Shown here: positions 1 to 64,000 of the stretch, in pieces
Numbering within the stretch: the stretch's first letter is position 1
How the letters are laid out: each line of letters opens with the position of its first letter
Assembly: GCF_009903625.1 (NCBI RefSeq)
Contig: NZ_CP047569.1
Location: 144,001 to 208,000, forward strand
Length of the DNA: 64,000 nt
Reading direction: 5' to 3'
Source: Microbulbifer sp. ALW1
Lineage (GTDB): Bacteria > Pseudomonadota > Gammaproteobacteria > Pseudomonadales > Cellvibrionaceae
The notes under the pieces: generated by a model
What the model was told of the DNA's origin: nothing
Databases searched by the model: none
The model's input: the letters and a program-made list of their open reading frames with translations, nothing else
Position numbers and translations under genes: made by a program

Positions 1-589
1 AGTAATGTTGAATCTGTTGCTTGTAGCGGCGCAAGTGCCAAAGAGTGAGCAACGCGTACAGGGTATTCATCCCAAAGGACACGGTTGCAATAAAAATGTG
101 GGGTCGCCAGAAAATGTCCACCATTCCCTCACCAAACAAGCCCAGTGGTGAAACCACCGCGGCAAGTGAAAAGGCGACCAGCGGGACGAGCAAGAAGCTG
201 CCCCTGACAGAACCTGGATAAATCAGGGAATTGACATAGTGAAAGAGAAACGCACCGGGAAAGTAAAAAACCAGCGCCAGGGCACTGAAAAACCAGCCCC
301 CGACATTGTGCCCAAACCAGCCAGAGATGATCGGATTGTAGGTGAGCAAAAACACCAGTTCCGTCAAACCCACCAGAAAAACAAAGCCGGCCAGGATGTT
401 CGCACTGTGGCGGCGCGATCGAATCTGCACCGGTGAATCGCCCCGCACTTCGGCATACAGACGAATCAACGCCCGGCTGTGTAGCAGGTAGAATATGGCA
501 AACAGTGCAGACTCGATAAACAGTATCCAGATCAGGATATCGTAGCCATTGAATACCGGTTTGCTTAGCGCTTCATAGAAGCCTCTCAT
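1..589 (-). CDS. Multi-pass membrane protein, N-terminal part (cut by left edge)
   Basis: An open frame runs on the minus strand from an ATG at 589 off the left edge, giving about 196 residues without a stop. It begins MRGFYEALSKPVFNGYDILI and shows roughly six hydrophobic segments separated by short charged loops. The last visible residues (LWHLRRYKQQIQHY) are basic and amphipathic, as at the exit of a membrane bundle into a cytoplasmic domain. That layout occurs in membrane-anchored AraC-type regulators and in some sensor proteins, but the output domain lies outside the window, so this is only a possibility. It sits next to the sugar-porter operon on the same strand. Confidence 0.6.
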   Translation of the reverse strand, partial: MRGFYEALSKPVFNGYDILIWILFIESALFAIFYLLHSRALIRLYAEVRGDSPVQIRSRRHSANILAGFVFLVGLTELVFLLTYNPIISGWFGHNVGGWFFSALALVFYFPGAFLFHYVNSLIYPGSVRGSFLLVPLVAFSLAAVVSPLGLFGEGMVDIFWRPHIFIATVSFGMNTLYALLTLWHLRRYKQQIQHY

Positions 590-638
590 CGGATAAGGAC
601 CTGTGTTTCATTATTTTTCTACTGGCCACTATAAATGA

Positions 639-1604
639 CTAACTGCCAAATTGGCTGCGCACCCTCGCCATCACCTGCTGAAATGCGATGGACATCTCAT
701 GAGGCATCTGTTCTGACTGCAGGCGGCCAGACTGGATATCGGCACTGGCTGCTGCAATTTCAAACTCGAACCCGAGCCCCTTGCGGTAATCAATAAATTG
801 ATCAATCTGCTCGTCCAGCTGGAACAGGCTACAGCGGTCCGCACGCCAGAAATCCGGAATCGCGATATAGCCCTCTTCACCGATGATGTACGCCCAGTTC
901 TGCAATTTGCAGCGGAAAGAAGTAGCCAGGGTGGCCACCGCTCCCTGTTGGTACTCCGCCAGAATGACCACATCATCTTCCACGCCGTTCGGCGCAAGAT
1001 GTGTCCGCACCGAAATATCCTCAGGTTCCTGTTCCAGGAAGTACTGGGCAATCGCAACCGGGTAGATACCCATCTCCAACAGGCAACCTCCGGCGAGTCG
1101 GTTGTCGTATTCACGACGATCATTGGAAAAGGGGATCGGATACCCAAAATCCGCTTTAATGTGGCGAATCTTGCCGATGCGGCCTTGGTCTACCCATTGT
1201 TTTGCCTTGCGCAGCGCCGGTAGAAACCAGGTCCACATCCCCTCCATCAGATAGCAATTCTGATCCGTGGCGAATTTTGTCAGCTCACGACACTCATCCG
1301 GATTAACCACCAGAGGTTTCTCGCACAGCACTGCCTTACCAGAGGTCAGGGCAGCCACGGCCTGGGAGAAATGCAGGTTGTGGGGGGTTGCAATATAGAC
1401 TGCGTCCACCTCGTCGGAATCGAAGAGACCTTGGTACCCCTCGCAAGCCATCCCAATGTCGTATTTGGCGGCAAAGAGTTCGGCGTTTCTTGCACTGCGC
1501 GCACCAACCGCAACCAGCTCGGCGTTATCCACATGCTGAATGTCGCCTGCAAACGAATGGGCTATGCGCCCCGCCCCAATAATTCCCCAGCGCACCTTGT
1601 TCAT
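639..1604 (-). CDS. Gfo/Idh/MocA-family NAD(P)-dependent sugar oxidoreductase
   Basis: The protein has about 321 residues. The N-terminal Rossmann fold shows WGIIGAGRIAHSF, followed by the family hallmark CEKPL in the loop after the fourth strand, then a C-terminal alpha/beta dimerisation domain containing GGCLLEMGIYPVA. I chose the ATG at 1604, seven codons inside the longest frame, because AAGGA lies 7 nt before it. Family members oxidise or reduce pyranoses; D-xylose 1-dehydrogenases of the dimeric dihydrodiol dehydrogenase type belong here. The gene follows the sugar porter by about 24 nt, so the pair is probably co-transcribed and acts on the imported sugar. D-xylose as substrate is an inference from context; anhydrofructose or other aldoses are possible. 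Confidence 0.8.
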   Translation of the reverse strand: MNKVRWGIIGAGRIAHSFAGDIQHVDNAELVAVGARSARNAELFAAKYDIGMACEGYQGLFDSDEVDAVYIATPHNLHFSQAVAALTSGKAVLCEKPLVVNPDECRELTKFATDQNCYLMEGMWTWFLPALRKAKQWVDQGRIGKIRHIKADFGYPIPFSNDRREYDNRLAGGCLLEMGIYPVAIAQYFLEQEPEDISVRTHLAPNGVEDDVVILAEYQQGAVATLATSFRCKLQNWAYIIGEEGYIAIPDFWRADRCSLFQLDEQIDQFIDYRKGLGFEFEIAAASADIQSGRLQSEQMPHEMSIAFQQVMARVRSQFGS

Positions 1605-1628
1605 TACCCGTTCCTTTTCGTTCATTGT

Positions 1629-3227
1629 TTACACCGCGCAAGCATTTTTTTGTGGATCATGTGCAACGACGTTTGATGCCGACTTTACACCCAGGGCCTT
1701 TTCCAACTGCTCCAGCGTTTTGCCACGGGTTTCCGGCAGCAGCCAGGCGACGAGGACAAACCCCAAAAGCGCGAAACCACCATAAATTGAAAAGGTGCCA
1801 ACAATCCCAAGATGCGCGAGCTCCCAGGGAAAGGCAAGTTGCACAACGTAACTCACCGCGCTGTTCGCCACTCCAATGCAAGAGATGGCAACACCACGAA
1901 TGGTGTTCGGGAAAATTTCCGACAGCAGCACCCACATGACGGGCCCCAGAGAAAAGGCAAAAGAGGCAACAAAACCAAGGATTCCAATCAGAACCAGCTT
2001 CGCATTCACATCAATCGCCAGCTGCATCAGAGCGCTCTGGTGACTGAGGTATTCCTCCTGGGTCAAACGTTGTTTAAGTGCATTTTTGAACGCCACATCA
2101 TTTTCAAATCGTACGCCGACCAGTGGCTTCAGCACTTCCGATTCGGTCAATGCAAAAACTTCACCGGCACGGTTCTCCGGGAGTTCGTAACTGGCGCGAC
2201 TGAAGCTGCCAGCGCAAATGGCCATGCTCACAACCACCCCTGCCAGCCCGATTAGCATCAACGGTTTTCGACCCAGACGATCAATCAGTGCCATCGCCAA
2301 CAGGGTGAAAACAATATTGATAATGCCTACCCACACTGCCTGAACAAAGGCTGCATCGGTACCAACGCCGCTCTGTTCGAATATTGTCGGTGCATAGAAG
2401 TAAACCGCATTGATACCGGTAATCTGCTGGGACACCCCGACAATGAGACCGAGCACCAACACCAACCGCATGGGGCGACCGAACAACCTGCGCACGGCAT
2501 CGAGAACCGCCTGGCGCCCTTCCGATACCGACTCGCGGATACAGGCAATTTGCACCTCCACTTCATTCCGGCTCATCAAACGGGAAAAAATTCCACGCGC
2601 CTCCTGCTCGCGGTCATTCAACAACAACCAGCGCGGGCTTTCCGGAATGGTGTACAGCAATGCCAGATACATCAGTGCAGGCACTATTTCGATCCCCAGC
2701 ATCCACCGCCAGGTGTGTACGTCAATACCGAGCGCCACAACCCAGGGAAGATCACCGGCACTCAATTGCAGAATCAGGTAGTTGGCGAAATAGGCGGCAG
2801 AAAAGCCCAGCATGATATTGAGCTGGTTTATGGACACCATCCGCCCCCGAGACCGCGCAGACGCGACTTCGGCAATGTACATGGGTGCGATATGCAGGGA
2901 CGCAAAGGCCAGACCGCCAATAAAGCGCGCAAGCACCAGAAGAAAATAGGTTGTTGCAAAAGCGGAACAAATGGCTGAAACCACATACAGTGCCGCGATC
3001 AGCTTCAACACCGTGCGCCGGCCAAAGCGGTCGGCCAAAGACCCGGCGAGAAATGAGGCGATGATCGCCCCGAGTGTTGGCGCACTGACCACCATGCCCT
3101 GCTGAAATTCATTCAGGCCGAACTCAATAGCGGTGAAGCCGACAACACCGGAGATGACGGAGGCATCGAAGCCAAAAACAAATCCACCCAGCGAGACAAT
3201 GAGAGCGTAACGTAGCGCATGTGACAT
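1629..3227 (-). CDS. MFS sugar porter (XylE-like sugar:proton symporter)
   Basis: This is a 532-residue, 12-helix major facilitator protein of the sugar porter family. Signatures seen in order are GGFVFGFDASVISG in helix 1, DRFGRRTVLK in the helix 2-3 loop, PESPRWLLL before the central loop, QQITGINAVYFYAPTIF in helix 7 (the sugar-binding QQxxGxN motif), DRLGRKP in the repeated loop and PETRGKT after helix 12. A long periplasmic insert of about 70 residues between helices 9 and 10 also occurs in some marine homologues. It lies in the inner membrane and probably imports D-xylose or a related monosaccharide. It starts 37 nt after the U-tract of a strong terminator that closes the receptor gene upstream, so it needs its own promoter or readthrough. 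Confidence 0.88.
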   Translation of the reverse strand: MSHALRYALIVSLGGFVFGFDASVISGVVGFTAIEFGLNEFQQGMVVSAPTLGAIIASFLAGSLADRFGRRTVLKLIAALYVVSAICSAFATTYFLLVLARFIGGLAFASLHIAPMYIAEVASARSRGRMVSINQLNIMLGFSAAYFANYLILQLSAGDLPWVVALGIDVHTWRWMLGIEIVPALMYLALLYTIPESPRWLLLNDREQEARGIFSRLMSRNEVEVQIACIRESVSEGRQAVLDAVRRLFGRPMRLVLVLGLIVGVSQQITGINAVYFYAPTIFEQSGVGTDAAFVQAVWVGIINIVFTLLAMALIDRLGRKPLMLIGLAGVVVSMAICAGSFSRASYELPENRAGEVFALTESEVLKPLVGVRFENDVAFKNALKQRLTQEEYLSHQSALMQLAIDVNAKLVLIGILGFVASFAFSLGPVMWVLLSEIFPNTIRGVAISCIGVANSAVSYVVQLAFPWELAHLGIVGTFSIYGGFALLGFVLVAWLLPETRGKTLEQLEKALGVKSASNVVAHDPQKNACAV

Positions 3228-3256
3228 AACGGTTCCGCTATTGTTTTTATTGATTT

Positions 3257-3290
3257 AAAAAAAAGCGGCAACCTGAATCCAGGTTGCCGC
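3257..3290 (-). terminator. Intrinsic terminator after TonB receptor gene
   Basis: A near-perfect 12-bp stem (GCGGCAACCTG paired with CAGGTTGCCGC) at 3265-3290 is followed on the minus strand by eight U residues (A-run at 3257-3264). It ends the receptor transcript just before the sugar-porter gene. Confidence 0.85.
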
Positions 3291-3340
3291 AAAAGTCGAA
3301 GAAGAGAGTAACAATTAAACACTGACGTTCGACGTTAGCC

Positions 3341-3370
3341 GGGTACCCGCGCCAAAAGGCGCAGGTACCC
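3341..3370 (-). other. Stem-loop in 3' UTR of TonB receptor gene
   Basis: The arms GGGTACCCGCGCC and GGCGCAGGTACCC surround an AAAA loop, giving a strong hairpin with no following U-tract. It lies between the receptor stop codon and the terminator and may protect the 3' end; that role is a guess. Confidence 0.5.
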
Positions 3371-3383
3371 GTGCACACCTGGA

Positions 3384-6326
3384 TCAGAAGTTAGCGCGCA
3401 GCCCCAGTGCGTAGCGGGCACCGAACTCCTGAGCACTGATCAGCTGATTGCTGAAGCGACCATGTTGACGGAAGTCTTCACCTGTCAGGTTCAAGCCTTC
3501 GAGGAATACGGTCATATTGTCGGAGATCTCGTAGCTGGCGCTCAGGTCCCACTGGCCATAGGCTTCGGTGAACACCGGCTCATCCGGAGCGCGCAACTGA
3601 TCGGTAGATGCGAGGAAGTCATCACGCCAGTTGTAAGCGAGTCGCGCCTGGAAGCCATTCTTGTCATAGAAGCCCACCAGGTTGTAGGAATCGCTCAGAC
3701 CGTTCAGTGCCAGCTGTTCTGCGGTTTCAAATACGTCGTATTCCAGGTCGCCGTCGACCAGGGTAGCGTTCGCCTGAAGACCGAACCCGCTGTCACCCAG
3801 CATGTGCTGTACCGCAAGCTCGAATCCCTGAACGTGGGAGTCGCCCTTGTTTACCGGTGTGGTGATCAGCCAGTTGATTTCCGGAGAGTTGGCAATCACC
3901 GTGCCATCACAGGCGGGTACATCTTCACCATTGAGGCCGCAGGTATTGCCGTTGATGCCCACATCACCGCGGCTCGGGTCGGTATAGGCTACGCCATCGG
4001 CGTTGTACAGCAGTCCGGACGTGGTATCTGCAGACACATAGTTATCCACAAACTTCTGGAAGTGGTTGACAGAAACGTAGCTGCCGTCTGCGTAGTACCA
4101 CTCCAGCGCCAGGTCCAGGTTATCCGCCAGATAGGGTTTCAGGTCTGCATTACCCTGATAGGCGAGATAGGGGCCACTGGGACGACTGTTGGCGATGCTT
4201 ACTGCCGGGCGCAGTGCGGTCAGGTCGGTACGCGTCATGGTGCGACCGATGGAGGCGCGTGCGACCACCTCTTCGGTAATATCCAGGCGAACATCCAGGC
4301 TTGGCAGGAAATAGGCGTAGTCGCCATCCAGCTCGGTTACACCGTAAACCAGATCCTCACTGAACTGCGGACGCAGTTCGGTCAGGCTTTCATAACGCAG
4401 CGCGTAAGGCGTCACCTGGCGGGTTTCACCGGTCACATCGGTCGCCTCGTAGCGTAAGCCGGCAACCATGGTCAGTGGCATCTGCGCAATTTCAGTTTCA
4501 AAATTAAACTGCGAATAAGCAGAAGTGCTCTGTTCGGTGACGGTGTTGTACACCTCCGGGTTGAAGGTAAAACCAAACTCATCGCCGATCTGGTCGTACA
4601 TGGATTTCACGTCGAACTTGAGGAAGTACGGGAAGAGCGCTTCATTGCCACTAAAGGCACTGCCGGTACCGGCGCTACTGATCAGCGACAGCTGATCGAC
4701 AGATGGGTTCCAGGCGCGACCGAGGGTGGTCATGTTCATGCGCCAGGTCGTATCGAATTCGAAATCGACATAGCCGATACCAAACTGGGCAGACTTCAGC
4801 ATGCTGTCGTTGCTGTTCACCCAGTTGAAATCGAGTTTGGCCTGGTCGATGGTATTCAACACTTCATTGCCGCGGCCGATCACCAGGTTGCCACCAACAC
4901 TGGCAAGGTCGTACTGCTCCCCTTTGGTAGCACCGTCATAGAGGTAGTGCACGTTGCCATCGAACCCGAACGCATTCATGGATGCCGGGTCGTTCAGGAT
5001 CGGCAGCTGGGTACCCTGCCCGTAGTCGATGGTGAACTGGCCCGCATAACACTGCTCATAGGTCGCGCAGTAAAAATCCGCGTTACTCAGCAGAATGGAC
5101 TTTTCCGACAGGTTGCCGTCGGGCTGCGCGTGGGAGGTGGAGTGATGAATATCAAATTTGGCGCTGAGATTTTCGCTCAGGTCCCACTCCAGGTTGAAAC
5201 CGATGGATTCATTTTCGGTTTCCAGTTCATCGATGTAGCCGATGTAGTCGGTACCGCCGGCACCATTGACGATCTGTGCGATGGAACCATTTTCATCGGT
5301 GGAACCACTTACCCAGTTACCAAACCAGTGTGCGGTCTGGTAGCGCTCGATATCGTCCTGATAGCTCGAATAGAAGTAATCCAGACTGGCAACCGCTGCA
5401 TCGCTGATCGCGTACTGAACCACTACCTGGGCGTTATCACGCGCGCGCTCGTGGTGGCTCTGGTCCATGTTGTAGTTCTGCGGCATCCAGATGGTGCCAC
5501 CGGGGTTATTGCTGCGGTTGATCGCGGAATCGTCAATCGCTCCGCCGCCACAGGCGTCGGTGGAGGTGCTGAATCCAAGTTCACAGTTGCCTGCAGTCTG
5601 GCGCAGCCAGCCATCGGTCGCGATAATTTCCTGCGAGCTGTCACGCTGGGAGTGGGACAGTGCCGCAAGCACACCCAGTTTGCCGTCGAACAGCTGAGTG
5701 GAGAACATACCGGAAACTTCCGGCGTAAAGTCGTCACCCTGTACGTTGGTGGTGTCGCTATTGGTCTTTACGCTGAATGCAGATTTAAAGCCATCGTAAT
5801 CAAATGGCTTGGCGGTGCGCACATTCACGGTCGCGCCGATACCGCCGGATGCCTGCTCGGCACGCGCGGTTTTGTAAACATCAACACCCACCACAGATTC
5901 CGGGGCAATCTGCTCAAAGTTGAAGCTGCGGTTCTGGGTGCCGCCAGCACCTTCCTGCTTGGGGGAGTCCGCAAACGGCATATTGCGGCCATTCAGGGTT
6001 ACAAGGTTAAAGTTGGGACCAAAACCGCGCACGGTTATCTGGTTACCTTCGCCATTTTTACGGTCAATGGACACACCACTGATACGCTGCAGGGATTCCG
6101 CCAGGTTGGTATCAGGGAACTTACCGATGTCTTCTGCGGAAATGGCATCCACAACACCGTTGGCATCGCGCTTGATGTCGGCGGCTTTTTGCAGTGAACC
6201 GCGGATACCGGTTACCACAATCTCTTCCATCGCCTCGACACCGTCCTGCGCCAGTACGGCACCGGAGTTCACCATCGCAATTGAGATCACCAGGGGCTTC
6301 AGGCCCAAAGTAGTCTTTCTCATCAT
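3384..6326 (-). CDS. TonB-dependent outer-membrane receptor (TIGR01782-like), xylose regulon
   Basis: The product has about 980 residues. It starts MMRKTTLGLKPLVISIAMVN with a cleavable signal peptide ending near VLAQ. The start at 6326 is set by GGAGG seven nt upstream; the longest frame begins 14 codons earlier without a good site. The plug domain shows EEIVVTGIRGSL, then LAESLQRISGVSIDR and QITVRGFGPNFNLVTLNG, the pattern of the large Xanthomonas/Caulobacter-type receptors that import oligosaccharides. The barrel ends with the aromatic terminus ALGLRANF. Two copies of the xylose-regulon palindrome lie 71 and 305 nt upstream, so it probably takes up xylan-derived oligosaccharides. The ligand is inferred, not visible. 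Confidence 0.9.
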   Translation of the reverse strand: MMRKTTLGLKPLVISIAMVNSGAVLAQDGVEAMEEIVVTGIRGSLQKAADIKRDANGVVDAISAEDIGKFPDTNLAESLQRISGVSIDRKNGEGNQITVRGFGPNFNLVTLNGRNMPFADSPKQEGAGGTQNRSFNFEQIAPESVVGVDVYKTARAEQASGGIGATVNVRTAKPFDYDGFKSAFSVKTNSDTTNVQGDDFTPEVSGMFSTQLFDGKLGVLAALSHSQRDSSQEIIATDGWLRQTAGNCELGFSTSTDACGGGAIDDSAINRSNNPGGTIWMPQNYNMDQSHHERARDNAQVVVQYAISDAAVASLDYFYSSYQDDIERYQTAHWFGNWVSGSTDENGSIAQIVNGAGGTDYIGYIDELETENESIGFNLEWDLSENLSAKFDIHHSTSHAQPDGNLSEKSILLSNADFYCATYEQCYAGQFTIDYGQGTQLPILNDPASMNAFGFDGNVHYLYDGATKGEQYDLASVGGNLVIGRGNEVLNTIDQAKLDFNWVNSNDSMLKSAQFGIGYVDFEFDTTWRMNMTTLGRAWNPSVDQLSLISSAGTGSAFSGNEALFPYFLKFDVKSMYDQIGDEFGFTFNPEVYNTVTEQSTSAYSQFNFETEIAQMPLTMVAGLRYEATDVTGETRQVTPYALRYESLTELRPQFSEDLVYGVTELDGDYAYFLPSLDVRLDITEEVVARASIGRTMTRTDLTALRPAVSIANSRPSGPYLAYQGNADLKPYLADNLDLALEWYYADGSYVSVNHFQKFVDNYVSADTTSGLLYNADGVAYTDPSRGDVGINGNTCGLNGEDVPACDGTVIANSPEINWLITTPVNKGDSHVQGFELAVQHMLGDSGFGLQANATLVDGDLEYDVFETAEQLALNGLSDSYNLVGFYDKNGFQARLAYNWRDDFLASTDQLRAPDEPVFTEAYGQWDLSASYEISDNMTVFLEGLNLTGEDFRQHGRFSNQLISAQEFGARYALGLRANF

Positions 6327-6396
6327 TATTATGCCTCCCGAATAGGCTTTATTGTTTAAGAGTACCACCCTTTAACAAGGGCGTAATTTGCGCCAA

Positions 6397-6414
6397 AATG
6401 AAAACGTTTACATT
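6397..6414. promoter_or_regulatory. LacI-type operator, proximal to TonB receptor
   Basis: The sequence AATGAAAACGTTTACATT differs at one position from the perfect palindrome found between the SDR and LacI genes. It lies 71 nt upstream of the receptor start. Confidence 0.75.
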
Positions 6415-6630
6415 TACTGAGCTGCATTTACCCGGAAGCTGGCGTTACGTGGAAGGATGCCCGCTCATCGGGTAGAGGTCGCTCGGTCAGGAACCAAACT
6501 CGGTGAAAGAATCTATTTGCAAGAACTGCAGAGTGATGTGATGCATAGTCTTCTCCCGCCTGGCTGTTCGCCATCGCTTTATTGTTTTTTTTCGCGCCCG
6601 TTTTCGAGCGTCAGAATCAGACTAACCAAC

Positions 6631-6648
6631 AATGTAAACGTTTACAAC
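6631..6648. promoter_or_regulatory. LacI-type operator, distal to TonB receptor
   Basis: AATGTAAACGTTTACAAC matches 16 of 18 positions of the palindrome. Its start is 234 bp from the start of the proximal site, a distance compatible with a repression loop if the regulator is tetrameric. Confidence 0.72.
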
Positions 6649-6915
6649 GGTCTTTTCGGCCCCGGTTTCACGCCGGCTTCCTCCCCCCTCTCGCCAATAG
6701 TAATTTGTTGCTCGGACTCCCGGATTTGCCACAGGTAGCATAATTTTGTTGTCATTCGTACGACGATTTACCGCCGTTTGCACCGTGTAAAAAAAACCGG
6801 AAATATTTTTTTATCAGAGCACATATTGTGATTTACAGCTCAAATCCGAAGTGACCCGGAGCGTGCAGCGCCGCCGTACAGCTCGTTACACAGCCCTCCA
6901 AACAAGCCTTTAAAT

Positions 6916-6948
6916 AAAAAGCGCCCCGGAGCAGTACTCCGGGGCGCT
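6916..6948 (-). terminator. Intrinsic terminator of the cytochrome gene
   Basis: AGCGCCCCGGAG pairs with CTCCGGGGCGCT around a short loop (6920-6948), with an A-run on the plus strand at 6916-6920 giving the U-tract for minus-strand transcription from the cytochrome gene. Confidence 0.85.
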
Positions 6949-7000
6949 GAATGTAATCAACCATCAGTGGGGGCCGACATAGCCGGTACCCGACGCGGGT

Positions 7001-9850
7001 TTACAGTGTCTCGATAAAGGCCTTCACCGCAGAGCGCTGGGCGCTACTCAGGTTGTTGTAGGCTCCCCGCGCACTGGCTGCATCACCGCCGTGTCGCTGG
7101 ATCGCATTTTCCAGGCTGGTCGATGCCCCATCGTGCATGAACAGGAGGGCGCGACCATTTTTCTCCAGCATGCGGATGTTGTGCCCCAGCCCCCAGAGTG
7201 GTGGCGTGCGGAAATCGCCATCACCCAGATCCCAGACTTTCATGTCGGTGTAGGGCCGCAGGGTCAGGTTGCGCAGGTGCGTAGGTGCATCACTGCGGGT
7301 CTTCTGCACCGGCGTATGGCAACCTGCGCAGCCAACCTGATTGAACAGCACATCGCCCTGCGCCACACCGGGCAAGTCGTAGCTGCCGGGGTTTCGCGCC
7401 GGCACCGTCAGCACCTCGGTGTAGGTGGTCAGCAACTCGAGCACGCGCCCGGGAAGCGCGTCCGGATCGACACCGTGGTCTGCCACCAGCGCATTCCGCA
7501 CCTGATCGGCAACGGTGTTTGCGGAGCCATCCCAGCTGAATCCCGCTTCACGCCCCTCAATCATTTCCAGTAGTTTCACACCATAGGTGGGTGGCGGCAG
7601 GCGCGGCCCTTTTGCGGTCTGGATGATTTCAGAGCCGCGGCCGTCCCGGAAGTGGCAGTCACCGCAGCTGCGGCTACCTATTTTCACTTCATCAAAATCG
7701 GTCGAGCCCTGCTTGTTGGGATCAATGCCGTGGAACAGATGGTGCCCCAGCAAGAAGTCATCCACCATATCCTCGGAGTGCAGAGTAGTGACCGGCTGGG
7801 TAAAGATCGCGTTGTACTCCAGGTGCGAGTAGGTTCCATTGTCCGACAGAATCATGCTGGTTGTGGCTTTACCGGCGGGATTCAATCGAGGGTCACCATA
7901 GTTTCCCCAACCCAGGCCTACGGTGTAGTAAGAAAAATCGTTGTAGGTCTGGGCACCGGTATTGCCCGCCACTGCAGAAATTTCAAACTGGATTACCTGG
8001 CCATAGGAATATACGCCGCCGAAACCGGGGTTCTGGGTCAGCGCAAAAAACTGCTGGCCATTGGGGCCGCCGGCGGTATTGCGCATGGATTCATTGCGAA
8101 TAACGTTGCCATCCACATCAAAGCCCACCTGCACATTGCCCGGCGTGTCGTCGATCCAGATGTTGTAGCGATCCAGGTTACGCAGCAGGTCATTATTGTG
8201 CTGGGCGTCCAGAATTGCCGCGGTGGTTCCGTCGTGGGAAACCGGATGCCGGAAACGCATCCAGTTGGCAGAGCCATCGGTAAACGCCGGGTAATTGTGC
8301 GGATCAACGCGACTGCCTTCAGTGGTAAAGAATCCAGTCCAGATCCACTGGTGCGCCGGGTTATTATTCAGCGAGTGGCTCGGGTGCAGGTAACGGAAAA
8401 AGTAATTGTAATTACCACTACAGGGAATAGCGGCACTACCCCCGCTGACGGCGACTTTCTTGAAGGTCGCGTTATCGTCCTCGGAGCAGTGCATCTCCAG
8501 GCCGGAATCGCCATTGCCTTTGACGATTTGCGGCCCCCAACGCCAACTCAGCTGGCCGTTTTGGATATCAAAGGCAAAACCGTGGGAGGTGGGTGCCGCG
8601 CCATTGATCGGCGTGCGCAGAGCGGCAGGTGCGTTAGCGCGCGGCGGCGGACCGACCTGATGATTGGTCAGGGAATTACTGGTCCAGTCCAGGTGCGCAA
8701 AATCCGGATCGCCCGGATTTTCAGGCTCGTCGGGATTACCAGTGCCGGAGCCATCCCAGGTAAACGTGTACTTGGGAAAATCACTGGCAGACATCCCCGG
8801 CACTTTCAGCTGGGCGGTGTAAGTCTGGCCGGCAACAAGATTGTTATGCAGCCGCTCCCAGCGACCGTCGACCAGCTCCGCGGTGTAACACTCGGCCTCC
8901 AGGTCCTTACAGTTGTAGAAGGTACCGCTCGTAGGCCAACCGGGCTGCGCCTTGAACGAATAAACGGCGGCGTTGCTGCCACTGGCAACCACGGCAAAGT
9001 CATCGCCCGCGGGGTTCTCCGGTGCGGAGGCGACCTCCACAAAGCGACTGGCCTGCGCACTGTCGTTGTCGTTGTCGGTGGCAACCACGCGCAAACCGTA
9101 ACTGCCCGCCTCCAGGTCATTCAAGGTCCAGCTGTAGGGGGTATTACTCACGATACCGGCCGACACTTCACTGCCAGTACCCGGTGCGGAGTAAAACAAC
9201 TCCAGAAAGCTGACATTGCCGTCGCTGTCGCTGGCCACGGCCGCAACACTCATACTGCCACCGGCGACAAGCTCACCTTGCGGGTCGTTGAGGGAGACAT
9301 TCGGAGGCAGATTGCCGCCTGCCCCGGAGCTAGAGCCGGAACCGGAACTCGAGCCGCTCGAACTGGAGCTGCTTCCGGAAGAACCTCCCGAACTCGAGGA
9401 GGAGCTCGACGAAGAACTGGAGGAACTCGACGAGCTGGAAGAACTCGAGGAACCAGAGGAAGCGAACGAGAAAACCACCGTTTCCATCGGGGAGATATAC
9501 TGCCCGGTCGCGTTGTCCTGTACTTTCAACTGAATCTGGTATTGATTGCCGTCAACCAGTCCGCTGACCGGTCGCTGCCACTGGCCATTCTGGAGACTGC
9601 CGGCAACGCAATTGCTCCCAAGGCAGACATAGTTCCAGCTGCCGGACCAACCCTGGTCGTCAAAGTAAATGACACCATCGCTACTGCTGGTTGCCTGAAT
9701 ACCCGAAGCGGCGTATGACGTTAGTGGCGCACCACACAGCAGTGCTGCTACTGCAACGCTCGCTTTAATTTCACGAGTAAATGGGATTTTTTTTGCACAC
9801 GCCGATACGCGTGCCGCCGGGCCGCGAGCCCGGGCAAGGATCTTTTTCAT
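7001..9850 (-). CDS. Secreted modular di-haem c-type cytochrome with poly-Ser tether
   Basis: The 949-residue protein starts MKKILARARGPAARVSACAK with a long basic signal region and a hydrophobic core ending near TSYAA (about residue 48). Next come a ~75-residue domain with paired Cys and conserved Trp (YVCLGSNCVAG, QLKV), a poly-Ser/Gly stretch (about 131-178), an Ig-like domain (about 180-272), and a second copy of the first domain (about 283-370; FYNCKDLEAECYTA, QLKV). The C-terminal half carries two haem-c motifs, CGDCH (729-733) and CAGCH (841-845), in a frame resembling the di-haem oxidoreductase (DHOR) family. The part at about 385-700 I do not recognise. A LacI-type operator lies 220 nt upstream. 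It is probably exported, binds a polysaccharide and carries electrons, perhaps to an oxidase or lytic monooxygenase. That role is inference; the CBM label rests only on domain style. Confidence 0.75.
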   Translation of the reverse strand: MKKILARARGPAARVSACAKKIPFTREIKASVAVAALLCGAPLTSYAASGIQATSSSDGVIYFDDQGWSGSWNYVCLGSNCVAGSLQNGQWQRPVSGLVDGNQYQIQLKVQDNATGQYISPMETVVFSFASSGSSSSSSSSSSSSSSSSSSSSSGGSSGSSSSSSGSSSGSGSSSGAGGNLPPNVSLNDPQGELVAGGSMSVAAVASDSDGNVSFLELFYSAPGTGSEVSAGIVSNTPYSWTLNDLEAGSYGLRVVATDNDNDSAQASRFVEVASAPENPAGDDFAVVASGSNAAVYSFKAQPGWPTSGTFYNCKDLEAECYTAELVDGRWERLHNNLVAGQTYTAQLKVPGMSASDFPKYTFTWDGSGTGNPDEPENPGDPDFAHLDWTSNSLTNHQVGPPPRANAPAALRTPINGAAPTSHGFAFDIQNGQLSWRWGPQIVKGNGDSGLEMHCSEDDNATFKKVAVSGGSAAIPCSGNYNYFFRYLHPSHSLNNNPAHQWIWTGFFTTEGSRVDPHNYPAFTDGSANWMRFRHPVSHDGTTAAILDAQHNNDLLRNLDRYNIWIDDTPGNVQVGFDVDGNVIRNESMRNTAGGPNGQQFFALTQNPGFGGVYSYGQVIQFEISAVAGNTGAQTYNDFSYYTVGLGWGNYGDPRLNPAGKATTSMILSDNGTYSHLEYNAIFTQPVTTLHSEDMVDDFLLGHHLFHGIDPNKQGSTDFDEVKIGSRSCGDCHFRDGRGSEIIQTAKGPRLPPPTYGVKLLEMIEGREAGFSWDGSANTVADQVRNALVADHGVDPDALPGRVLELLTTYTEVLTVPARNPGSYDLPGVAQGDVLFNQVGCAGCHTPVQKTRSDAPTHLRNLTLRPYTDMKVWDLGDGDFRTPPLWGLGHNIRMLEKNGRALLFMHDGASTSLENAIQRHGGDAASARGAYNNLSSAQRSAVKAFIETL

Positions 9851-9915
9851 CTATCTCTCACCTGCCGTTACTATTATTTTTTTACTGCTTGTATTAATTA
9901 CTGGCCGGTAAGCGC

Positions 9916-9949
9916 AAAAAAAACGGCACCCGGGCCAGCCCGGGTACCG
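9916..9949 (-). terminator. Terminator-like hairpin in the leader of the cytochrome gene
   Basis: A 12-bp stem with one mismatch (CGGTACCCGGGC / GCCCGGGTGCCG on the minus strand) is followed directly by eight U residues, 66 nt upstream of the cytochrome start. It lies downstream of the operator at 10070, so it is either the SDR terminator with a hidden promoter after it or an attenuator. Confidence 0.7.
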
Positions 9950-10069
9950 CAATCGACGAAACACCATCCTGTGAAAAATTCTGAATTCCGCGCTTCCAGT
10001 GTTCACCAGAAGTTTCGGTCAGCTGGCGCAGCGTGTTCGCGGGTTACCGGACTATTGACGCTACGCTCA

Positions 10070-10087
10070 AATGTAATCGTTTACAAC
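10070..10087. promoter_or_regulatory. LacI-type operator upstream of cytochrome gene
   Basis: AATGTAATCGTTTACAAC matches 15 of 18 positions of the regulon palindrome, including the central CGTTTACA. Confidence 0.65.
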
Positions 10088-10245
10088 ACTGTGGCAGATA
10101 AAACCTTGTTTTGCACAGGATGACAACAAGGTCCATAAAATTTTTTCTCGCCTCCCGGCGAATTCACCACTTTTCCATAATTTTTTTGCGGTGCCCATTT
10201 TTCAGAAACTCTAAAAAATAAGCAGCATCCGAGATTTCTCCCGCT

Positions 10246-11013
10246 TCAGTAGGGCCAATTTGCTTTTGAAAAAACGCCACCATCCACCCACAGCGTTTGC
10301 CCGGTAACAAAGGACGCGCGCGGGTCTGCCAGGTAAATCACGGCGTTGGCAATATCCGCGGGCACCCCTACCCTGCCGAGAGGAGCAATATCACCCCAGA
10401 CTTTTTCATAGTCCGGGGCTTCCTCTCGGGTCCGATCAATCAAAATGCCACCGGGAGCTACGCAGTTTACGCGGATGCCATGTGGACCAAGCTCTACTGC
10501 TGCAGACTTGGTCAGCATCTCTATACCGCCCTTGGATGCGGCGTAATCCACCAGATTGGGGAAGGCCAGCTTGTTGCAGCCACTGCCGATATTCACAATG
10601 CTGCCGTTTACCGCGTTTTCCACCATCATGCGCGCACCTAGCTGGAGATTAAGAAAAGCACCCTTCAGGTTTGTGCGGATTACCCGGTCCCAATCCTCTT
10701 CCTGCAATTCCAGTAGCGGCGCCCAGGTCTGGACCCCGGCGTTATTCACGATGAGGTTTGGCGCACAACCAAAATGCTCGCGTACGCGAATATAAAACCC
10801 CTGTACTTGTGCCTTGTCACCCACATCACAGGGGGAGAAGAAGCACTGCTTACCCAGCTGCGCACACTCCCATATCAGTGACTGCGCCTGCGCGTCGTCG
10901 CGCAGATTATTCACCGCAATATCCCAGCCTTCGGCGGCCAGCTGCAGTGCTATTTCACGGCCTATTCCGGCAGATCCCCCGGTGACCACCGCGAGCTTCT
11001 TGTCACTATTCAT
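10246..11013 (-). CDS. SDR-family dehydrogenase, probable D-xylose 1-dehydrogenase
   Basis: This classical short-chain dehydrogenase has 255 residues. It shows the nucleotide motif TGGSAGIG near the N-terminus, NNAG after the fourth strand, the active-site Ser in NIGSGC, and the catalytic pair in YAASKGG. The longest frame runs back to 11907, but the fold begins at MNSDKKLAVVTGG, so I place the start at 11013. The gene is divergent from the LacI-type regulator, with a perfect operator between them. NAD(P)-dependent oxidation of D-xylose to xylonolactone would fill the first step of the nearby pathway, as the SDR XylB does in Caulobacter. An L-arabinose or other aldose activity cannot be excluded. 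Confidence 0.82.
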   Translation of the reverse strand: MNSDKKLAVVTGGSAGIGREIALQLAAEGWDIAVNNLRDDAQAQSLIWECAQLGKQCFFSPCDVGDKAQVQGFYIRVREHFGCAPNLIVNNAGVQTWAPLLELQEEDWDRVIRTNLKGAFLNLQLGARMMVENAVNGSIVNIGSGCNKLAFPNLVDYAASKGGIEMLTKSAAVELGPHGIRVNCVAPGGILIDRTREEAPDYEKVWGDIAPLGRVGVPADIANAVIYLADPRASFVTGQTLWVDGGVFSKANWPY

Positions 11014-11132
11014 TGATCCATTTCCACAATCACCAGGAAGATCGCGCCCAAAGCGCGACACGCGAGGCGAACCGCAATGTGAGATCGCCTGGCCTCTCGG
11101 GGCACCAACGCCGTGGAACCCTATCGAAGCAA

Positions 11133-11150
11133 AATGTAAACGTTTACATT
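11133..11150. promoter_or_regulatory. Perfect LacI-type operator between SDR and regulator genes
   Basis: AATGTAAACGTTTACATT is a perfect 18-bp palindrome centred between the divergent SDR (start 11013) and LacI-type (start 11365) genes, so it can control both. The central CG step is typical of LacI/GalR operators. Confidence 0.85.
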
Positions 11151-11364
11151 TTGGCTTGCAACCGGAACCTCGAAAAATCATGCATCGGCAGAGTGCCTCG
11201 GCATTTTCGTTCTGTGAAAGCACAACAGATACCAATTTCACCGTGCAAACGTTACCATTCTGCCTTTGCACGCTGCACGACAACCCCGCAAACGCTCGTC
11301 TACACCGCGTTAACCCAAGGCCAGAGCAGCAAAGCGCCAGACAAAACCAACAACAGGTATTCCG

Positions 11365-12384
11365 GTGTCCATCAAAAAAGTTGCGAAGCTCGCCGGCGTG
11401 TCTACCGCCACAGTTTCCCGTTACCTCAACAATCCCGAGCAGGTAAAAGAGCGCACGCGCCTCAAGGTACAGTCGGCCATCGACGAGACCGGCTACGCCC
11501 CCAACACCCTCGCGCGCAACTTTCGCCGCGGCCGCACCAGCCTGATCGTTGTCGTGCTGCCGACGGTGGGTGACCCGTTCCTGGAGAATGTGATGCGGGG
11601 TATCTGGCAGGTGGCCGACGAACAGGGCTACAGCATCCTGATCCGGGACACCCAGTCCAATTCCCACGGGTTCGATGAATATTCGGATATGGTGTTTTCC
11701 AAGCAGGCCGATGGGATTCTGCTGCTTGCGAGTATTTCTCCGTTTGATGAGCCCACCGGTAAACCCAAGGCCAGCAACAAGGCTCACCCGCCCATCGTGC
11801 TCGGTCTGGAAAGTGTGACCTCCGAGTTGAACCAGTTTCCCAGCGTGCGTGTGGATAATGTTGCCGCCGCCGCCGACGGCACCCACTACCTGATACAACT
11901 GGGGCACCAGCGCATTGGCTTTATTGCGGGCAAACGCAATTCACTGCTGACCCACGACCGCGAAAAGGGCTACCGCAAGGCCATGCGCAAGGCCAAGCTG
12001 CCGGTGGCCAACGGCTGGGTTGTTGAAGGGGAACAGACGCTCGATGGTGCCCGCCGCGCCACCCGCCGCCTGCTGTCCCACAAGGAACGCCCCACCGCAA
12101 TTTTCTGCGCAAACGATGAAATGGCACTGGGTGCAATGCACGAAATCAAATCTGCCTGTTTGAAAGTGCCGGAAGATATTTCCGTAATCGGGTTTGACGA
12201 TATCCGCTATGCCGAGATTATGGATCCGCCGCTCACCACCATCGCGCAGCCCGCGGAAGAAATTGGCGAGCGCACCATGCGCCGCCTGTGTCAGGCCATT
12301 GAAGGTAGCGATGCCGACAATGAAGCGGAAATTGTTCCGCATAAATTAATCGTGCGTAAGTCCACCGCGAACGCGCCGCGCTAG
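11365..12384 (+). CDS. LacI/GalR-family repressor of the xylose regulon
   Basis: The product has 339 residues from a GTG start with AGG seven nt upstream. The N-terminal helix-turn-helix and hinge read SIKKVAKLAGVSTATVSRYL then GYAPNTLARNFRRG; the remainder is a periplasmic-binding-protein-like effector domain (SVIGFDDIRYAEIMDPPLTT near the C-terminus). Family members bind CG-centred palindromes and release on sugar binding. Five such palindromes occur only around the xylose genes here, one of them in this gene's own upstream region, which implies autoregulation. The Weimberg-pathway regulator of Caulobacter (XylR) is of the same family. The effector, probably xylose or a pathway intermediate, is inferred. 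Confidence 0.88.
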   Translation: MSIKKVAKLAGVSTATVSRYLNNPEQVKERTRLKVQSAIDETGYAPNTLARNFRRGRTSLIVVVLPTVGDPFLENVMRGIWQVADEQGYSILIRDTQSNSHGFDEYSDMVFSKQADGILLLASISPFDEPTGKPKASNKAHPPIVLGLESVTSELNQFPSVRVDNVAAAADGTHYLIQLGHQRIGFIAGKRNSLLTHDREKGYRKAMRKAKLPVANGWVVEGEQTLDGARRATRRLLSHKERPTAIFCANDEMALGAMHEIKSACLKVPEDISVIGFDDIRYAEIMDPPLTTIAQPAEEIGERTMRRLCQAIEGSDADNEAEIVPHKLIVRKSTANAPR

Positions 12385-12575
12385 CTTCCCTCTGGCGGTG
12401 CTGGATAACCAGCACCGCTACTTTTCCTTACTTGTCCTCACATTTGCCGGCAGCCGGCGCCACAATTCCAAGCGACGCGCCTGTTTCCTCCACGTCGCTT
12501 CCACAACGTCCCATCCACAACGCCGCTTCCACAACACAGCCTCTGTAAAACTTCCTCCACCAAACATCGTTGCAA

Positions 12576-12593
12576 AATGTAAACGTTTACATT
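12576..12593. promoter_or_regulatory. LacI-type operator upstream of the lactonase operon
   Basis: AATGTAAACGTTTACATT, identical to the perfect site at 11133, lies 52 nt before the lactonase start codon. The 260 bp between the regulator and lactonase genes holds nothing else I can identify. Confidence 0.85.
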
Positions 12594-12645
12594 AGGCTGA
12601 GTTTATTCGATTAATTCAGTCCGCCAGAGCACAGGCACGCCAGTA

Positions 12646-13581
12646 ATGGACAGCAGCAAAAAAATAACAACCGCCAGCAACAGTGTAAAAAACATTGCGC
12701 AAGACCGAGTGCACTGCGTATGGGATGCCGGCGCCACCCTGGGTGAAGGCCCCTGCTGGGTCGCGCGTGAACAGGCGATTTACTGGGTTGATATCAATCA
12801 GTTTCAATTGCACCGCCTGTGCACTGTCACCGACCAGCGCCGCAGCTGGCATATTGCCGATCAAATCACGGCACTGGCACCACGCAGAAACGGCGGCTTT
12901 ATTGCCACCCTGCGCGATGGTTTTGCCTTGCTGGAAATTCCACAGCTGGGCGACAGGGTTCATATCAAAAAACTCGGCGGGCCGGAAAAAGACCTCGCCG
13001 GTAATCGCTTTAACGACGGCAAGGCAGACAGCAAAGGACGTTTCTGGGCGGGCAGTATGGACGACTCGGAATTGAATCCCACCGGTGCACTCTACCGGCT
13101 CGACAGTGATTGCCGTTGGTTGAAGATGGATGACCATTACATCATCACCAATGGACCAGCCTTCAGTCCCGACGGACACACCCTGTATCACACCGATACC
13201 CTGGGGAAAGTCATCTACGCGTTTGACCTGACGGCAGACGGACGCATCGGAAACAAGCGGGAATTTTTCCGCTTTGACGGCAGCAGCGGCTTTCCCGATG
13301 GCATGACGGTGGACGAAGAAGGCTGCCTGTGGGTGTGTCATTTTGCCGGCTGGGGGATTACCCGCATTTCCCCCAGAGGAAATATCGTCGGTCGTATCGA
13401 ATTACCGGTGGCCAACGTCACCAGTTGCACATTTGCCGGCGACAAACTGGACACCCTGTATATCACCACGGCGCGCAAAGGGCTCAACCACGAACAACTC
13501 GCACAACAACCGCTAGCGGGCGGGCTATTCCGGGTCGAACCGGGTGTTCGGGGAATCGCGCCCGGAATTTTTTCCGGTTGA
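12646..13581 (+). CDS. SMP-30/gluconolactonase-family sugar lactonase (xylonolactonase)
   Basis: This six-bladed beta-propeller lactonase has 311 residues. Metal-binding signatures of the SMP-30 family are visible: the N-terminal Glu in LGEGPCW, the Asn in NRFNDGKADSKGRFWAGSM, the Asn in ITNGPAFSPDG and the Asp in GFPDGMTVDEEGCLWVCHF. The enzyme hydrolyses an aldonolactone to the open acid in the cytoplasm. It heads a plus-strand operon with the FAH-family dehydratase and the aldehyde dehydrogenase, and an exact LacI-type operator lies just upstream. Xylono-1,4-lactone is the expected substrate from pathway context, as for XylC of Caulobacter. Confidence 0.87.
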   Translation: MDSSKKITTASNSVKNIAQDRVHCVWDAGATLGEGPCWVAREQAIYWVDINQFQLHRLCTVTDQRRSWHIADQITALAPRRNGGFIATLRDGFALLEIPQLGDRVHIKKLGGPEKDLAGNRFNDGKADSKGRFWAGSMDDSELNPTGALYRLDSDCRWLKMDDHYIITNGPAFSPDGHTLYHTDTLGKVIYAFDLTADGRIGNKREFFRFDGSSGFPDGMTVDEEGCLWVCHFAGWGITRISPRGNIVGRIELPVANVTSCTFAGDKLDTLYITTARKGLNHEQLAQQPLAGGLFRVEPGVRGIAPGIFSG

Positions 13582-13622
13582 AAAAACTCGTTGAAAACCA
13601 ATCATTGCTAGTGACCAGAATC

Positions 13623-14825
13623 ATGAATAAATCACTTTCCATTGACGATCTTTTACCGGCAGACGGTACCCGCGGCACCCTGGTCGGGCGGGCCTGGATC
13701 CCGGCCGCTCGCAGCCAGAATAAAGTGGCGGGGCCGAGCCCTATTCTGGTGGCAGAAGACGGCGTCTTTGACCTCAGCGCCATTGCTCCAACCTTTGCCG
13801 AACTGGTCAACAGCGGTTTTGACCGCACTCAGCTGGACCCCAGCAAGCTGCGCTACCTGTGCCAGACCGAAGACCTGTTTCACAACAGTCACAGCGATGC
13901 GCCGGACAGCGAGCTGCCCCACCTGCTGGCCCCCGTTGATCTACAGGCAATAAAAGCCTGCGGGGTTACGTTTATGTGCAGCATGCTCGAGCGCATTATC
14001 GAAGAGCGCGCGGGGGGCGACAGCGCCCGCGCCGCCGGCATTCGCGCGCAGATTTCGTCAATGATCGGTGGCGAACAGCGCGACCTTTCCGATATCAAAC
14101 CGGGTTCAAAGGAAGCGGATGCGCTGAAAACTGTATTGCAACAGGAAGGCCTGTGGTCGCAGTACCTGGAAGTCGGCATCGGCCCCTACGCGGAAGTCTT
14201 CACCAAGTCCCAGGTTCTTTCCGCCGTCGGCAGCGGTCACCAAGTGGGCGTATTGCCTTTCTCCGAATGGAACAACCCCGAGCCGGAAATCGTGTTGCTG
14301 GTCAATAATCGTGGCACGGTGATTGGCGCTACCCTGGGCAACGATGTAAACCTGCGGGATATCGAAGGCCGCAGCGCACTGCTGCTGGGCAAGGCCAAGG
14401 ACAACAACGCCTCCTGCGCAATTGGCCCCCTGGTGCGCCTATTCGACCAGACTTTCACCCTGGACGATGTACGCACTGCCGAAGTCACCCTGAATATCCG
14501 CGGCGACGATGGTTTTGCGCTGAACGAGGTCAGCCCAATGACCGCCATCAGTCGCGACATACTCGACCTGGTGGGCCAGACCTTTAACGAAAACCACCAG
14601 TATCCCGACGGCATCGCCCTGTTCACCGGCACCCTGTTTGCACCGACCCAGGACCGCGATCACCTAGGGCAGGGATTCACCCACAAGCTCGGCGACACCG
14701 TCACCATTGCCACCCCCAAACTGGGAGCACTGGTCAACACAGTGACCCATACCAACAAAGCCCCCCAATGGGAGTTTGGCATTTCCGCGCTGATGAAAAA
14801 TCTCAGCCAGCGCGGGCTGCTTTAA
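13623..14825 (+). CDS. xylX: FAH-family 2-keto-3-deoxy-D-xylonate dehydratase (XylX-like)
   Basis: The protein has 400 residues and belongs to the fumarylacetoacetate hydrolase superfamily. The C-terminal FAH fold shows the metal-binding pattern NNPEPEIVLLVN, GNDVNLRDIEGRSALLLGKA and KDNNASCAIGP. It begins 41 nt after the lactonase gene. In the Weimberg pathway the FAH-type enzyme XylX removes water from 2-keto-3-deoxy-D-xylonate to give 2-oxoglutarate semialdehyde. The L-arabinose branch normally uses a dihydrodipicolinate-synthase-like enzyme at this step, so finding an FAH enzyme argues for D-xylose. The ORF can be extended upstream to 13329, but that part overlaps the lactonase and is not family-like. 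Confidence 0.85.
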   Translation: MNKSLSIDDLLPADGTRGTLVGRAWIPAARSQNKVAGPSPILVAEDGVFDLSAIAPTFAELVNSGFDRTQLDPSKLRYLCQTEDLFHNSHSDAPDSELPHLLAPVDLQAIKACGVTFMCSMLERIIEERAGGDSARAAGIRAQISSMIGGEQRDLSDIKPGSKEADALKTVLQQEGLWSQYLEVGIGPYAEVFTKSQVLSAVGSGHQVGVLPFSEWNNPEPEIVLLVNNRGTVIGATLGNDVNLRDIEGRSALLLGKAKDNNASCAIGPLVRLFDQTFTLDDVRTAEVTLNIRGDDGFALNEVSPMTAISRDILDLVGQTFNENHQYPDGIALFTGTLFAPTQDRDHLGQGFTHKLGDTVTIATPKLGALVNTVTHTNKAPQWEFGISALMKNLSQRGLL

Positions 14826-14917
14826 TCATTCATCGCAAGGGTGCAACCAGCCTCGCCGAGACGCGATGGCTTGACCGTACCTTGTCTCGATCCAGGGATT
14901 GTTTACAGGACATCACC

Positions 14918-16354
14918 ATGACCATCAAAAAAAATTACATTGCCGGCGAATGGGTGGAGGGCTGCGGCACAAGCCACAATATCAACCCGGCAGATACCAG
15001 CGACGTCATCGCCGAATACGCAACCGCCGACGCTGAGCAGACCAAGGCCGCCATCGCGGCTGCCCGCGGCGCCTTCCCAAGCTGGTCGCTCTCTGGCATT
15101 CAGCTGCGCAGTGAATTGCTCGACCGTATCGGGCAGCTCATCCTCGAGCGCAAACAGGCGCTCGGTGAACTGCTGGCCCGCGAAGAAGGCAAATCACTAC
15201 CCGAGGCCATCGGCGAAGTGGGCCGTGCCGGGCAAATTTTCAAATACTTTTCCGGGGAGGTTTTGCAGCTGCGCGGCGAAATCCAGCCCTCGGTGCGCCC
15301 CGGCCTGGAAGCGAGCGTCACCCGCGAAGCGCTCGGCGTCATCGGCCTGATCACGCCGTGGAATTTCCCGATCGCCATTCCCGCCTGGAAGATTGCCCCG
15401 GCCCTTGCCTACGGCAACTGTGTGGTATTCAAACCCGCCGAACTGGTGCCCGGCAGCGCCCACGCACTGGCAGAGATCATCGCCGAGGCCGGCGTTCCCG
15501 CCGGCGTCTTCAACCTGATCATGGGACCCGGCCGCGTAGTTGGTGACACCCTGGTCAATGATGCGCGGGTCGATGGCATCAGCTTTACCGGCTCGGTCAA
15601 CACCGGGCGCAATATTGCCGCCGCCGCGGTCGGGCGCATGGCCAAAGTGCAGCTGGAAATGGGCGGGAAAAACCCATTGGTAGTCCTCGACGACGCCGAT
15701 CTCGATACCGCCGTGGAATGCGCCATCAACGGCGCCTTCTTCTCTACCGGGCAACGCTGCACCGCCTCCAGCCGGCTGATCGTCACCGAAGGTATTCACG
15801 ACCGCTTTATAGAGGCGATGATCGATCGACTGAAGACCCTCAAGGTAGGCAACCCGCTCGATGCCGGCACCCATATCGGCCCGGTGGTGGACGAGCGGCA
15901 ACTGCGACAGAACCTGGAGTATGTCGAGATCGCGAAGACGGAAGGCGGCAACCTGGTATTCGGCGGCGGCCGGCTGCAGCTGGAAACCGATGGCTTTTTC
16001 CAGCAGCCGGCGCTGTTTATCAACACCACCCCCGAAATGCGAATTAACCGTGAGGAAGTCTTCGGGCCGGTAGCCAGCGTGATCCGGGCGCGCGACTACG
16101 CCCACGCCCTGGAACTGGCCAACGACACCGAGTTCGGCCTTTCTGCGGGCATCGTTACCCAGTCGCTGAAATACGCCACCCACTTCAAGCGGCATGCGCA
16201 GGCCGGCATGGTCATGGTGAATGTGCCCACCGCCGGCGTGGACTATCACGTTCCTTTTGGCGGTCGCAAGGGATCCAGCTACGGCGCGCGGGAACAGGGG
16301 AGCTATGCCCGCGAGTTTTACACTACAGTTAAAACAGCATACACATTGGCCTGA
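14918..16354 (+). CDS. Aldehyde dehydrogenase, 2-oxoglutarate semialdehyde dehydrogenase type
   Basis: The enzyme has 478 residues from the ATG at 14918, preceded by CAGGA; the longer frame from 14768 overlaps the dehydratase gene. Family signatures are LITPWNFPIAIPAWKIAPAL (cofactor domain), FTGSVNTGRNIA, the catalytic Glu in QLEMGGKNP and the catalytic Cys in STGQRCTASSRLIV, and the C-terminal PFGGRKGSS. It oxidises an aldehyde to an acid with NAD(P)+. Third in the operon after lactonase and dehydratase, it would convert 2-oxoglutarate semialdehyde to 2-oxoglutarate, the last step of the Weimberg pathway. The substrate is assigned by context and subfamily resemblance. Confidence 0.87.
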   Translation: MTIKKNYIAGEWVEGCGTSHNINPADTSDVIAEYATADAEQTKAAIAAARGAFPSWSLSGIQLRSELLDRIGQLILERKQALGELLAREEGKSLPEAIGEVGRAGQIFKYFSGEVLQLRGEIQPSVRPGLEASVTREALGVIGLITPWNFPIAIPAWKIAPALAYGNCVVFKPAELVPGSAHALAEIIAEAGVPAGVFNLIMGPGRVVGDTLVNDARVDGISFTGSVNTGRNIAAAAVGRMAKVQLEMGGKNPLVVLDDADLDTAVECAINGAFFSTGQRCTASSRLIVTEGIHDRFIEAMIDRLKTLKVGNPLDAGTHIGPVVDERQLRQNLEYVEIAKTEGGNLVFGGGRLQLETDGFFQQPALFINTTPEMRINREEVFGPVASVIRARDYAHALELANDTEFGLSAGIVTQSLKYATHFKRHAQAGMVMVNVPTAGVDYHVPFGGRKGSSYGAREQGSYAREFYTTVKTAYTLA

Positions 16355-16406
16355 ATTCCTCAGGCCGCGAGGGATTCGCGCGTATAACGCAGTCGAGGTC
16401 AACACC

Positions 16407-16586
16407 ATGAATACGCAGCTACCAGTCAACCCCCAGAGATCCGCCAAGCCAGCGATGCTGGCGGCACAGGAAAAGACCGACCAGCAGACGCAGAACCCGG
16501 ATGCCAAGACCGGTCGAAGTCGCGGAAATCTGGAGCTGCGTTATCCAAAAGAACTGGAACGCTGTTTTGTGCTCGGAAATAACTGA
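16407..16586 (+). CDS. Possible small protein, 59 residues, unknown
   Basis: A short frame starts MNTQLPVNPQRSAKPAML with GAGGT seven nt before the ATG, a good ribosome site, 52 nt after the aldehyde dehydrogenase. It ends ERCFVLGNN. It is hydrophilic, lacks a signal or membrane segment and I recognise no family. A terminator follows about 100 nt later, so it would be the last gene of the operon. It may equally be untranslated 3' sequence. Confidence 0.3.
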   Translation: MNTQLPVNPQRSAKPAMLAAQEKTDQQTQNPDAKTGRSRGNLELRYPKELERCFVLGNN

Positions 16587-16907
16587 TCACTGATACAGAT
16601 ACCGCCACAGATATTCATAGGTCTTGTGGCGGTCATCCATGACCGGTTTTCGTTGGACTCTTTTAGTGAGCTTTTTAGTTGGACTTTCCCCCGCTCCGGC
16701 GGGGATTTTTTCCAGGCGTGATCCGTCACAGTTAAAAGAACGCCCATAAGAGCAGTCGGTCGCTTTAAACTGTTTCAGTATAAGAACAGTCGCTTGATAA
16801 CCTGCCTGAATATTAAAAACCGCGCTCGGCCGATACCGGCAAAGCGCAGCAGTAATAGCATTAGCAACGAATAACAAAAACAACCGCGAGTAGCGCCCCA
16901 TACCCCC
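16587..16907. other. Intergenic region before xylonate dehydratase gene
   Basis: No convincing gene is seen. It contains a plus-strand terminator (16689-16711). No copy of the LacI-type palindrome is visible, so the downstream dehydratase may have a different promoter control. A 104-codon minus-strand frame here runs through the terminator hairpin and is not called. Confidence 0.5.
16689..16711 (+). terminator. Intrinsic terminator after lactonase operon
   Basis: The stem CCCCGC / GCGGGG with a TCCG loop is followed by ATTTTTT on the plus strand. It separates the lactonase-dehydratase-dehydrogenase operon from the xylonate dehydratase gene. Confidence 0.8.
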
Positions 16908-18749
16908 ATGAGCAATACAACTCCCAAATCATCCCGTATCTTCCGCAGCGCGCGCTGGTTCGACGACAAGGCCCATGCGGATCACACTGCCCTCTATCTG
17001 GAGCGTTACTTCAACTTCGGCCTCACCCGGGAAGAACTGCAGTCCGGCAAGCCGATTATCGGTATTGCCCAAACCGGCAGCGACCTGACCCCCTGCAATC
17101 GCCACCACAAGGAGCTGGCGCAGCGGGTAAAAGACGGCATCCGGGATGCCGGTGGCATCCCCATGGAATTTCCGGTGCACCCGATCTTCGAACAGGGGCG
17201 CCGCCCCACCGCCGCGCTGGATCGCAATCTCGCCACCCTGGGGCTGATCGAAATCCTGCACGGCTACCCGGTGGACGCCGTGGTGCTTACCACCGGTTGC
17301 GACAAAACCACGCCGGCCACCCTGATGGCCGCCTTGCAGCTGGATATCCCCGCCATCGTCTATTCCGGCGGCCCCATGCTAAATGGCTGGCGGCCCATCA
17401 GTTGCGAAGGAGATAGCGACAAACCCGAACCGCAGGCACACGAAGAGCGTGTCGGCTCCGGCACCGCTATCTGGCAAAACCGCGAACGGCTCGCAAAGGG
17501 TGAGTTGGACTACGCCGGCTTTATGGATGCCTCGGCAGAATCCGTGCCCAGTGTCGGCCATTGCAACACCATGGGCACGGCGCTTTCCATGAACGCACTG
17601 GCGGAAGTACTCGGCATGTCCCTGCCCGGCTGCGCCGCGATTCCGGCCCCCTACAAAGAGCGCGCGCAAATGGGTTACCACACCGGGCGGCGCATCGTGG
17701 AAATGGCTTTTGCAGACCTGAAACCGTCGGACATTCTCACCCGGCAGTCCTTCCTCAATGCGGTGGTCGCCTGCAGCGCACTGGGCGGCTCCACCAATGC
17801 GGTGGTACACCTGCTGGCGCTGGCCCGAGGGCTGAAAAACGTGGAACTGAGCATGGATGACTGGCAAGACTACGGCGAGAATATTCCCCTGCTGGTCAAC
17901 TGTATGCCCGCGGGGAAATACCTGGGGGAAGAGTTCTACCGTGCAGGTGGCGTCCCCGCCCTGTTGAATCAGCTGATCGCCGACGGCCTCATCGACGGCG
18001 AGCAGAACACCGTCACCGGCCAAAGCCTGGCCCATAACTGCCGCAGCTTCCGCGTGCGCAATCGCGACGTGATTTTCCCGACGGACAAACCGTTAATGGA
18101 AAAAGCCGGCTTCGCCATCATGCGCGGCAACTTCTTCGACTCGGCGCTGATGAAGAAGTCCGTCATCAATCCGGCATTCCGCCAAAAATACCTGCAGGAC
18201 TCCGAGCACCCGAACTGCTTTACCGCCCGCGCCATCGTCTTCGAAGGCCCCGAGGACTACCGCGCGCGCATTGACGACCCAGCCCTGGATATCGACGAGC
18301 ACTGTATGCTGGTGATCCGCAATGTAGGCCCGGTGGGTTACCCCGGTTCTGCGGAAGTGGTCAACATGCTGCCGCCCAAGCGGCTGGTCAAACAGGGCAT
18401 CAATTGCCTCCCCACCTTGGGTGATGGTCGCCAGAGCGGTACCTCGGGCAGTCCCTCGATCCTGCATATCTCCCCCGAGGCGGCCACCGGTGGCGGTATT
18501 GCCCTGTTGGAGACCGGTGACCGGATTCGCGTAGACCTCGGTAATCACCGGGTCGATGTGTTGCTGTCCGACGAAGCCCTGGCAGAGCGGCAACAGCAAC
18601 GAAAGGCGCCCGCCTTGGCCAACCAGACGCCCTGGCAGGAAATCTATCGCAAAACCGTGAGCCAGCTGGATACCGGGGCGGTAATGGAGACCGACGAACA
18701 GTTTGTGCGGATTCTCGATGCGCACCCGGTCGGGCGCCACTCGCATTAA
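16908..18749 (+). CDS. xylD: IlvD/Edd-family D-xylonate dehydratase (XylD-like)
   Basis: The product has 613 residues. Iron-sulfur cluster ligands and family motifs are visible: GIAQTGSDLTPCNRHH, LTTGCDKTTPATLMA, VPSVGHCNTMGTALSMNALA, GGSTNAVVHLLALA, LPTLGDGRQSGTSGSPSIL and the C-terminal TPWQEIYRKTVSQLDTGAV followed by a His-rich end. This closely follows the Caulobacter XylD pattern as I recall it, including length and tail. It dehydrates D-xylonate to 2-keto-3-deoxy-D-xylonate, the step between the lactonase and the FAH-family enzyme. It lies behind a terminator and has a weak ribosome site, so expression may be set separately. L-arabonate dehydratase activity is an alternative in this family. 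Confidence 0.88.
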   Translation: MSNTTPKSSRIFRSARWFDDKAHADHTALYLERYFNFGLTREELQSGKPIIGIAQTGSDLTPCNRHHKELAQRVKDGIRDAGGIPMEFPVHPIFEQGRRPTAALDRNLATLGLIEILHGYPVDAVVLTTGCDKTTPATLMAALQLDIPAIVYSGGPMLNGWRPISCEGDSDKPEPQAHEERVGSGTAIWQNRERLAKGELDYAGFMDASAESVPSVGHCNTMGTALSMNALAEVLGMSLPGCAAIPAPYKERAQMGYHTGRRIVEMAFADLKPSDILTRQSFLNAVVACSALGGSTNAVVHLLALARGLKNVELSMDDWQDYGENIPLLVNCMPAGKYLGEEFYRAGGVPALLNQLIADGLIDGEQNTVTGQSLAHNCRSFRVRNRDVIFPTDKPLMEKAGFAIMRGNFFDSALMKKSVINPAFRQKYLQDSEHPNCFTARAIVFEGPEDYRARIDDPALDIDEHCMLVIRNVGPVGYPGSAEVVNMLPPKRLVKQGINCLPTLGDGRQSGTSGSPSILHISPEAATGGGIALLETGDRIRVDLGNHRVDVLLSDEALAERQQQRKAPALANQTPWQEIYRKTVSQLDTGAVMETDEQFVRILDAHPVGRHSH

Positions 18750-18831
18750 TACAATCAAACCATGACAGACGTGTCCGGCTGCTATCTTTGAGGTTCACTT
18801 GGTTCACCAGTAAGCCACGAGGAAAACAGCC

Positions 18832-19401
18832 GTGACATCAGCGCCCTTCAAAGTTCTCGCCATCTCCGGCAGCCTGCGCAAAAGCTCCTTTAACAGCGCC
18901 GCCCTGCAGGTCGCCGCCGACATTGCCGGTGGCACTGCGGAGTTCACTTTCGCCAAGCTGTCCGGCATTCCCCTGTACGACCAGGACCTGCGGGATATGG
19001 GCGTGCCGGAAGCGGTGGAAACCCTGCAGCAGCAGATACTGGAAGCGGACGCCATTCTGTTTTCCACCCCTGAGTACAACTACTCGGTTTCCGGGGTACT
19101 CAAGAACACCATCGACTGGCTCTCCCGCGTGGACCCGCAGCCGTTTGCGGACAAGCCGGTCGCAGTGATGAGCGCCAGCATGAGCGCCTTCGGCGGTGCC
19201 CGCGCCCAGTACGACCTGCGCCGGATTTTGATCTACCTGAACGCCCACTTCGTGAATAAACCGGAAGTGATGATCAGCTTTGCGCACAAGAAATTTGATG
19301 AGAGCGGCCAGTTGACCGATGAGGATACGCGGAAGTTTATCGGAGATCTGGTGGAGGCCCTGGCGAAATGGACCCGCCGACTGGCACCCGACGATTTTTG
19401 A
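18832..19401 (+). CDS. NADPH-dependent FMN reductase family protein
   Basis: The flavodoxin-like protein has 189 residues from a GTG start with GAGGA about nine nt upstream. It shows the phosphate-binding loop AISGSLRKSSFNSAAL, the family motif STPEYNYSVSGVLKNTIDWLSR and the conserved MSASMSAFGGARAQYDLR. Enzymes of this family reduce FMN or quinones and azo compounds with NAD(P)H in the cytosol. It follows the dehydratase gene by 82 nt on the same strand and may be co-transcribed, although no role in xylose breakdown is obvious. Confidence 0.85.
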   Translation: MTSAPFKVLAISGSLRKSSFNSAALQVAADIAGGTAEFTFAKLSGIPLYDQDLRDMGVPEAVETLQQQILEADAILFSTPEYNYSVSGVLKNTIDWLSRVDPQPFADKPVAVMSASMSAFGGARAQYDLRRILIYLNAHFVNKPEVMISFAHKKFDESGQLTDEDTRKFIGDLVEALAKWTRRLAPDDF

Positions 19402-19516
19402 GGAGGTGCCACGAAAGTGGCGATTGTATATGCCTGTTGGCCACTAGCCGCCCACCGTACGCCGATGTGCAGCTAGCCGGCGAAATCAAGGATATGACTT
19501 GTGAGACAGCCACAGG

Positions 19517-19741
19517 TCACGCAGCGGCGGCATGCATTCCCGCAGTAACCGTTGACTCGGATTTGCTCCGGTTCCACCACTTCTCATGGAAGTAAAACGC
19601 CACGGTATTACAGGCAGGTTCCACCAGCGCCAGTGCACTTCCAACCCAGATGTCACCGGTCATCACATAGCCCACCGTAAAGGCGACGGCCATATGTATA
19701 GCGGCGAAGCTACAGGTTTTGGTCATGGTTTGCTGTTTCAT
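19517..19741 (-). CDS. DUF2061 membrane protein
   Basis: The small protein of 74 residues starts at 19741, where GAGGGTG precedes the ATG; a 17-codon upstream extension is possible. It reads TKTCSFAAIHMAVAFTVGYV, TGDIWVGSALALVEP and NTVAFYFHEKWW, the conserved text of the DUF2061 family, with two membrane segments. Its function is unknown. A Fur-box-like sequence lies about 80 nt upstream. Confidence 0.8.
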   Translation of the reverse strand: MKQQTMTKTCSFAAIHMAVAFTVGYVMTGDIWVGSALALVEPACNTVAFYFHEKWWNRSKSESTVTAGMHAAAA

Positions 19742-19820
19742 GGAATCACCCTCTTGCACTGAGCACTGCCCGACAACCGCACAGCTGCTCAAAAACCATC
19801 AGAACACCATGTGCATTATT

Positions 19821-19839
19821 GAGAACGATTATTATTTGC
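19821..19839. promoter_or_regulatory. Possible Fur box upstream of DUF2061 gene
   Basis: GAGAACGATTATTATTTGC matches 12 of 19 positions of the E. coli Fur consensus by direct comparison. The AT-rich setting makes chance matches likely. Confidence 0.3.
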
Positions 19840-19954
19840 AAAAATTACTTATGCTTCTCGCCCTGATAGAAATGACCAATTGACCAGCGTGAAGCACCCC
19901 CGGGCAGTCAGGCCCACTTCAAAAGCCGTGTAGATAACGCGGCAGTTCCACCGC

Positions 19955-20458
19955 CTAGATTGCCGCTAGCAGGCTACCGAGAGCCGCCAGCAGCTGTGAG
20001 TACTGACTCTCATTGAATTGCGCCAGCAAAACCCCTGCCACCAAGGCCCCAACAGGCCAACGGTATGACGCTGCCACCAGATATGACCGCTCAGGCTTAT
20101 TTGGGTCGTAGAAAACCGGCACCGTTGATCCATCGATAATGGGTAGCAGGTCAGATGTCGAAATCGGGAGCAGATTGACCGAGAATAACTTCGCCCCCAC
20201 ATACTCACGCCCCGCAACGCTGTAGCGATAACGCAACTGCGGGGTGTAGCTAACCGAAGTAATTTTCTTGACCGGGGCATAGTCGCTTCCGGTCAAGACA
20301 AAGCCCGTGTCCACCTCCCGGTCTACCCCACTGCGTTCGACTTTTGCCTTAGCCGCAGACCAATTGTTCCTTCGGAACACCAAACCGAAGTAGATGAACG
20401 CTGCAGCCGCAAGAAAAAGCCCGGCGCCGTTTACAATGGAGAAATAATTGTCGGTCAT
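19955..20458 (-). CDS. DUF3592-type membrane protein
   Basis: The protein has 167 residues with an N-terminal membrane segment (VNGAGLFLAAAAFIYFGLVF), a soluble beta-rich middle containing VSYTPQLRYRYSVAGREYVG and VPVFYDPNKPERSYL, and a C-terminal hydrophobic segment. The YDPxxPExSYL motif is the mark of the DUF3592 family. The function is unknown. It sits 38 nt after the esterase gene on the same strand. Confidence 0.75.
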   Translation of the reverse strand: MTDNYFSIVNGAGLFLAAAAFIYFGLVFRRNNWSAAKAKVERSGVDREVDTGFVLTGSDYAPVKKITSVSYTPQLRYRYSVAGREYVGAKLFSVNLLPISTSDLLPIIDGSTVPVFYDPNKPERSYLVAASYRWPVGALVAGVLLAQFNESQYSQLLAALGSLLAAI

Positions 20459-20496
20459 GGATCACCTGTAAAAGCGCTATTAAAAACGCATTGGTA

Positions 20497-21411
20497 TCAA
20501 CCTCTGGCGCACTGGGTTTTAAGAGCGTGCAGCTTCTGCGCAAAGTCACGGCCCAGTGCGATATAGCCCTCAGAGCGGTAGTGCCAGTCATCCCCATCGG
20601 CGTACGCAAAATCTTCGGTCGCCGTTGAGAGCGCGGCACACCTGTCGATCTCGGTAAATGCCTTCTGGGCGTTGCGCACCGACTCGGAAAACTGCATCAC
20701 CGTCTGCGCCTGGCCACGTTTCGAATCGGTAATCCGGCCGATCACAACCGGCAGCGCATTGTTGTGCAGCGCAGCGCGCATCAGCTTTACCTGCAAATTG
20801 AGGTTATCCAGATACTGTACTGCCGCTCGTTCATTGTCGAAGGCATCCGCCTCCCCCTGCATCCACAGGATACCCGCGGGGACAAGCGTATCTTCCTCCC
20901 CGTCCCCATCAATATCCGCAGTGCCAAGTGCCTGGCTAACCGCATTCAGAAAGTAATCGTACTGGTTCACCTTGGAAACATTCGGGTCCCAGGAGCCAAA
21001 GCCGGAGGCCCCATCGACCAATGCACTGCCACCCCAGGCATACTTGATGAGGGCGACATTCTCGTCGGGCGCGAGTTGCTGGATTGTGTGACCGAAGCTC
21101 ACTTCAGGGCCAAATCTGTCAGAAAAAACGTACTTGCCACTCTGGTAGTCAGAATTCAGACCAAAACCCGGCTGTAGCGCTGTCCAGTGGCCATTGCCAC
21201 CATCTGTTGCCTCGTCCATCCGCGGCGCACCATTGAAAATACGGACCTTGGAAATGGGGCTTTGCAGTACTTCCGGTAAATCCCGGTTAAATCCGAAGCC
21301 CACCATGTTGGACTGGCCACCGAGAAAATACACCTGATAGGTTTTTGCCTGCAGCGGAGAAGCCGCCAGCAGTGACAACAAGAAAAGAAAACGTAGATTG
21401 ATGATTTTCAC
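20497..21411 (-). CDS. Secreted SGNH-type carbohydrate esterase (sialate O-acetylesterase/CE6-like)
   Basis: The product has about 304 residues from a GTG at 21411, chosen because GGAG lies seven nt upstream; the ATG at 21450 has no such site. A signal peptide (KIINLRFLFLLSLLAASPLQA) is followed by the family blocks YFLGGQSNMVGFGF with the nucleophilic Ser, KYAWGGSALVDG, ILWMQGEADA and a C-terminal DDWHYRSEGYIALG that supplies the Asp-His pair. Related enzymes remove acetyl groups from sialic acid or xylan. An acetylxylan esterase role would fit the xylose genes nearby but is inferred. Confidence 0.78.
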   Translation of the reverse strand: MKIINLRFLFLLSLLAASPLQAKTYQVYFLGGQSNMVGFGFNRDLPEVLQSPISKVRIFNGAPRMDEATDGGNGHWTALQPGFGLNSDYQSGKYVFSDRFGPEVSFGHTIQQLAPDENVALIKYAWGGSALVDGASGFGSWDPNVSKVNQYDYFLNAVSQALGTADIDGDGEEDTLVPAGILWMQGEADAFDNERAAVQYLDNLNLQVKLMRAALHNNALPVVIGRITDSKRGQAQTVMQFSESVRNAQKAFTEIDRCAALSTATEDFAYADGDDWHYRSEGYIALGRDFAQKLHALKTQCARG

Positions 21412-21464
21412 TGTATTACTCCAGAAGTGAAACAGAATTGAACCATGCAAAGGCAGCTCCAGGG

Positions 21465-22070
21465 CTAAGAGTCGCGATTATTTGGTCCGCGGTTGGCTCG
21501 CTTGTATCTTTCCTGATACTCACGCCGCTGTTTGGTAATTTCGTAAAGCACGATACCCGTGGTAGTGCCAAGGTTCAGGCTCTCTATCATCCCGAACATG
21601 GGAATAGACACACAGAACGCACTGTTCTCCACCGCCAGGTCACTGATACCACGGGATTCATTGCCAAACCACACCGCCAGTTTCGGATGGGTGTAATCCG
21701 CCTCGTGCAAGATGAAGTTCTGTTTTCCCTTGACGTGTGGCGAGGTCACAATGGACGTGAACCTGTTTTTGGCCAGATGCTCCAGACAGTGCTCGGTACT
21801 GTCGAACCTTTTGACGAAGCTCCACTTGATCGCGGAAACCGAAGTCTTGGTCAGGGACTTCCGCTCTCGCATCTCCTCCCAGTCGTCCGGCAGTGCATTT
21901 CTCGGGTCTACGATATAGGTCTTTTCCACACCCAACGCGTTGACGTTACGAATGACGGTGCCAATATTCTTGACATCCATCGGGCATTCGAGAATGGCAA
22001 TCAGGTTCTTACAGCGATAGGGCTTTATTTCGTCAGCCCTTTTGCGCGCGTCAGATTTTTGGTCATCCAT
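21465..22070 (-). CDS. TrmH/SpoU-family RNA 2'-O-methyltransferase
   Basis: The protein has about 201 residues from the ATG at 22070; a TTG ten codons upstream is the alternative start, and neither has a clear ribosome site. All three SPOUT knot motifs are seen: motif 1 NIGTVIRNVNALGVEKTYIV, motif 2 AVWFGNESRGIS and motif 3 IPMFGMIESLNLGTTTGIVL. Such enzymes methylate ribose 2'-OH groups in tRNA or rRNA using S-adenosylmethionine. The single-domain length fits a TrmH-like rather than an RlmB-like enzyme. The precise RNA target is unknown. Confidence 0.85.
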   Translation of the reverse strand: MDDQKSDARKRADEIKPYRCKNLIAILECPMDVKNIGTVIRNVNALGVEKTYIVDPRNALPDDWEEMRERKSLTKTSVSAIKWSFVKRFDSTEHCLEHLAKNRFTSIVTSPHVKGKQNFILHEADYTHPKLAVWFGNESRGISDLAVENSAFCVSIPMFGMIESLNLGTTTGIVLYEITKQRREYQERYKRANRGPNNRDS

Positions 22071-22116
22071 GTTGGTGTCACACTTATTCGATAGCCCCAA
22101 TAGGGCAATTGCCGGG

Positions 22117-22563
22117 TTAACTGCGATAGGTATAGAAATACCAGGAACTCTTGCTGGTATTCATGGAATCATAGAGCTTCTGTGCGGCCTCGTTTTCTGG
22201 TGCAGTAACCCACTGCAGCCTTACCGCGCCATGCTTTTCTGCGAAGCCCCGGCAATGCTCGATCAACTTCCGCCCTACACCGTTACCGCGGCTCTCCGGC
22301 ACCGTGTAGAGGTCATTCAATATTGCAACTTTCGAGATGATTGAAGAAGCGAAGGTAAAATACACGGTGGCAAATCCAACTACCCGCCCATCCTTCCAGC
22401 ACACGAACTGGCTTCCTGTCGAGGGGTTTCTACAGAACTGCAAGAAGAATTCAAAATTCTTCTCATCGCAGATATCCGATACCTCGTAGAACTCCTGATA
22501 GGCTCGAATCAGAGGCAAAACCTCTTTCAGATTCTCTTCTGATACTTGTTCAATCACTATCAT
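22117..22563 (-). CDS. GNAT-family N-acetyltransferase
   Basis: The protein has 148 residues. The acetyl-CoA site is visible as LNDLYTVPESRGNGVGRKLI, the R/QxxGxG/A pattern of motif A, followed by LQWVTAPENEAAQKLYDSM in motif B. AAGGA lies directly against the ATG, so the GTG two codons later (22557), with six nt spacing, may be the real start. It acetylates an unknown small molecule or protein. It precedes the methyltransferase gene by about 46 nt. Confidence 0.8.
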   Translation of the reverse strand: MIVIEQVSEENLKEVLPLIRAYQEFYEVSDICDEKNFEFFLQFCRNPSTGSQFVCWKDGRVVGFATVYFTFASSIISKVAILNDLYTVPESRGNGVGRKLIEHCRGFAEKHGAVRLQWVTAPENEAAQKLYDSMNTSKSSWYFYTYRS

Positions 22564-22776
22564 TCCTTGAGAAATTCAATTTACACCTACCCATTCACCG
22601 CCACAAATTGGTAAATAATCCCAGATTCATTTCCTACGGCTACTAATCAAGCGAGAACATCGCAGGTGACGATGTTAAACCCTTCACTGTCAGATCATGC
22701 CTCGAAGCACTTTGTCACTTGATGAGACATTCTTTCTGTGTCGGTACGCTACCTATGACTATTAGAGCTGGCGGAC

Positions 22777-23109
22777 TCAGAACCTGGAGTCGTTCTCACA
22801 GGGAATTCCATCATTGTCTCCATCCATTTTTGTATCGGGGCAGTTTCTTATAAAGAAAACCGCCTCTTCTCTGGACGTCATTTGGCTACAATGCTGCCGG
22901 CCATCACATTTAAACCTTTGATATGAAGCCTGGCTAGATTTCACTGGCTCTTTGGATGGAGAAAGTTTGATAGTTTCCATGCCATCAACAGAATGACCAA
23001 CACTTTCTACCTCGTAGTCTCCCCAGCGAACGCCATGACCAGCGAATTTATCTTGGTACAGCTTCCAGCCAGCGAAGGCCAGCAGGCCGAAAATTACTAT
23101 TTTTTTCAT
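22777..23109 (-). CDS. Small secreted/anchored protein with Excalibur calcium-binding motif
   Basis: The product has about 110 residues from the ATG at 23109. An N-terminal hydrophobic segment (KKIVIFGLLAFAGWKLY) acts as a signal or anchor. The C-terminus reads NCPDTKMDGDNDGIPCEN, the DxDxDGxxCE pattern of the Excalibur domain, preceded by a Cys-containing turn (KCDGRQHCSQM). Homologues are often fused to nucleases or cold-shock domains; here only the anchor and the motif are present. The role is unknown. No attC site flanks this gene. Confidence 0.7.
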   Translation of the reverse strand: MKKIVIFGLLAFAGWKLYQDKFAGHGVRWGDYEVESVGHSVDGMETIKLSPSKEPVKSSQASYQRFKCDGRQHCSQMTSREEAVFFIRNCPDTKMDGDNDGIPCENDSRF

Positions 23110-23200
23110 TATTAACACTCAAAACTCTAATGGGAGAATAAAAAAACCTTTTATGCTGATACATATCCAAGCATGATTGCCATTGGTATAACCACAAATC

Positions 23201-23701
23201 CTAAACCAAAAAAATGGCCAGGATGTGATTAATTTTCAACCCGGGACTCACATAAGCTTTTTCAGGAGAACCAGGCATATAGTAGACATGTTTCCCGTGC
23301 TTCCCATTATATACTTCCTCTATATATGCATTTGCGTCCGATCTACTATCGTGATTCGGGACATTGAAATGATGATGCAACAAGCGATACTCACGACCAA
23401 TTACATTATATCCAAGTTCGAAATAAGCCTTATAAAAGACTCTTGCCCCTTCAGTCGAGGATTGAATTTGGATTCCTGAATCCAATACAGAGAACTCAGT
23501 CCTCGGCCAATCTTTACTTGCCACAGAAAGAAAAGCATCCCTTCCAGTCGTAGCCAACATGACAAGACCCAAAACGATCAGTAACAGCAGAACCGCATCG
23601 ATAGCAGCTTCATGCGCTGTTGCCATTGCAACCACTGTGCATGAAAAAAATATACCAAACCAACATACAAAAAATTTGAACTGCCAGGTAATAAATTTCA
23701 T
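23201..23701 (-). CDS. DUF3592-like membrane protein
   Basis: The protein has 166 residues with two N-terminal hydrophobic segments (FFVCWFGIFFSCTVVAMATA and a second at about 36-52), then a soluble part containing VYYMPGSPEKAYVSPGLKIN, which resembles the YDPxxPExSYL signature of the DUF3592 protein at 19955. The function is unknown. It is the gene immediately beyond the last recognisable attC, so it may be a cassette that lost its site or part of the flank. Confidence 0.6.
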   Translation of the reverse strand: MKFITWQFKFFVCWFGIFFSCTVVAMATAHEAAIDAVLLLLIVLGLVMLATTGRDAFLSVASKDWPRTEFSVLDSGIQIQSSTEGARVFYKAYFELGYNVIGREYRLLHHHFNVPNHDSRSDANAYIEEVYNGKHGKHVYYMPGSPEKAYVSPGLKINHILAIFLV

Positions 23702-23714
23702 ATTTTCGTTTTAA

Positions 23715-23856
23715 ACATAACACTCATAAAAAGGGCGACCACTACTATGCACATTTTTGTAAAACTGGATGCGTAGCGTCTGCATAAAATTTGTATGGCG
23801 CCGAACCCCCGGCGGAGGCCCGAAGGACCGCAGCAAACTCCTTGAACCCGTTATGA
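23715..23856 (-). other. attC site of cassette 15
   Basis: It runs from CATAACA to GTTATGA, about 142 bp. Inner sequence (GGCGGAGGCCCGAAGGACCG) matches other sites of the array. The stop codon of the gene to the right lies in the terminal GTTATGA. Confidence 0.7.
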
Positions 23857-24381
23857 CCTTCGGACTTCAGTGCCTTTTATATACTTTATATTCAGGAAGT
23901 CACTTAATGCCTTTGCTGTGCTACTGGCCATTTGACGCGATGCACTATCGAAGTAACCAACCAAGTATTTCTTAACATTCCCACGAAATGCAACATATAC
24001 CCACCGCATTTCTCCTGACGCTGCGCGACCACCATACTCATTAATTGAAGAGAGTCTCGAGTAGCCTCCTTCTTGAACACCAATAAAGAGCGCATTCCTC
24101 ACATTTCCAACTTTCGTTTTTAACAAAGGAAATGGACTAAAGGAAATAAAAATATCACCCCTAAGGTCTTTCACCAAAACTTTATGATTAAAGGAAAAAT
24201 GAAATAAAATCGTAAAAAACACTATGACCGTGAACACACATAGATATGCATTGATCTCATTTGCCTTAAGAATTGCTGGAACTCCAAAGCAAAGAAAAAA
24301 CATCACAGACAGTAATTTAAACGCTCCCGTTCGTCGAACTAACAAGATTCCCAACAAAGACTCCTTCAGCAATAAATCCAT
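23851..24381 (-). CDS. Cassette gene 15: two-segment membrane protein, unknown
   Basis: The protein has 176 residues with two membrane segments near the N-terminus (FKLLSVMFFLCFGVPAIL and YLCVFTVIVFFTILFHFSF) and a soluble C-terminal part rich in beta-type residues (ALFIGVQEGGYSRLSS, WVYVAFRGNVKKYLVGYF). This topology is reminiscent of membrane PH-like proteins but no signature is recognised. It is an array member. Confidence 0.6.
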   Translation of the reverse strand: MDLLLKESLLGILLVRRTGAFKLLSVMFFLCFGVPAILKANEINAYLCVFTVIVFFTILFHFSFNHKVLVKDLRGDIFISFSPFPLLKTKVGNVRNALFIGVQEGGYSRLSSINEYGGRAASGEMRWVYVAFRGNVKKYLVGYFDSASRQMASSTAKALSDFLNIKYIKGTEVRRS

Positions 24382-24440
24382 GGCGAAACAACGCTTTGCG
24401 TGCCCTGCGCAGGGCCAAAGGCCCAGATCAACCGTAGCTA
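24382..24440 (-). other. Degenerate or short attC site of cassette 14
   Basis: It contains AACAACGCTTTGCG and inverted GGGCC motifs; on the minus strand it ends AAAGCGTTGTTTCGCC like a right-hand attC end, but the other end is not clear. Confidence 0.35.
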
Positions 24441-24443
24441 CTT

Positions 24444-25232
24444 CTATAGCCTCTTACGCCGAACCCATAATTTTCTTGCTACAAACACAATAATGCTTAG
24501 CAAAATTGTCCAAGGGATAAGGTACGCGATAATAGTTATTACGGAAGAGATCCCCTCTGAAAGATTACTTCCAAATTCAGAGATAGACTCCCCAATTGGG
24601 CGCCAAAATGATTTTTGAGACCTGGAAAACAGGTTTAAATTTACGACATCCATTTCAACCCGTTGCATCAAATGCGCTTTCTTCCCCAATGAATATTCAA
24701 GATCGGACTGCACCTTGGCCAGCTCAGATGCAATTTTTACTAGCGCTTCAACATCTCCATCGGATCGCTCACTTAGCGCCTCCAGCTTATCCCGATAATC
24801 ACTTAGCATTTCTAATCGCTTTTGATTATCAACAATCGATTCGGCCAGATCTTCAACTTCAGTTGATTTTTCCGTAGTAGATCCCTGATCAGATGCTTTT
24901 GTGAGGTAAGGGACAACGCCCTCAGGAACAATCCTCACACGAATCTTTGCATGCACAAAATTACTCGTAGACAAACTGCTATCTAACAGCATGCATTTAA
25001 ATTCTCTATCATCTACACACCATTCAACTAGCTCGTCGTATCGATCCTTCACCTTATTGACAGGTAAATCAATTGAAATTCTATGTGTATAAGCTAGATA
25101 TTTATTTTTCTCTTTCTGCTGTTCTCCCATTCTAATATCGGAAAATTCAGCACTGGAGTCATCTTCGCTTGAACTACAACCCGACACTAAAACTGTAACT
25201 GCTAATAAAGCGATCAAATATCTAAGATTCAT
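24444..25232 (-). CDS. Cassette gene 14: DUF4349 lipoprotein
   Basis: The product has 262 residues. It starts MNLRYLIALLAVTVLVSGCS, a lipoprotein signal with the acylated Cys at about 19. The middle shows a folded part (YLAYTHRISIDLPV) then a coiled-coil of about 70 residues (VDNQKRLEMLSDYRDKLEAL onward), and a membrane segment near the C-terminus (IIAYLIPWTILLSIIVFVA) followed by a basic tail. This arrangement is that of DUF4349 proteins, whose function is unknown. At 789 bp it is one of the largest genes of the array. Confidence 0.7.
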   Translation of the reverse strand: MNLRYLIALLAVTVLVSGCSSSEDDSSAEFSDIRMGEQQKEKNKYLAYTHRISIDLPVNKVKDRYDELVEWCVDDREFKCMLLDSSLSTSNFVHAKIRVRIVPEGVVPYLTKASDQGSTTEKSTEVEDLAESIVDNQKRLEMLSDYRDKLEALSERSDGDVEALVKIASELAKVQSDLEYSLGKKAHLMQRVEMDVVNLNLFSRSQKSFWRPIGESISEFGSNLSEGISSVITIIAYLIPWTILLSIIVFVARKLWVRRKRL

Positions 25233-25252
25233 TGGTTACTCTTCTTGAAGTC

Positions 25253-25328
25253 ATATCACCCACCACATGAGGCAAGCCGCCTCATGGACGGACGAAGGCC
25301 TGGATTATTGTCCTCGACATTGTTATGA
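25253..25328 (-). other. attC site of cassette 13-14 junction (short type)
   Basis: A site of about 76 bp ends in GTTATGA at 25322-25328 and is centred on the hairpin TGAGGC/GCCTCA at 25268-25284. Its far end (ATATCAC) is degenerate. Confidence 0.55.
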
Positions 25329-25667
25329 CCTAGGCTCAACACTCATGAACGCCACGACAAATACTGCCACCAGGACACACTGTGTGAACCGCCTATAGCG
25401 AACACACCAATCAAGCTCACTATCACGCAGTTCCTTCCATTTCTTGCCCGACATGAACTCCGCGTACTTCGTGAGAGCTTTATTTGGACTCGAATCATTT
25501 ACGATAAAGCTCGTAGATATAGGATATTTTGTAAACGTTCGTGGCTCACCGAGCTCACTATAAATCTGAGGGTAAGCACTCTTGAGGCGGCCTAAAAATT
25601 TCCCATGGCAGTAAAACCAGAAAGCAATTAATAATAATCCAAATGACCAGCAAGCGAAAAAGATCAT
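25323..25667 (-). CDS. Cassette gene 13: small membrane protein, unknown
   Basis: The protein has 114 residues. Membrane segments are seen at the N-terminus (FFACWSFGLLLIAFWFYCHG) and the C-terminus (TQCVLVAVFVVAFMSV) around a charged middle. No family is recognised. Its stop lies inside the attC end on its left. Confidence 0.6.
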   Translation of the reverse strand: MIFFACWSFGLLLIAFWFYCHGKFLGRLKSAYPQIYSELGEPRTFTKYPISTSFIVNDSSPNKALTKYAEFMSGKKWKELRDSELDWCVRYRRFTQCVLVAVFVVAFMSVEPRS

Positions 25668-25676
25668 GCCACCTCA

Positions 25677-25771
25677 TATGCCATAATGCTTCAATAGCCG
25701 GCAGCGTTGTGACGGAGCCACGCTTTTAGCTGCCCGGGGGCGAAAGCGCGAAGCTGATTGACTTGTTAGAA
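25677..25771 (-). other. attC site of cassette 12-13 junction
   Basis: It runs from CATAATGC to CTTGTTAGAA. Complementary ends (CTTCAATAG near the left, GAAGCTGATTGACTTG near the right) can pair. Confidence 0.6.
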
Positions 25772-25774
25772 CTT

Positions 25775-26191
25775 TCAAGGTTGATCCCATGACGTAGCCG
25801 ACAAAATATACCAGCTGTTTTCTATTTTTCGCAGTATGTAGGTATACATAAAAGCGTCATTACGTGGCCCCATGTATTGCTTAACCTCAAGTTCTACATC
25901 TCCCTCTTCGGGCTTTGGCGTGGCTTTGCAAGCCTTAACCATTTCTGCTGTATATACTCGTTTGCCAGTTTTCTCTACATGATGAATTGATATTGGCCCA
26001 GGCAGATGAAATTGAAACTCTTTTCCTGGGAGTGGCAACAAGACCTCTTTAATGGTCGGTAAATCGCCAGACCGAAGGCCGCCAATGTAGTGCATAATTG
26101 CTTCATCTGGCTCTTGATAATCAAGATCCAAGTTTATTGCTAGCACCGGAAAACTTTCTAGGCATAGTATTAATATCAGCAGGCTCTTCAT
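25775..26191 (-). CDS. Cassette gene 12: secreted small protein, unknown
   Basis: The protein has 138 residues with a signal peptide (MKSLLILILCLESFPVLA). The mature part contains YIGGLRSGDLPTIKEVLLPL and ends YILRKIENSWYILSATSWDQ, resembling small periplasmic domains that average one alpha/beta fold. No family is recognised. Confidence 0.6.
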   Translation of the reverse strand: MKSLLILILCLESFPVLAINLDLDYQEPDEAIMHYIGGLRSGDLPTIKEVLLPLPGKEFQFHLPGPISIHHVEKTGKRVYTAEMVKACKATPKPEEGDVELEVKQYMGPRNDAFMYTYILRKIENSWYILSATSWDQP

Positions 26192-26201
26192 TGTGGTGTG
26201 G

Positions 26202-26297
26202 CTCTAACGCCGCGCTCGGCCGCTGTAGGTAACTGGCACTTTTTTGCTCCGCAAAAAAAGTAAGAGTTGCCGGAGGTCGGTTGCAGCGCTTTGATAT
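26202..26297 (-). other. attC site of cassette 11-12 junction
   Basis: It starts CTCTAACGCCGCGCTCGGCC and ends GCGCTTTGATATAC. A hairpin of ACTTTTTTGC with GCAAAAAAAGT lies at its centre (26238-26261). Confidence 0.7.
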
Positions 26298-26306
26298 ACA
26301 GCTCTC

Positions 26307-26936
26307 TCATTTCCAATCTATGATCTGCGTGTCCATTTTACCCATACGCGAAAAGTATGGTGTTTCTCCGAAGATCTTTCTTCCTTTCTCTAGCTGTGCT
26401 CTTACATCAGGAATAAGTGAGATTTCTTCATTTTCAAATATTCGAAACTTCTCTTCCAATTCAACACTTGAAGCATCGAGAAATTCAGATATTGAATCAG
26501 AAATACGATTACATCCAACACCTTCACTTAAATCATATAGCGAGCCATAAGTAATAGAACTAGATATACAATTAACTAAAACAAAGTCGCCAGAGCCATC
26601 ATACAAAATAGGAAAAAACCCTTTAGGCCAATAATCTGGATTTTCATCTCCACCTATCCCAGAAAGCTCACTATATTGATCCCGAGCCTGATTCCAAGAC
26701 AGAGCATACATTCCCCATGCGAAATCAGGATTATCAACTCCTAGATCATCACATTTTTTGTAGTCATATCCATTGACCATAGAAAAATAGTTTACAAGTT
26801 CATCAGTGAGATCAACCTCGTCAAATAGAACCCCCTCTCGTATTGAGTTTGGGTCAACTTGATCTAAGGTATCTGCTGCAGAAGAACCAGATTGCTTGAG
26901 TACTTCCAAGTATTTTTCTATAGATTTCTTAAGCAT
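26307..26936 (-). CDS. Cassette gene 11: SMI1/KNR4 (SUKH)-like protein
   Basis: The protein has 209 residues and is soluble. The region FFPILYDGSGDFVLVNCISS followed by YGSLYDLSEGVG and ISDSISEFLDA is the layout of SUKH-superfamily proteins (SMI1/KNR4). In bacteria these often serve as immunity proteins against polymorphic toxins. No toxin gene lies next to it, so it could be an orphan immunity gene carried as a cassette; that role is inference. Confidence 0.65.
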   Translation of the reverse strand: MLKKSIEKYLEVLKQSGSSAADTLDQVDPNSIREGVLFDEVDLTDELVNYFSMVNGYDYKKCDDLGVDNPDFAWGMYALSWNQARDQYSELSGIGGDENPDYWPKGFFPILYDGSGDFVLVNCISSSITYGSLYDLSEGVGCNRISDSISEFLDASSVELEEKFRIFENEEISLIPDVRAQLEKGRKIFGETPYFSRMGKMDTQIIDWK

Positions 26937-26974
26937 AATTCAATCTTCCATGCCGAATCTCGATTAATGTACTC

Positions 26975-27053
26975 GTATAACGTCGCCAACAGCGGCCGTA
27001 GCGGAGGCTCAAAATACCTGGGAACGGAGGTCCGCTGGTTGGCATTGTTGTGG
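26975..27053 (-). other. attC site of cassette 10-11 junction (short type)
   Basis: It runs from GTATAACG to GTTGTGGC, 79 bp. AGCGGCCGTAGCGGAGG and CCGCTGGTTGGC can pair. Confidence 0.65.
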
Positions 27054-27055
27054 CT

Positions 27056-27409
27056 TTACCTCTGCTGAATCCGTCTTGCAACAAGTACTATCAGCGAAAA
27101 TAAGAAGCAGCAAATTAAAGGCGTAAGCAATAATATACTCGGTCTCCCCCATCCTAATTCGAAGATTCCAACAGGAATAAAAAAAACGATGTAAGCCAAA
27201 CAGACTGTATCCCAAAAACTGGGCCGGAATGGGCGATTGACAGCTTGAAGCGATAAGGATGCGGCCGTTCTAAACCCCGCAACTAGATACAGCACAAACG
27301 AAGCCATCCAAGTCGCGGAGGAAAAGCCGCCATCCCACCATTCGAGAGCGAATATCAATACGAATAGGGAGACGTTAAACCAGCTAACAGGCTCGATTAG
27401 TATTTTCAT
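27056..27409 (-). CDS. Cassette gene 10: membrane protein, unknown
   Basis: The protein has about 117 residues from the ATG at 27409 (GGA four nt upstream); an ATG three codons earlier lies at the attC end. Four hydrophobic segments are seen, including VSLFVLIFALEWW and VCLAYIVFFIPVGIF. It ends with a basic tail (VARRIQQR). No family is recognised. Confidence 0.6.
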   Translation of the reverse strand: MKILIEPVSWFNVSLFVLIFALEWWDGGFSSATWMASFVLYLVAGFRTAASLSLQAVNRPFRPSFWDTVCLAYIVFFIPVGIFELGWGRPSILLLTPLICCFLFSLIVLVARRIQQR

Positions 27410-27414
27410 ATTTT

Positions 27415-27558
27415 CCATAACGCCGCCAGCATGGGCAGCTTACCTTGTGCGCGTTTTGCGCGAAAATGGGAGCGTAGCAACCCGCGCAAAATGTGTACAA
27501 ACTAAGCTGTCCCGCGGAGGGCCGAAGGCCCGTAGCAAACTGCCAGGCCTTGTTACGT
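27415..27558 (-). other. attC site of cassette 9-10 junction (long type)
   Basis: It runs from CCATAACGCCGCC to TTGTTACGT, about 144 bp, with arms GGGCAGCTTA / TAAGCTGTCCC and the core GTGCGCGTTTTGCGCGAAAA shared with other sites. Confidence 0.85.
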
Positions 27559-28077
27559 GTTGCCGGGGTTGAGGAGCGATGTAAGAACATGATCCTCCCA
27601 GGAACCATTTATTTTAAGATACCGCTTGGCCTCACCCTCTTTAGTGAAACCGAGGCTCTTGAGTAACTTAGCCGACCTGTGATTGCTCGGCATGTAGTTT
27701 GCCATAACCCGATTTAGGGTTAGCTCTTTAAACGCATAATCTAAAGCTTTTTGGCAGAGGATTTTCATGAAGCCTTTGCCTTCATATTTACACGCTACCG
27801 CATAACCCATATTGCATGCCATAAATGGACCTTTCACAATATTTGTGAGAAAACAAATGCCCATAATGTTATCGCAATCTGATTCGGTTAAAACGAAATG
27901 TACCGAGCTACTGTCGTGTTTAGTAGAGCTACACTGTTTTAATCGATGCTTCCAAGCCTCTACAGAATGATACCCGCTATCTCTGCGAGGCTCCCAAGCA
28001 CGCAAATGCTCTTCATTTTCCTTGTAGAATCTTGAAAGCTGAGCCGCATCACCTACGGAAACTATTCTTACTTCCAT
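27553..28077 (-). CDS. Cassette gene 9: GNAT N-acetyltransferase (RimJ/RimL type)
   Basis: The protein has 174 residues. Motifs of the RimJ/RimL branch are MGICFLTNIVKGPFMACNMG, VACKYEGKGFMKILCQKALD (acetyl-CoA loop) and LNRVMANYMPSNHRSAKLL, with LGFTKEGEAKRYLKINGSWE near the end. The relatives acetylate N-termini of ribosomal proteins or small molecules; the target here is unknown. The stop codon is inside the attC. Confidence 0.82.
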   Translation of the reverse strand: MEVRIVSVGDAAQLSRFYKENEEHLRAWEPRRDSGYHSVEAWKHRLKQCSSTKHDSSSVHFVLTESDCDNIMGICFLTNIVKGPFMACNMGYAVACKYEGKGFMKILCQKALDYAFKELTLNRVMANYMPSNHRSAKLLKSLGFTKEGEAKRYLKINGSWEDHVLTSLLNPGNT

Positions 28078-28100
28078 GCTCGATTCTCCGTAACTTGGAC

Positions 28101-28244
28101 ACGTAACGCCGCGCTCAGGGTCAGCTTATTTTTTGCACGTTTTGCGTAAAAACGGGAGCGGAGCGACCTGCACAAAATGTTCAAAAGGTAAGCTGCCCCG
28201 CGGAAGGGCGCAGGCCCGGAGAAAATTGCCCGGCCTTTTTATAT
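28101..28244 (-). other. attC site of cassette 8-9 junction (long type)
   Basis: ACGTAACGCCGCGCTCAGGG begins the site and CCTTTTTATAT ends it, about 144 bp. The inner arms GTCAGCTTA / TAAGCTGCC match the preceding long site. Confidence 0.8.
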
Positions 28245-28622
28245 GCGAACGCCGAACTCTCCCCTCGCTTCACAAGTATGGCGCGCTAGACCTATGGTGA
28301 AAACCATCAGCAATGAGTCTACAAACAAAAATAGATCTGGAGAAAACACGCCCGCCACTACATAGAGAGCCAAGGCTGCTAATACGTAGCTCAAAACTCC
28401 GACGATCACAGTATGCAGAATCGGCCTCTCCATTCTTACTTTGAATAGAAAATAGTAAACGAAAAAACTTACCATAAATCCAGTCATATAATTTAAGGAA
28501 TAGTAGATGGGAGAATCAATAATCTCCTCGTCATGCGCCATCCAGAAACCGAAAGGAATACCAGCAATAATCCCTAGCACGATCGAAAAGCATGTGTAAA
28601 TAGCGATTATTTTTAAATTCAC
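28239..28622 (-). CDS. Cassette gene 8: four-segment membrane protein, unknown
   Basis: The protein has 127 residues, almost entirely hydrophobic, with segments at IIAIYTCFSIVLGIIAGI, YMTGFMVSFFVYYFLF, VIVGVLSYVLAALALYVVA and LFVDSLLMVFTIGLA. No signature is recognised. The stop overlaps the attC end. Confidence 0.6.
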   Translation of the reverse strand: MNLKIIAIYTCFSIVLGIIAGIPFGFWMAHDEEIIDSPIYYSLNYMTGFMVSFFVYYFLFKVRMERPILHTVIVGVLSYVLAALALYVVAGVFSPDLFLFVDSLLMVFTIGLARHTCEARGEFGVRI

Positions 28623-28728
28623 AGAACGCAGCTAAAGTGCACAACACCTTGCTAAGGGGCAAACTGCGCAGCAGTTTGTCCCGCGTAGGCCGTTTACGGC
28701 CGGAGGTGAGTTGAGCAATTTGCTATGG
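28621..28728 (-). other. attC site of cassette 7-8 junction
   Basis: It runs from ACAGAACGC to TTGCTATGG, 108 bp. GGGGCAAACTGC and GCAGTTTGTCCC form a strong stem in the middle. Confidence 0.65.
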
Positions 28729-29421
28729 ATTACTGTCATGCTCGAAACGACCATTTTTTAAATAGTTAACTACCTGATCTATGACTCTATCGTTCTTCAT
28801 CATAAATGGGTGTGTGACTGGCATTGTAATATGGTCTTTCATCCCTTCTAGCTTCGTACTTTCGATAGAAACCTTTCCATCATCCGTGCTTGGTATAAGA
28901 GCCGATAATATCAAGTTGATACTGCGTGTTCCGGCAACGATGCCGACATCAAAATTGGCTTTGCCTAGTGTGTTTGGAATGCTTAGCTCTCCAGTGCCAA
29001 GCTGCATGCCTGCATCGCCATTTATAAAGTGAAAGCCAGGAACATCCCTAAGCTTATCGACAACCTCGCTACCTTTATTAGGTGGGCCAAGCATAACCAC
29101 TCTACCCAAATTTTGGATCGTGTGGTTGCTGAGGTATTGCCGCACGAGAATCCCGCCGAGTGAATGGGTCACAAAGTTTACTGTCGTGCCTTCTGGGCAT
29201 TTTTCGATAGCAGGAGTGATTGCCAAATCAGCCAGCTGCTCTATTGGATATTCTCGTGAAGAGTAACCTCGGTTTATTGGGATGAAGCCTTCTTTTGAAA
29301 GGGATTCTTCCAATTTTTCCATCGAACTAGGTGACCTAGCGAGGCCATGCAAAAGTACCACGCATGAAGCCTGGGAGCTGATGGAAAAGAACAGTGAAAA
29401 AGCTAGAAGGGTTGACTTCAT
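28723..29421 (-). CDS. Cassette gene 7: secreted alpha/beta-hydrolase, lipase-like
   Basis: The protein has 232 residues from the ATG at 29421; the longer frame to 29514 runs through the attC. A signal peptide (MKSTLLAFSLFFSISSQA) precedes VVLLHGLARSPSSMEKLEE, the oxyanion HG motif, then the nucleophile elbow VNFVTHSLGGILVRQYL, LGPPNKGSEVVDKL, and candidate acid and base residues in STDDGKVSIEST and VTHPFMM. The pattern is that of small triacylglycerol-lipase-type or PGAP1-like esterases. The substrate is unknown. Confidence 0.8.
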   Translation of the reverse strand: MKSTLLAFSLFFSISSQASCVVLLHGLARSPSSMEKLEESLSKEGFIPINRGYSSREYPIEQLADLAITPAIEKCPEGTTVNFVTHSLGGILVRQYLSNHTIQNLGRVVMLGPPNKGSEVVDKLRDVPGFHFINGDAGMQLGTGELSIPNTLGKANFDVGIVAGTRSINLILSALIPSTDDGKVSIESTKLEGMKDHITMPVTHPFMMKNDRVIDQVVNYLKNGRFEHDSNP

Positions 29422-29430
29422 GCTAAAGAT

Positions 29431-29547
29431 CCATACGCCGCGCTCAGCCGCGGACAAATTTGGGCGCTTGATGCGCGAAAATGGGAACAGAGCGACCGCG
29501 CATAAAGTGCACAACGTTAGCCGTCGGCCTGCAGCGCATTGTATGCA
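29431..29547 (-). other. attC site of cassette 6-7 junction
   Basis: CCATACGCCGCGCTCAGCCG to GCATTGTATGC, 117 bp, with the shared core GCGCGAAAATGGGA and GCGCATAAAGTGCAC. One base of the left RYYYAAC core is changed (ACG for AACG). Confidence 0.82.
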
Positions 29548-30012
29548 TTACGCCTCCATTTTCTCAGGAAGGTGCGCCTCTAAAATCTTGACTATCTCCT
29601 CGATTTTTTCAGTTTGATAGTAAACAAAAACCTTTCCGCATTTACCGCCATTTGCTACCACAGCATTAATACCATTGTCACTGAAACTATCTATCGATTT
29701 TAGCTGACTTAGAGGGAATGACTTCTTCCTACCCCAGTAGTTACGCCCTGCGATCACTCCGTCTTTAATAGTCACATATGCCAATTTAAACCAGACAGAA
29801 ATTATAAGGGCAAAAAAAGCTGAGAATAGCCAGCAACCAGCGATCAGGCCAACCGTGCCGAGTGGGGTTAAATGCTTAAAGGTTTCTCCAAAATTAAACC
29901 CAGAAGACACGTAGCGAACCAACACTATTGCAGTCACTGAAAAAATGATGGTTAGAGACATATACTTTGTGAGCGAGCTCCAAAGTTTTTTCCAATCGAC
30001 TTCGTACTTCAT
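29548..30012 (-). CDS. Cassette gene 6: membrane PH-like protein, unknown
   Basis: The product has about 154 residues from the ATG at 30012, preceded by AAGGA; the longer GTG-started frame runs into the attC. Two membrane segments (MSLTIIFSVTAIVLVRYV and VGLIAGCWLFSAFFALIISV) are followed by a beta-rich tail with IKDGVIAGRNYWGRKKSFPL and VFVYYQTEKIEEIVKILEAH. This resembles bacterial PH-domain membrane proteins but is not a firm match. Confidence 0.6.
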   Translation of the reverse strand: MKYEVDWKKLWSSLTKYMSLTIIFSVTAIVLVRYVSSGFNFGETFKHLTPLGTVGLIAGCWLFSAFFALIISVWFKLAYVTIKDGVIAGRNYWGRKKSFPLSQLKSIDSFSDNGINAVVANGGKCGKVFVYYQTEKIEEIVKILEAHLPEKMEA

Positions 30013-30028
30013 ATTTTCCTTGATGTTG

Positions 30029-30147
30029 GATGACACCTTGGTCAGTGGACCAGTGTAGCGGAGTGAATTTTACGGTAAAAAGAGCGGAGCGATACCATAA
30101 AATTTACGTAACGTAACCGGCTCCACTGCACCAATTTGTTGTTATGC
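30029..30147 (-). other. attC site of cassette 5-6 junction
   Basis: It runs from GATGACACC to GTTATGC, 119 bp. CTTGGTCAGTGGA and TCCACTGCACCAA pair at the ends; inner AATTTTACGGTA / TACCATAAAATT form a further stem. The left core is degenerate. Confidence 0.75.
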
Positions 30148-30178
30148 AATTGCTTCGCCCATATAGCAACTTCAACCT

Positions 30179-30541
30179 TTACAGCGCCTGCCAGTCCATA
30201 TAAGCCACTATTGCATTCTCTCGTTTTGGATAATTCGAGGCCGCCCTATTCCATTTTCGGATTGCTTCAATGTCATACCCTGACTTTGCAATTGCGATTG
30301 CATAGTTTGAACAATACTCAGAAAATTCTGGAGTTTGGTCTTTTAGAAGCCGCAAAGCCTCTGCATCCCGATGGAGATCAAGAAGCAAAGCTGCATAATT
30401 GTTTATGAAAAGTAACGACCTTTCGCCAGCTTCGTACTCCACTTCGCATAAGGATATAGCTTTCTCCAAATATTCCGTATATTTACTGTAATCACTCCAA
30501 GCATTTCGATGAAGCTCAATCACCTCTGAATGAGTGTTCAT
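30179..30541 (-). CDS. Cassette gene 5: TPR-like small protein
   Basis: The protein has 120 residues, soluble and helical. Repeats of about 34 residues with small residues at fixed spacing (LLFINNYAALLLDLHRDAEA, YCSNYAIAIAKSGYDIEAIR) suggest two or three tetratricopeptide units. A protein-binding role is expected for such folds. No partner is identified. Confidence 0.6.
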   Translation of the reverse strand: MNTHSEVIELHRNAWSDYSKYTEYLEKAISLCEVEYEAGERSLLFINNYAALLLDLHRDAEALRLLKDQTPEFSEYCSNYAIAIAKSGYDIEAIRKWNRAASNYPKRENAIVAYMDWQAL

Positions 30542-30597
30542 ATCTATGTCCTTACCTTACGTTCAATCGCTGCTTCGTTGGAATGAACTCGATTAGT

Positions 30598-30715
30598 GCA
30601 TAACGCCGCGCTCAGCGGCGGACAATTTTTGGCGCTTTATGCGCGACAATGGGAGCGAATCGACCGCGCATAAAGTGCACAAAGTTGGCCGTCGGCCTGC
30701 AGTGCCTTGCTAGGC
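30598..30715 (-). other. attC site of cassette 4-5 junction
   Basis: GCATAACGCCGCGCTCAGCG to GCTAGGC, 118 bp, with inner GCGCTTTATGCGCG and CGCGCATAAAGTGC arms. It closely resembles the site at 29431-29547. Confidence 0.88.
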
Positions 30716-31159
30716 ATACTTACCCTCTACGAAATATGTTACCAGCAGCGTACTACCGATAAAAAGCACATTTATTGATGCGCGAACAAACCATGGATAT
30801 GGGCGATAAGAAATAGATAAATACTTGGAAAGAACAACTGCAATACCCATAAAGGCAAACCATGGCGTGAAAAATGTAATTACTTTCCATTTAACGAGCG
30901 ATACCGCTAAATCATGAAGCGCACCACTAACAAGAAACGTAAAAATGACTGCTAACCAGCTCGGCAGGAATAAACCGAGCGGTTTCATCATGTTGCGAGA
31001 CAAATAGTAGCCCCATATTGGGTTCCAATAATGCCAAAAGATCGGGAATGAACCGGCACCTAAAGAGCGAGATAGCATATTTCTCATGGAACGGTTTGCA
31101 CCCAGCGCAACACCGTTTCGCTTCTTAACGTACTGCGATAATGAAACCGAATTTTGCAT
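30710..31159 (-). CDS. Cassette gene 4: MBOAT-like membrane protein fragment
   Basis: The protein has 149 residues with four hydrophobic stretches. FPIFWHYWNPIWGYYLSRN and LAVIFTFLVSGALHDLAVSL resemble the conserved FWxxW and SGxxHD part of membrane-bound O-acyltransferases, where the His is catalytic. Full MBOAT proteins are usually about 350-500 residues, so this is either a stand-alone fragment or a divergent small family. Similar short proteins are known to me from other cassette arrays, recalled rather than checked. Confidence 0.55.
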   Translation of the reverse strand: MQNSVSLSQYVKKRNGVALGANRSMRNMLSRSLGAGSFPIFWHYWNPIWGYYLSRNMMKPLGLFLPSWLAVIFTFLVSGALHDLAVSLVKWKVITFFTPWFAFMGIAVVLSKYLSISYRPYPWFVRASINVLFIGSTLLVTYFVEGKYA

Positions 31160-31173
31160 GATATTTTGCGAAT

Positions 31174-31290
31174 GCCTAACGCTTTGCTCAGCGGCGGCTT
31201 ATTTTATGCACGTTTTGTGCGAAATTGGGAGCGCAGCGACCGCACAAAATGTGCATAAAGTAAGACGTCAGCTGCAGCAAATTGTTAGGG
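31174..31290 (-). other. attC site of cassette 3-4 junction (best-preserved)
   Basis: It begins with a perfect GCCTAAC and ends GTTAGGG, 117 bp. The inner arms GCTCAGCGGCGGCTTA and TAAGACGTCAGCTGC pair with the extra-base asymmetry typical of attC, around GCACGTTTTGTGCG / CGCACAAAATGTGC. Confidence 0.92.
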
Positions 31291-31719
31291 CGAACCACCG
31301 TATCCGGTGATCTCAACGATCCTCTCTACAAACTCACGGTGAGATGGAATATCTTCCTGATGAAGCCACTCAAGAGAGAAGCTTCTTGAAAAGTCACAGA
31401 AATCGAGCTTTTGATCATCATCTATAAAGAAGATATAAGTTTCCCCAAAAGTTAGCGGTGACATCCAGTCAGCCTCAAGACTGATTTTTTTACCTGTGTC
31501 GCCTTTGAGAACATCCTCAACGTCTATCACGTACAGAAACTCGTTTCTGCTATTTTTAACCTCGCCTTTCTCCAAACTACCAATAAATACATTTTTCTTA
31601 TTTTCCCAAAGGTGCTCTAGAGAATCCTCTTCACCATGCTCTTCAAAATAATGCGGGCACTCCCAGGCGGATGAGGACGCTGGGAATAAAAATATTGAGA
31701 TGAGGATAAATTTCTTCAT
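31285..31719 (-). CDS. Cassette gene 3: secreted small protein, unknown
   Basis: The protein has 144 residues with a signal peptide (MKKFILISIFLFPASSSA). The mature part starts WECPHY and includes VFIGSLEKGEV, VEDVLKGDTGKKISLE and PLTFGETYIFFID, with a later Cys in LDFCDFSRS. This series of strands resembles bacterial netrin/TIMP-like domains, in which a lone N-terminal Cys is conserved. The assignment is weak. The stop overlaps the attC. Confidence 0.6.
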   Translation of the reverse strand: MKKFILISIFLFPASSSAWECPHYFEEHGEEDSLEHLWENKKNVFIGSLEKGEVKNSRNEFLYVIDVEDVLKGDTGKKISLEADWMSPLTFGETYIFFIDDDQKLDFCDFSRSFSLEWLHQEDIPSHREFVERIVEITGYGGSP

Positions 31720-31731
31720 GGTGCCCTAACG

Positions 31732-33515
31732 AGCCTGTAGAAAAACGATATTCATCACTACTCTCGTCCAGCTCTTTTCAATTGACCATTACCTGGCCAA
31801 GATTTAACCACAAACCTTTAACATAATCACGCTTCCGTGTACTCACGGTGATTTTCACGCAACCGAATGTGGATATCTCTGTGCATTAATGGAGAGCACT
31901 ATATCGCATCAATTTCTCGATGTTATGCACCAAGCAAAACATTCGCCACTGACCTTGAACCTTATTTTTTCCACGCAAAGAAAAGCGACTAAGCCGCTTA
32001 TTCGTGCCGATATTGCCAAAGACCGGCTCCACTACCGACATTCGGTGACTGTAAATCGTTTTACCTTCGATACTATCAACGCGATTCTTCATCCAGTCTG
32101 TTGCAGTACGGCCATTGGTCCAGGTGGTGGATACTTGTCGACCATGCCCCTCTCGCGTATCGGCCGAGCTGGGATTACGCATGCACTGGTGTTTCAAGTG
32201 ACAATGTCGACAGTCGGTCAGGCGCCCCTCAAAGAACAGCTTGCGCTTACCTTCGCTGACCTGCTCTTCTCTATATAGAAGAAGCTCTTTACCTGCCGGG
32301 CAGATACAGCGCTTGCGCCGTTTGTCGAACTGAAATTCACTCGCCGGAATCACCGCCTTTACTCCGACCAGCATTTCCCGGTGACGCTTACCGTGCTTTT
32401 CCTTTTGTCGAGCGAAGGCTTTATCCCGTGAGCGGAACTGGTTATCCGGGATATAAGCGTTGATACCTTCTTCTCTCAGGTACGCATAATTACTCTCATT
32501 GGAGAAACCGGTATCCGCAGTAACGATGACCTGTTCCCCAAGGATATCTTGGTGAATGCCCGCATTCCGATAACGGGAAGTCACACCATTGAGAACAGGT
32601 TTTAAAGTATGGTGCTCGGCACCTTCGCCAAAGGCCAAGGCTTCGACAATAATTTGATGCTTTTTGTCCACGGCGGCAACACCGTTATAGCCCTGGATAG
32701 TTCCCTTGCTTGTGGTCATCTTGGCCGACTCGTTGTCGGTAAGATTACTTTTTACTTCTTTCGGTTGTTTGCCTTGCCCCATCCTTGGGGCTTGCGTCTT
32801 TAGGAATTTATCGATCTTTTCAAAGTGTTTTTTCAGGGTTGCACTTGCCTGCTTTAAACGCTGTTTTCGTTCCCGCTCCACAGGCTTGCGGCCATCCAAC
32901 TTCTTGTGTTCCTTCAAACAGTGCTGAATCTTTTTGCGAATCTTCGTCCGCTTCTGTTCCAGCTCCTTAAAGGTACCGGAATGCGCTTTACTTGCATTGG
33001 ATGACATCTTGCAGCCATCGATCGCAAGCAGCTCATTCCCGAGAAGTCCTTCCTGGTCGCAAACCATCAAGACCTGTTCAAAGACTGACTCAATAGCATC
33101 TGGATAGCTGCTGACGAAGCTGGCGATACTGGTAAAGTGTGGAACGCTGTCACAGGAGAGTGCCTTGAAAATAATATTGTGCTCACACTGCCACTGGATT
33201 TCTCGGCTGGACGTGATGCCTTTGGAATAGGCAAACAGAACGACCTTCAAGAGTATGGCTGGATCGTATGCCGAGCGCCCACCAGCATCGTTCTTGTACT
33301 TGTCGTAAAACGCTGAAAGATTGATATGGTTATCAATTAACTGATGAAGGGTATATTCGAAGGTATTTGGCTGTAGCTGCTCTTCGAAGTTGATTACAAC
33401 CATCGCGTCCTGATTGTAATCATATGGCTTGAAGTTTGGCATGGAGGGTTTCTCAGTTCTGACCCTCATATTTTATCAAAAAACAGCTATGTTTTAAGAG
33501 TTTTTCTACAGCCAG
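31732..33515 (-). mobile_element. IS1182-family insertion sequence
   Basis: The element is about 1.78 kb and bounded by imperfect inverted repeats: AGCCTGTAGAAAAAC at the left and, on the complement, TGGCTGTAGAAAAAC at the right. The 4-bp AACG at 31728-31731 and 33516-33519 is a plausible target duplication. It carries one transposase gene reading on the minus strand. The insertion lies exactly in the attC core site of a cassette. Confidence 0.85.
31886..33442 (-). CDS. IS1182-family DDE transposase
   Basis: The transposase has about 518 residues from the ATG at 33442 (a start nine codons upstream at 33469 is possible). The N-terminal domain reads FEYTLHQLIDNHINLSAFYD and RSAYDPAILLKVVLFAYSKG. 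Catalytic residues are visible as the first Asp in ELLAIDGCKMSSNASK, the second in VIVTADTGFSNESNYAYL, and the Glu in RMSVVEPVFGNIGTNKRLSR. A Cys-rich zinc-type segment (KRCICPAGKELL, CRHCHLKHQC) lies between them, typical of IS1182 relatives. The frame is intact, so the element may be active. Confidence 0.92.
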   Translation of the reverse strand: MPNFKPYDYNQDAMVVINFEEQLQPNTFEYTLHQLIDNHINLSAFYDKYKNDAGGRSAYDPAILLKVVLFAYSKGITSSREIQWQCEHNIIFKALSCDSVPHFTSIASFVSSYPDAIESVFEQVLMVCDQEGLLGNELLAIDGCKMSSNASKAHSGTFKELEQKRTKIRKKIQHCLKEHKKLDGRKPVERERKQRLKQASATLKKHFEKIDKFLKTQAPRMGQGKQPKEVKSNLTDNESAKMTTSKGTIQGYNGVAAVDKKHQIIVEALAFGEGAEHHTLKPVLNGVTSRYRNAGIHQDILGEQVIVTADTGFSNESNYAYLREEGINAYIPDNQFRSRDKAFARQKEKHGKRHREMLVGVKAVIPASEFQFDKRRKRCICPAGKELLLYREEQVSEGKRKLFFEGRLTDCRHCHLKHQCMRNPSSADTREGHGRQVSTTWTNGRTATDWMKNRVDSIEGKTIYSHRMSVVEPVFGNIGTNKRLSRFSLRGKNKVQGQWRMFCLVHNIEKLMRYSALH

Positions 33516-33649
33516 AACGCCCGCAGCAGGGGCGACCAATGCTTTGCACATTTTGTGCGAAACTGGGAGCGCAGCGACCCGCACAAAATGTGCATTGCGT
33601 TGGGCGTCCCGCGGAGGCCCGAAGGGCCGGAGCATCCCGCCTGCGATTG

Positions 33650-34066
33650 TTATATGTGATACCACCGTTTTTCACTAATTTTTCCGTGATATTCCTTACC
33701 GCTCCGCACCAATACTCTAACAAAACAGGCTGGATTTGACGTGTTTCCAAACTGCAACTCCAATCCTCCAATATCTATGCCTGAGCTGCTACCAGACTTG
33801 ATACTGGTGTCTTTCATGTCCATGGAATACAAATGGTTTCTCATATGGTCAAGGAGATCGATTTTTTCTACGATCTGTTCTCTAAAGGAATTATTTTTGA
33901 GTATCACCATCAATGGTGATCTTCTATGCGAACAGTATTTGCCTTGATAGTTTTTATAGGCCTTTACAACTAAACAACCACATATGAGTCTCTTCCATGC
34001 GACATATTGGGTCATCACGACAACGATGACCAGAAGGATCCAAATGATTAGCTCGTCAGTTTTCAT
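33650..34066 (-). CDS. Cassette gene 2: single-pass membrane protein, unknown
   Basis: The protein has 138 residues with one N-terminal membrane segment (IIWILLVIVVVMTQYVAW) and a soluble part containing LLDHMRNHLYSMDM and GGLELQFGNTSNPACFVRVL. No family is recognised. Its attC is the one split by the IS element. Confidence 0.6.
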   Translation of the reverse strand: MKTDELIIWILLVIVVVMTQYVAWKRLICGCLVVKAYKNYQGKYCSHRRSPLMVILKNNSFREQIVEKIDLLDHMRNHLYSMDMKDTSIKSGSSSGIDIGGLELQFGNTSNPACFVRVLVRSGKEYHGKISEKRWYHI

Positions 34067-34070
34067 TTAC

Positions 34071-34187
34071 ATATAACGCCGCAATCAGCCGCGGCTTAAT
34101 TTGTGTGCTTTTTGCACGAAAATGGGAGCGCAGCGACCGTGCAAAAAGTGCACAAAGTAAGGCGTCGGCTGCATTGCTTTGTTAACA
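34071..34187 (-). other. attC site of cassette 1-2 junction
   Basis: ATATAACGCCGCAATCAGCC to GTTAACA, 117 bp, with the shared core GTGCTTTTTGCACG / CGTGCAAAAAGTGCAC. Confidence 0.9.
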
Positions 34188-35120
34188 CTACGGAGCCTCC
34201 GCGTACTCCTCATCTATTTCCGCCGCAATCTGCTTCAGCGTATCTATATGTTCTACTAAAAATGAAACAAAAATATATGCATCTTTATCATTCAGTTTTG
34301 AATCACTTTTAGAATCAAAATACATTTTAAGTTCTGCCATCGGGTATGACAGCTGTTCATAGTGATAGTTGATAGATTCGTAAACATCCCACTCGCTTCG
34401 AGCTTCAAGTTTACTTCGAAAATCATCCAAGCAATTTTGAATAAGATCTAAATGCATTGCGCCAAGAGAATATTTATCTTCCCCTGAAGTTGCCTCAAAC
34501 AACTTTCCCAAAAAGTAGCGAATTGTTTGTGGGAAGCAGTCAACCAGCTTAACCTCTTTATGCATTTTTCTATGCTCCACTTCTTGTGTTTCCAGTTCTT
34601 TGACAACTCCCGCTAGAACTTTTTCGAGATAGGAATCTTGTGTTTTTAACAGTTTTGGAATATTTACATACTCGATTTTGTAATCGCCACCTTCCGAGTA
34701 TGTTGTCATTAAATCAAATCCTAAAGGACTCAATGACATCCTTGATATAAAACAAGATTTTGATTGGCCATTTTCCTTTTGAAATCCAGGATGGCCAGCA
34801 GCACTATTTCGAACAATTCGAATATTTTCTAGCTCTTTAGGTAATTTAATTTTTATTTTAAGCGAAGCCGCTATATGTTTTGCGGCATCCTGCTGCAACA
34901 AGAGTGTTTGAAGAATCCCATATACGATTAAGTAGCTTGCTCCATCACCCTCACTTTTGCACAAGGTGGGATACGATTGGATTGCCAGCTGAGTGTCACC
35001 GATGAGATCCAAGGAGCTACACAGCCTATTCCAATCTGCAGAATTCTCTGATAGTGCTGACTGGCGTCTGGCACTATTTATAAAATCTCTTATTCTCTGC
35101 TCGAGATCTGTGATGTTCAT
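34188..35120 (-). CDS. Cassette gene 1: helical protein with HEPN-like RN...H motif
   Basis: The protein has 310 residues and is soluble and helical. Residues around ELENIRIVRNSAAGHPGF contain an Arg-Asn followed by a His five residues later, similar to the RxxxxxH catalytic motif of HEPN ribonucleases, at the end of a helix pair (LQTLLLQQDAAKHIAASL). The C-terminal half contains acidic helices. HEPN domains are common in defence and toxin systems, but the overall fold is not confirmed. It starts a few nt after the array's leading-edge GTTAACA and is the largest cassette gene. Confidence 0.55.
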   Translation of the reverse strand: MNITDLEQRIRDFINSARRQSALSENSADWNRLCSSLDLIGDTQLAIQSYPTLCKSEGDGASYLIVYGILQTLLLQQDAAKHIAASLKIKIKLPKELENIRIVRNSAAGHPGFQKENGQSKSCFISRMSLSPLGFDLMTTYSEGGDYKIEYVNIPKLLKTQDSYLEKVLAGVVKELETQEVEHRKMHKEVKLVDCFPQTIRYFLGKLFEATSGEDKYSLGAMHLDLIQNCLDDFRSKLEARSEWDVYESINYHYEQLSYPMAELKMYFDSKSDSKLNDKDAYIFVSFLVEHIDTLKQIAAEIDEEYAEAP

Positions 35121-35125
35121 AGAGT

Positions 35126-35132
35126 GTTAACA
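35126..35132 (-). other. Leading-edge recombination core of the cassette array
   Basis: GTTAACA, the same heptamer as the end of the first attC (34181-34187), lies 6 nt upstream of the first cassette start codon. Beyond it no attI-like site or integrase gene is seen. Confidence 0.6.
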
Positions 35133-35147
35133 GTTTATTCAATAGCT

Positions 35148-35257
35148 CCAGATCTAGGCATTATGCCCATATCTGGAAGAATATGTGTATATCTGGGCAT
35201 TATGTCCAGATCTGGAAGGGCTGGGCTCCAGGCAATATATCCATATCTAGACATAAA
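35148..35257. repeat. Degenerate ~19-bp direct repeats
   Basis: Four to five copies of a motif like CCAGATCTGGGCATTATG occur head to tail: 35148-35165, 35166-35185, 35186-35204, 35205-35227 (diverged end) and 35240-35257. Alternate units end GGCATTATG or GGAAG. Several contain the palindrome CCAGATCTGG or CATATCTGG. The function is unknown. Confidence 0.6.
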
Positions 35258-35279
35258 AACGCCGGGACTGGCCCGGCGC
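35255..35279 (-). terminator. Intrinsic terminator of pectate lyase gene
   Basis: CGCCGGG and CCCGGCG form a stem (35260-35278) followed on the minus strand by five U residues. Confidence 0.8.
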
Positions 35280-35308
35280 TATTTTCATCTTTTCAAACCA
35301 GCAATCTG

Positions 35309-36952
35309 CTATTGGCAGACCGCCTTGTTCAGGTCCAGCACGTAAGACTGCGCCATCCCCAGGGGTGAGTTGAATGGCCGTTCGCCGTCAACACCCGCCG
35401 TGGAGAGTACGTAGTCGACCAGTTGCTGGCCAGCATTGGCTTTCTGCGCGCTGATGGCTGCCTGTGAGTCGGCGGAGTAGCCTGCACTCAGGTCTTCCAC
35501 GGTGCCCCAGCTGTTGCTGATTTCTGCGGTGGACGATTCGTTCAGGGTACAGGCGGCATCGGCCAGCCAGACGTGAGAGTCTTCGGAGCGGAAGTTGCTC
35601 TGGTTGCTGGTGTTGTCGCTGCTATAGTTGTCGCGGGCCAGTTCGTTGGCGAGGGTGGTTACGGATACGCCGTGGCTGCTGTTCATCAACAGGGCGTTGC
35701 TGTCCCAGAGTACCTGGGCGCCGACGCGCGCGCTGAATACGTCTTTGCGGTAATTCATGAAGACGTTGTTGAACATATGGGTTTTGCCGCGGCGGATCAG
35801 CGGTACGCGGCGAGCGGTGCCGCTGAAGGCGCTGTAGTTGGCGTCCGTGGTGATAAACGCATTGTGGTGCATGGTGGTGGTGATGTTTTCGTTCACGGTG
35901 CGGTCGTCGCTGGAGCCGTGCAGGCTCGCGCGCTTCACGTCGACCAGGCGATTGAATGACATGGTGATACCGGAGGCACCCTGCTTCACATCAAACGCGG
36001 AATCGCCCGTGTAATTGAAGCTGTTTTTGTGAATCCAGATATCGTGGGAGGCGTCGCTACGGATCATATCCGGGTCCGCCTCGTGGTCTTCGGTGTGGCC
36101 GGCGCCGCGGAAGTCGATATTGGTGAGGATCACATTTTCCTCACCCTTGATTTCAAAACCATTGAAGCGGAAGTAGGCCTTGGCCTGGCGGCCGTCCAGG
36201 GTGGTGTTGGAGCCCACACTGGCGTTTCCGATCGGAAGACTTTTGTTCAGCGCCACATTGAAAAATTCGGTCAGGCAGGCCTGCTCGCCATCAATGCCTT
36301 TGTCGGCACACCACTGGGTGTAGTTCAGGCACTGGGCCTCCGTGCCTTCTATTGCGGTTTGCACCGTGTCGCGGTTGCAGTAGAGGCGATGGAAGGACAC
36401 TTCCGTTTCTTCGGTAAAGTCCAGTTTGTCGAATACGATCCAGTTGTAGGCATCGCTGCTCACGGCATCGTAAATCTGCTGCTCGACGGATTTGGATTGG
36501 TTTTTCTGGATAACCACCAGCTGGCTGTTACCGGCGGGATCGTAACCGCCGGTGGCATTTTCGCCGTAGCCCACGGCGGTGCCGAGGGTTTTGGCGAGGC
36601 ACTCGACAATTTTCTGGTCGCTATCCAGTTCGGCAGAGTCGCGCCAGTTAACTGCGGGATCGCTCGCCAGTTGTTCACAGGCGGCGGAGACGCCCGCACT
36701 TCCGCCACTGGAGGAGGAGCTGGAACTGCCACCGGATGAGCTGCTGGAGGAACTTGAACTACCAGCACCGGAGGAAGAGCTGCTCGAGGAACTGCTGGAC
36801 GAGCTTGAACTACTGGACGAGGAGCTGGAGGAAGAACTGGAAGAGGAGCTTGAGGAACCTCCACCACTGGAACCACCGGAGCCACCACCACAGGCCGTCA
36901 GCACTGTTGAAAGCGCAACAGCCACCAGTGGCAATAATTGTTTACTGAGCAT
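35309..36952 (-). CDS. PL1-type pectate lyase lipoprotein with poly-Ser tether
   Basis: The enzyme has about 547 residues from the ATG at 36952, with GGAGG five nt upstream. A lipoprotein signal ends VLTACGGGSGG (lipid-carrying Cys near 21), followed by about 60 residues of Ser/Gly and then a parallel beta-helix domain. PL1 features are VILTNIDFRGAGHTEDH, HDIWIHKNSF, the Ca-binding DxxxD in GDSAFDVKQG, and the catalytic-Arg region RRVPLIRRGKTHMFNN. The usual WIDH is WIHK here, losing one expected calcium ligand. It is a close relative of the C-terminal domain of the 1330-residue lyase at 51379. It probably cleaves polygalacturonate at the cell surface. Confidence 0.85.
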   Translation of the reverse strand: MLSKQLLPLVAVALSTVLTACGGGSGGSSGGGSSSSSSSSSSSSSSSSSSSSSSSSSSSSSGAGSSSSSSSSSGGSSSSSSSGGSAGVSAACEQLASDPAVNWRDSAELDSDQKIVECLAKTLGTAVGYGENATGGYDPAGNSQLVVIQKNQSKSVEQQIYDAVSSDAYNWIVFDKLDFTEETEVSFHRLYCNRDTVQTAIEGTEAQCLNYTQWCADKGIDGEQACLTEFFNVALNKSLPIGNASVGSNTTLDGRQAKAYFRFNGFEIKGEENVILTNIDFRGAGHTEDHEADPDMIRSDASHDIWIHKNSFNYTGDSAFDVKQGASGITMSFNRLVDVKRASLHGSSDDRTVNENITTTMHHNAFITTDANYSAFSGTARRVPLIRRGKTHMFNNVFMNYRKDVFSARVGAQVLWDSNALLMNSSHGVSVTTLANELARDNYSSDNTSNQSNFRSEDSHVWLADAACTLNESSTAEISNSWGTVEDLSAGYSADSQAAISAQKANAGQQLVDYVLSTAGVDGERPFNSPLGMAQSYVLDLNKAVCQ

Positions 36953-37049
36953 AAAAACCTCCACTACAAAAACACATCACGTCCCGCCGATGAATCGGGA
37001 ACCGGGTTTTATGGAACTGGTGCCCGGCTATTTCCGGTACCCCAAAGCG

Positions 37050-37072
37050 AAAAAAGCCCCGCAGAGCGGGGC
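37050..37072 (-). terminator. Intrinsic terminator of TonB receptor gene
   Basis: GCCCCGC and GCGGGGC enclose a 3-nt loop (37056-37072) followed by six U residues on the minus strand. Confidence 0.85.
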
Positions 37073-37098
37073 AACAATGGCAAAACTTGAATACAACC

Positions 37099-40098
37099 TT
37101 AGAAGTCGACGGTCAGGCCCAACTGGTAGGAGGGACCGTAAGCTTCCACGTTGTAGAGGATGTGACCACCGGAATCCGCGTTGCCGGAGAAGAACTGCTG
37201 GTCGACGTTGTCGGACAGGTTCACGGCATCGAAGTAAGCGCGGATGCCATCGGCAATACGGTAAGTCGCCTTCACATCAAAGGTCAGGGACTCGTCCTGG
37301 TACATATCCGCCCAGGCGCGACAGTTGGCGGCGTAGCCCAGCTCGTTGTCTGCAGCGATATCATCCGCGGTACAACCGCCGATACGCTTCAGGATTTCAC
37401 TGGTGTAGTTGGCGATGAAGCGCACGGAGAAGTCGTCGTTCTCCCAACCCAGGGTCAGGTTGGCGGCGGTATCGGCAGTTTCCGGCAATTGGATGGAGCC
37501 AACGCGTACGGAGTCGCCCACGTTACCGTCACTGGTCTGCAGGGTCAGGTTGGACTGGATGAAGATGTTGTCCAGGTAGCGACCGATGTCGTGATTTTCC
37601 CACCGGCCATCAAAGTAGTGGCTGGCGCTCAACTCAAGACCGTATACCTTAGCGGATTCACCGTTCAGGTAGGTGTTGACGTTGGTCAGGGTGGTGTCAC
37701 CGGGGATATTGAACATGGTGACCTGGTCTGTCGGCAGTACGAAGGACAGGTCGCTTCCGATATTCAACTTCACGCCATTGGCGTCGACGATGAAGTCCTG
37801 GATGTCTTTATAGAAGAGTGCGCCTTCCAGGAAGGTGCTCTCGCCGTAGTAGCTCAGAGACAGGTCCAGGTTGGTTGCGCGCATGGGATCCAGGCCCGGG
37901 TTACCGATACGCACGGTGTTGTCCGCCGACATTTCGAAGAACTCGGCCTGGTATGCCAGGTCGCCGCCGCGAGAGGCACCGATGGCATTCGGGTCGTCGG
38001 AGCAGACTTCTTCACCGGTGTAATCCGGATCGGTGTTACAGAAGACAACGCGGTCGGTCACTTCGAAGAAGGCGCGGCTCTTACCGAAATCCGGGCGGGA
38101 GAAGCTGGTCCAGATGGACGCGCGGCCCAGCAGGTTGTCGCTCAGCTCGTGACGGTAGTGCAGCGCAGGGAGGAACAGGCCATAGTCATTGCCGGTTTCT
38201 TCCAGCGGCAGCGCGATATCCAGAGACTCCAGGCCCTGGGTATCTTCGTTGCGGTCGTTGCGCAGCGCCATGTAGCCGGTAGATTTGAAGTCGGTGTAGG
38301 CGTAACGCGCACCGGCAATCAGGGTGGCTTGCGGCAGTACCTGCACTTCGGCCATCAGGTAGGCCGCAGCGGTATCTTCGCTCAGCTCATAGTCGAGCTT
38401 GGTGGAATCCAGTTCCTGCTGTTCCGGGTCGTAGTTGTCACCGATGGCGCGGGTACCGTTGATCAGGCGCTCGGCGTCCTCGCGGGTAATCATCGCGTGG
38501 TCGAAGCTGCCGTTGAGCGGTACGTAAGTGGTGAAGTCACCGAGACGGGCACCGGCCAGGGACACACACTCCAGGTCGCCCGCACAACCGGCTACGGCGC
38601 GGTCAAACGGTACGATGCTCGCACGGTTCTTGTCGTTGGTGCGGCTGCGCTGGTTCACTTTCACACCGGTCTTCACATAGTTGACCATGCCTGCATCCCA
38701 GTCGTGACGCAGGTTGAAAGAGAACTGGTTTACCTCGTCGGTGCGCAGGGCATCTTCCAGGAACAGGTTGTCGTAGTTCAGGTTCGGCTGCTTGACCTTG
38801 CCGTACTGGTAGCCGTTGGGGCCGGATACCGCACCGGTGGTGATGCTGCCGGTTTCCGCCAGCTCGTCGAGCTGCGGGCCGGAGATCAGCTGGCCGTTCA
38901 GGAAGTCGTCGCCGTAGCTGCCGATGGCATTCAGTTCACGCAGGCGGAACTGTACGCGGCGGCCGTCGGGCTTGGCGTTTTCACTGCGGGAGGCAACCAC
39001 TTCGTAGTCCACTTCCCAGCCGTCGCCGAAGCGGTTTTCACCACCCAGGGAGACGGTATCGGTGGTGACTTCGGATTCCTGGATGAAGAACTGCTGCTGC
39101 AGGTCGACACTGCTGCCGCCAAATACCTGATTTTCTTTATCGATAAATGCCAGGTCTTCGTCGCCGTTGGCCCAGTTGAAGCGGTAGTACTCGCGCATGG
39201 CGATGTCGTTATCGGAGTAGCTGGTGTGGTTCAGCTTCAGGTGATAACGGCTGTTGTCGTTGGGCGCGTATTCCAGGTTCAACAAGCCCGCGATACGCTC
39301 GCGCTCGGCGTTTTCTTCGTAGTTGGTGAATTCCCACGGGATCAGCATCTGGTCGCTGCCCATATCCACGTATTGTGGCAGGGTGTCGGAGTGATGCTTG
39401 GTCTGGAAGCCGCGAGTTTTACGCTTTTCCCAGGAGCCGGTGTAGGCCACACCAATGGTGTCGTTCAGGAATAGGTTGGTGCCCTGCAAGGTCACCTTGG
39501 GAGAATCCGCTTCTACCTGGTCCTGGTAATAGTTCTGTGCACGGAATTTCAGGCTGCTTTTGCCGCGGTCCAGTGCCGACAGGGTTCTCACGTTGATGGA
39601 GCCACCAATGGCATCCAGCTCCATGTCCGGGGTCAAGGATTTGTTAACCTCGATGGACTGCAGTACGTCGGACGGCAGGCTGTCGAGAGAAAAGGCACGG
39701 TCTTCCAGGGTTTCGTTGGTACCGCCGCCGGCGTTCGCCATGGCGCCGCCATCCATACGCACGCTCACCATGCCGGCGCCGAGACCGCGCAGGTTGACGA
39801 ACTTACCTTCACCTTCACTTTTCTGCAGGGTGATACCGGGCATGCGCTGCAGCAGCTCGGCCACGTTCTGGTCGGAGAAGTTACCGGCGTCGTCCTGGGT
39901 TACCACGGAGCTGAAGTTGTCTTTGTCGCGCTCAGCGGCGCGGGCGTTCAGGTCTGCACTGCGCACACCTTCTACGTAGACTTCTTCAACCGCAAAGCTG
40001 GAATCTTCCTGCTGCTCTTTTTCCGCTTCCTGTGCCACAAGACTTGAGGAAGCAGCCATGGCGATGGCCACGGCGAGAATCTGTTTTTTATAAGCCAT
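37099..40098 (-). CDS. TonB-dependent outer-membrane receptor, pectin locus
   Basis: The receptor has about 999 residues from the ATG at 40098 (GGGAGAG upstream); the longest frame starts 34 codons earlier without a signal. It has a signal peptide (YKKQILAVAIAMAASSSLVA), the plug with VEEVYVEGVRSADL, VAELLQRMPGITLQKSEG and FVNLRGLGAGMVSVRMDGG, and a barrel ending SYQLGLTVDF. It lies between a surface lipoprotein and a pectate lyase on the same strand, as outer-membrane uptake systems for oligogalacturonides often do. The substrate is inferred from the neighbours. Confidence 0.9.
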   Translation of the reverse strand: MAYKKQILAVAIAMAASSSLVAQEAEKEQQEDSSFAVEEVYVEGVRSADLNARAAERDKDNFSSVVTQDDAGNFSDQNVAELLQRMPGITLQKSEGEGKFVNLRGLGAGMVSVRMDGGAMANAGGGTNETLEDRAFSLDSLPSDVLQSIEVNKSLTPDMELDAIGGSINVRTLSALDRGKSSLKFRAQNYYQDQVEADSPKVTLQGTNLFLNDTIGVAYTGSWEKRKTRGFQTKHHSDTLPQYVDMGSDQMLIPWEFTNYEENAERERIAGLLNLEYAPNDNSRYHLKLNHTSYSDNDIAMREYYRFNWANGDEDLAFIDKENQVFGGSSVDLQQQFFIQESEVTTDTVSLGGENRFGDGWEVDYEVVASRSENAKPDGRRVQFRLRELNAIGSYGDDFLNGQLISGPQLDELAETGSITTGAVSGPNGYQYGKVKQPNLNYDNLFLEDALRTDEVNQFSFNLRHDWDAGMVNYVKTGVKVNQRSRTNDKNRASIVPFDRAVAGCAGDLECVSLAGARLGDFTTYVPLNGSFDHAMITREDAERLINGTRAIGDNYDPEQQELDSTKLDYELSEDTAAAYLMAEVQVLPQATLIAGARYAYTDFKSTGYMALRNDRNEDTQGLESLDIALPLEETGNDYGLFLPALHYRHELSDNLLGRASIWTSFSRPDFGKSRAFFEVTDRVVFCNTDPDYTGEEVCSDDPNAIGASRGGDLAYQAEFFEMSADNTVRIGNPGLDPMRATNLDLSLSYYGESTFLEGALFYKDIQDFIVDANGVKLNIGSDLSFVLPTDQVTMFNIPGDTTLTNVNTYLNGESAKVYGLELSASHYFDGRWENHDIGRYLDNIFIQSNLTLQTSDGNVGDSVRVGSIQLPETADTAANLTLGWENDDFSVRFIANYTSEILKRIGGCTADDIAADNELGYAANCRAWADMYQDESLTFDVKATYRIADGIRAYFDAVNLSDNVDQQFFSGNADSGGHILYNVEAYGPSYQLGLTVDF

Positions 40099-40230
40099 TT
40101 TTGACTCTCCCATCGTTTTTATTCCGGCCCCGTTTCCGTTGTGGCCGTTGCGATGTTTTATTCTGGCCGCCGACAGACTGCTCGCTTGCCGGCGGCGCAC
40201 CTTACCAATGCATCCTGTGAGTGACGCTGA

Positions 40231-42804
40231 TTACTGGTAGCTGACCTTGAAGTTATCGATCACGACTGCCTTGTCTTCCGTGCCGCTGTCACAGCGCACC
40301 TGCAGGAAGGAGTTGGCAGTACCCACGTGATCTTCCGGGTCGCTGGTGATGGTCACGGTGCCGGTGGGCTGATCGCCATCCGCCAGCTGGGCCGCAAACT
40401 TCTCAACCAGTTTGGAATCCCCACCGTGCATGGACTTGCTGGAGCTGGAGGTGTTGTTGTCGATATACACCTGGCACTTGCCGGTCTCTACAGAGGTGTT
40501 GGGGTTTTCCAGCACATCGAAGGTGATGATGTACGGCTTGCTCAGGTCGAGGTCGCCGCGGCCGCTGGTATCGGTATCCGCGGTGTCCACATCCGGAGTC
40601 GCATCACCAATGGAGAAGCGCGCGTTGTGGATAGCCAGGGCGCCGTCGGCCACGGCAATGCGTGAGCTACCGCTGGTGACGTTGAACATCGGCTTGCTGG
40701 CATCCGAAGACAGACCGCGGTAATCGGCGCTGAAGAAGTTGGTATCTTCGGTTTCGGAATCTTCCACCAGGCCGACACCGTTGAAGCTTTCTTCAAACGC
40801 GGCACTTGCATCTGTACCGGCGTAAACATCCAACTCACCGATACCCGCCGGCAGCTCACCCACCAGCTCAGCCGGGGTCAGGCTTGCGGCTGCGGCGCTG
40901 TCGGTCCATACCAGCCAGTCGACGTCGGCATAGAACGGGCTACCAGAACCTTCACCGATGCGCAGTCGGCTGCCGCTGTTACCGCCATCACGGCCGTTAC
41001 CGGTAAAGCTGCCGACTTCGACACCATCGCGGTAAACCTTAGAGGTGATGTATTCGTCACCGGCCGTCGCAGGATCATTCACCACAAAGCTGATCTGGTA
41101 AATGTGATAGCCATCGGTCATATCCATGTCCACTTCCGCAGTGGAATCGTCAGACAGGAACTTGTCCAACTGGATCTTGTTGCCGTCTGGACGCAGGATG
41201 GTTTTGATGCGAGCGGGACCGCGATCGGCAACGCCGCCATCACCCAGGTGGGTTTCGATCTCGAAACCGCGCACACTGTCGAGCGTGGTCGCGAGCGAAG
41301 TGTCGATACGGGCGATAAAGGTGAAGTGCTTTGGATAGATGGTGGCATCGCCGGCAATCACGCCGTCCAGGTCACCAACCGGTTTGGTATTGTCATCACC
41401 TTCCCGGGTATCCATGGTCATTACACCCAGGTCGCTCACTTCGAACCAGGGCAACTCTTCATCGCTGAAGCTGAAGTTGGTCGCTTCACTGCCGTTGATT
41501 ACCACGGAGCCCAGCTCACCCGGATGGCCACAGCCGTCGTAGACATTCCACATAATGCTGTTGGTTGCAGACGGATCCACGGAAGTGGTCGGCGTACAGC
41601 TGTCGCCCACCGGTGCTTCCGGTGTTGCGGTGGTCGCTTCACTCCAGTCGCCGGCGCCGACGTTGTTCACTGCGCGCACCCATACAGAGTATGTGCTGCC
41701 GTTGGTCAGCTCGGTCAGGGTGGTGGTGGTTTCGGTGAGGCCTTCAACCAGCATTGCGGTATTTACATCGTCGCTGGTGTTATAGGCCACGTCATAAGAA
41801 GTCGCGCCTATCGCAGAAGCCCAGCTAACGGACATCTGTGCGTCGGTGGCAAACAGGCTCGGGGCCTCCGGTGCTTCCGGCGCGGTGGCCGGCTGGAATA
41901 CGGTACAGGCCGGCAGGTCTGCCTGGCCGTCGTCTTCCTGACGCTCTACCAGCAGGTCATCGAAAATAATCGAGCTGCCGCCTTCCACGCGGAACTGCAG
42001 GAAAGAAGTCGCGCTGCCCACTTGCGCCGGGCGCACGTCTTTTACTTCGCCGCCCTGCTCGTAGGCGATATCGCCGGGTACATTGATCTGTACACGCTTG
42101 CCCGGGATCAGGTCTGCTGCCGGCACGTTGAAGATACGCGAACCGGAACCGCCGCCGCCCCATACGGAGTTGGCTTCACCGGAGGTGTTGTTATCCACAT
42201 ACACCTGCATGTTGCGGGTACCGGAAGCATCTTTCACACAGAACGAAATACGGTAAGGACTGCTCAGATCCAGTTCACCCCAGGTGGTTACATCGTCAGA
42301 GGTGGTGGTGTCTTTTTTCGGATCGGAGTCGTCGATGCTGAGGCGGGTCTGGCCGGCACTGAAACGGCCGGTGTTCAGCAGCATGGCCGGGTTGCCCGCG
42401 TCGCTGACAATGCCCATTTGGTCCAGTGAAACTTCTACGCCGTCTGCGGGATTGTCATTCAGGAAGAAACAGCAGGTGGGATAGAAGAAAGACGGCCAGG
42501 CATCTTCGGCATTGTTGGTGGCCAGGGCTTTGTATTCCTGGCTGAAGAAAAACTGGGTATCGGCTTCGTCGAAGTTGACGAACAGGTCGTCACCGAAGTT
42601 TTCGGAAAGGATGGGACCCTCGGCGCCGCCGCCGGATGAACCACCACTGGAAGAGCTACCGCCGGAGGAACTGCTGGAAACCGGAGGCGGTGTAGTAACC
42701 ACATCTCCCTGGTTGTTCTCATCAGTGCCACCGCCGCCACAGGCGGTCAGCGTCCCCATAATGCACAGCGCGAGTGCGGACTTTGCCCAAGGTAAAGGTT
42801 TCAT
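40231..42804 (-). CDS. Modular surface lipoprotein of the pectin locus
   Basis: The protein has 857 residues from the ATG at 42804 (AAGGGG upstream). The lipoprotein signal ends GTLTACGGGG. After a short Ser/Gly tether come module A (about 65-288), a fibronectin type III domain (about 308-398, WSEATTATPEAP), a jelly-roll-like domain (about 401-658, with YHIYQISFVVN and FYADVDWLVWTD), and a second copy of module A (about 668-857). Module A also ends the pectate lyase at 43172: shared text includes YVDNNT, DLS or DLD before P(W/Y)xI(T/S)F, and VxxDx at the end. No catalytic signature is recognised. A pectin-binding or glycan-display role at the cell surface is likely but inferred. Confidence 0.7.
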   Translation of the reverse strand: MKPLPWAKSALALCIMGTLTACGGGGTDENNQGDVVTTPPPVSSSSSGGSSSSGGSSGGGAEGPILSENFGDDLFVNFDEADTQFFFSQEYKALATNNAEDAWPSFFYPTCCFFLNDNPADGVEVSLDQMGIVSDAGNPAMLLNTGRFSAGQTRLSIDDSDPKKDTTTSDDVTTWGELDLSSPYRISFCVKDASGTRNMQVYVDNNTSGEANSVWGGGGSGSRIFNVPAADLIPGKRVQINVPGDIAYEQGGEVKDVRPAQVGSATSFLQFRVEGGSSIIFDDLLVERQEDDGQADLPACTVFQPATAPEAPEAPSLFATDAQMSVSWASAIGATSYDVAYNTSDDVNTAMLVEGLTETTTTLTELTNGSTYSVWVRAVNNVGAGDWSEATTATPEAPVGDSCTPTTSVDPSATNSIMWNVYDGCGHPGELGSVVINGSEATNFSFSDEELPWFEVSDLGVMTMDTREGDDNTKPVGDLDGVIAGDATIYPKHFTFIARIDTSLATTLDSVRGFEIETHLGDGGVADRGPARIKTILRPDGNKIQLDKFLSDDSTAEVDMDMTDGYHIYQISFVVNDPATAGDEYITSKVYRDGVEVGSFTGNGRDGGNSGSRLRIGEGSGSPFYADVDWLVWTDSAAAASLTPAELVGELPAGIGELDVYAGTDASAAFEESFNGVGLVEDSETEDTNFFSADYRGLSSDASKPMFNVTSGSSRIAVADGALAIHNARFSIGDATPDVDTADTDTSGRGDLDLSKPYIITFDVLENPNTSVETGKCQVYIDNNTSSSSKSMHGGDSKLVEKFAAQLADGDQPTGTVTITSDPEDHVGTANSFLQVRCDSGTEDKAVVIDNFKVSYQ

Positions 42805-42914
42805 GCTCACCCCTTCTCTCTCATTGTTAGTCATTATTTTTATGAGCCTGGATACGTCTCCTGGATGCTGCACTTTGCGTGCTCGGTAACCATCCAGGCC
42901 CAGCTTTAATACTT

Positions 42915-42974
42915 ATTGGTTTGGCAATCTAACCAGATTGGTTAGGCATATACAACCGTTTGTACCAATTGGTA
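42915..42974 (-). promoter_or_regulatory. Putative promoter with GntR-type palindromes, lipoprotein gene
   Basis: On the minus strand TTACCA and TATATG are 17 nt apart. Palindromes here are ATTGGTTTGGCAAT (42915-42928), AACCAGATTGGTT (42931-42943) and TACCAATTGGTA (42963-42974). ATTGGTTTGNCA recurs upstream of the methylesterase and the large lyase. Confidence 0.55.
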
Positions 42975-43089
42975 ATGAAGTTATTTGTGACTTGTGTCAG
43001 GCAGGCGGGATTTCACTCTTTGCCGCACAAATTGTGGGCAAAAAGCACTATTCATGTAGTTAAACTACAAAAAAACCGTAATTACATGT

Positions 43090-43120
43090 AGAAAAGCACC
43101 GCCTAAAGCGGTGCTTTTCT
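43090..43120 (-). terminator. Bidirectional terminator after pectate lyase gene
   Basis: AGAAAAGCACCGC and GCGGTGCTTTTCT form a perfect stem with U-runs on both sides. Confidence 0.85.
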
Positions 43121-43171
43121 GATCAAAATCGGCCAGACCACTATTTGACCTGGCTGACCGAGGGCGCTATT

Positions 43172-44986
43172 TCAGGGCGCCGCCTCAATGGAGATGTCAT
43201 CGACCACCACCGTGGCACCACTTTCGGTTCTCAGGGTCACGAACGAATTGGCACTGGCGGTCAGGCCTGTGACCGTATAAGTCTCGCCCGCCACCAGATC
43301 GGTCAGCAGCACCTGATGGAACTTGGAAGCGCTGCCCCAGATGGAGTTACCGCTGGATGGTGTGTTGTTATCCACATAGAGCTGGAAGTTGCGACTGGTA
43401 TCGCCGCCCACGCTGACCACGGTAAAGGTAATCTGCCAGGGCACACTCAGGTCGAACACGCCGGTGTTGCCATCGCCACTGGAGGTGCTGACGTCCGGCG
43501 TGCTGTTGCCAATGGATACGCGGCTACCGGTCAGGCTGAGAGCGCCGCTCTGGATTTCTGCGGTACCGGTGACCTTGTGGTACATGGGTGTGCCGCTGCC
43601 GGGTGCACCGGTCAGGTCGCGATAGCTGTTAGTGAAGAAGGTTGCGGTATCAGTCGCAAAGTTTTCGCTGTAGGGCAGCGCCACATCTTCAATAGTGGGT
43701 TCTTCTTCCACCGGCACTTCATCTACCGGAGTCACCGGGTCGGGAATTTCCAGATCGGACTGATCCAGCTTGCCGCGACCGGCGTTGGCGATGATGTATT
43801 CCTTCAGGCCGTCGGTGGAATCCAGGGTGTACTCGTAGGGCACGGTGTAGTCGGAGGTAGACTCACCATTTTGTGCGGTGATGTCGGTGCCGCCGCCGCT
43901 GGTCCAGGTGACGCCGCTGCCAAACACATTGCCGTTCAGATTCCAGTAACCCACCACATCGGAATAGAAAGACACCACCGGGTTCTGGGTGTTTTCAAAC
44001 ACATTGTGTTCGATCAGCATTTCTGCACCGGCGCGGCTGTTGATCGCAGTGGAGTGGATATTGTTGTAGTAGTTGTTGTACACGTGGCCCTTGCCGTGAC
44101 GGTACAAGGGCACGCGGGATTCCAGATCTTCGAAGCGGTTGTGGTGGAAGGTCACCAGGCGATCGGTATCCGGATTGGTGTCATTTTCAGTGTGGCCATG
44201 CAGTGAGGTTTTCCAGGAGTCGTGCAGATAGTTGTACGACAGGGTGATGTAGCGCGCACCGCTTTTGGAATCGATCAGGCCATCGTAGTAGTCCTTGTCC
44301 ACAGTCAACGAGCTGTAAAGTTCGCAGTGGTCGATCCAGATATGGCCGGTGGTAGAGCCGTCGTCATCGCCCTCGATACTGATCGCATCTTTTTCCTGGC
44401 CGGGCCAGGCTTCATGGAACAGCAGGTTCTGCACGATGATGTTGTTGGCGCGACGGATGGACAGGCCGATACCGTCAAACTCGCCGTTTTCGCCGACACC
44501 AATCAGCGACACGTTATCCATATCCTTGATCTGGATACTGGCGCCGGTACCGGTGTTGAAATCGGTAATGGTGCCATCGATGTAGATGGTCACCGGCTGG
44601 CTCGCATCTTTGGCTGCATCCAGCTTGTCCTGTAGGTCGGCACCGTTGTTGACGGTGTACACCAGACCGCCAGCACCGCCGGTGAGGCTGTACTGGTAAC
44701 CGGCAAAACCGCCATCGGCGCTGCCGCCAGACGACCCGGAACTTGAGCTGCTGGACCCCGAGCTACTGGAACCAGAACTACTGGACGAGCCACTGCTCGA
44801 CGAACTGGAAGACGAGCTACTGGAGGAGCTTGAGGAACTGGATGAAGAACTGGAGGAGCTCGATGAAGAACTGCTGGAACTGCTCGACGAACTGCCGGAG
44901 GCATTACCACCGTCGCTGCCACCCCCACAGGCGGTAAGGCTGGCGCAGAGTGCCAGGGCCAGTAGTGAACGCAAGGACTGTTGCAT
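43172..44986 (-). CDS. PL1 pectate lyase lipoprotein with C-terminal module A
   Basis: The enzyme has 604 residues from the ATG at 44986, eight nt after AGGA; an ATG three codons earlier overlaps that site. The lipobox SLTACGGGS is followed by a Ser-rich tether of about 60 residues. The beta-helix carries the full PL1 set: HIWIDHCELYSS, the calcium ligands in DGLIDSKSG, HDSWKTSLHGH and the catalytic Arg region SRVPLYRHGKGHVYNN. After a Pro/Glu linker (about 405-430) comes module A (about 432-604), homologous to both ends of the neighbouring lipoprotein. It lies 82 nt after the methylesterase gene, with a hairpin between. It probably attacks de-esterified pectin at the cell surface. Confidence 0.9.
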   Translation of the reverse strand: MQQSLRSLLALALCASLTACGGGSDGGNASGSSSSSSSSSSSSSSSSSSSSSSSSSSSSSSSSSSGSSSSSGSSSSGSSSSSSGSSGGSADGGFAGYQYSLTGGAGGLVYTVNNGADLQDKLDAAKDASQPVTIYIDGTITDFNTGTGASIQIKDMDNVSLIGVGENGEFDGIGLSIRRANNIIVQNLLFHEAWPGQEKDAISIEGDDDGSTTGHIWIDHCELYSSLTVDKDYYDGLIDSKSGARYITLSYNYLHDSWKTSLHGHTENDTNPDTDRLVTFHHNRFEDLESRVPLYRHGKGHVYNNYYNNIHSTAINSRAGAEMLIEHNVFENTQNPVVSFYSDVVGYWNLNGNVFGSGVTWTSGGGTDITAQNGESTSDYTVPYEYTLDSTDGLKEYIIANAGRGKLDQSDLEIPDPVTPVDEVPVEEEPTIEDVALPYSENFATDTATFFTNSYRDLTGAPGSGTPMYHKVTGTAEIQSGALSLTGSRVSIGNSTPDVSTSSGDGNTGVFDLSVPWQITFTVVSVGGDTSRNFQLYVDNNTPSSGNSIWGSASKFHQVLLTDLVAGETYTVTGLTASANSFVTLRTESGATVVVDDISIEAAP

Positions 44987-45000
44987 AGTGTACATCCTGA

Positions 45001-45027
45001 AAAATCAGCCCCGCGCAGTACGCGGGG
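45001..45027 (-). terminator. Terminator between methylesterase and pectate lyase genes
   Basis: CCCCGCG / CGCGGGG stem (45009-45027) followed on the minus strand by CTGATTTTT. It could attenuate readthrough from the methylesterase into the lyase gene. Confidence 0.65.
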
Positions 45028-45068
45028 CCTTTTATTTACGGTTGTTTACGGTTTATTTTTCCAGTTGA

Positions 45069-48000
45069 TTACTGAACCAGCTGGATATCTTCAAACACAA
45101 AAGTCTGTGCACCGCTGCCGTTGGGCGCCGCGTACATACCGACGTTTACGGTGTCCGCCAGGTCGGTAAAACCGCTACCGCCAATGCCGGTGTAGGTAAC
45201 GCCGCCGTCCGCGGAATAGGAAACGGAGTAGGACTGACCGGAACGCTCCAACTTGTAGTAGAGCGAATCGCCGGGCGTGACCGGCGTATCACCGGTTTTG
45301 CCCCAACCTGCATCATCCGCAGTGACGTGGCCGTAGCTGGCCACCAGATCAACCGCCTCATCCGCGGTGATATCGTTGATACCGATATGCGCCAGCGGAC
45401 TGCTGGTGGCACTGGTAGCGTCGCACTCACACAGCATCAGGCCCGCCTGGAACTGGTAGGAGGAACTCTCCCGCAGTGAGCCAACAGATTTCACCTTTGC
45501 AGTAAGGACGAAATCACCGGTGACCTCTTTTGAGGCCATAAAGAAAGCAAACTTGCGGGTTTCAAATTTGCCGCCTTCGACGGTGAAGGTGACGCTGTCT
45601 TCGGTCTCCGCGTCGATGCTGCCGGAAATACCGGTGGTGGTACCGCCGAGTTTCACATCGGTTGCGCGCCAGATTCCCTCAGGAGCACCCGAGCCCGTCA
45701 CACAGTAATCGTCGCTGGTGTCTTCCGGATAGGGGTCCCAACCTTCGCCACTGTTCCAGCTGGCAAAAATCTGCGCGCGGGAGCAGAAGCTCGCCGCCAC
45801 TTCTTCCGCACTCAGCTCGTAACAGCTGCCATTGCCGTCGCAACGCTTGGACAGGTCCAGGGGGCTGCCGGCCAGGTCGGTGCTGCCGTATTCACGCCAA
45901 CCGCCGGTTGCCGAAGCAGTAACCGGGTTGGGTGCAGGCTGGCCGTTGATACCTTCGTAAGCCCAGCCAATGTCGGCAACGTGGGTGTCCATGGCGGTGT
46001 TGATGAAGGTGACGTTGTCGTAATAGCTACTGCTACCACCACTGCGCGCCAGGTGGGTGGTGCCCTGCTCGATGGTGACACCGGTGGGACCCGCGCCCTG
46101 GGTCAGTTTTGCATTCAGGAATACAAAACCGGGGGCGGCGGGATCCGGGGTGCGCGCCTGCAGCAGGTAGCCGCCGGAGCTGGTGGCCTCGGTGCTTTTG
46201 GAATCCCCCAGAGAACGAATCTCGGTGTCTTCAAACACGGTGGCGGTGCTGTAACCCCAGATAAAGTCCACGTTGCCCGCAACCAGCGAGTTGTGGAACC
46301 AGTTGTAGCCCTTCAGCAACAGGGTGTCCTGCTCGGAAATAAACGCGGCGTTACGCGCGATCAGGCGACCTTCACTGTTGAAGTAAATCGTTTCCGCCTG
46401 GTCGCCACCACCGGTGCGGCGGTGGGTATTTTCGATGGTGAGGTCTTCGAGGGTGAGCATGTCACCACCCTTCACCAGGAACAGACCGCGGCCTTCGGAG
46501 CCACCGTTCAGCGCCTCGTAGTTGGCGTAGTGAATACGGGTCTGATCGGCACCGGCACCCTTGATGGTGAGGTTGTTTTTACCGGACAGGAACAGCAGTT
46601 CGCGGTAATCACCAGCGGCAATGGAAATGCTGGCGGCATCGTCTGCGCCGACATTTTCCATCACATGGTTGAGCGCGCCCTGCACCGTGCGGAAGTCCGC
46701 AGCACCGTCGTCATCCACGGTCACATCGGCCCCCATGGGCAGTACCGCGCGGGTGGTGAAAGTCCAGCCGGCGTCTTTACCGAGTCCGACAAAGTCGCTG
46801 CCGTTCAGCTTTGCGCCCTGCACCAGGTCGGAGCTGATGGCCACGAAGTATTCCACTCCGGCTTCCAGCACATCGGTGTGCGGCGCGATGGTCAGAGTAT
46901 TGCCATCGATATAGAAAGGCGTGGCGTTCAGAACGCGGGTTTGCGCCTGGCCGTTGTAACCGAGGGTATCGGTTTCACCGCCCGCACGAATGGCGTCCAC
47001 TTCGGTGTTGTCATCAGCACGGAAAATACGCACCGAGCCAACGGCTTCGTTCAGGGTGGGCGCATTGTCGAAGGTGATACTCAGGCGGGTATCTTCATAC
47101 TCTCCGGTGGCACCGGGCAGCGGGGTCACCAGCGCACCAATGTCACCGTAGGTCGCAGTCGGCATGGCAAAAGCCTTGGCCAGTTCCACGCTGATGCTAC
47201 GCTGCAGGCTACTGTCAGAGCCGCTGATAAAGGTAATTTCCGCGGTGCCTTCCGCCAGCGGGATCACTTTCACCAGGTTATCGGTGACTTCCACCGCGGC
47301 CACACTGCTATCACTGGAAACGACATTAAACGAATCGGCAGTGACACCGTCGCTCTGCATCGCGACGACATTGATTTCCAACGCGGGATCACCGGCGGTG
47401 GCGGCCCAGGTAGGTTCCGTATAGTCGATGGTCAGCTGTACCGGCTTCACTGCGGGATCGCCGACTTTTACGTAGTCCACTTCAAAGGAGCGGTTGTAGG
47501 TAAAGAAGCCGATACGACCAGCGGTGCTGTACTGGTTGTCCGCGTCGGAATAGGTACCCAGCTCTTCGCCGTCGAGATATACGGTGACATTACTGCCGAC
47601 CATGTCATAGCGCACGGTGTACCAGCTGCCATCGGTAGCATCCTGTTCACCCAGCAACAGCGGTTTTTTCGCCTGCACTTCGCGGCTGACGGAACTGCCG
47701 TTGGCATAGCCCGCCTCCACCTGGGTGGACTCGCTGCTATTCTGCATATTCAGGCCGCCGAAATACCACTGCAGTGGTCCCTGGTAGCGGCCGATGCTGT
47801 ACAGGTATTTGTTGCCGGTGTTGCCGTTGGCGCGGGGACGAATACGGTACTCGACAAAATAGTCCGCAGGCACACTGCCGAAGGCGCCTTCCTTGACCAG
47901 GATCAGTTCGCCATCGCTCAGGTTTTCACCGCGGGTACCGGCGGTAAAACGCAGGGACTTTCCTTTTTCGCCCTCGTCGAGAATATCGAAGACACCGGGA

Positions 48001-48365
48001 TCGGCGAGGCCATAACCGTCGATTACCGCATCCCAGCTGCTGGCGAATTCACCGTCTTCGAAATCGTCACAGAAATACAGGCCGGTTTCCGGGCAGGTGA
48101 AGGCGCTGGGCTCAGGTTCTGGTTCGGGCTCCGGTTCGGGTTCCGGCTCGGGTTCCGGCTCGGGTTCCGGCTCGGGTTCTGGCTCGGGTTCTGGCTCAGG
48201 TTCTGGTTGCGGATCCGGCGATGGAATGATCGGATCGGGATCTTCCGCCACGATAGGGCTCAATTCCACCAGCTCTTTTTTACTGCCTTCGTCACTGCAG
48301 CCAGTCATCAGACTGCCCAGCAACGCGGCCATGGAGGTGGCCATCAGTGTGCTTGGGACTCTCAT
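45069..48365 (-). CDS. Modular pectin methylesterase (CE8) lipoprotein
   Basis: The product has 1098 residues from the ATG at 48365 (AGGAG upstream). A lipoprotein signal (lipobox LMTGC) leads into a Pro-Glu repeat (about 55-87), a jelly-roll domain (about 92-302), two Ig-like domains (about 309-398 and 402-535), the CE8 beta-helix (about 542-888) and a C-terminal jelly-roll (about 895-1098). Esterase signatures are [17 protein letters not shown], the catalytic Asp in [11 protein letters not shown] and [10 protein letters not shown], and the Arg in YLLQARTP. It removes methyl esters from homogalacturonan, producing substrate for the lyases encoded alongside. Typical bacterial CE8 enzymes are 350-450 residues, so more than half is accessory. 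Confidence 0.9.
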
Positions 48366-48482
48366 CGAATACTCCTGGTTTTCTGTTTTATTGTTGTTAG
48401 CCAACGGCTGTGCAGCCGCCGGCCCTCCTTCACTGCCCTACCGCCCCCTTTTGATCTACGGTATGACAAATGAAACTGGTGC

Positions 48483-48505
48483 AAAAAATCCGGGCACTCG
48501 GCCCG
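48483..48505 (-). terminator. Terminator-like hairpin in methylesterase leader
   Basis: CGGGC and GCCCG form a 5-bp stem (48491-48505) followed on the minus strand by GATTTTTT, 118 nt before the start codon. The stem is short, so the assignment is weak. Confidence 0.4.
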
Positions 48506-48767
48506 TTTCTTTTCAACTGTGCTGTTGTTCTGGGTATCGGCAAACGCGCGAGACGCTGCGAACGCTTTACCAGCTGTTCAGCGATCAGCTGTCGACAAAA
48601 ATGAAGTACGCAGGAGTCAACCTGCCAGGGATATAAATGGGTTAGCTGCTGAAATGCTCATCACGTTCATCTTGTTATCATTTTTAAATTTTTATTATTT
48701 CTCTCTGACCCGGTTGTTTTATGGTGAGTCAGAAGTGCGCTCACCTGGAATGACAGGTGGCACCGAT

Positions 48768-48864
48768 ATTGGTTTGTCATTACTACATTAAGTGACACCA
48801 AAATCTAAAAGTTGGTAATACCAAAAGAGTCGATGAGGTTAGTCCACAATATGGGATGTGTAAA
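48768..48864 (-). promoter_or_regulatory. Putative sigma-70 promoter with GntR-type operators, methylesterase
   Basis: On the minus strand TTTACA (48859-48864) and TAACCT (48836-48841) are 17 nt apart. The perfect palindrome TTGGTAATACCAA (48812-48824) lies just downstream of the expected start of transcription, where a repressor would block. A second element, ATTGGTTTGTCATT, lies at 48768-48781. The layout is shared with the site at 55570-55668. Confidence 0.65.
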
Positions 48865-49350
48865 GCCTGCCGGTATTTGCACTCATTCAATTGGCGTGAA
48901 AAATTACACCCTTTGGTCTAACGCAGGAAAAAATGCCAGCAAGTAACGGCAATTCCTCAGCAACCACCGGCTCCTTGCTCCTAAACCGGCACCTAAAACA
49001 CAAATAACGGTATGTCATTTATGACAGCTGGTTTTTACGCCGCTTCTTTTAGGCCGGTTTCGGCCATCCACCTGGATCGGCCCAATCCACACCACCACGC
49101 AATCGCATTTTTTTTGGATGGCTCCGCACATTTACACGCATAAATAAGCGCCTTCCCCGGTACTTAGCGCATCAACTTCTATACTGATGCCTTCATGCCA
49201 CCGGGCAGGTTTTCCAGCCCAACCCCCTGTATTGAAATTTCATTACCACTCGATCCAACGCGGCGAGAACATCGCACCGTAAATCACTGCGGCGTGAGTC
49301 CTCAGGGGAAAATGCTGGCGGGCCTCATCAAACGGAAAGGACGTATCGAA

Positions 49351-51276
49351 ATGGTGTCGACGAAACGGACGGTTGCGACGCAAATAGCATCAACACTTTG
49401 CGGCGCGGTTATTTTTTCCTGGGCTGCGATTGCAACCGCACAAGATATCGGGCCACTGAATAGCCCCGTTCGAAGCCAAGACCCTGCGACCTTCAAAAAC
49501 GCAGCGGTGCTCGATCATCTGCTCCCTCATATCTGGCAAGGTAAAAATCTGGCATTTACCGACGCTGCGCCAACCGTTGCCAAAGCCCAGACCGAATACG
49601 CGAAGATGATGCCCGAGTCGATTCAGGAGGTAGTGAAAGACAAGATCTACCACGCCTACGGCTTCCAGGTGGCCTCCACCCTGATAGTGATCGGCGATGA
49701 CGGCCTGATCGTTATCGACCCGGGTTCCGACGATGATAGTGCGAAAGCAACCCGGGAGGCGTTTATCAAGGCGGTACCCGCGGCATCAAACCTTCCGGTG
49801 ACGGCAATTATCTATACACACCGCCACCCGGATCATGCGTTTGGCTCCGCTGGATGGGGTGTCACACAGCAGGATATTGACGCGGGCAAGGTCAAGATTA
49901 TTGCTTCGGAAAACTTTATCGATAATCTCGTGAACGACGTAGGCGTGGTGGGGAACATTCTTACCCAGCGCACCGCTTACGCAGGTGGATACCCCAAACA
50001 AGGCGCGGATGGACTGGTTCACGCAGCCATTGGCCCGACATTTTCTGCCGGCCCCCTTTCTTTCTTCATGCCAACGGACACCGTGTCCGAAGAAAAGCCG
50101 CTGAAGCTCAATATCTCGGGCGTTAACCTCGAAGTGTTCCACGCCTATGGCGACGCAGACACCGATGAGATTGACGTTTATTTCCCGGACTATCGCCACG
50201 TGCACGGATCGGAAACCATTCAGGGGGAAACCTTCCCTAACCTGTATACATTGCGCGGCACCTCATACCGCGATGTTGCAGCGTGGCTGGAAGGTGTCGA
50301 AATTTTGCTGGCTTACGCGAAAAACTCCGACACCTATTCAGGCTCACATATGCGAGCCTGGAAAGGAAATGACTTTATCGTGGAAAGGATCCGCAACTAC
50401 CGCGATGCGATTCAGTATGTCCACGACCAGGCCATTTACTGGACCAACCTGGGATATACCCGCGATGAACTGGCGGAGAAAGTGGTTCTTCCCGAGCCTT
50501 ATGCCAGTGACCCCTGGCTACAGGAGTACTACGGTACTGTCGCCCACTCAGTACGCAATATTTACGGTGGTTATATCGGCTGGTGGGAAGGCGATCCCAC
50601 CCAATTGGCACGCCCGGCGCCAAAAGCCCGGTCCGAGCAGTATGTTCGCGTAATGGGTGGAAGAGACGCGGTGCTAAAAGAAGGGCGCGACGCAATCGAT
50701 AAAAAGAATTACGGCTGGGCCGCAGAATTGCTGACACATCTCGTCAATGCAGACCCATCCGACATGGAAGCGCGGAAATTGAAAGCGGAGGCACTGCGAA
50801 ACTGGGGTTACCTGCAGACCAACATTTACTGGCGTATGTATGGAATCTCCGGCGCCCGCGAACTTGATGGAACCATTGACCGTTCGCAGCCGTGGAACTT
50901 TGCAGATCCGGCAATCGTTAAAGTGTTACCCACCAAATCCCTGATGAAAACCATGAGTGTGCGCCTGAACGCGGAACGCGCCGGCGACGCCGCGATGAAG
51001 GTGCAGTTCATCGTATCCGATACCAATGAACAGGGCGGATTCGAGGTGCGCAACAAAATTGCGGCCTATACCGAGGACAAGCTGGAATCCCCGGACGTGA
51101 CCATTCGCGGCCCCAAGGCGGCAATCCTGCAAACCATTGCCACGGGCAAGCTGGCGGATGGCGTTCAGGTATCGGGCGACAGGTCGACTGCCAGTAAATT
51201 CCTGGGGCTCTTCGACTTGATCAAACCCAATGACGTCAATCTTATACTGCCCCCGGGTACGCCACTCAACCCTTGA
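49351..51276 (+). CDS. Secreted alkylsulfatase (metallo-beta-lactamase fold, SdsA/YjcS type)
   Basis: The protein has 641 residues from the ATG at 49351 (AAAGGA upstream), with a signal peptide ending near ATAQD. The metallo-hydrolase core shows VIGDDGLIVIDPGSDDDSA, the zinc motif YTHRHPDHAFGSAGW, and the alkylsulfatase-specific stretches VHGSETIQGETFPNLYTLRG and YAKNSDTYSGSHMRAWKG. A dimerisation domain and C-terminal SCP2-like domain follow (VMGGRDAVLKEGRDAIDKKN). Such enzymes release sulfate from long-chain alkyl sulfates. It is the only plus-strand gene amid the pectin genes and has its own terminator, so it is probably an unrelated insertion. Confidence 0.9.
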   Translation: MVSTKRTVATQIASTLCGAVIFSWAAIATAQDIGPLNSPVRSQDPATFKNAAVLDHLLPHIWQGKNLAFTDAAPTVAKAQTEYAKMMPESIQEVVKDKIYHAYGFQVASTLIVIGDDGLIVIDPGSDDDSAKATREAFIKAVPAASNLPVTAIIYTHRHPDHAFGSAGWGVTQQDIDAGKVKIIASENFIDNLVNDVGVVGNILTQRTAYAGGYPKQGADGLVHAAIGPTFSAGPLSFFMPTDTVSEEKPLKLNISGVNLEVFHAYGDADTDEIDVYFPDYRHVHGSETIQGETFPNLYTLRGTSYRDVAAWLEGVEILLAYAKNSDTYSGSHMRAWKGNDFIVERIRNYRDAIQYVHDQAIYWTNLGYTRDELAEKVVLPEPYASDPWLQEYYGTVAHSVRNIYGGYIGWWEGDPTQLARPAPKARSEQYVRVMGGRDAVLKEGRDAIDKKNYGWAAELLTHLVNADPSDMEARKLKAEALRNWGYLQTNIYWRMYGISGARELDGTIDRSQPWNFADPAIVKVLPTKSLMKTMSVRLNAERAGDAAMKVQFIVSDTNEQGGFEVRNKIAAYTEDKLESPDVTIRGPKAAILQTIATGKLADGVQVSGDRSTASKFLGLFDLIKPNDVNLILPPGTPLNP

Positions 51277-51302
51277 GCCGGACAAGCGGCATTCGTAAAA
51301 AA

Positions 51303-51330
51303 AGCCCATTTGCCTGAAGGCAAATGGGCT
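51303..51330. terminator. Bidirectional terminator between alkylsulfatase and pectate lyase genes
   Basis: AGCCCATTTGCC and GGCAAATGGGCT pair perfectly around TGAA, with A- and T-runs on the two sides serving both convergent genes. Confidence 0.9.
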
Positions 51331-51378
51331 TTTCTATTTAGAGCCACTTAGAGCGACATTTCGAAAGTGTCCACTCGC

Positions 51379-54300
51379 TTACTGACAGGCAACCTCACCG
51401 AGCCCAACAACATAGCTCTGGTCGTAACCCAGTGGGGAGTTGAACGGTATCTCGCCGTCGACTCCCGCAGTGGCAATGATGTAATCCGCCATCGCCTGGC
51501 CGGCCGGCAGGTTCTGAGCGGCCATAACATCACGGGAATACGCAGTGTAATCCTGTGACAGATCACTGACCGAACCAGATGCATTGGTAATCTCATATAC
51601 CAGTGACGGATCCAGGTTACAGGCTGCATCAGAGAACCAGACCAGAGAGCCGTCGGTGCGGAAGTTCCCGCCGTCAACGTCACGGGCGAGTTCTGCACCG
51701 CGCTCGTTCAGCGCCTGGACAACATCGTCTTTTTCCTGGAAGTCGCGGTTCATCAGGAACATGTTGTCTTCCCACAACACGCTCGCACCAACACGCACGC
51801 TGAGAATGTCCTTGCGATAGTTCATAAAGAAGTTGTTGAACATGTGCGTGGTACCGCGACGGATCAGCGGAACACGACGCAGAGTATTGCCCAGCGCATC
51901 GTAGTGATCGTCGGTGGTAATGAACGCGTTGTGGTGCATGGTGGTGCGGATCTGCTCATTGATGGTCCTGCTGTCGCTGGAACCATGCAACGCGGCACGC
52001 TTCACATTCACCAGCTTGTTGAAGCTCATGGTGATGTTGTAAGCACCCACTTTCACATCAAACGCCGAGTCACCGGTGGTGTCGAAGGTGTTTTTGTGAA
52101 TCCAGATTTCGTGGGATGCACCGGTATTGCGGATCATGTCCGGATCCAGCCCGTGGTCTTCGGTGTGGCCGGCACCACGGAAGTCGAGGTTGGTCAGGAT
52201 CACATGTTCTGCAGTTTGCGTCGGCGCGCCGCTGCTATCTGCACCGATGGCAAAGCCATTGAAGCGGAAGTAAGCGTTGGCCTGGCGACCGTCGAGGGTT
52301 TTGTGGGAACCGATCTTGGTATTGCGAATCGGTAGATCACCGTCATTCAGGCGGTTATTGAAGAACTCCGCCATACAGGATGCTTCGTCACCGATACCGT
52401 TATCCGAGCACCACTGGCGATAGTCATTACACTGCGCTTCGGTGCCACCAATGGCCGCTTGTACCGTGCTATCGGAGCAATGATTGCGGTGCATGGAAAC
52501 TTCGGTTTCGTTCGCGAACTCGAATTTGTCGAAAACGATCCAGTTGTAGTCATCACCGGTGACCGCATCCAGGATCTGCTGCTCTACGGAGCGGCCCTGC
52601 GCGTCGTTTTTGGTAATCACGGTCAGCTGGCTGTTGCCGTTGGGGTCGTAACCGCCCATGGCATTCTCACCATAGCCCACTGCGCGACCGAGGGTCTGGA
52701 ACAGACATTCGACAATTTCCTGGTCGGTATCCAGCTCGGCGGAATCGCGCCAGTTTACGTTCGGGTCCGTGGCGAGGATGTAGCAGGCATTGCTCACTTC
52801 CGGAGACGGGAAGGCGCCACCGGAGGAAGAAGAACCGCCGCCAGAGGAAGAGCTGCTCGAACTACTGCTGGAAGTACCACCGGAAGACGAGCTGCTGGAA
52901 GAACTGGTGCCACCAGAAGATGAACTACTGCTGGAAGAACTGCTGCCGCCAGAGGAGGAACTGCTACTGCTGGAAGAAGAACCACCGGCGCAGTCACCAG
53001 CGACCGGTGTAACCCCGGTAACCGACAGGCTGTCGATATTGGCGAGACCACTGCTTGCGGTCGCTTGCAGGCGGATACTGTTGTAGCCCGCACTGAGATT
53101 CACGGTAACGGAACCACTGTCGGCATAATTTGCCCAGGCACCGGTTTCACCCATGCTGACACTACCCTGGCTGCTACCGTTTACCAGCACATCCGCCGGA
53201 CGGTCGCCGGAACCATTGGCAAAGCGCCATTGCAAGGTATAGGTACCCGCAGCAGGTACCACGACCGACCAATCCACGCCCATGCCCGAGTCGTTATCAG
53301 TATTCGCATAGCCGACACCGGTAAAGCCCGAGTGCTCGGTTTCGATGGCACCATCAACCGCACAGAAACCGGCTTCCGCTTCCTGCAACTGCAGGGTGGA
53401 GACCGCAGTAGCAATTACCGCATCATCGCCGTTGGAATTGGTCACGACACCGGTAGTGTCGGTTACCTTGATCCAGTAGTAGTAGGTACCGTCAGCCAGG
53501 CTGGCATCGGTATAACTGTTGCCCAGTACACTGGTGGCAATACGCACGCGGCCGCTCGGATCAGGATCCGTATCGCGGTACACCTCCTGGTTCTGGATAT
53601 CGATATTACTCACATTCCAGCTGAGGTTGGCATCGGAGCCTGTTGTGGTAACGGCGAGATCGACGCTACCGCCGGAGCTGCTGCCACCGGAACTGGAGGA
53701 GCTGCTGGAAGAACCACCGGAAGAGGACGAGGAACTCACCTCGCCGGTGGCGTTGTAGATTTCAAACTCGGCAATCTGCGGTGCACTTGTAGCGGAGTCG
53801 ATCATCAGATTGATCTTGTCCATGCTCACATCACCGAGATAAACCTGGAGCTCGGCGCCAATACTGGAGCCAGATGCCAGTTCTTCACCGGTGTCGTTAT
53901 TCACCAACCGCCAGGCCTGAACCACATCGCCAATTTCGCGAATAATGACGGTATTGAAGCTGCTGCCAAAGTTTTTCGCGGAAATGCGTTCACCGCTGCT
54001 GGAACCTGGCTGCCAGTAACTCGCGAAGTCACCATCGATCGCGTTACCGTAGCTGCTGCCACTGCCCTTGCTGCTGCCATCGGCATCGCCGGAAAGTGCC
54101 AGGTTGGAACCGAGTTCCGCGGGCACACCGCCACCGGAGCTACCGGTGCCGCCGGAGGAGCTGGAGCTGCTGGAAGAACTGCTTGAGCTGCTACTACTTG
54201 AGGTTCCGCCGGAGCTACTGGATGAAGAACTGCTGGACGAAGAGCTGCTTGAAGAGGAGCTGCCACCGGAAGAGGAGGAACTGGAGGAACCGCCTTCGAC

Positions 54301-55371
54301 CTCACAGGCACCGTCACTCACTAACAGACCGGCATTGGCACCGGCAGCCGCGAGGACGATCTGCGGAACACAGGCCGCGTCATCCAGGTTGTAGCTGTAC
54401 GGGATGCTGACGGAAGTGGTGGAAACCGGGTTCGGGCCCGCAGGATGGTTATCAGTGTCTTCCGCTGTCCAGGTAACGTTGGACCAGATATTGCCATTTA
54501 CCTCCCAGTAACCCATGTCGTCGGTGTAAAAAGTACCGAGCGGATCTTTCGAATCTTCGAAGTAATTGTGCTCAGCTTTCATGACACCGCCAATACGCGG
54601 GTTCATCCCGGACTTGTTCAACTGGCGATAGTAGTTGTTGTAGGCGTGTGCGGTAGCGTGTCGCAACAGAGGTGTACGGGAGTCGATATTCTCGTACAGG
54701 TTGTGGTGGAAAGTTACAGGACCATTGTTGCTGTCGCTGTCACTGGAGCCTACCAGGCCACCGCGGCCAGAATTGCGCAAAATGCTGTAGGAAAGCGTGA
54801 CGTACTTAGTTTCCGCTTTCATATCGAACAGCGCATCGTAACCGTCGCTTTCACCACCCTGGGCTTCCAGGGTCAAATGGTCCGCCCACACGTTGTACAC
54901 GTTGCTTTCCATACCGATGGCATCGCCACCGTTAGATGTGGGGGAGCCCGATTTTTTCACATTCCGCACGTGCAGGTTCTGCAGAATGATGTTCGACGCG
55001 CTGCGCAAATGAATGCCGAGTTCATCAAACAAGGCCCCGTTGCCCACACCGATAATGGACACGTTGCTGACTTCTTTGATTTCAATCACGCCATCGGCGG
55101 TATTGCAGCTGTCACCGGATACCTTGCTGGTATTGCCGTGATTGATGGTGCCTTCGACATGAATAATGATGGGGGTATCGCTGGATGCCCGGTTACACAG
55201 GGCCGCGTGAATTTCGGTTCCGGTGGTGGCATAGACCACATCACCACCGGCTCCGCCGGTGGTGCCACCGTTCTGTGTGGCAAACCCCGAGGCCTGCGCG
55301 GAAACATCCGCGGCCGCGAAGGTGCCCAGCAATGCACTCAGCATCGCTGCTCTCTTCAAATTGATCTGCAT
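51379..55371 (-). CDS. Two-domain pectate lyase (PL1 - binding domains - PL1)
   Basis: This 1330-residue secreted enzyme has a signal peptide (about 1-25) and GGAAGG before its ATG. Domain order: PL1 lyase (about 26-345; NVWADHLTL, DGYDALFDMKAETKYVTLSY, SRTPLLRHATAHAYNNYY), Ser tether, an F5/8-type jelly-roll (about 415-545), Ser tether, fibronectin-III-like domain (about 570-660), CBM6/35-like domain (about 662-795), Ser tether, and a second PL1 lyase (about 855-1330). The C-terminal lyase is a close paralogue of the enzyme at 35309, sharing blocks such as RVPLIRRG and ALHGSSD, and like it has WIHK where WIDH is usual. It lacks a lipobox, so it is probably released. Two different lyase activities on one chain are expected; specificity is unknown. 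Confidence 0.9.
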   Translation of the reverse strand: MQINLKRAAMLSALLGTFAAADVSAQASGFATQNGGTTGGAGGDVVYATTGTEIHAALCNRASSDTPIIIHVEGTINHGNTSKVSGDSCNTADGVIEIKEVSNVSIIGVGNGALFDELGIHLRSASNIILQNLHVRNVKKSGSPTSNGGDAIGMESNVYNVWADHLTLEAQGGESDGYDALFDMKAETKYVTLSYSILRNSGRGGLVGSSDSDSNNGPVTFHHNLYENIDSRTPLLRHATAHAYNNYYRQLNKSGMNPRIGGVMKAEHNYFEDSKDPLGTFYTDDMGYWEVNGNIWSNVTWTAEDTDNHPAGPNPVSTTSVSIPYSYNLDDAACVPQIVLAAAGANAGLLVSDGACEVEGGSSSSSSSGGSSSSSSSSSSSSSSSSSGGTSSSSSSSSSSSSSSSSGGTGSSGGGVPAELGSNLALSGDADGSSKGSGSSYGNAIDGDFASYWQPGSSSGERISAKNFGSSFNTVIIREIGDVVQAWRLVNNDTGEELASGSSIGAELQVYLGDVSMDKINLMIDSATSAPQIAEFEIYNATGEVSSSSSSGGSSSSSSSSGGSSSGGSVDLAVTTTGSDANLSWNVSNIDIQNQEVYRDTDPDPSGRVRIATSVLGNSYTDASLADGTYYYWIKVTDTTGVVTNSNGDDAVIATAVSTLQLQEAEAGFCAVDGAIETEHSGFTGVGYANTDNDSGMGVDWSVVVPAAGTYTLQWRFANGSGDRPADVLVNGSSQGSVSMGETGAWANYADSGSVTVNLSAGYNSIRLQATASSGLANIDSLSVTGVTPVAGDCAGGSSSSSSSSSSGGSSSSSSSSSSGGTSSSSSSSSGGTSSSSSSSSSSGGGSSSSGGAFPSPEVSNACYILATDPNVNWRDSAELDTDQEIVECLFQTLGRAVGYGENAMGGYDPNGNSQLTVITKNDAQGRSVEQQILDAVTGDDYNWIVFDKFEFANETEVSMHRNHCSDSTVQAAIGGTEAQCNDYRQWCSDNGIGDEASCMAEFFNNRLNDGDLPIRNTKIGSHKTLDGRQANAYFRFNGFAIGADSSGAPTQTAEHVILTNLDFRGAGHTEDHGLDPDMIRNTGASHEIWIHKNTFDTTGDSAFDVKVGAYNITMSFNKLVNVKRAALHGSSDSRTINEQIRTTMHHNAFITTDDHYDALGNTLRRVPLIRRGTTHMFNNFFMNYRKDILSVRVGASVLWEDNMFLMNRDFQEKDDVVQALNERGAELARDVDGGNFRTDGSLVWFSDAACNLDPSLVYEITNASGSVSDLSQDYTAYSRDVMAAQNLPAGQAMADYIIATAGVDGEIPFNSPLGYDQSYVVGLGEVACQ

Positions 55372-55569
55372 GTGACCTTCCGTACTTATGATTATTTAGA
55401 AGTTCAACCTGAAATAAGGCATTCAGGTCCAGTCTGACGACCAGCCACAGGCACAACACCCGAGAGACACACCCCGGCTACGCAAACGGCGTGCGGGAAT
55501 AACGGGAACAACTTTAGTTAGGGACTAATCATCATCGCTATGGGCCTCAAGGGACAGACGGCCCGCAAT

Positions 55570-55668
55570 ATTGGTTTGCCATTATTATTAATTTCGGCCT
55601 TGTAATAAGACGCCAATTGGCAATACCAAATCGAAGGAAAGGTTATCCACAATACCGGGGAGTGTAAA
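55570..55668 (-). promoter_or_regulatory. Putative sigma-70 promoter with GntR-type operators, large pectate lyase
   Basis: On the minus strand TTTACA (55663-55668) and TAACCT (55640-55645) are 17 nt apart, the same hexamers and spacing as at the methylesterase. The palindrome TTGGCAATACCAA (55617-55629) follows, and ATTGGTTTGCCATT lies at 55570-55583. The sequence GTGTAAAGCCTG is identical in both promoters. Confidence 0.65.
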
Positions 55669-55834
55669 GCCTGTTAGCCGACCGGCTGACCAATATGAGA
55701 AGCCTTTCGCGCCTTAATGGATGAAAAAAGCGACATTTGCACCAGTTTAGCTATCTATTTTGCATTCAGTGGCTGCGCTTCGGCCGAGGACAAGCTGAGA
55801 AGGAACACCGCGACACAATAGCTTTGGACAGGCC

Positions 55835-55863
55835 AAAAAAAAAGCCGGGCTAAACAGCCCGGC
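55835..55863 (-). terminator. Terminator of TRAP transporter operon
   Basis: GCCGGGCT / AGCCCGGC stem (55844-55863) followed by nine U residues on the minus strand. Confidence 0.9.
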
Positions 55864-55975
55864 AATACCATCCTGAGATGATGCGAGGAAATCAATGAAA
55901 AGTGCCACGCGGGGCGATACCACATTGGAGGCCTAGCCCAACCTCCGGTACAACGATGAGTAACCTTTGGGGCGG

Positions 55976-57277
55976 TTACTCGATCAATCCCAGCGCGCGC
56001 GGCAGAAACTCGCTGATGGCCGGCACCAAGGTGACCAGTGCCAGTACCACGAACATCATCAGGTACATGGGCATCAGCGGGCGGATCAACGCTGTGATTG
56101 ATGTTTTGGAAATACTTGCCCCCACGAACAGCACACTACCCACCGGCGGCGTACACAGGCCGATACACAGGTTCAGGATCATCACGATACCGAACTGCAG
56201 CGGTGACATTCCCAGCTCGGTCACTACCGGCAGGAAGATGGGGGTAAAGATCAGTACCGCCGGGGTCATGTCCATAAAGGCGCCCACAGCGAGAAGAATC
56301 AGATTGATGGTCAGCAGGATCAGCAGCGGGTTATCACTCAGGGTGATCAGGGCCTGGCTGATGGTCTGCGGAATATTCTGGTAGGACATGATCCAGGACA
56401 TGGCCGAGGAAGCGGCGATCAGGAACATCACGATCGCGGTGGTCTCAACGGACTTGGTCAGCAGCGCCGGCAACTGATTCAGCTTCACTTCCTTGTACAC
56501 CACACAGGAAAGCAGCAGCGAGTAAAGTACGGCGATGGCACTGGCTTCGGTAGCGGTGAAGAAACCACTGATGATGCCGCCGATCACGATAAAGATCAGG
56601 AACAGGCTGGGCACCGCGTCCACGGTTTTCTGCACGGCTTCTTTCAGGGTGGGCTTTTCACCGACCGGGTAGCCTTTGGCTTTCGCCCAGACGCCACACA
56701 CCATCATCAAACCCAGCGCCAGCAGCAGGCCTGGCAGGTAGCCGGCAATAAACAGCGCAGCGATGGACACACCACCGGAGGCCAGCGAGAAGACGATGAG
56801 AATATTGCTCGGCGGGATCAACAGGCCGGTGGTGGAAGAAGCCACGGTCACCGCCGTGTTGAAGTTTTTGTCGTAACCCTCTTTGGTCATGGACGGAATC
56901 ATGAAGCCGCCGATGGCCGAGGTGGCCGCAACTGCAGAACCGGAAATGGAGCCGAACAGGGTGCAGCTGATAATGTTCACGAACGCCAGGCCGCCGGGCA
57001 ACATGCCCACCAGCACGCGGGCGAAGTCGATAATGCGCCGGGCGATACCGCCGCTGCCCATCAACATGCCGGAAAAAATAAAGAACGGAATGGCGAGCAG
57101 CGCGAAGCTGTCGATGCCGCTGGCCATACGCTGGGCCATGGTGATCATGGCCGGGTCAAAATCGATGGTGCACAGCATGGTGAGCACGGTAGCCGCACCA
57201 ATACTGATGGAAATAGGCACATTAAGCGCGAGAAGGATCAGAAAACTGACCAGCAATACCAGAACTGCAACTTCCAC
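55976..57277 (-). CDS. TRAP transporter large permease (DctM type)
   Basis: This 433-residue protein has about twelve membrane segments and starts at a GTG with GAGGAG upstream. Family text includes FFIFSGMLMGSGGIARRIIDFA, GSISGSAVAATSAIGGFMIP, TGLLIPPSNILIVFSLASGG and GLCTPPVGSVLFVGASISK. It is the sodium-coupled translocating subunit of a TRAP importer. It is third in an operon with the binding protein and small permease. Given KDG kinase and uxuAB nearby, the substrate is probably a hexuronate or KDG-like acid. Confidence 0.92.
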   Translation of the reverse strand: MEVAVLVLLVSFLILLALNVPISISIGAATVLTMLCTIDFDPAMITMAQRMASGIDSFALLAIPFFIFSGMLMGSGGIARRIIDFARVLVGMLPGGLAFVNIISCTLFGSISGSAVAATSAIGGFMIPSMTKEGYDKNFNTAVTVASSTTGLLIPPSNILIVFSLASGGVSIAALFIAGYLPGLLLALGLMMVCGVWAKAKGYPVGEKPTLKEAVQKTVDAVPSLFLIFIVIGGIISGFFTATEASAIAVLYSLLLSCVVYKEVKLNQLPALLTKSVETTAIVMFLIAASSAMSWIMSYQNIPQTISQALITLSDNPLLILLTINLILLAVGAFMDMTPAVLIFTPIFLPVVTELGMSPLQFGIVMILNLCIGLCTPPVGSVLFVGASISKTSITALIRPLMPMYLMMFVVLALVTLVPAISEFLPRALGLIE

Positions 57278-57292
57278 GATGACTCTCCTCGC

Positions 57293-57880
57293 TTAGGCTT
57301 CGACGGCAGCTTCGGGCTGCTTTTGTTTTTGTTGGTTCTGCTGACCGGAAGCCGATGCTTCAGCGTCATCATCGGTGTAGGGATGTACCCCGGAATCGAA
57401 TTCCGCCGGCAACTCTTCTTTCGCCGTAATCAGCTCGACCAGATGATCGATGGAAAAGAGGCAGATCAGCAAGCCGGACAATGGCAGCACACTGTAGACA
57501 TAACCCATCGGCAGGTTCAGCGCCGCAGAGTATTGCTCCAGCTCAAAGGTGAGCAGCATCAGCTTGGCACCGCCGTAAACCATCGCCAGGGCGGCGAAGG
57601 CAAAACACACCAGCACCACAAAAATCTGCAGCGCGCGGCGCTTGGCACCGTGCAAGGCATTGCTCAACAGGTCGATACCCAGGTGGGAGCGTTTGCGGTA
57701 GGCGTAGGCACCGCCCAGCAGGCCGATCCACACCAGCAGGTAGCGCGCCACTTCTTCGGTATAGGAGCTCGGCTGCATCGGCAGGAAACGGGTGAGGATC
57801 TGCCAGGTCACGTCCAGCACCATCAGTGCCAGCAGCGTACCCAGCACAAAGGCCAGGGCCTTTTCAATTTTCTGCATCAT
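57293..57880 (-). CDS. TRAP transporter small permease (DctQ type)
   Basis: The protein has 195 residues with four membrane segments. YTEEVARYLLVWIGLLGGAY and AYRKRSHLGIDLL are the conserved core of DctQ subunits. It pairs with the large permease, 15 nt downstream. The C-terminal tail is long and rich in Gln, Lys and Glu (about 30 residues), an unstructured extension. GGAAGG lies seven nt before the ATG. Confidence 0.9.
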   Translation of the reverse strand: MMQKIEKALAFVLGTLLALMVLDVTWQILTRFLPMQPSSYTEEVARYLLVWIGLLGGAYAYRKRSHLGIDLLSNALHGAKRRALQIFVVLVCFAFAALAMVYGGAKLMLLTFELEQYSAALNLPMGYVYSVLPLSGLLICLFSIDHLVELITAKEELPAEFDSGVHPYTDDDAEASASGQQNQQKQKQPEAAVEA

Positions 57881-57934
57881 CTTTGCCTTCCACTTTTAAT
57901 CGTTCGTTATTAGTGGGCTTTTATTTTTTAACAA

Positions 57935-58930
57935 TTAATTAATGGCTTTGATCTGGTCCAGCAGATCGCCAACCTCGGTGCCCTTGTAGCTGTCGTGCAG
58001 CGGTTTTACGGCATCGATAAAGGGCTGTTTATCCGGGTAGATGACTTCCACACCTGCCGCCTTCACGGCCGCCAGGGACTCCTCGGTGGATTCCTGCCAC
58101 AGCTTGCGCTGGTAGGTCACGGCTTCGGCCACGGCCTGCTCCAGCCACTGCTGTTGTTGCGGTTCCAGTTTGTTCCACACCTCGGTGCTGATCAGCAGCA
58201 GGTCGGGCACATAGGTGTGCTCGTCCAGGGTGTAGTACTTGGACACTTCGTAGTGCTTGGAGAGGTAGAAACTCGGTGGGTTGTTCTCGGCACCGTTGAC
58301 CACGCCCTGCTGCAGCGCAGTGTACAGCTCGCCCCAGCTCACCGGGGTGGCGGCGCCGCCCAGGGTGTTGACCATCTTGATCGCGGTCTGGCTGTTCTGG
58401 ACACGGATTTTCTGGCCGGCGAGATCGGCCGGCGACTGCACACCGATATCGTTCATGTAGAAGCTGCGGCTGCCGGCATCCAGGTAACCCAGGCCGCGCA
58501 GGCGCGCACGCTCACAGGCCACCAGCAGGTCTTTGCCGATTGGGCTCTGCAGCACATTCCAGAAATGTTCGGAATCGCGAAAAACGTAGGGAAGGTTGAA
58601 GACCTTCATCTCCGGCACAAAGCCCTCCATGGGGCTGGCGGAGACCTTGGTCATGGCCAGGCTGCCAATCTGCAGCAGTTCGATCAGTTCGCGCTCACTG
58701 CCCAGCTGACCGCCGGAATAGATGTCGATGCGCATGGTATCGCCGGACAACTCTCGCAGGCGCTCATCCATAAACACCATGGCGCGGTGTACCGAGTGCT
58801 GCTGGTCCAGGGTGTGGGCCAGCTTCAGGGCAACCTGGTCTTCCTGAAAGCCGCAGCTGGCCATCAGGATGGTGGCGCCTGCCAGCGCCGCAGCGCGCAG
58901 CTGCTGCCAGAATCTTCTCGTTATCATCAT
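57935..58930 (-). CDS. TRAP transporter solute-binding lipoprotein (DctP type)
   Basis: The product has 331 residues from the ATG at 58930; a longer frame to 59206 runs through the operator. The signal ends ATILMASCGF, a lipobox, so the binding protein is lipid-anchored rather than free. Typical DctP features are LKLAHTLDQQHSVHRAMVFM, IDIYSGGQLGSERELIELLQ, the ligand-binding Arg segment GQKIRVQNSQTAIKMVNTLG and GAENNPPSFYLSKHYEVSKY, which resembles uronate-binding DctP proteins. It is first in the operon and has palindromic operators about 80-105 nt upstream. Confidence 0.9.
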   Translation of the reverse strand: MMITRRFWQQLRAAALAGATILMASCGFQEDQVALKLAHTLDQQHSVHRAMVFMDERLRELSGDTMRIDIYSGGQLGSERELIELLQIGSLAMTKVSASPMEGFVPEMKVFNLPYVFRDSEHFWNVLQSPIGKDLLVACERARLRGLGYLDAGSRSFYMNDIGVQSPADLAGQKIRVQNSQTAIKMVNTLGGAATPVSWGELYTALQQGVVNGAENNPPSFYLSKHYEVSKYYTLDEHTYVPDLLLISTEVWNKLEPQQQQWLEQAVAEAVTYQRKLWQESTEESLAAVKAAGVEVIYPDKQPFIDAVKPLHDSYKGTEVGDLLDQIKAIN

Positions 58931-59268
58931 CGTGACCTGCGATTTATTTCTTATCGGGTACAGGTGTGTCGGTACTGCCGGGCCCCGGGATACAGCGGGC
59001 ATCCAAACGCATGGCAGACCAAATTGGTCATACCATGCTACCAACAACCGGTCAGCGGGTGCAAACGGTCTTTGCAGATTTACCCTGGCTGGAGCCTGGC
59101 GAGAGCTCCCGGCAAGTGGCATCGGGGACATCCCTCCCCAAGACGGCGACAGGAAAAACGCTGTAGACCCGCAACTTGCGGTGAATATTACGCCAAAACG
59201 GCGCATTTTTAACCTGTTAATTCACAAGCGGCTCGACCACCGGGCCTGACCAGCCGCCGCAAGCCTGC
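58931..59268. other. Intergenic promoter region of TRAP operon
   Basis: No gene. It contains the overlapping GntR-type palindromes at 59012-59036; no clear terminator for the kdgK gene is seen beyond a short hairpin around 59265-59279. Confidence 0.5.
59012..59036. promoter_or_regulatory. GntR-type operators upstream of TRAP operon
   Basis: TTGGTCATACCAT (59024-59036) matches the TTGGTnnTACCAA pattern at 12 of 13 palindrome positions; a second overlapping copy with a shorter spacer (ATGGCAGACCAA) begins at 59011. Confidence 0.65.
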
Positions 59269-60264
59269 TCAGCAGGCCTCGGCTTCCGGCGCCTCTGCAG
59301 CAGCAGCCAGATACTCAGCGCGCGGAATAATGGCGCCGCGGTGGCCGATAACCCGCGCGGCACAGCGGTTGCCCGCAGCGATGGACTGTTGCGGGCTGGC
59401 ACCCTGCAAACGGGCCGCCAGGTAACCGGCATTGAAAGAGTCGCCAGCGCCAGTGGTATCCACCACACGGCTGACCGGGGGCACGTCGATGGCGGTCAGT
59501 TCGCCGTCGAGCTGCAGCAACACCGGCTCGGCGCCGCGCTTGATCACCAACTCCACCACACCCGCCCTGGAATTGCGCTGTACACACTGGCCCGCGCGCT
59601 TGTCGCCCCACAGCGCCTGCTCGTCCTCAAAGGTCAGCAGCGCCATATCGGTCACGGCCATAAAGGCGGCCACCGCTTCCCGCGCCTCGTCGGCAGACTT
59701 CCACAGGCGCGGGCGATAGTTGCTGTCGAAGGCCACACGGCCGCCAGCGGCACGGTATTCCTTGAGGAACGCCAGCAGTTCGACGCGGGCATCCGCGCTC
59801 ATGATGGCAAGGGTGATGCCAGACAGGTAGAGGCAGTCCATCTCGCGCAAATGGGCCTTCAGCGCCTCGCGGCGGTCCGCATCCGCAAACAGCTCCCGGG
59901 CCGGGGCCTGGTCGCGCCAGTAGGTGAAGTAGCGCTCGCCGTCTGGCGTGTTCTGAATCATGTACAGGCCCGGGCAGCGGCCCGGCATGCGCGCGATGGC
60001 GCTGGTATCAATCCCCTCCCCGGCCAGGCGAGTGAGCACTTCCTCACTGTAGGGGTCATCCCCCAGCAGGGTCACGTAGCTGACACTGACACCGCCGCGG
60101 GCGATATACACCGCGGTGTTGTAAGTATCCCCGGCGTAGGACTGCGCCAGCAGCGGCTTGTCGCTGCCTGCCTGCCCCTGAACCGACGCCTGCGGCGCCA
60201 GTTCCACCATGACTTCTCCCAGTGCTGCCAGCTTCACGGCGTCCACCTCTGTCGTTTCTAACAT
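59269..60264 (-). CDS. kdgK: 2-keto-3-deoxygluconate kinase (PfkB family)
   Basis: The enzyme has 331 residues from the ATG at 60264; upstream extension to 60405 covers the operators. PfkB-family motifs are LAALGEVMVELAP at the start, QSYAGDTYNTAVYIARGG (sugar-binding lid), GRVAFDSNYRPRLW, and the ATP/catalytic loop VVDTTGAGDSFNAGYLAARL with the catalytic Asp. The GGDxxNTA-like and DxNxRxxLW patterns are those of KDG kinases. It phosphorylates 2-keto-3-deoxygluconate to KDPG, the point where uronate pathways join. The gene is divergent from the GntR-type regulator. Confidence 0.88.
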   Translation of the reverse strand: MLETTEVDAVKLAALGEVMVELAPQASVQGQAGSDKPLLAQSYAGDTYNTAVYIARGGVSVSYVTLLGDDPYSEEVLTRLAGEGIDTSAIARMPGRCPGLYMIQNTPDGERYFTYWRDQAPARELFADADRREALKAHLREMDCLYLSGITLAIMSADARVELLAFLKEYRAAGGRVAFDSNYRPRLWKSADEAREAVAAFMAVTDMALLTFEDEQALWGDKRAGQCVQRNSRAGVVELVIKRGAEPVLLQLDGELTAIDVPPVSRVVDTTGAGDSFNAGYLAARLQGASPQQSIAAGNRCAARVIGHRGAIIPRAEYLAAAAEAPEAEAC

Positions 60265-60324
60265 CGTTGTATTTATCGTCGTCTGCCCAGCAGATATGCA
60301 CCAAGGCCTTACCGAATTTTTGCA

Positions 60325-60337
60325 CAGGTATAACCAA
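60325..60337. promoter_or_regulatory. GntR-type operator near kdgK
   Basis: CAGGTATAACCAA, or TTGGTTATACCTG on the minus strand, matches TTGGTnnTACCAA with two mismatches. It lies 61 nt upstream of the kdgK start. Confidence 0.6.
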
Positions 60338-60406
60338 TTTGGCCGCACAAGGCAACTGCGGTAGCGCCTGCCCATAGAAGACTGGGCAAATTTCACCCAA
60401 CCCAAA

Positions 60407-60419
60407 CTGGTAATGCCAC
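60407..60419. promoter_or_regulatory. GntR-type operator between kdgK and regulator
   Basis: CTGGTAATGCCAC resembles TTGGTAATACCAA with three differences and keeps the TGGTnnnNCCA frame. Confidence 0.5.
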
Positions 60420-60704
60420 CTTACCAGATTATTCAGGTTTTCTACTGGATTGCAACTGAATTGCTCTCGATTGCTCGCAATTGCTTCACGCCAACGGACA
60501 AACTCTGCGAACAACTTCTATGGCTGGCAGGAATTCGCTAGAATCGTCAGGATATTGGGACTGGTGGTCAGACAGGTTGCATCCTCGATGGCCCTGGCAC
60601 TCACCATTGAGCGCAATTTGCCGTTAAATGTCCCCAACCTGGGGCTGCGCCGGTCGCAGCCCGATTTATTCACAGACCGTATTCATATACAGGGGCGCGA
60701 ACCC

Positions 60705-61412
60705 GTGGAACTGCAAGCAGTAAAAGCCGAAAGACTCTATTTAAAGGTTGCCGAGCAGCTCTCGCGACTTATCACCAATGGGTCCATCAAACCCGGTGAG
60801 CGCCTGCCCTCCGAGCGGGTACTGGCGGAAAAACTGGGGGTCAGCCGCCCCACCATTCGCGAAGCAATGATTGCCCTGGAGATTTCCGGTGTTATCGAGA
60901 TCCGCACCGGCTCCGGTATCTACGCCACACAAAAACAGTACCAGCAGTCGCAACCAGAAATTGGCGATAAAGGAGTTGGCCCCTTCGAGATTCTGGAAAC
61001 CCGCTTCATCATTGAGTCGGAAGCCTGTGCATTGGCGGCGGCCCGCATTAGCAGCGAGCAAATCCGTGAGCTGAAGCAGGCAGTCAAGGAAATGGAAGAA
61101 GAAGAGACCCGTGCGGACGCTTCAGAAAAGGCCGACTGGAAATTCCACAGCATTATTGCCGAGGCTTCCCAGAACACTGCGATCATCGGTATCGTCAACT
61201 GGCTGTGGGAACTACGCAATCAGTCGGAGCTCAGTACCGGCTTTATGGAGCGACTGCGCGCAGAGGGCGTTCACCCGTCAATCGAAGATCACCGCAAGAT
61301 TATTCTGGCACTGGAACAGCGCAATCCGGAAAAGGCACGCGCGGCCATGCGCAACCATATCGACAATGCCACTGCGGCAGCGGCAACCTATTTTGAGCAG
61401 GAGCCAGTGTAA
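60705..61412 (+). CDS. GntR/FadR-family regulator of hexuronate use (ExuR/UxuR-like)
   Basis: The regulator has 235 residues from a GTG at 60705, nine nt after AGGGG; upstream in-frame starts (60588, 60450) would add a non-conserved leader. The winged HTH reads RLYLKVAEQLSRLITNGSIK, LPSERVLAEKLGVSRPTIRE and GVIEIRTGSGIYA. The C-terminal FCD domain has its metal-type residues in ETRFIIESEACALAAA, DWKFHSIIAEAS, EDHRKIILAL and MRNHIDNA. It is divergent from kdgK and close to uxuB. Palindromes of the TTGGTnnTACCAA kind near the pectin genes resemble E. coli ExuR/UxuR sites. The effector is probably a hexuronate or KDG; this is inferred. Confidence 0.85.
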   Translation: MELQAVKAERLYLKVAEQLSRLITNGSIKPGERLPSERVLAEKLGVSRPTIREAMIALEISGVIEIRTGSGIYATQKQYQQSQPEIGDKGVGPFEILETRFIIESEACALAAARISSEQIRELKQAVKEMEEEETRADASEKADWKFHSIIAEASQNTAIIGIVNWLWELRNQSELSTGFMERLRAEGVHPSIEDHRKIILALEQRNPEKARAAMRNHIDNATAAAATYFEQEPV

Positions 61413-61485
61413 ACTGGCGCGCTGCACCCGGTAACACAGAACTCAGCAACACACAGAACCCGGTCGCGCACCGCCGTGCGGTGTG

Positions 61486-63036
61486 CTATCGGGTTTTGGC
61501 AAGCAGCACAGCAAGCGCTGACTTCACCCCACCCTCGATCATCAGCGCCAGCTGATCCCGCACTCCATCTACAAAGTCTTCACTCTGCAGCAGAGCCCCG
61601 GGCACGATACCTGAATGGGTCAACAATGCCGCAACATGGTCCTGCGCGGGAAAGCTTTGCTGATCTTTCTGGCGTTTGAGCATTGCCACCAGTGGCTGCG
61701 CCGCAGGGTCCCGCGATTCGAACCCTTTTTGCGAAAAAGTTCCTAGGAACATTGTCGCAAGCCAGGCAGCCACAACCCCCGTCAACAACGGACTCTGTTG
61801 GCCGCGCTGAAGTCGTTCGATCATCGGCTCAAGGATACGCTGAGGCAATTTCTGGCTGCTGTCAGACGCCACCTGCTGGCAGGTGTAAGGTACCGCGGGA
61901 TTGGAGAAACGGTTAAGCAAGGTGGAGCAGTATTGCTCGAAGTCGATATCCGGCAGCGCTACGAGCGTCGGCAATATCTCTTTCTGCATCAACGCCATCA
62001 CAAACGCTCTAATTTGCGCATCCGTGGCCGCCTCGTAAATACAAGTGTAGCCACTTAGCGCACCCAAAAACGCCAGCGCCGAGTGACTGCCATTTAGCAG
62101 ACGTAATTTCATCCGCTCATAGGGCGCGACATCGGCGACCACGCTGACGCCTACCGAACGCCAGTCCGGCGTGGGCGCAACAAAGTTACCTTCGATCACC
62201 CACTGGCGAAAATCTTCACTCAGAAGACAGGCGGTATCGCGGTAGCCCACACGCTGCTGGATGCTCTCGGCAATGGGCTCGCTGGTAGCGGGCACCATGC
62301 AATCCACCATGGTGCTGCAGAAACCGATTTCCCGCAGCATCCAGGTCGCCAGACCGCTGTCTTGCAGGCGCGCGGCAGTCAACAGGCAATCCCGCAGCAA
62401 TGCGCCATTGTTCGGCAGGTTGTCGCAGCTCAAAAGATTGAAACCGGACAGTCCTCGCTCGCGGCGCAGGCGACAGGCCGCCAGCAAAAAGCCCACCAGG
62501 GTTTTTGGCGCTCCCGGGTGCAACACGTCGTGCTCAATATCGGGATGGGACAGATCCAGGGCTCGACCACCTGGCTTCAGGCAATATCCTTTCTCGGTGA
62601 CAGTCACTGTCACCACATGGGTAGACTCTGAAGTCAGCGCCTCAATAACCGCATCGGGACTTTCCGGCGCAACCAGAACCTTTGCCACCGACCCGATCAC
62701 ACGCAGATTTTCTGTACCCGATGCGCGCTCGCACAGGGTGTAGAGACAGTTCTGCGACTGCATCCGATCCCGTACATCCGGATTGCGCAGACTTACCGCA
62801 GTGATACGCCAGTTGCCACCGAACTTGCGCAATACCTCATCCACGTACACCGCCTGATGTGCGCGATGAAAATTGCCGATACCAATATGCACAATGCCAC
62901 AACCCGACTCCGCAGGGTTGTAGCCGGGCATGAGCACCCCGTTGCCGAGGGTGCTCTGTTTTTCAGAAACCGACTTGAGAAACTGCAGATACAGCTGTGA
63001 TGCCTGCGCGGCAGGCTGCTTCGATAAAGCAGGCAT
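61486..63036 (-). CDS. uxuB: D-fructuronate reductase / mannitol dehydrogenase family (UxuB-like)
   Basis: The enzyme has 516 residues. Signatures are CGIVHIGIGNFHRAHQAVYV (nucleotide-binding), TVTEKGYCLKPGG, FNLLSCDNLPNNGALLRD and the catalytic KLRLLNGSHSALAFLG, whose Lys, Asn and His form the active site of this long-chain dehydrogenase family. It reduces D-fructuronate to D-mannonate with NADH, next to the mannonate dehydratase gene 11 nt upstream on the same strand. Mannitol-type polyol activity is possible in the family, but the pairing with uxuA supports fructuronate. Confidence 0.88.
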   Translation of the reverse strand: MPALSKQPAAQASQLYLQFLKSVSEKQSTLGNGVLMPGYNPAESGCGIVHIGIGNFHRAHQAVYVDEVLRKFGGNWRITAVSLRNPDVRDRMQSQNCLYTLCERASGTENLRVIGSVAKVLVAPESPDAVIEALTSESTHVVTVTVTEKGYCLKPGGRALDLSHPDIEHDVLHPGAPKTLVGFLLAACRLRRERGLSGFNLLSCDNLPNNGALLRDCLLTAARLQDSGLATWMLREIGFCSTMVDCMVPATSEPIAESIQQRVGYRDTACLLSEDFRQWVIEGNFVAPTPDWRSVGVSVVADVAPYERMKLRLLNGSHSALAFLGALSGYTCIYEAATDAQIRAFVMALMQKEILPTLVALPDIDFEQYCSTLLNRFSNPAVPYTCQQVASDSSQKLPQRILEPMIERLQRGQQSPLLTGVVAAWLATMFLGTFSQKGFESRDPAAQPLVAMLKRQKDQQSFPAQDHVAALLTHSGIVPGALLQSEDFVDGVRDQLALMIEGGVKSALAVLLAKTR

Positions 63037-63047
63037 ACACCTTCCCC

Positions 63048-64000
63048 CTAGCCGACAGTTTTCAGTGCGTGGATGACGCCGCGCAACTCCGCCAATCCCT
63101 TGAGACGCCCCACGTACGAGTATCCGGGCTTTGCCGAACCTATTTGCAGCTCATCGGCCATCAGATGGCCGTGATCCGGGCGCATGGGAATCTCACAACA
63201 ATTTCCAGAACCGCGACGGCGTTTTTCCTCGTCCAGCAACGCGCGGATCAACCCGACCATGTCGTTGTCGCCAGCAAGATGATCGGACTCGTAAAAAGAC
63301 CCGTCCGCTTCCCGGATGACATTGCGCAGGTGCACGAAATAAATACGCTCGGCAAACTCCCGCGTCATCGACACCAGGTCGTTGTCTGCGCGCGCGCCAT
63401 AAGATCCCGCACACATGGTGAGCCCGTTGGACGGACTGGGATAGGCAGCCAGTAGTGCACGCGCATCATCCGCCGTCGACACCACCCGCGGCAGGCCAAA
63501 CAGGGAGAAGGGAGGATCATCCGGGTGGATACACATTTTCACCCCGACAGATTCTGCCGCGGGAATGACTTCCCGCAAAAACAGGAACAGGTTTTCCCGA
63601 TAGCGGTCGGTGCCCAACGCATTGAACAGCTCAATAGAGCGTCGGATGCCGTCGCGGTCGTGAGATCCTTCACCGCCCGGGAGACCGGCAATAATATTGC
63701 GCTCCAGTTGCGCGAGCTCATCGTTGCTTTTCGTTTGCAGATAGGTTTCCGCCCTTGCCAGCACTTCCGGAGGGTAATCACCCTCGGCACCCGGGCGCTT
63801 CAGCACATGAATGTCATAGGCCGCAAAATCGGCCATTTCAAATCGCAGGGCCTGGCTGCCATTTGGCAGGGTGTAATTCAGATTGGTGCGGGTCCAGTCC
63901 ACCACCGGCATAAAGTTGTAGCAGATGGTGGTGACCCCGGCTTTTCCGGCATTGATCACGGACTGCCGGTAGTTCTCGATCATCCGCTCAAAGTCACCGG
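63048..64000 (-). CDS. uxuA: Mannonate dehydratase (UxuA), C-terminal part, cut by right edge
   Basis: The visible 317 residues start GDFERMIENYRQSVINAGKA at the edge and run to the stop at 63048, so the N-terminus is outside the window. UxuA features include ICYNFMPVVDWTRTNL, VKMCIHPDDPPFSLFGLPR (metal-binding His and the PDDPP motif), LTMCAGSYGARADNDL, YFVHLRNV and EIPMRPDHGHLMADEL. It dehydrates D-mannonate to 2-keto-3-deoxygluconate, the substrate of KDG kinase. It is the upstream partner of uxuB. Confidence 0.93.
   Translation of the reverse strand, partial: GDFERMIENYRQSVINAGKAGVTTICYNFMPVVDWTRTNLNYTLPNGSQALRFEMADFAAYDIHVLKRPGAEGDYPPEVLARAETYLQTKSNDELAQLERNIIAGLPGGEGSHDRDGIRRSIELFNALGTDRYRENLFLFLREVIPAAESVGVKMCIHPDDPPFSLFGLPRVVSTADDARALLAAYPSPSNGLTMCAGSYGARADNDLVSMTREFAERIYFVHLRNVIREADGSFYESDHLAGDNDMVGLIRALLDEEKRRRGSGNCCEIPMRPDHGHLMADELQIGSAKPGYSYVGRLKGLAELRGVIHALKTVG

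Follow-up and report, generated by a model that had tools for sequence, protein, structure and literature searches.

Gene model and domain organisation

The window analysed here is a stretch of 64,000 nucleotides that covers positions 144001-208000 of the single-contig 4.68 Mb genome of the marine bacterium Microbulbifer sp. ALW1. Its minus strand carries a gene for a protein of 949 amino acids, hereafter the window protein, with the following features.

7001-9850, minus strand: gene for 949 aa
9710-9850, minus strand: signal peptide region, residues 1-47, assigned by visual inspection
9488-9700, minus strand: CBM31, residues 51-121 (PF11606, E 7e-17; 2cov, E 3.2e-9)
9317-9460, minus strand: Ser-rich tether, residues 131-178 (38 Ser in 48 residues)
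9026-9316, minus strand: bacterial Ig-like domain, residues about 179-275 (match to 9kvu over 179-265, E 4.5e-7)
8741-9004, minus strand: diverged CBM31-like repeat, residues 283-370
8315-8584, minus strand: FN3/Ig-like sandwich (tentative), residues 423-512
7781-8314, minus strand: conserved β-domain that has no Pfam name, residues 513-690 (N529, R534, P536, D540 and G541 each in 49 of 49 aligned sequences)
7004-7780, minus strand: di-haem domain of the CCP/MauG/DHOR type, residues 691-949
7652-7666, minus strand: haem c site 1, CGDCH, residues 729-733 (C, C and H each 49/49)
7475-7504, minus strand: Q783 to H792 (Q 44/49, D 46/49, H 49/49)
7316-7330, minus strand: haem c site 2, CAGCH, residues 841-845 (C, C and H each 49/49)
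7091-7093, minus strand: H920, aligned with the C-terminal Met of CCPs (49/49)
6920-6948, minus strand: terminator-like hairpin 3′ of the gene

The gene starts with an ATG that has a Shine-Dalgarno sequence, AGGTGAG, just 5′ of it, and both the start and the Shine-Dalgarno sequence are kept in M. mangrovi. The protein-database entry (P0002) is 750 aa long, its start lying 199 codons downstream of the one used here. The nearest named relative of the window protein is from Microbulbifer agarilyticus (91%). From the N-terminus onwards, the protein is composed of the signal peptide, CBM31, the Ser tether, the Ig domain, the CBM31-like repeat, the FN3-like domain, the β-domain and the di-haem domain. 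A preliminary description of this DNA had pointed out two CxxCH motifs, a Ser-rich tether and an Ig domain; the two motifs lie at exactly the residues it gave, the tether is borne out by its serine content, and the Ig domain by its match to a solved bacterial one. Its general picture of a secreted-looking, carbohydrate-anchored di-haem protein is accepted as a reading of the sequence.

The CBM31 module, its diverged repeat and the predicted target

The first copy of the repeated domain (residues 51-121) scores 61.9 bits against the Pfam family CBM31, for which the cut-off is 25 bits, and also matches the CBM31 of a β-1,3-xylanase (2cov). No Pfam call was obtained for residues 283-370, whose single comparison with the first copy gives 36% identity over 64 residues with an E-value of 2e-8. 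As it can be aligned to the first copy despite the absence of a Pfam call, the second repeat is probably a diverged copy of CBM31. The repeated Cys/Trp domain noticed earlier is thus CBM31 in its first copy, whereas the second is only alignable to it. CBM31 is known from β-1,3-xylanases, and β-1,3-xylan is a sugar polymer of seaweed cell walls. Since the repeat belongs to this family of β-1,3-xylanase modules, the likely target of the window protein is algal β-1,3-xylan and not ordinary xylan. The suggestion that the protein is anchored to a carbohydrate therefore stands, but the ordinary xylan named with it gives way to β-1,3-xylan, as indicated by CBM31 and by the relatives of the protein; plain β-1,4-xylan was rejected as the target because of CBM31 and of the GH26 partners described below. 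The window protein itself gave no match to GH26, either in Pfam or among solved GH26 structures.

The di-haem domain

The C-terminus of the window protein matches DHOR (PF06537) with 78.9 bits against a cut-off of 22, the match covering only positions 323-499 of the 499 in the profile, which agrees with the earlier assignment of a DHOR-like C-terminus with two CxxCH motifs. The scores for CCP_MauG (PF03150, 21.2 vs 25.6) and for the NCBIfam CCP model NF040606 (12.4 vs 150) were below their cut-offs. At least two CxxCH motifs are found in all 120 listed relatives. Compared with the di-haem proteins CCP, MauG and hydrazine synthase γ, the window protein adds the FN3-like domain and the β-domain in front, as well as the CBMs.

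When aligned with 1iqc, a di-haem peroxidase from Nitrosomonas, and with E. coli Ccp, Q783 falls on the Gln of the CCPs in both alignments, a position that we take to be the Gln of the peroxidase pocket. H920 aligns with the C-terminal Met of both 1iqc and E. coli Ccp, which presumably is the axial haem ligand in peroxidases. The axial Met on the C-terminal haem that marks bacterial CCPs is thus a His in the window protein at the aligned position. By eye, D791-H792 resembles the Glu-Met of CCPs with a shift of two residues. However, the alignment with 1iqc sets the catalytic Glu two residues later than D791, and the Ccp profile alignment, built from E. coli Ccp and 16 chosen near relatives of low diversity, has a gap there. 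D791-H792 is not equated here with the peroxidase Glu-Met pair, as neither automatic alignment pairs them. With D791 off the catalytic Glu in both alignments, support for the peroxide pocket is only partial. Candidate haem ligands are H845/H920 and H733, the last with a possible partner among H703, H704, H707 and H792. The fold and some of the residues fit peroxidase-like chemistry, and the window protein can be read as a putative redox-active enzyme of that kind with an altered haem environment.

The host genome encodes three further secreted-type DHOR proteins. In a sister protein, P0123, F5/8C and CBM56 are combined with a Ser tether; its gene adjoins GH16 and GH3 genes. The motifs of the two families differ: HDMG occurs in none of the 120 listed members of the window clade but in 119 of the 120 listed members of the P0123 family, while a GHHxFH-type motif before haem 1 occurs in 117 of 120 and 0 of 120, respectively. 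The YTDLLLHDMG motif before RTxPLWGLG, characteristic of the HDMG branch of DHOR, is absent from the window protein, and the P0123 family has D-M where the window protein has D791-H792. The text pattern Q...DHG was found in only 68 of the 120 listed relatives of the window protein; in the alignment, H792 is invariant (49/49).

The conserved C-terminal unit

Residues 380-949 form one conserved unit of about 570 residues, which consists of the FN3-like domain, the β-domain and, at its end, the di-haem peroxidase-type domain. The preliminary description recognised nothing in the central region and supposed that it could hold a new domain. No Pfam family lies above its cut-off for residues about 385-700, and a conserved, unnamed β-domain (residues 513-690) that has no strong fold match is indeed present there, but it is not unique to the window protein, the central region being common to all 49 aligned sequences.

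Genomic neighbourhood and regulation

The surroundings of the gene contain the following features.

3384-6368, minus strand: TonB-dependent receptor (TonB-Xanth-Caul type), with operators at 6399-6412 and 6633-6646 upstream
9923-9950, minus strand: terminator-like hairpin between the operator and the ATG, conserved in M. mangrovi
10072-10085, plus strand: LacI-type operator upstream of the gene, one mismatch; a perfect palindrome at the aligned position in M. mangrovi
10246-18749: SDR (minus strand); SGL lactonase, FAA-like protein, aldehyde dehydrogenase and ILVD/EDD dehydratase (plus strand)
11365-12384, plus strand: LacI-family regulator gene

The genes at 10246-18749 fit a pathway of oxidative pentose catabolism, and an MFS sugar transporter and a GFO/IDH/MocA dehydrogenase are also encoded on the window side. 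The LacI-type palindrome TGTAAACGTTTACA has five sites in the window at up to two mismatches, against 0.10 expected. The operator noted in the preliminary description is confirmed, and pentose-catabolism genes adjoin the gene. M. mangrovi keeps this site, but it also keeps the hairpin that separates the site from the ATG, so that direct control of the gene by the operator is likely rather than certain. Xylose may plausibly induce the gene.

A paralog, P0122 (1233 aa), lies about 1 kb past the left edge of the window and shares 45% over most of the unit. The 18.5-kb stretch with P0122 also holds a GH26 gene matching Xyl4 (the host's own GH26, L003:8084-9424), GH43, a PhyH-type oxygenase, GH1 and AraC-type regulators, and no LacI operator was found in it. 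The distance to the GH26 gene is 4 kb for P0122 and about 16 kb for the gene of the window protein.

Xyn65, one of the closest known systems

Xyn65 of Gilvimarinus xylanilyticus HB14 (WP_253968372.1) is described as GH26-CBM31-CBM6-Big-DHOR (PMC9638140). According to the parts of that paper available to us, it is the most abundant 1,3-xylanase in the 1,3-xylan secretome, accounting for 82.3% of the spectra assigned to 1,3-xylanases, and of four xylans it cleaved 1,3-xylan alone; hydrolysis is the only activity that these parts describe for it, and for its DHOR domain the authors consider two possibilities, a novel oxidoreductase function or a part in binding or stability (PMC9638140). Xyn65 was expressed from pET22b in BL21(DE3), and these parts name no haem maturation (PMC9638140), so its DHOR part may have been haem-free. 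We identified Xyn65 with the open reading frame L017:6704-11722, because genome accession, domains and size agree. The reading frame, of 1673 aa, comes from the genome accession of strain HB14; its N-terminus matches the Xyl4 β-1,3-xylanase (2ddx) with an E-value of 2.4e-129; CBM31, Big and DHOR are above their cut-offs and CBM6 is below; and its mass is 178.8 kDa as a whole or 176.0 kDa from residue 26, the paper giving 176.6 (PMC9638140). A second DHOR protein is encoded nearby at L017:12231-15869.

The unit of the window protein (residues 380-949) shares 71% identity with the C-terminal part of Xyn65. Both proteins possess CBM31, an Ig-type domain and the 570-residue C-terminal unit. Xyn65, however, includes a GH26 hydrolase and a single CBM31, whereas the window protein lacks GH26 and combines a pair of CBM31-type modules with a Ser tether. 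Among the open-PMC matches listed, the Xyn65 paper was the only one to join DHOR with xylan, and none dealt with GH16-DHOR fusions; no activity for this kind of DHOR domain was found in print in open-licence PMC. What appears to be new here is a CBM31-targeted DHOR that has no xylanase of its own, together with evidence of its class membership.

Co-occurrence with GH26

All 144 available genomes of the host's bacterial family were surveyed for the unit (E ≤ 1e-60) and for the GH26 domain of Xyn65 (E ≤ 1e-10), which were found in 10 and 18 genomes, respectively. A GH26 match is present in all ten unit-bearing genomes but in only 8 of the 134 others (nominal Fisher p 5.7e-11, which ignores kinship); some of the weaker matches may be other GH26 enzymes (for example in G131, best E 8.6e-21). 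The unit and GH26 share a single open reading frame in five of the ten (G077, G093, G094, G098 and G108), and in each of the other five a copy of the unit, if not more than one, lies no further than about 10 kb from a GH26 on the same contig; in the host this copy is P0122.

A similar picture emerges from the genomes reached through individual loci, with GH26 in 29 of the 34 that bear the unit and in one of the 18 DHOR-only controls. The five unit-bearing genomes that gave no GH26 match are all planctomycete records, so the substrate may differ in planctomycetes. Within the fetched loci themselves, GH26 was found in 24 of the 51 unit loci, against none of the 20 controls, two of which (L066 and L067) are distant relatives with a CBM31-like N-terminus. 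In six of the GH26-bearing loci both parts are in one open reading frame, and in L057 a GH26 protein has a weak match to the unit (30%). The distant relatives L063 and L065 stand outside the 34/18 genome counts; both of the genomes they come from carry GH26 as well as AA10. CBM31 occurs in 24 and PF03640 in 14 of 32 scanned proteins, namely 31 from the 51 loci, some of them cut by contig ends, and the paralog P0122.

Proposed role and alternatives

We propose that the window protein is a secreted member of a bacterial β-1,3-xylan degrading system with an oxidative role, an explanation that, taken as a whole, we place just short of an even chance. Its two parts differ in strength: that the protein belongs to the β-1,3-xylan system is highly probable, while direct oxidation of the glycan by it is a tentative proposal and somewhat doubtful. 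The CBM31 modules would hold the protein on insoluble β-1,3-xylan, where one haem would react with H2O2 and the other, probably bis-His, would store the second oxidising equivalent, much as CCP/MauG do; the β-domain may help to present the substrate. Oxidation of the glycan, or of a component closely attached to it, would then make it accessible to the GH26/GH43 enzymes, and the products would pass to the neighbouring TonB receptor and the pentose genes under LacI control. Oxidation of the glycan would be the simplest use of a di-haem domain fused to a xylanase, and the fusion of close relatives of the catalytic half to an enzyme that cuts β-1,3-xylan suggests an unexplored oxidative breakdown of the wall. 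Points against this explanation are that open-licence PMC yielded no activity for such a domain, that hydrolysis alone is described for Xyn65, that five planctomycete genomes have the unit but gave no GH26 match, that the peroxide pocket is supported in part only, that the P0122 stretch has no LacI operator, and that about 16 kb separate the gene of the window protein from GH26.

Several other roles have to be weighed against this one. The CCP-type fold, the profile match and the aligned Gln speak for a protective peroxidase that removes H2O2 on the surface of the alga or around the hydrolases, with CBM31 merely positioning it there. We regard this as unlikely, given that a pure scavenger needs neither a glycan-specific module nor an in-frame fusion to GH26, would have no need of tight co-occurrence with one hydrolase, and would hardly be expected in several copies per genome, such as the five matches to the unit in G108. 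MauG, a fold relative of the window domain, oxidises a protein substrate, and the enzyme might likewise act on a non-glycan wall component bound with β-1,3-glycan, such as a phenolic, a protein cross-link or a halogenated compound, for which the tryptophan halogenase beside the P0123 gene (see below) could also speak; the CBM and GH partners indicate the glycan itself, and we find this reading quite improbable. Another reading is a DHOR-derived domain that serves only binding or stability, the alternative hypothesis of the Xyn65 authors (PMC9638140): the CxxCH motifs kept in every listed relative and the many invariant residues are unexpected in a degenerate domain, which makes such a role very unlikely.

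Electron delivery to lytic monooxygenases, a possibility raised by the preliminary description, is not supported. Such a role has been put forward for CBM-borne cytochromes, among them Cbp2D of Cellvibrio japonicus (CBM2, X158, X183, X132). Cbp2D is likewise a CBM-borne c-type cytochrome of a polysaccharide degrader, so that both join CBM and c-type haem in one protein. Its mono-haem CjX183 domain is able to reduce LPMOs (PMC8981238), whereas the window protein is di-haem; neither YceI/X158 nor DUF1587 is in the Pfam list of the window protein, and PMC12542752 makes no mention of DHOR in its main text. No AA10 (PF03067) match was obtained for the window protein itself; the only match in the host genome lies about 214 kb off. 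AA10 is present in 17 of the 34 unit-bearing genomes against 0 of the 18 DHOR-only ones, a contrast that alone would favour a link but which we take to reflect differing lifestyles. The other 17 unit-bearing genomes, among which are drafts and MAGs, gave no AA10 match, and neither did G113, a genome of the same genus in one contig, rated 100% complete, with a 91%-identical unit; in the family AA10 is not clearly commoner with the unit (7/10) than among the others (83/134). A role as LPMO electron donor is accordingly held to be remote.

A possible wider class of secreted-type DHOR proteins

A search with P0123 returned 6483 proteins among 8000 scored. GH16-type domains (PF00722, PF03935 or PF26113) are present in at least 10 of the 120 listed relatives, one of which is named as a GH16 β-glucanase. 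The CBM56/CBM32-type DHOR proteins and GH16-DHOR proteins of this family resemble the window protein in being secreted-type and CBM-borne, with an endo-hydrolase beside or fused to them; the partners are of the β-1,3-glucan type in the P0123 family and of the β-1,3-xylan type in the window clade. The β-domains were compared with hhalign: that of the window side (A1) matches L063-L067 with an E-value of 2.9e-5 and a probability of 74%, and L063-L067 match that of the P0123 family with 3.4e-21, while direct comparison of the window and P0123-family β-domains gave nothing, so that the link is transitive only. The central β-domain is thus distantly related to that of other secreted-type DHORs. Since the window clade goes with GH26, the P0123 family with GH16, and the β-domains are transitively linked, two related secreted-type DHOR clades each accompany, at least partly, an endo-hydrolase of a β-1,3-linked polymer, perhaps as a wider DHOR class acting on β-1,3-glycans.

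Algae and fungi have β-1,3-xylan and β-1,3-glucan as polymers of their walls. Most of what is known of oxidative attack on polysaccharides concerns copper LPMOs, with cellulose, chitin and a small number of other substrates, and we know of no LPMO acting on β-1,3-xylan or β-1,3-glucan. It is conceivable, though on balance rather doubtful, that these proteins constitute a class, so far undescribed, of secreted di-haem enzymes that need no copper, are targeted by CBMs and use H2O2 for an oxidative attack on β-1,3-polysaccharides, with a CBM31/GH26 clade for β-1,3-xylan and a CBM56/GH16 clade for β-1,3-glucan. Such a class, if real, would be a new auxiliary-activity family; a haem-based oxidative partner of hydrolases would alter models of algal carbon turnover and offer a new tool for seaweed processing, and the open remark on DHOR in the Xyn65 paper would become a testable, class-wide prediction.

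The gene of P0123 is also adjoined by a gene for a tryptophan halogenase.

Other DHOR proteins of the genome

Two further loci of the same genome encode DHOR proteins:
L087:9489-12266 (genome positions 4575489-4578266), F5/8C-CBM56-Ser-DHOR protein
L086:8099-10606 and L086:10734-13787, two F5/8C-DHOR proteins in tandem

The L087 gene is neighboured by GH16, GH3, tryptophan halogenase and cupin-like genes, and its product is a candidate β-1,3-glucan counterpart. Near the L086 tandem, no glycosidase was found among the three neighbouring ORFs scanned.

The core family

The stretch just beyond the left edge of the window (L003), which carries the paralog P0122, also contains:
L003:1207-2583, weak GH26-like ORF, the second of this locus
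L003:9463-10176, PhyH-type oxygenase

Such an oxygenase is present in 8 of the 51 core loci, where GH26, GH43, MFS and GFO genes are its frequent companions. PF03640, a secreted repeat of unknown function, occurs in L003:13284-16985 and relatives (14/32 core proteins scanned) and in some relatives of the sister DHOR protein P0123, among the 120 of 6483 matches listed; it is possibly a redox partner domain.

The GH26 domain of the 1,3-xylanase Xyn65 found no match in the genomes of the planctomycete members L037, L038, L039, L040 and L050; these may form a branch with a different substrate. L063-L067 constitute a third, intermediate DHOR clade, in which L066 and L067 (both Aliagarivorans) possess an N-terminal CBM31-like stretch, as read by eye.

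Upstream region of the window gene

Between operator 10072 and the ATG lies:
9923-9950 (-), terminator-like hairpin with T-run

The hairpin, also kept in M. mangrovi, could be either an attenuator or the terminator of the upstream SDR gene. Elsewhere in the window, a transposase (DDE_Tnp_1_6) is located at 31886-33469 (-).
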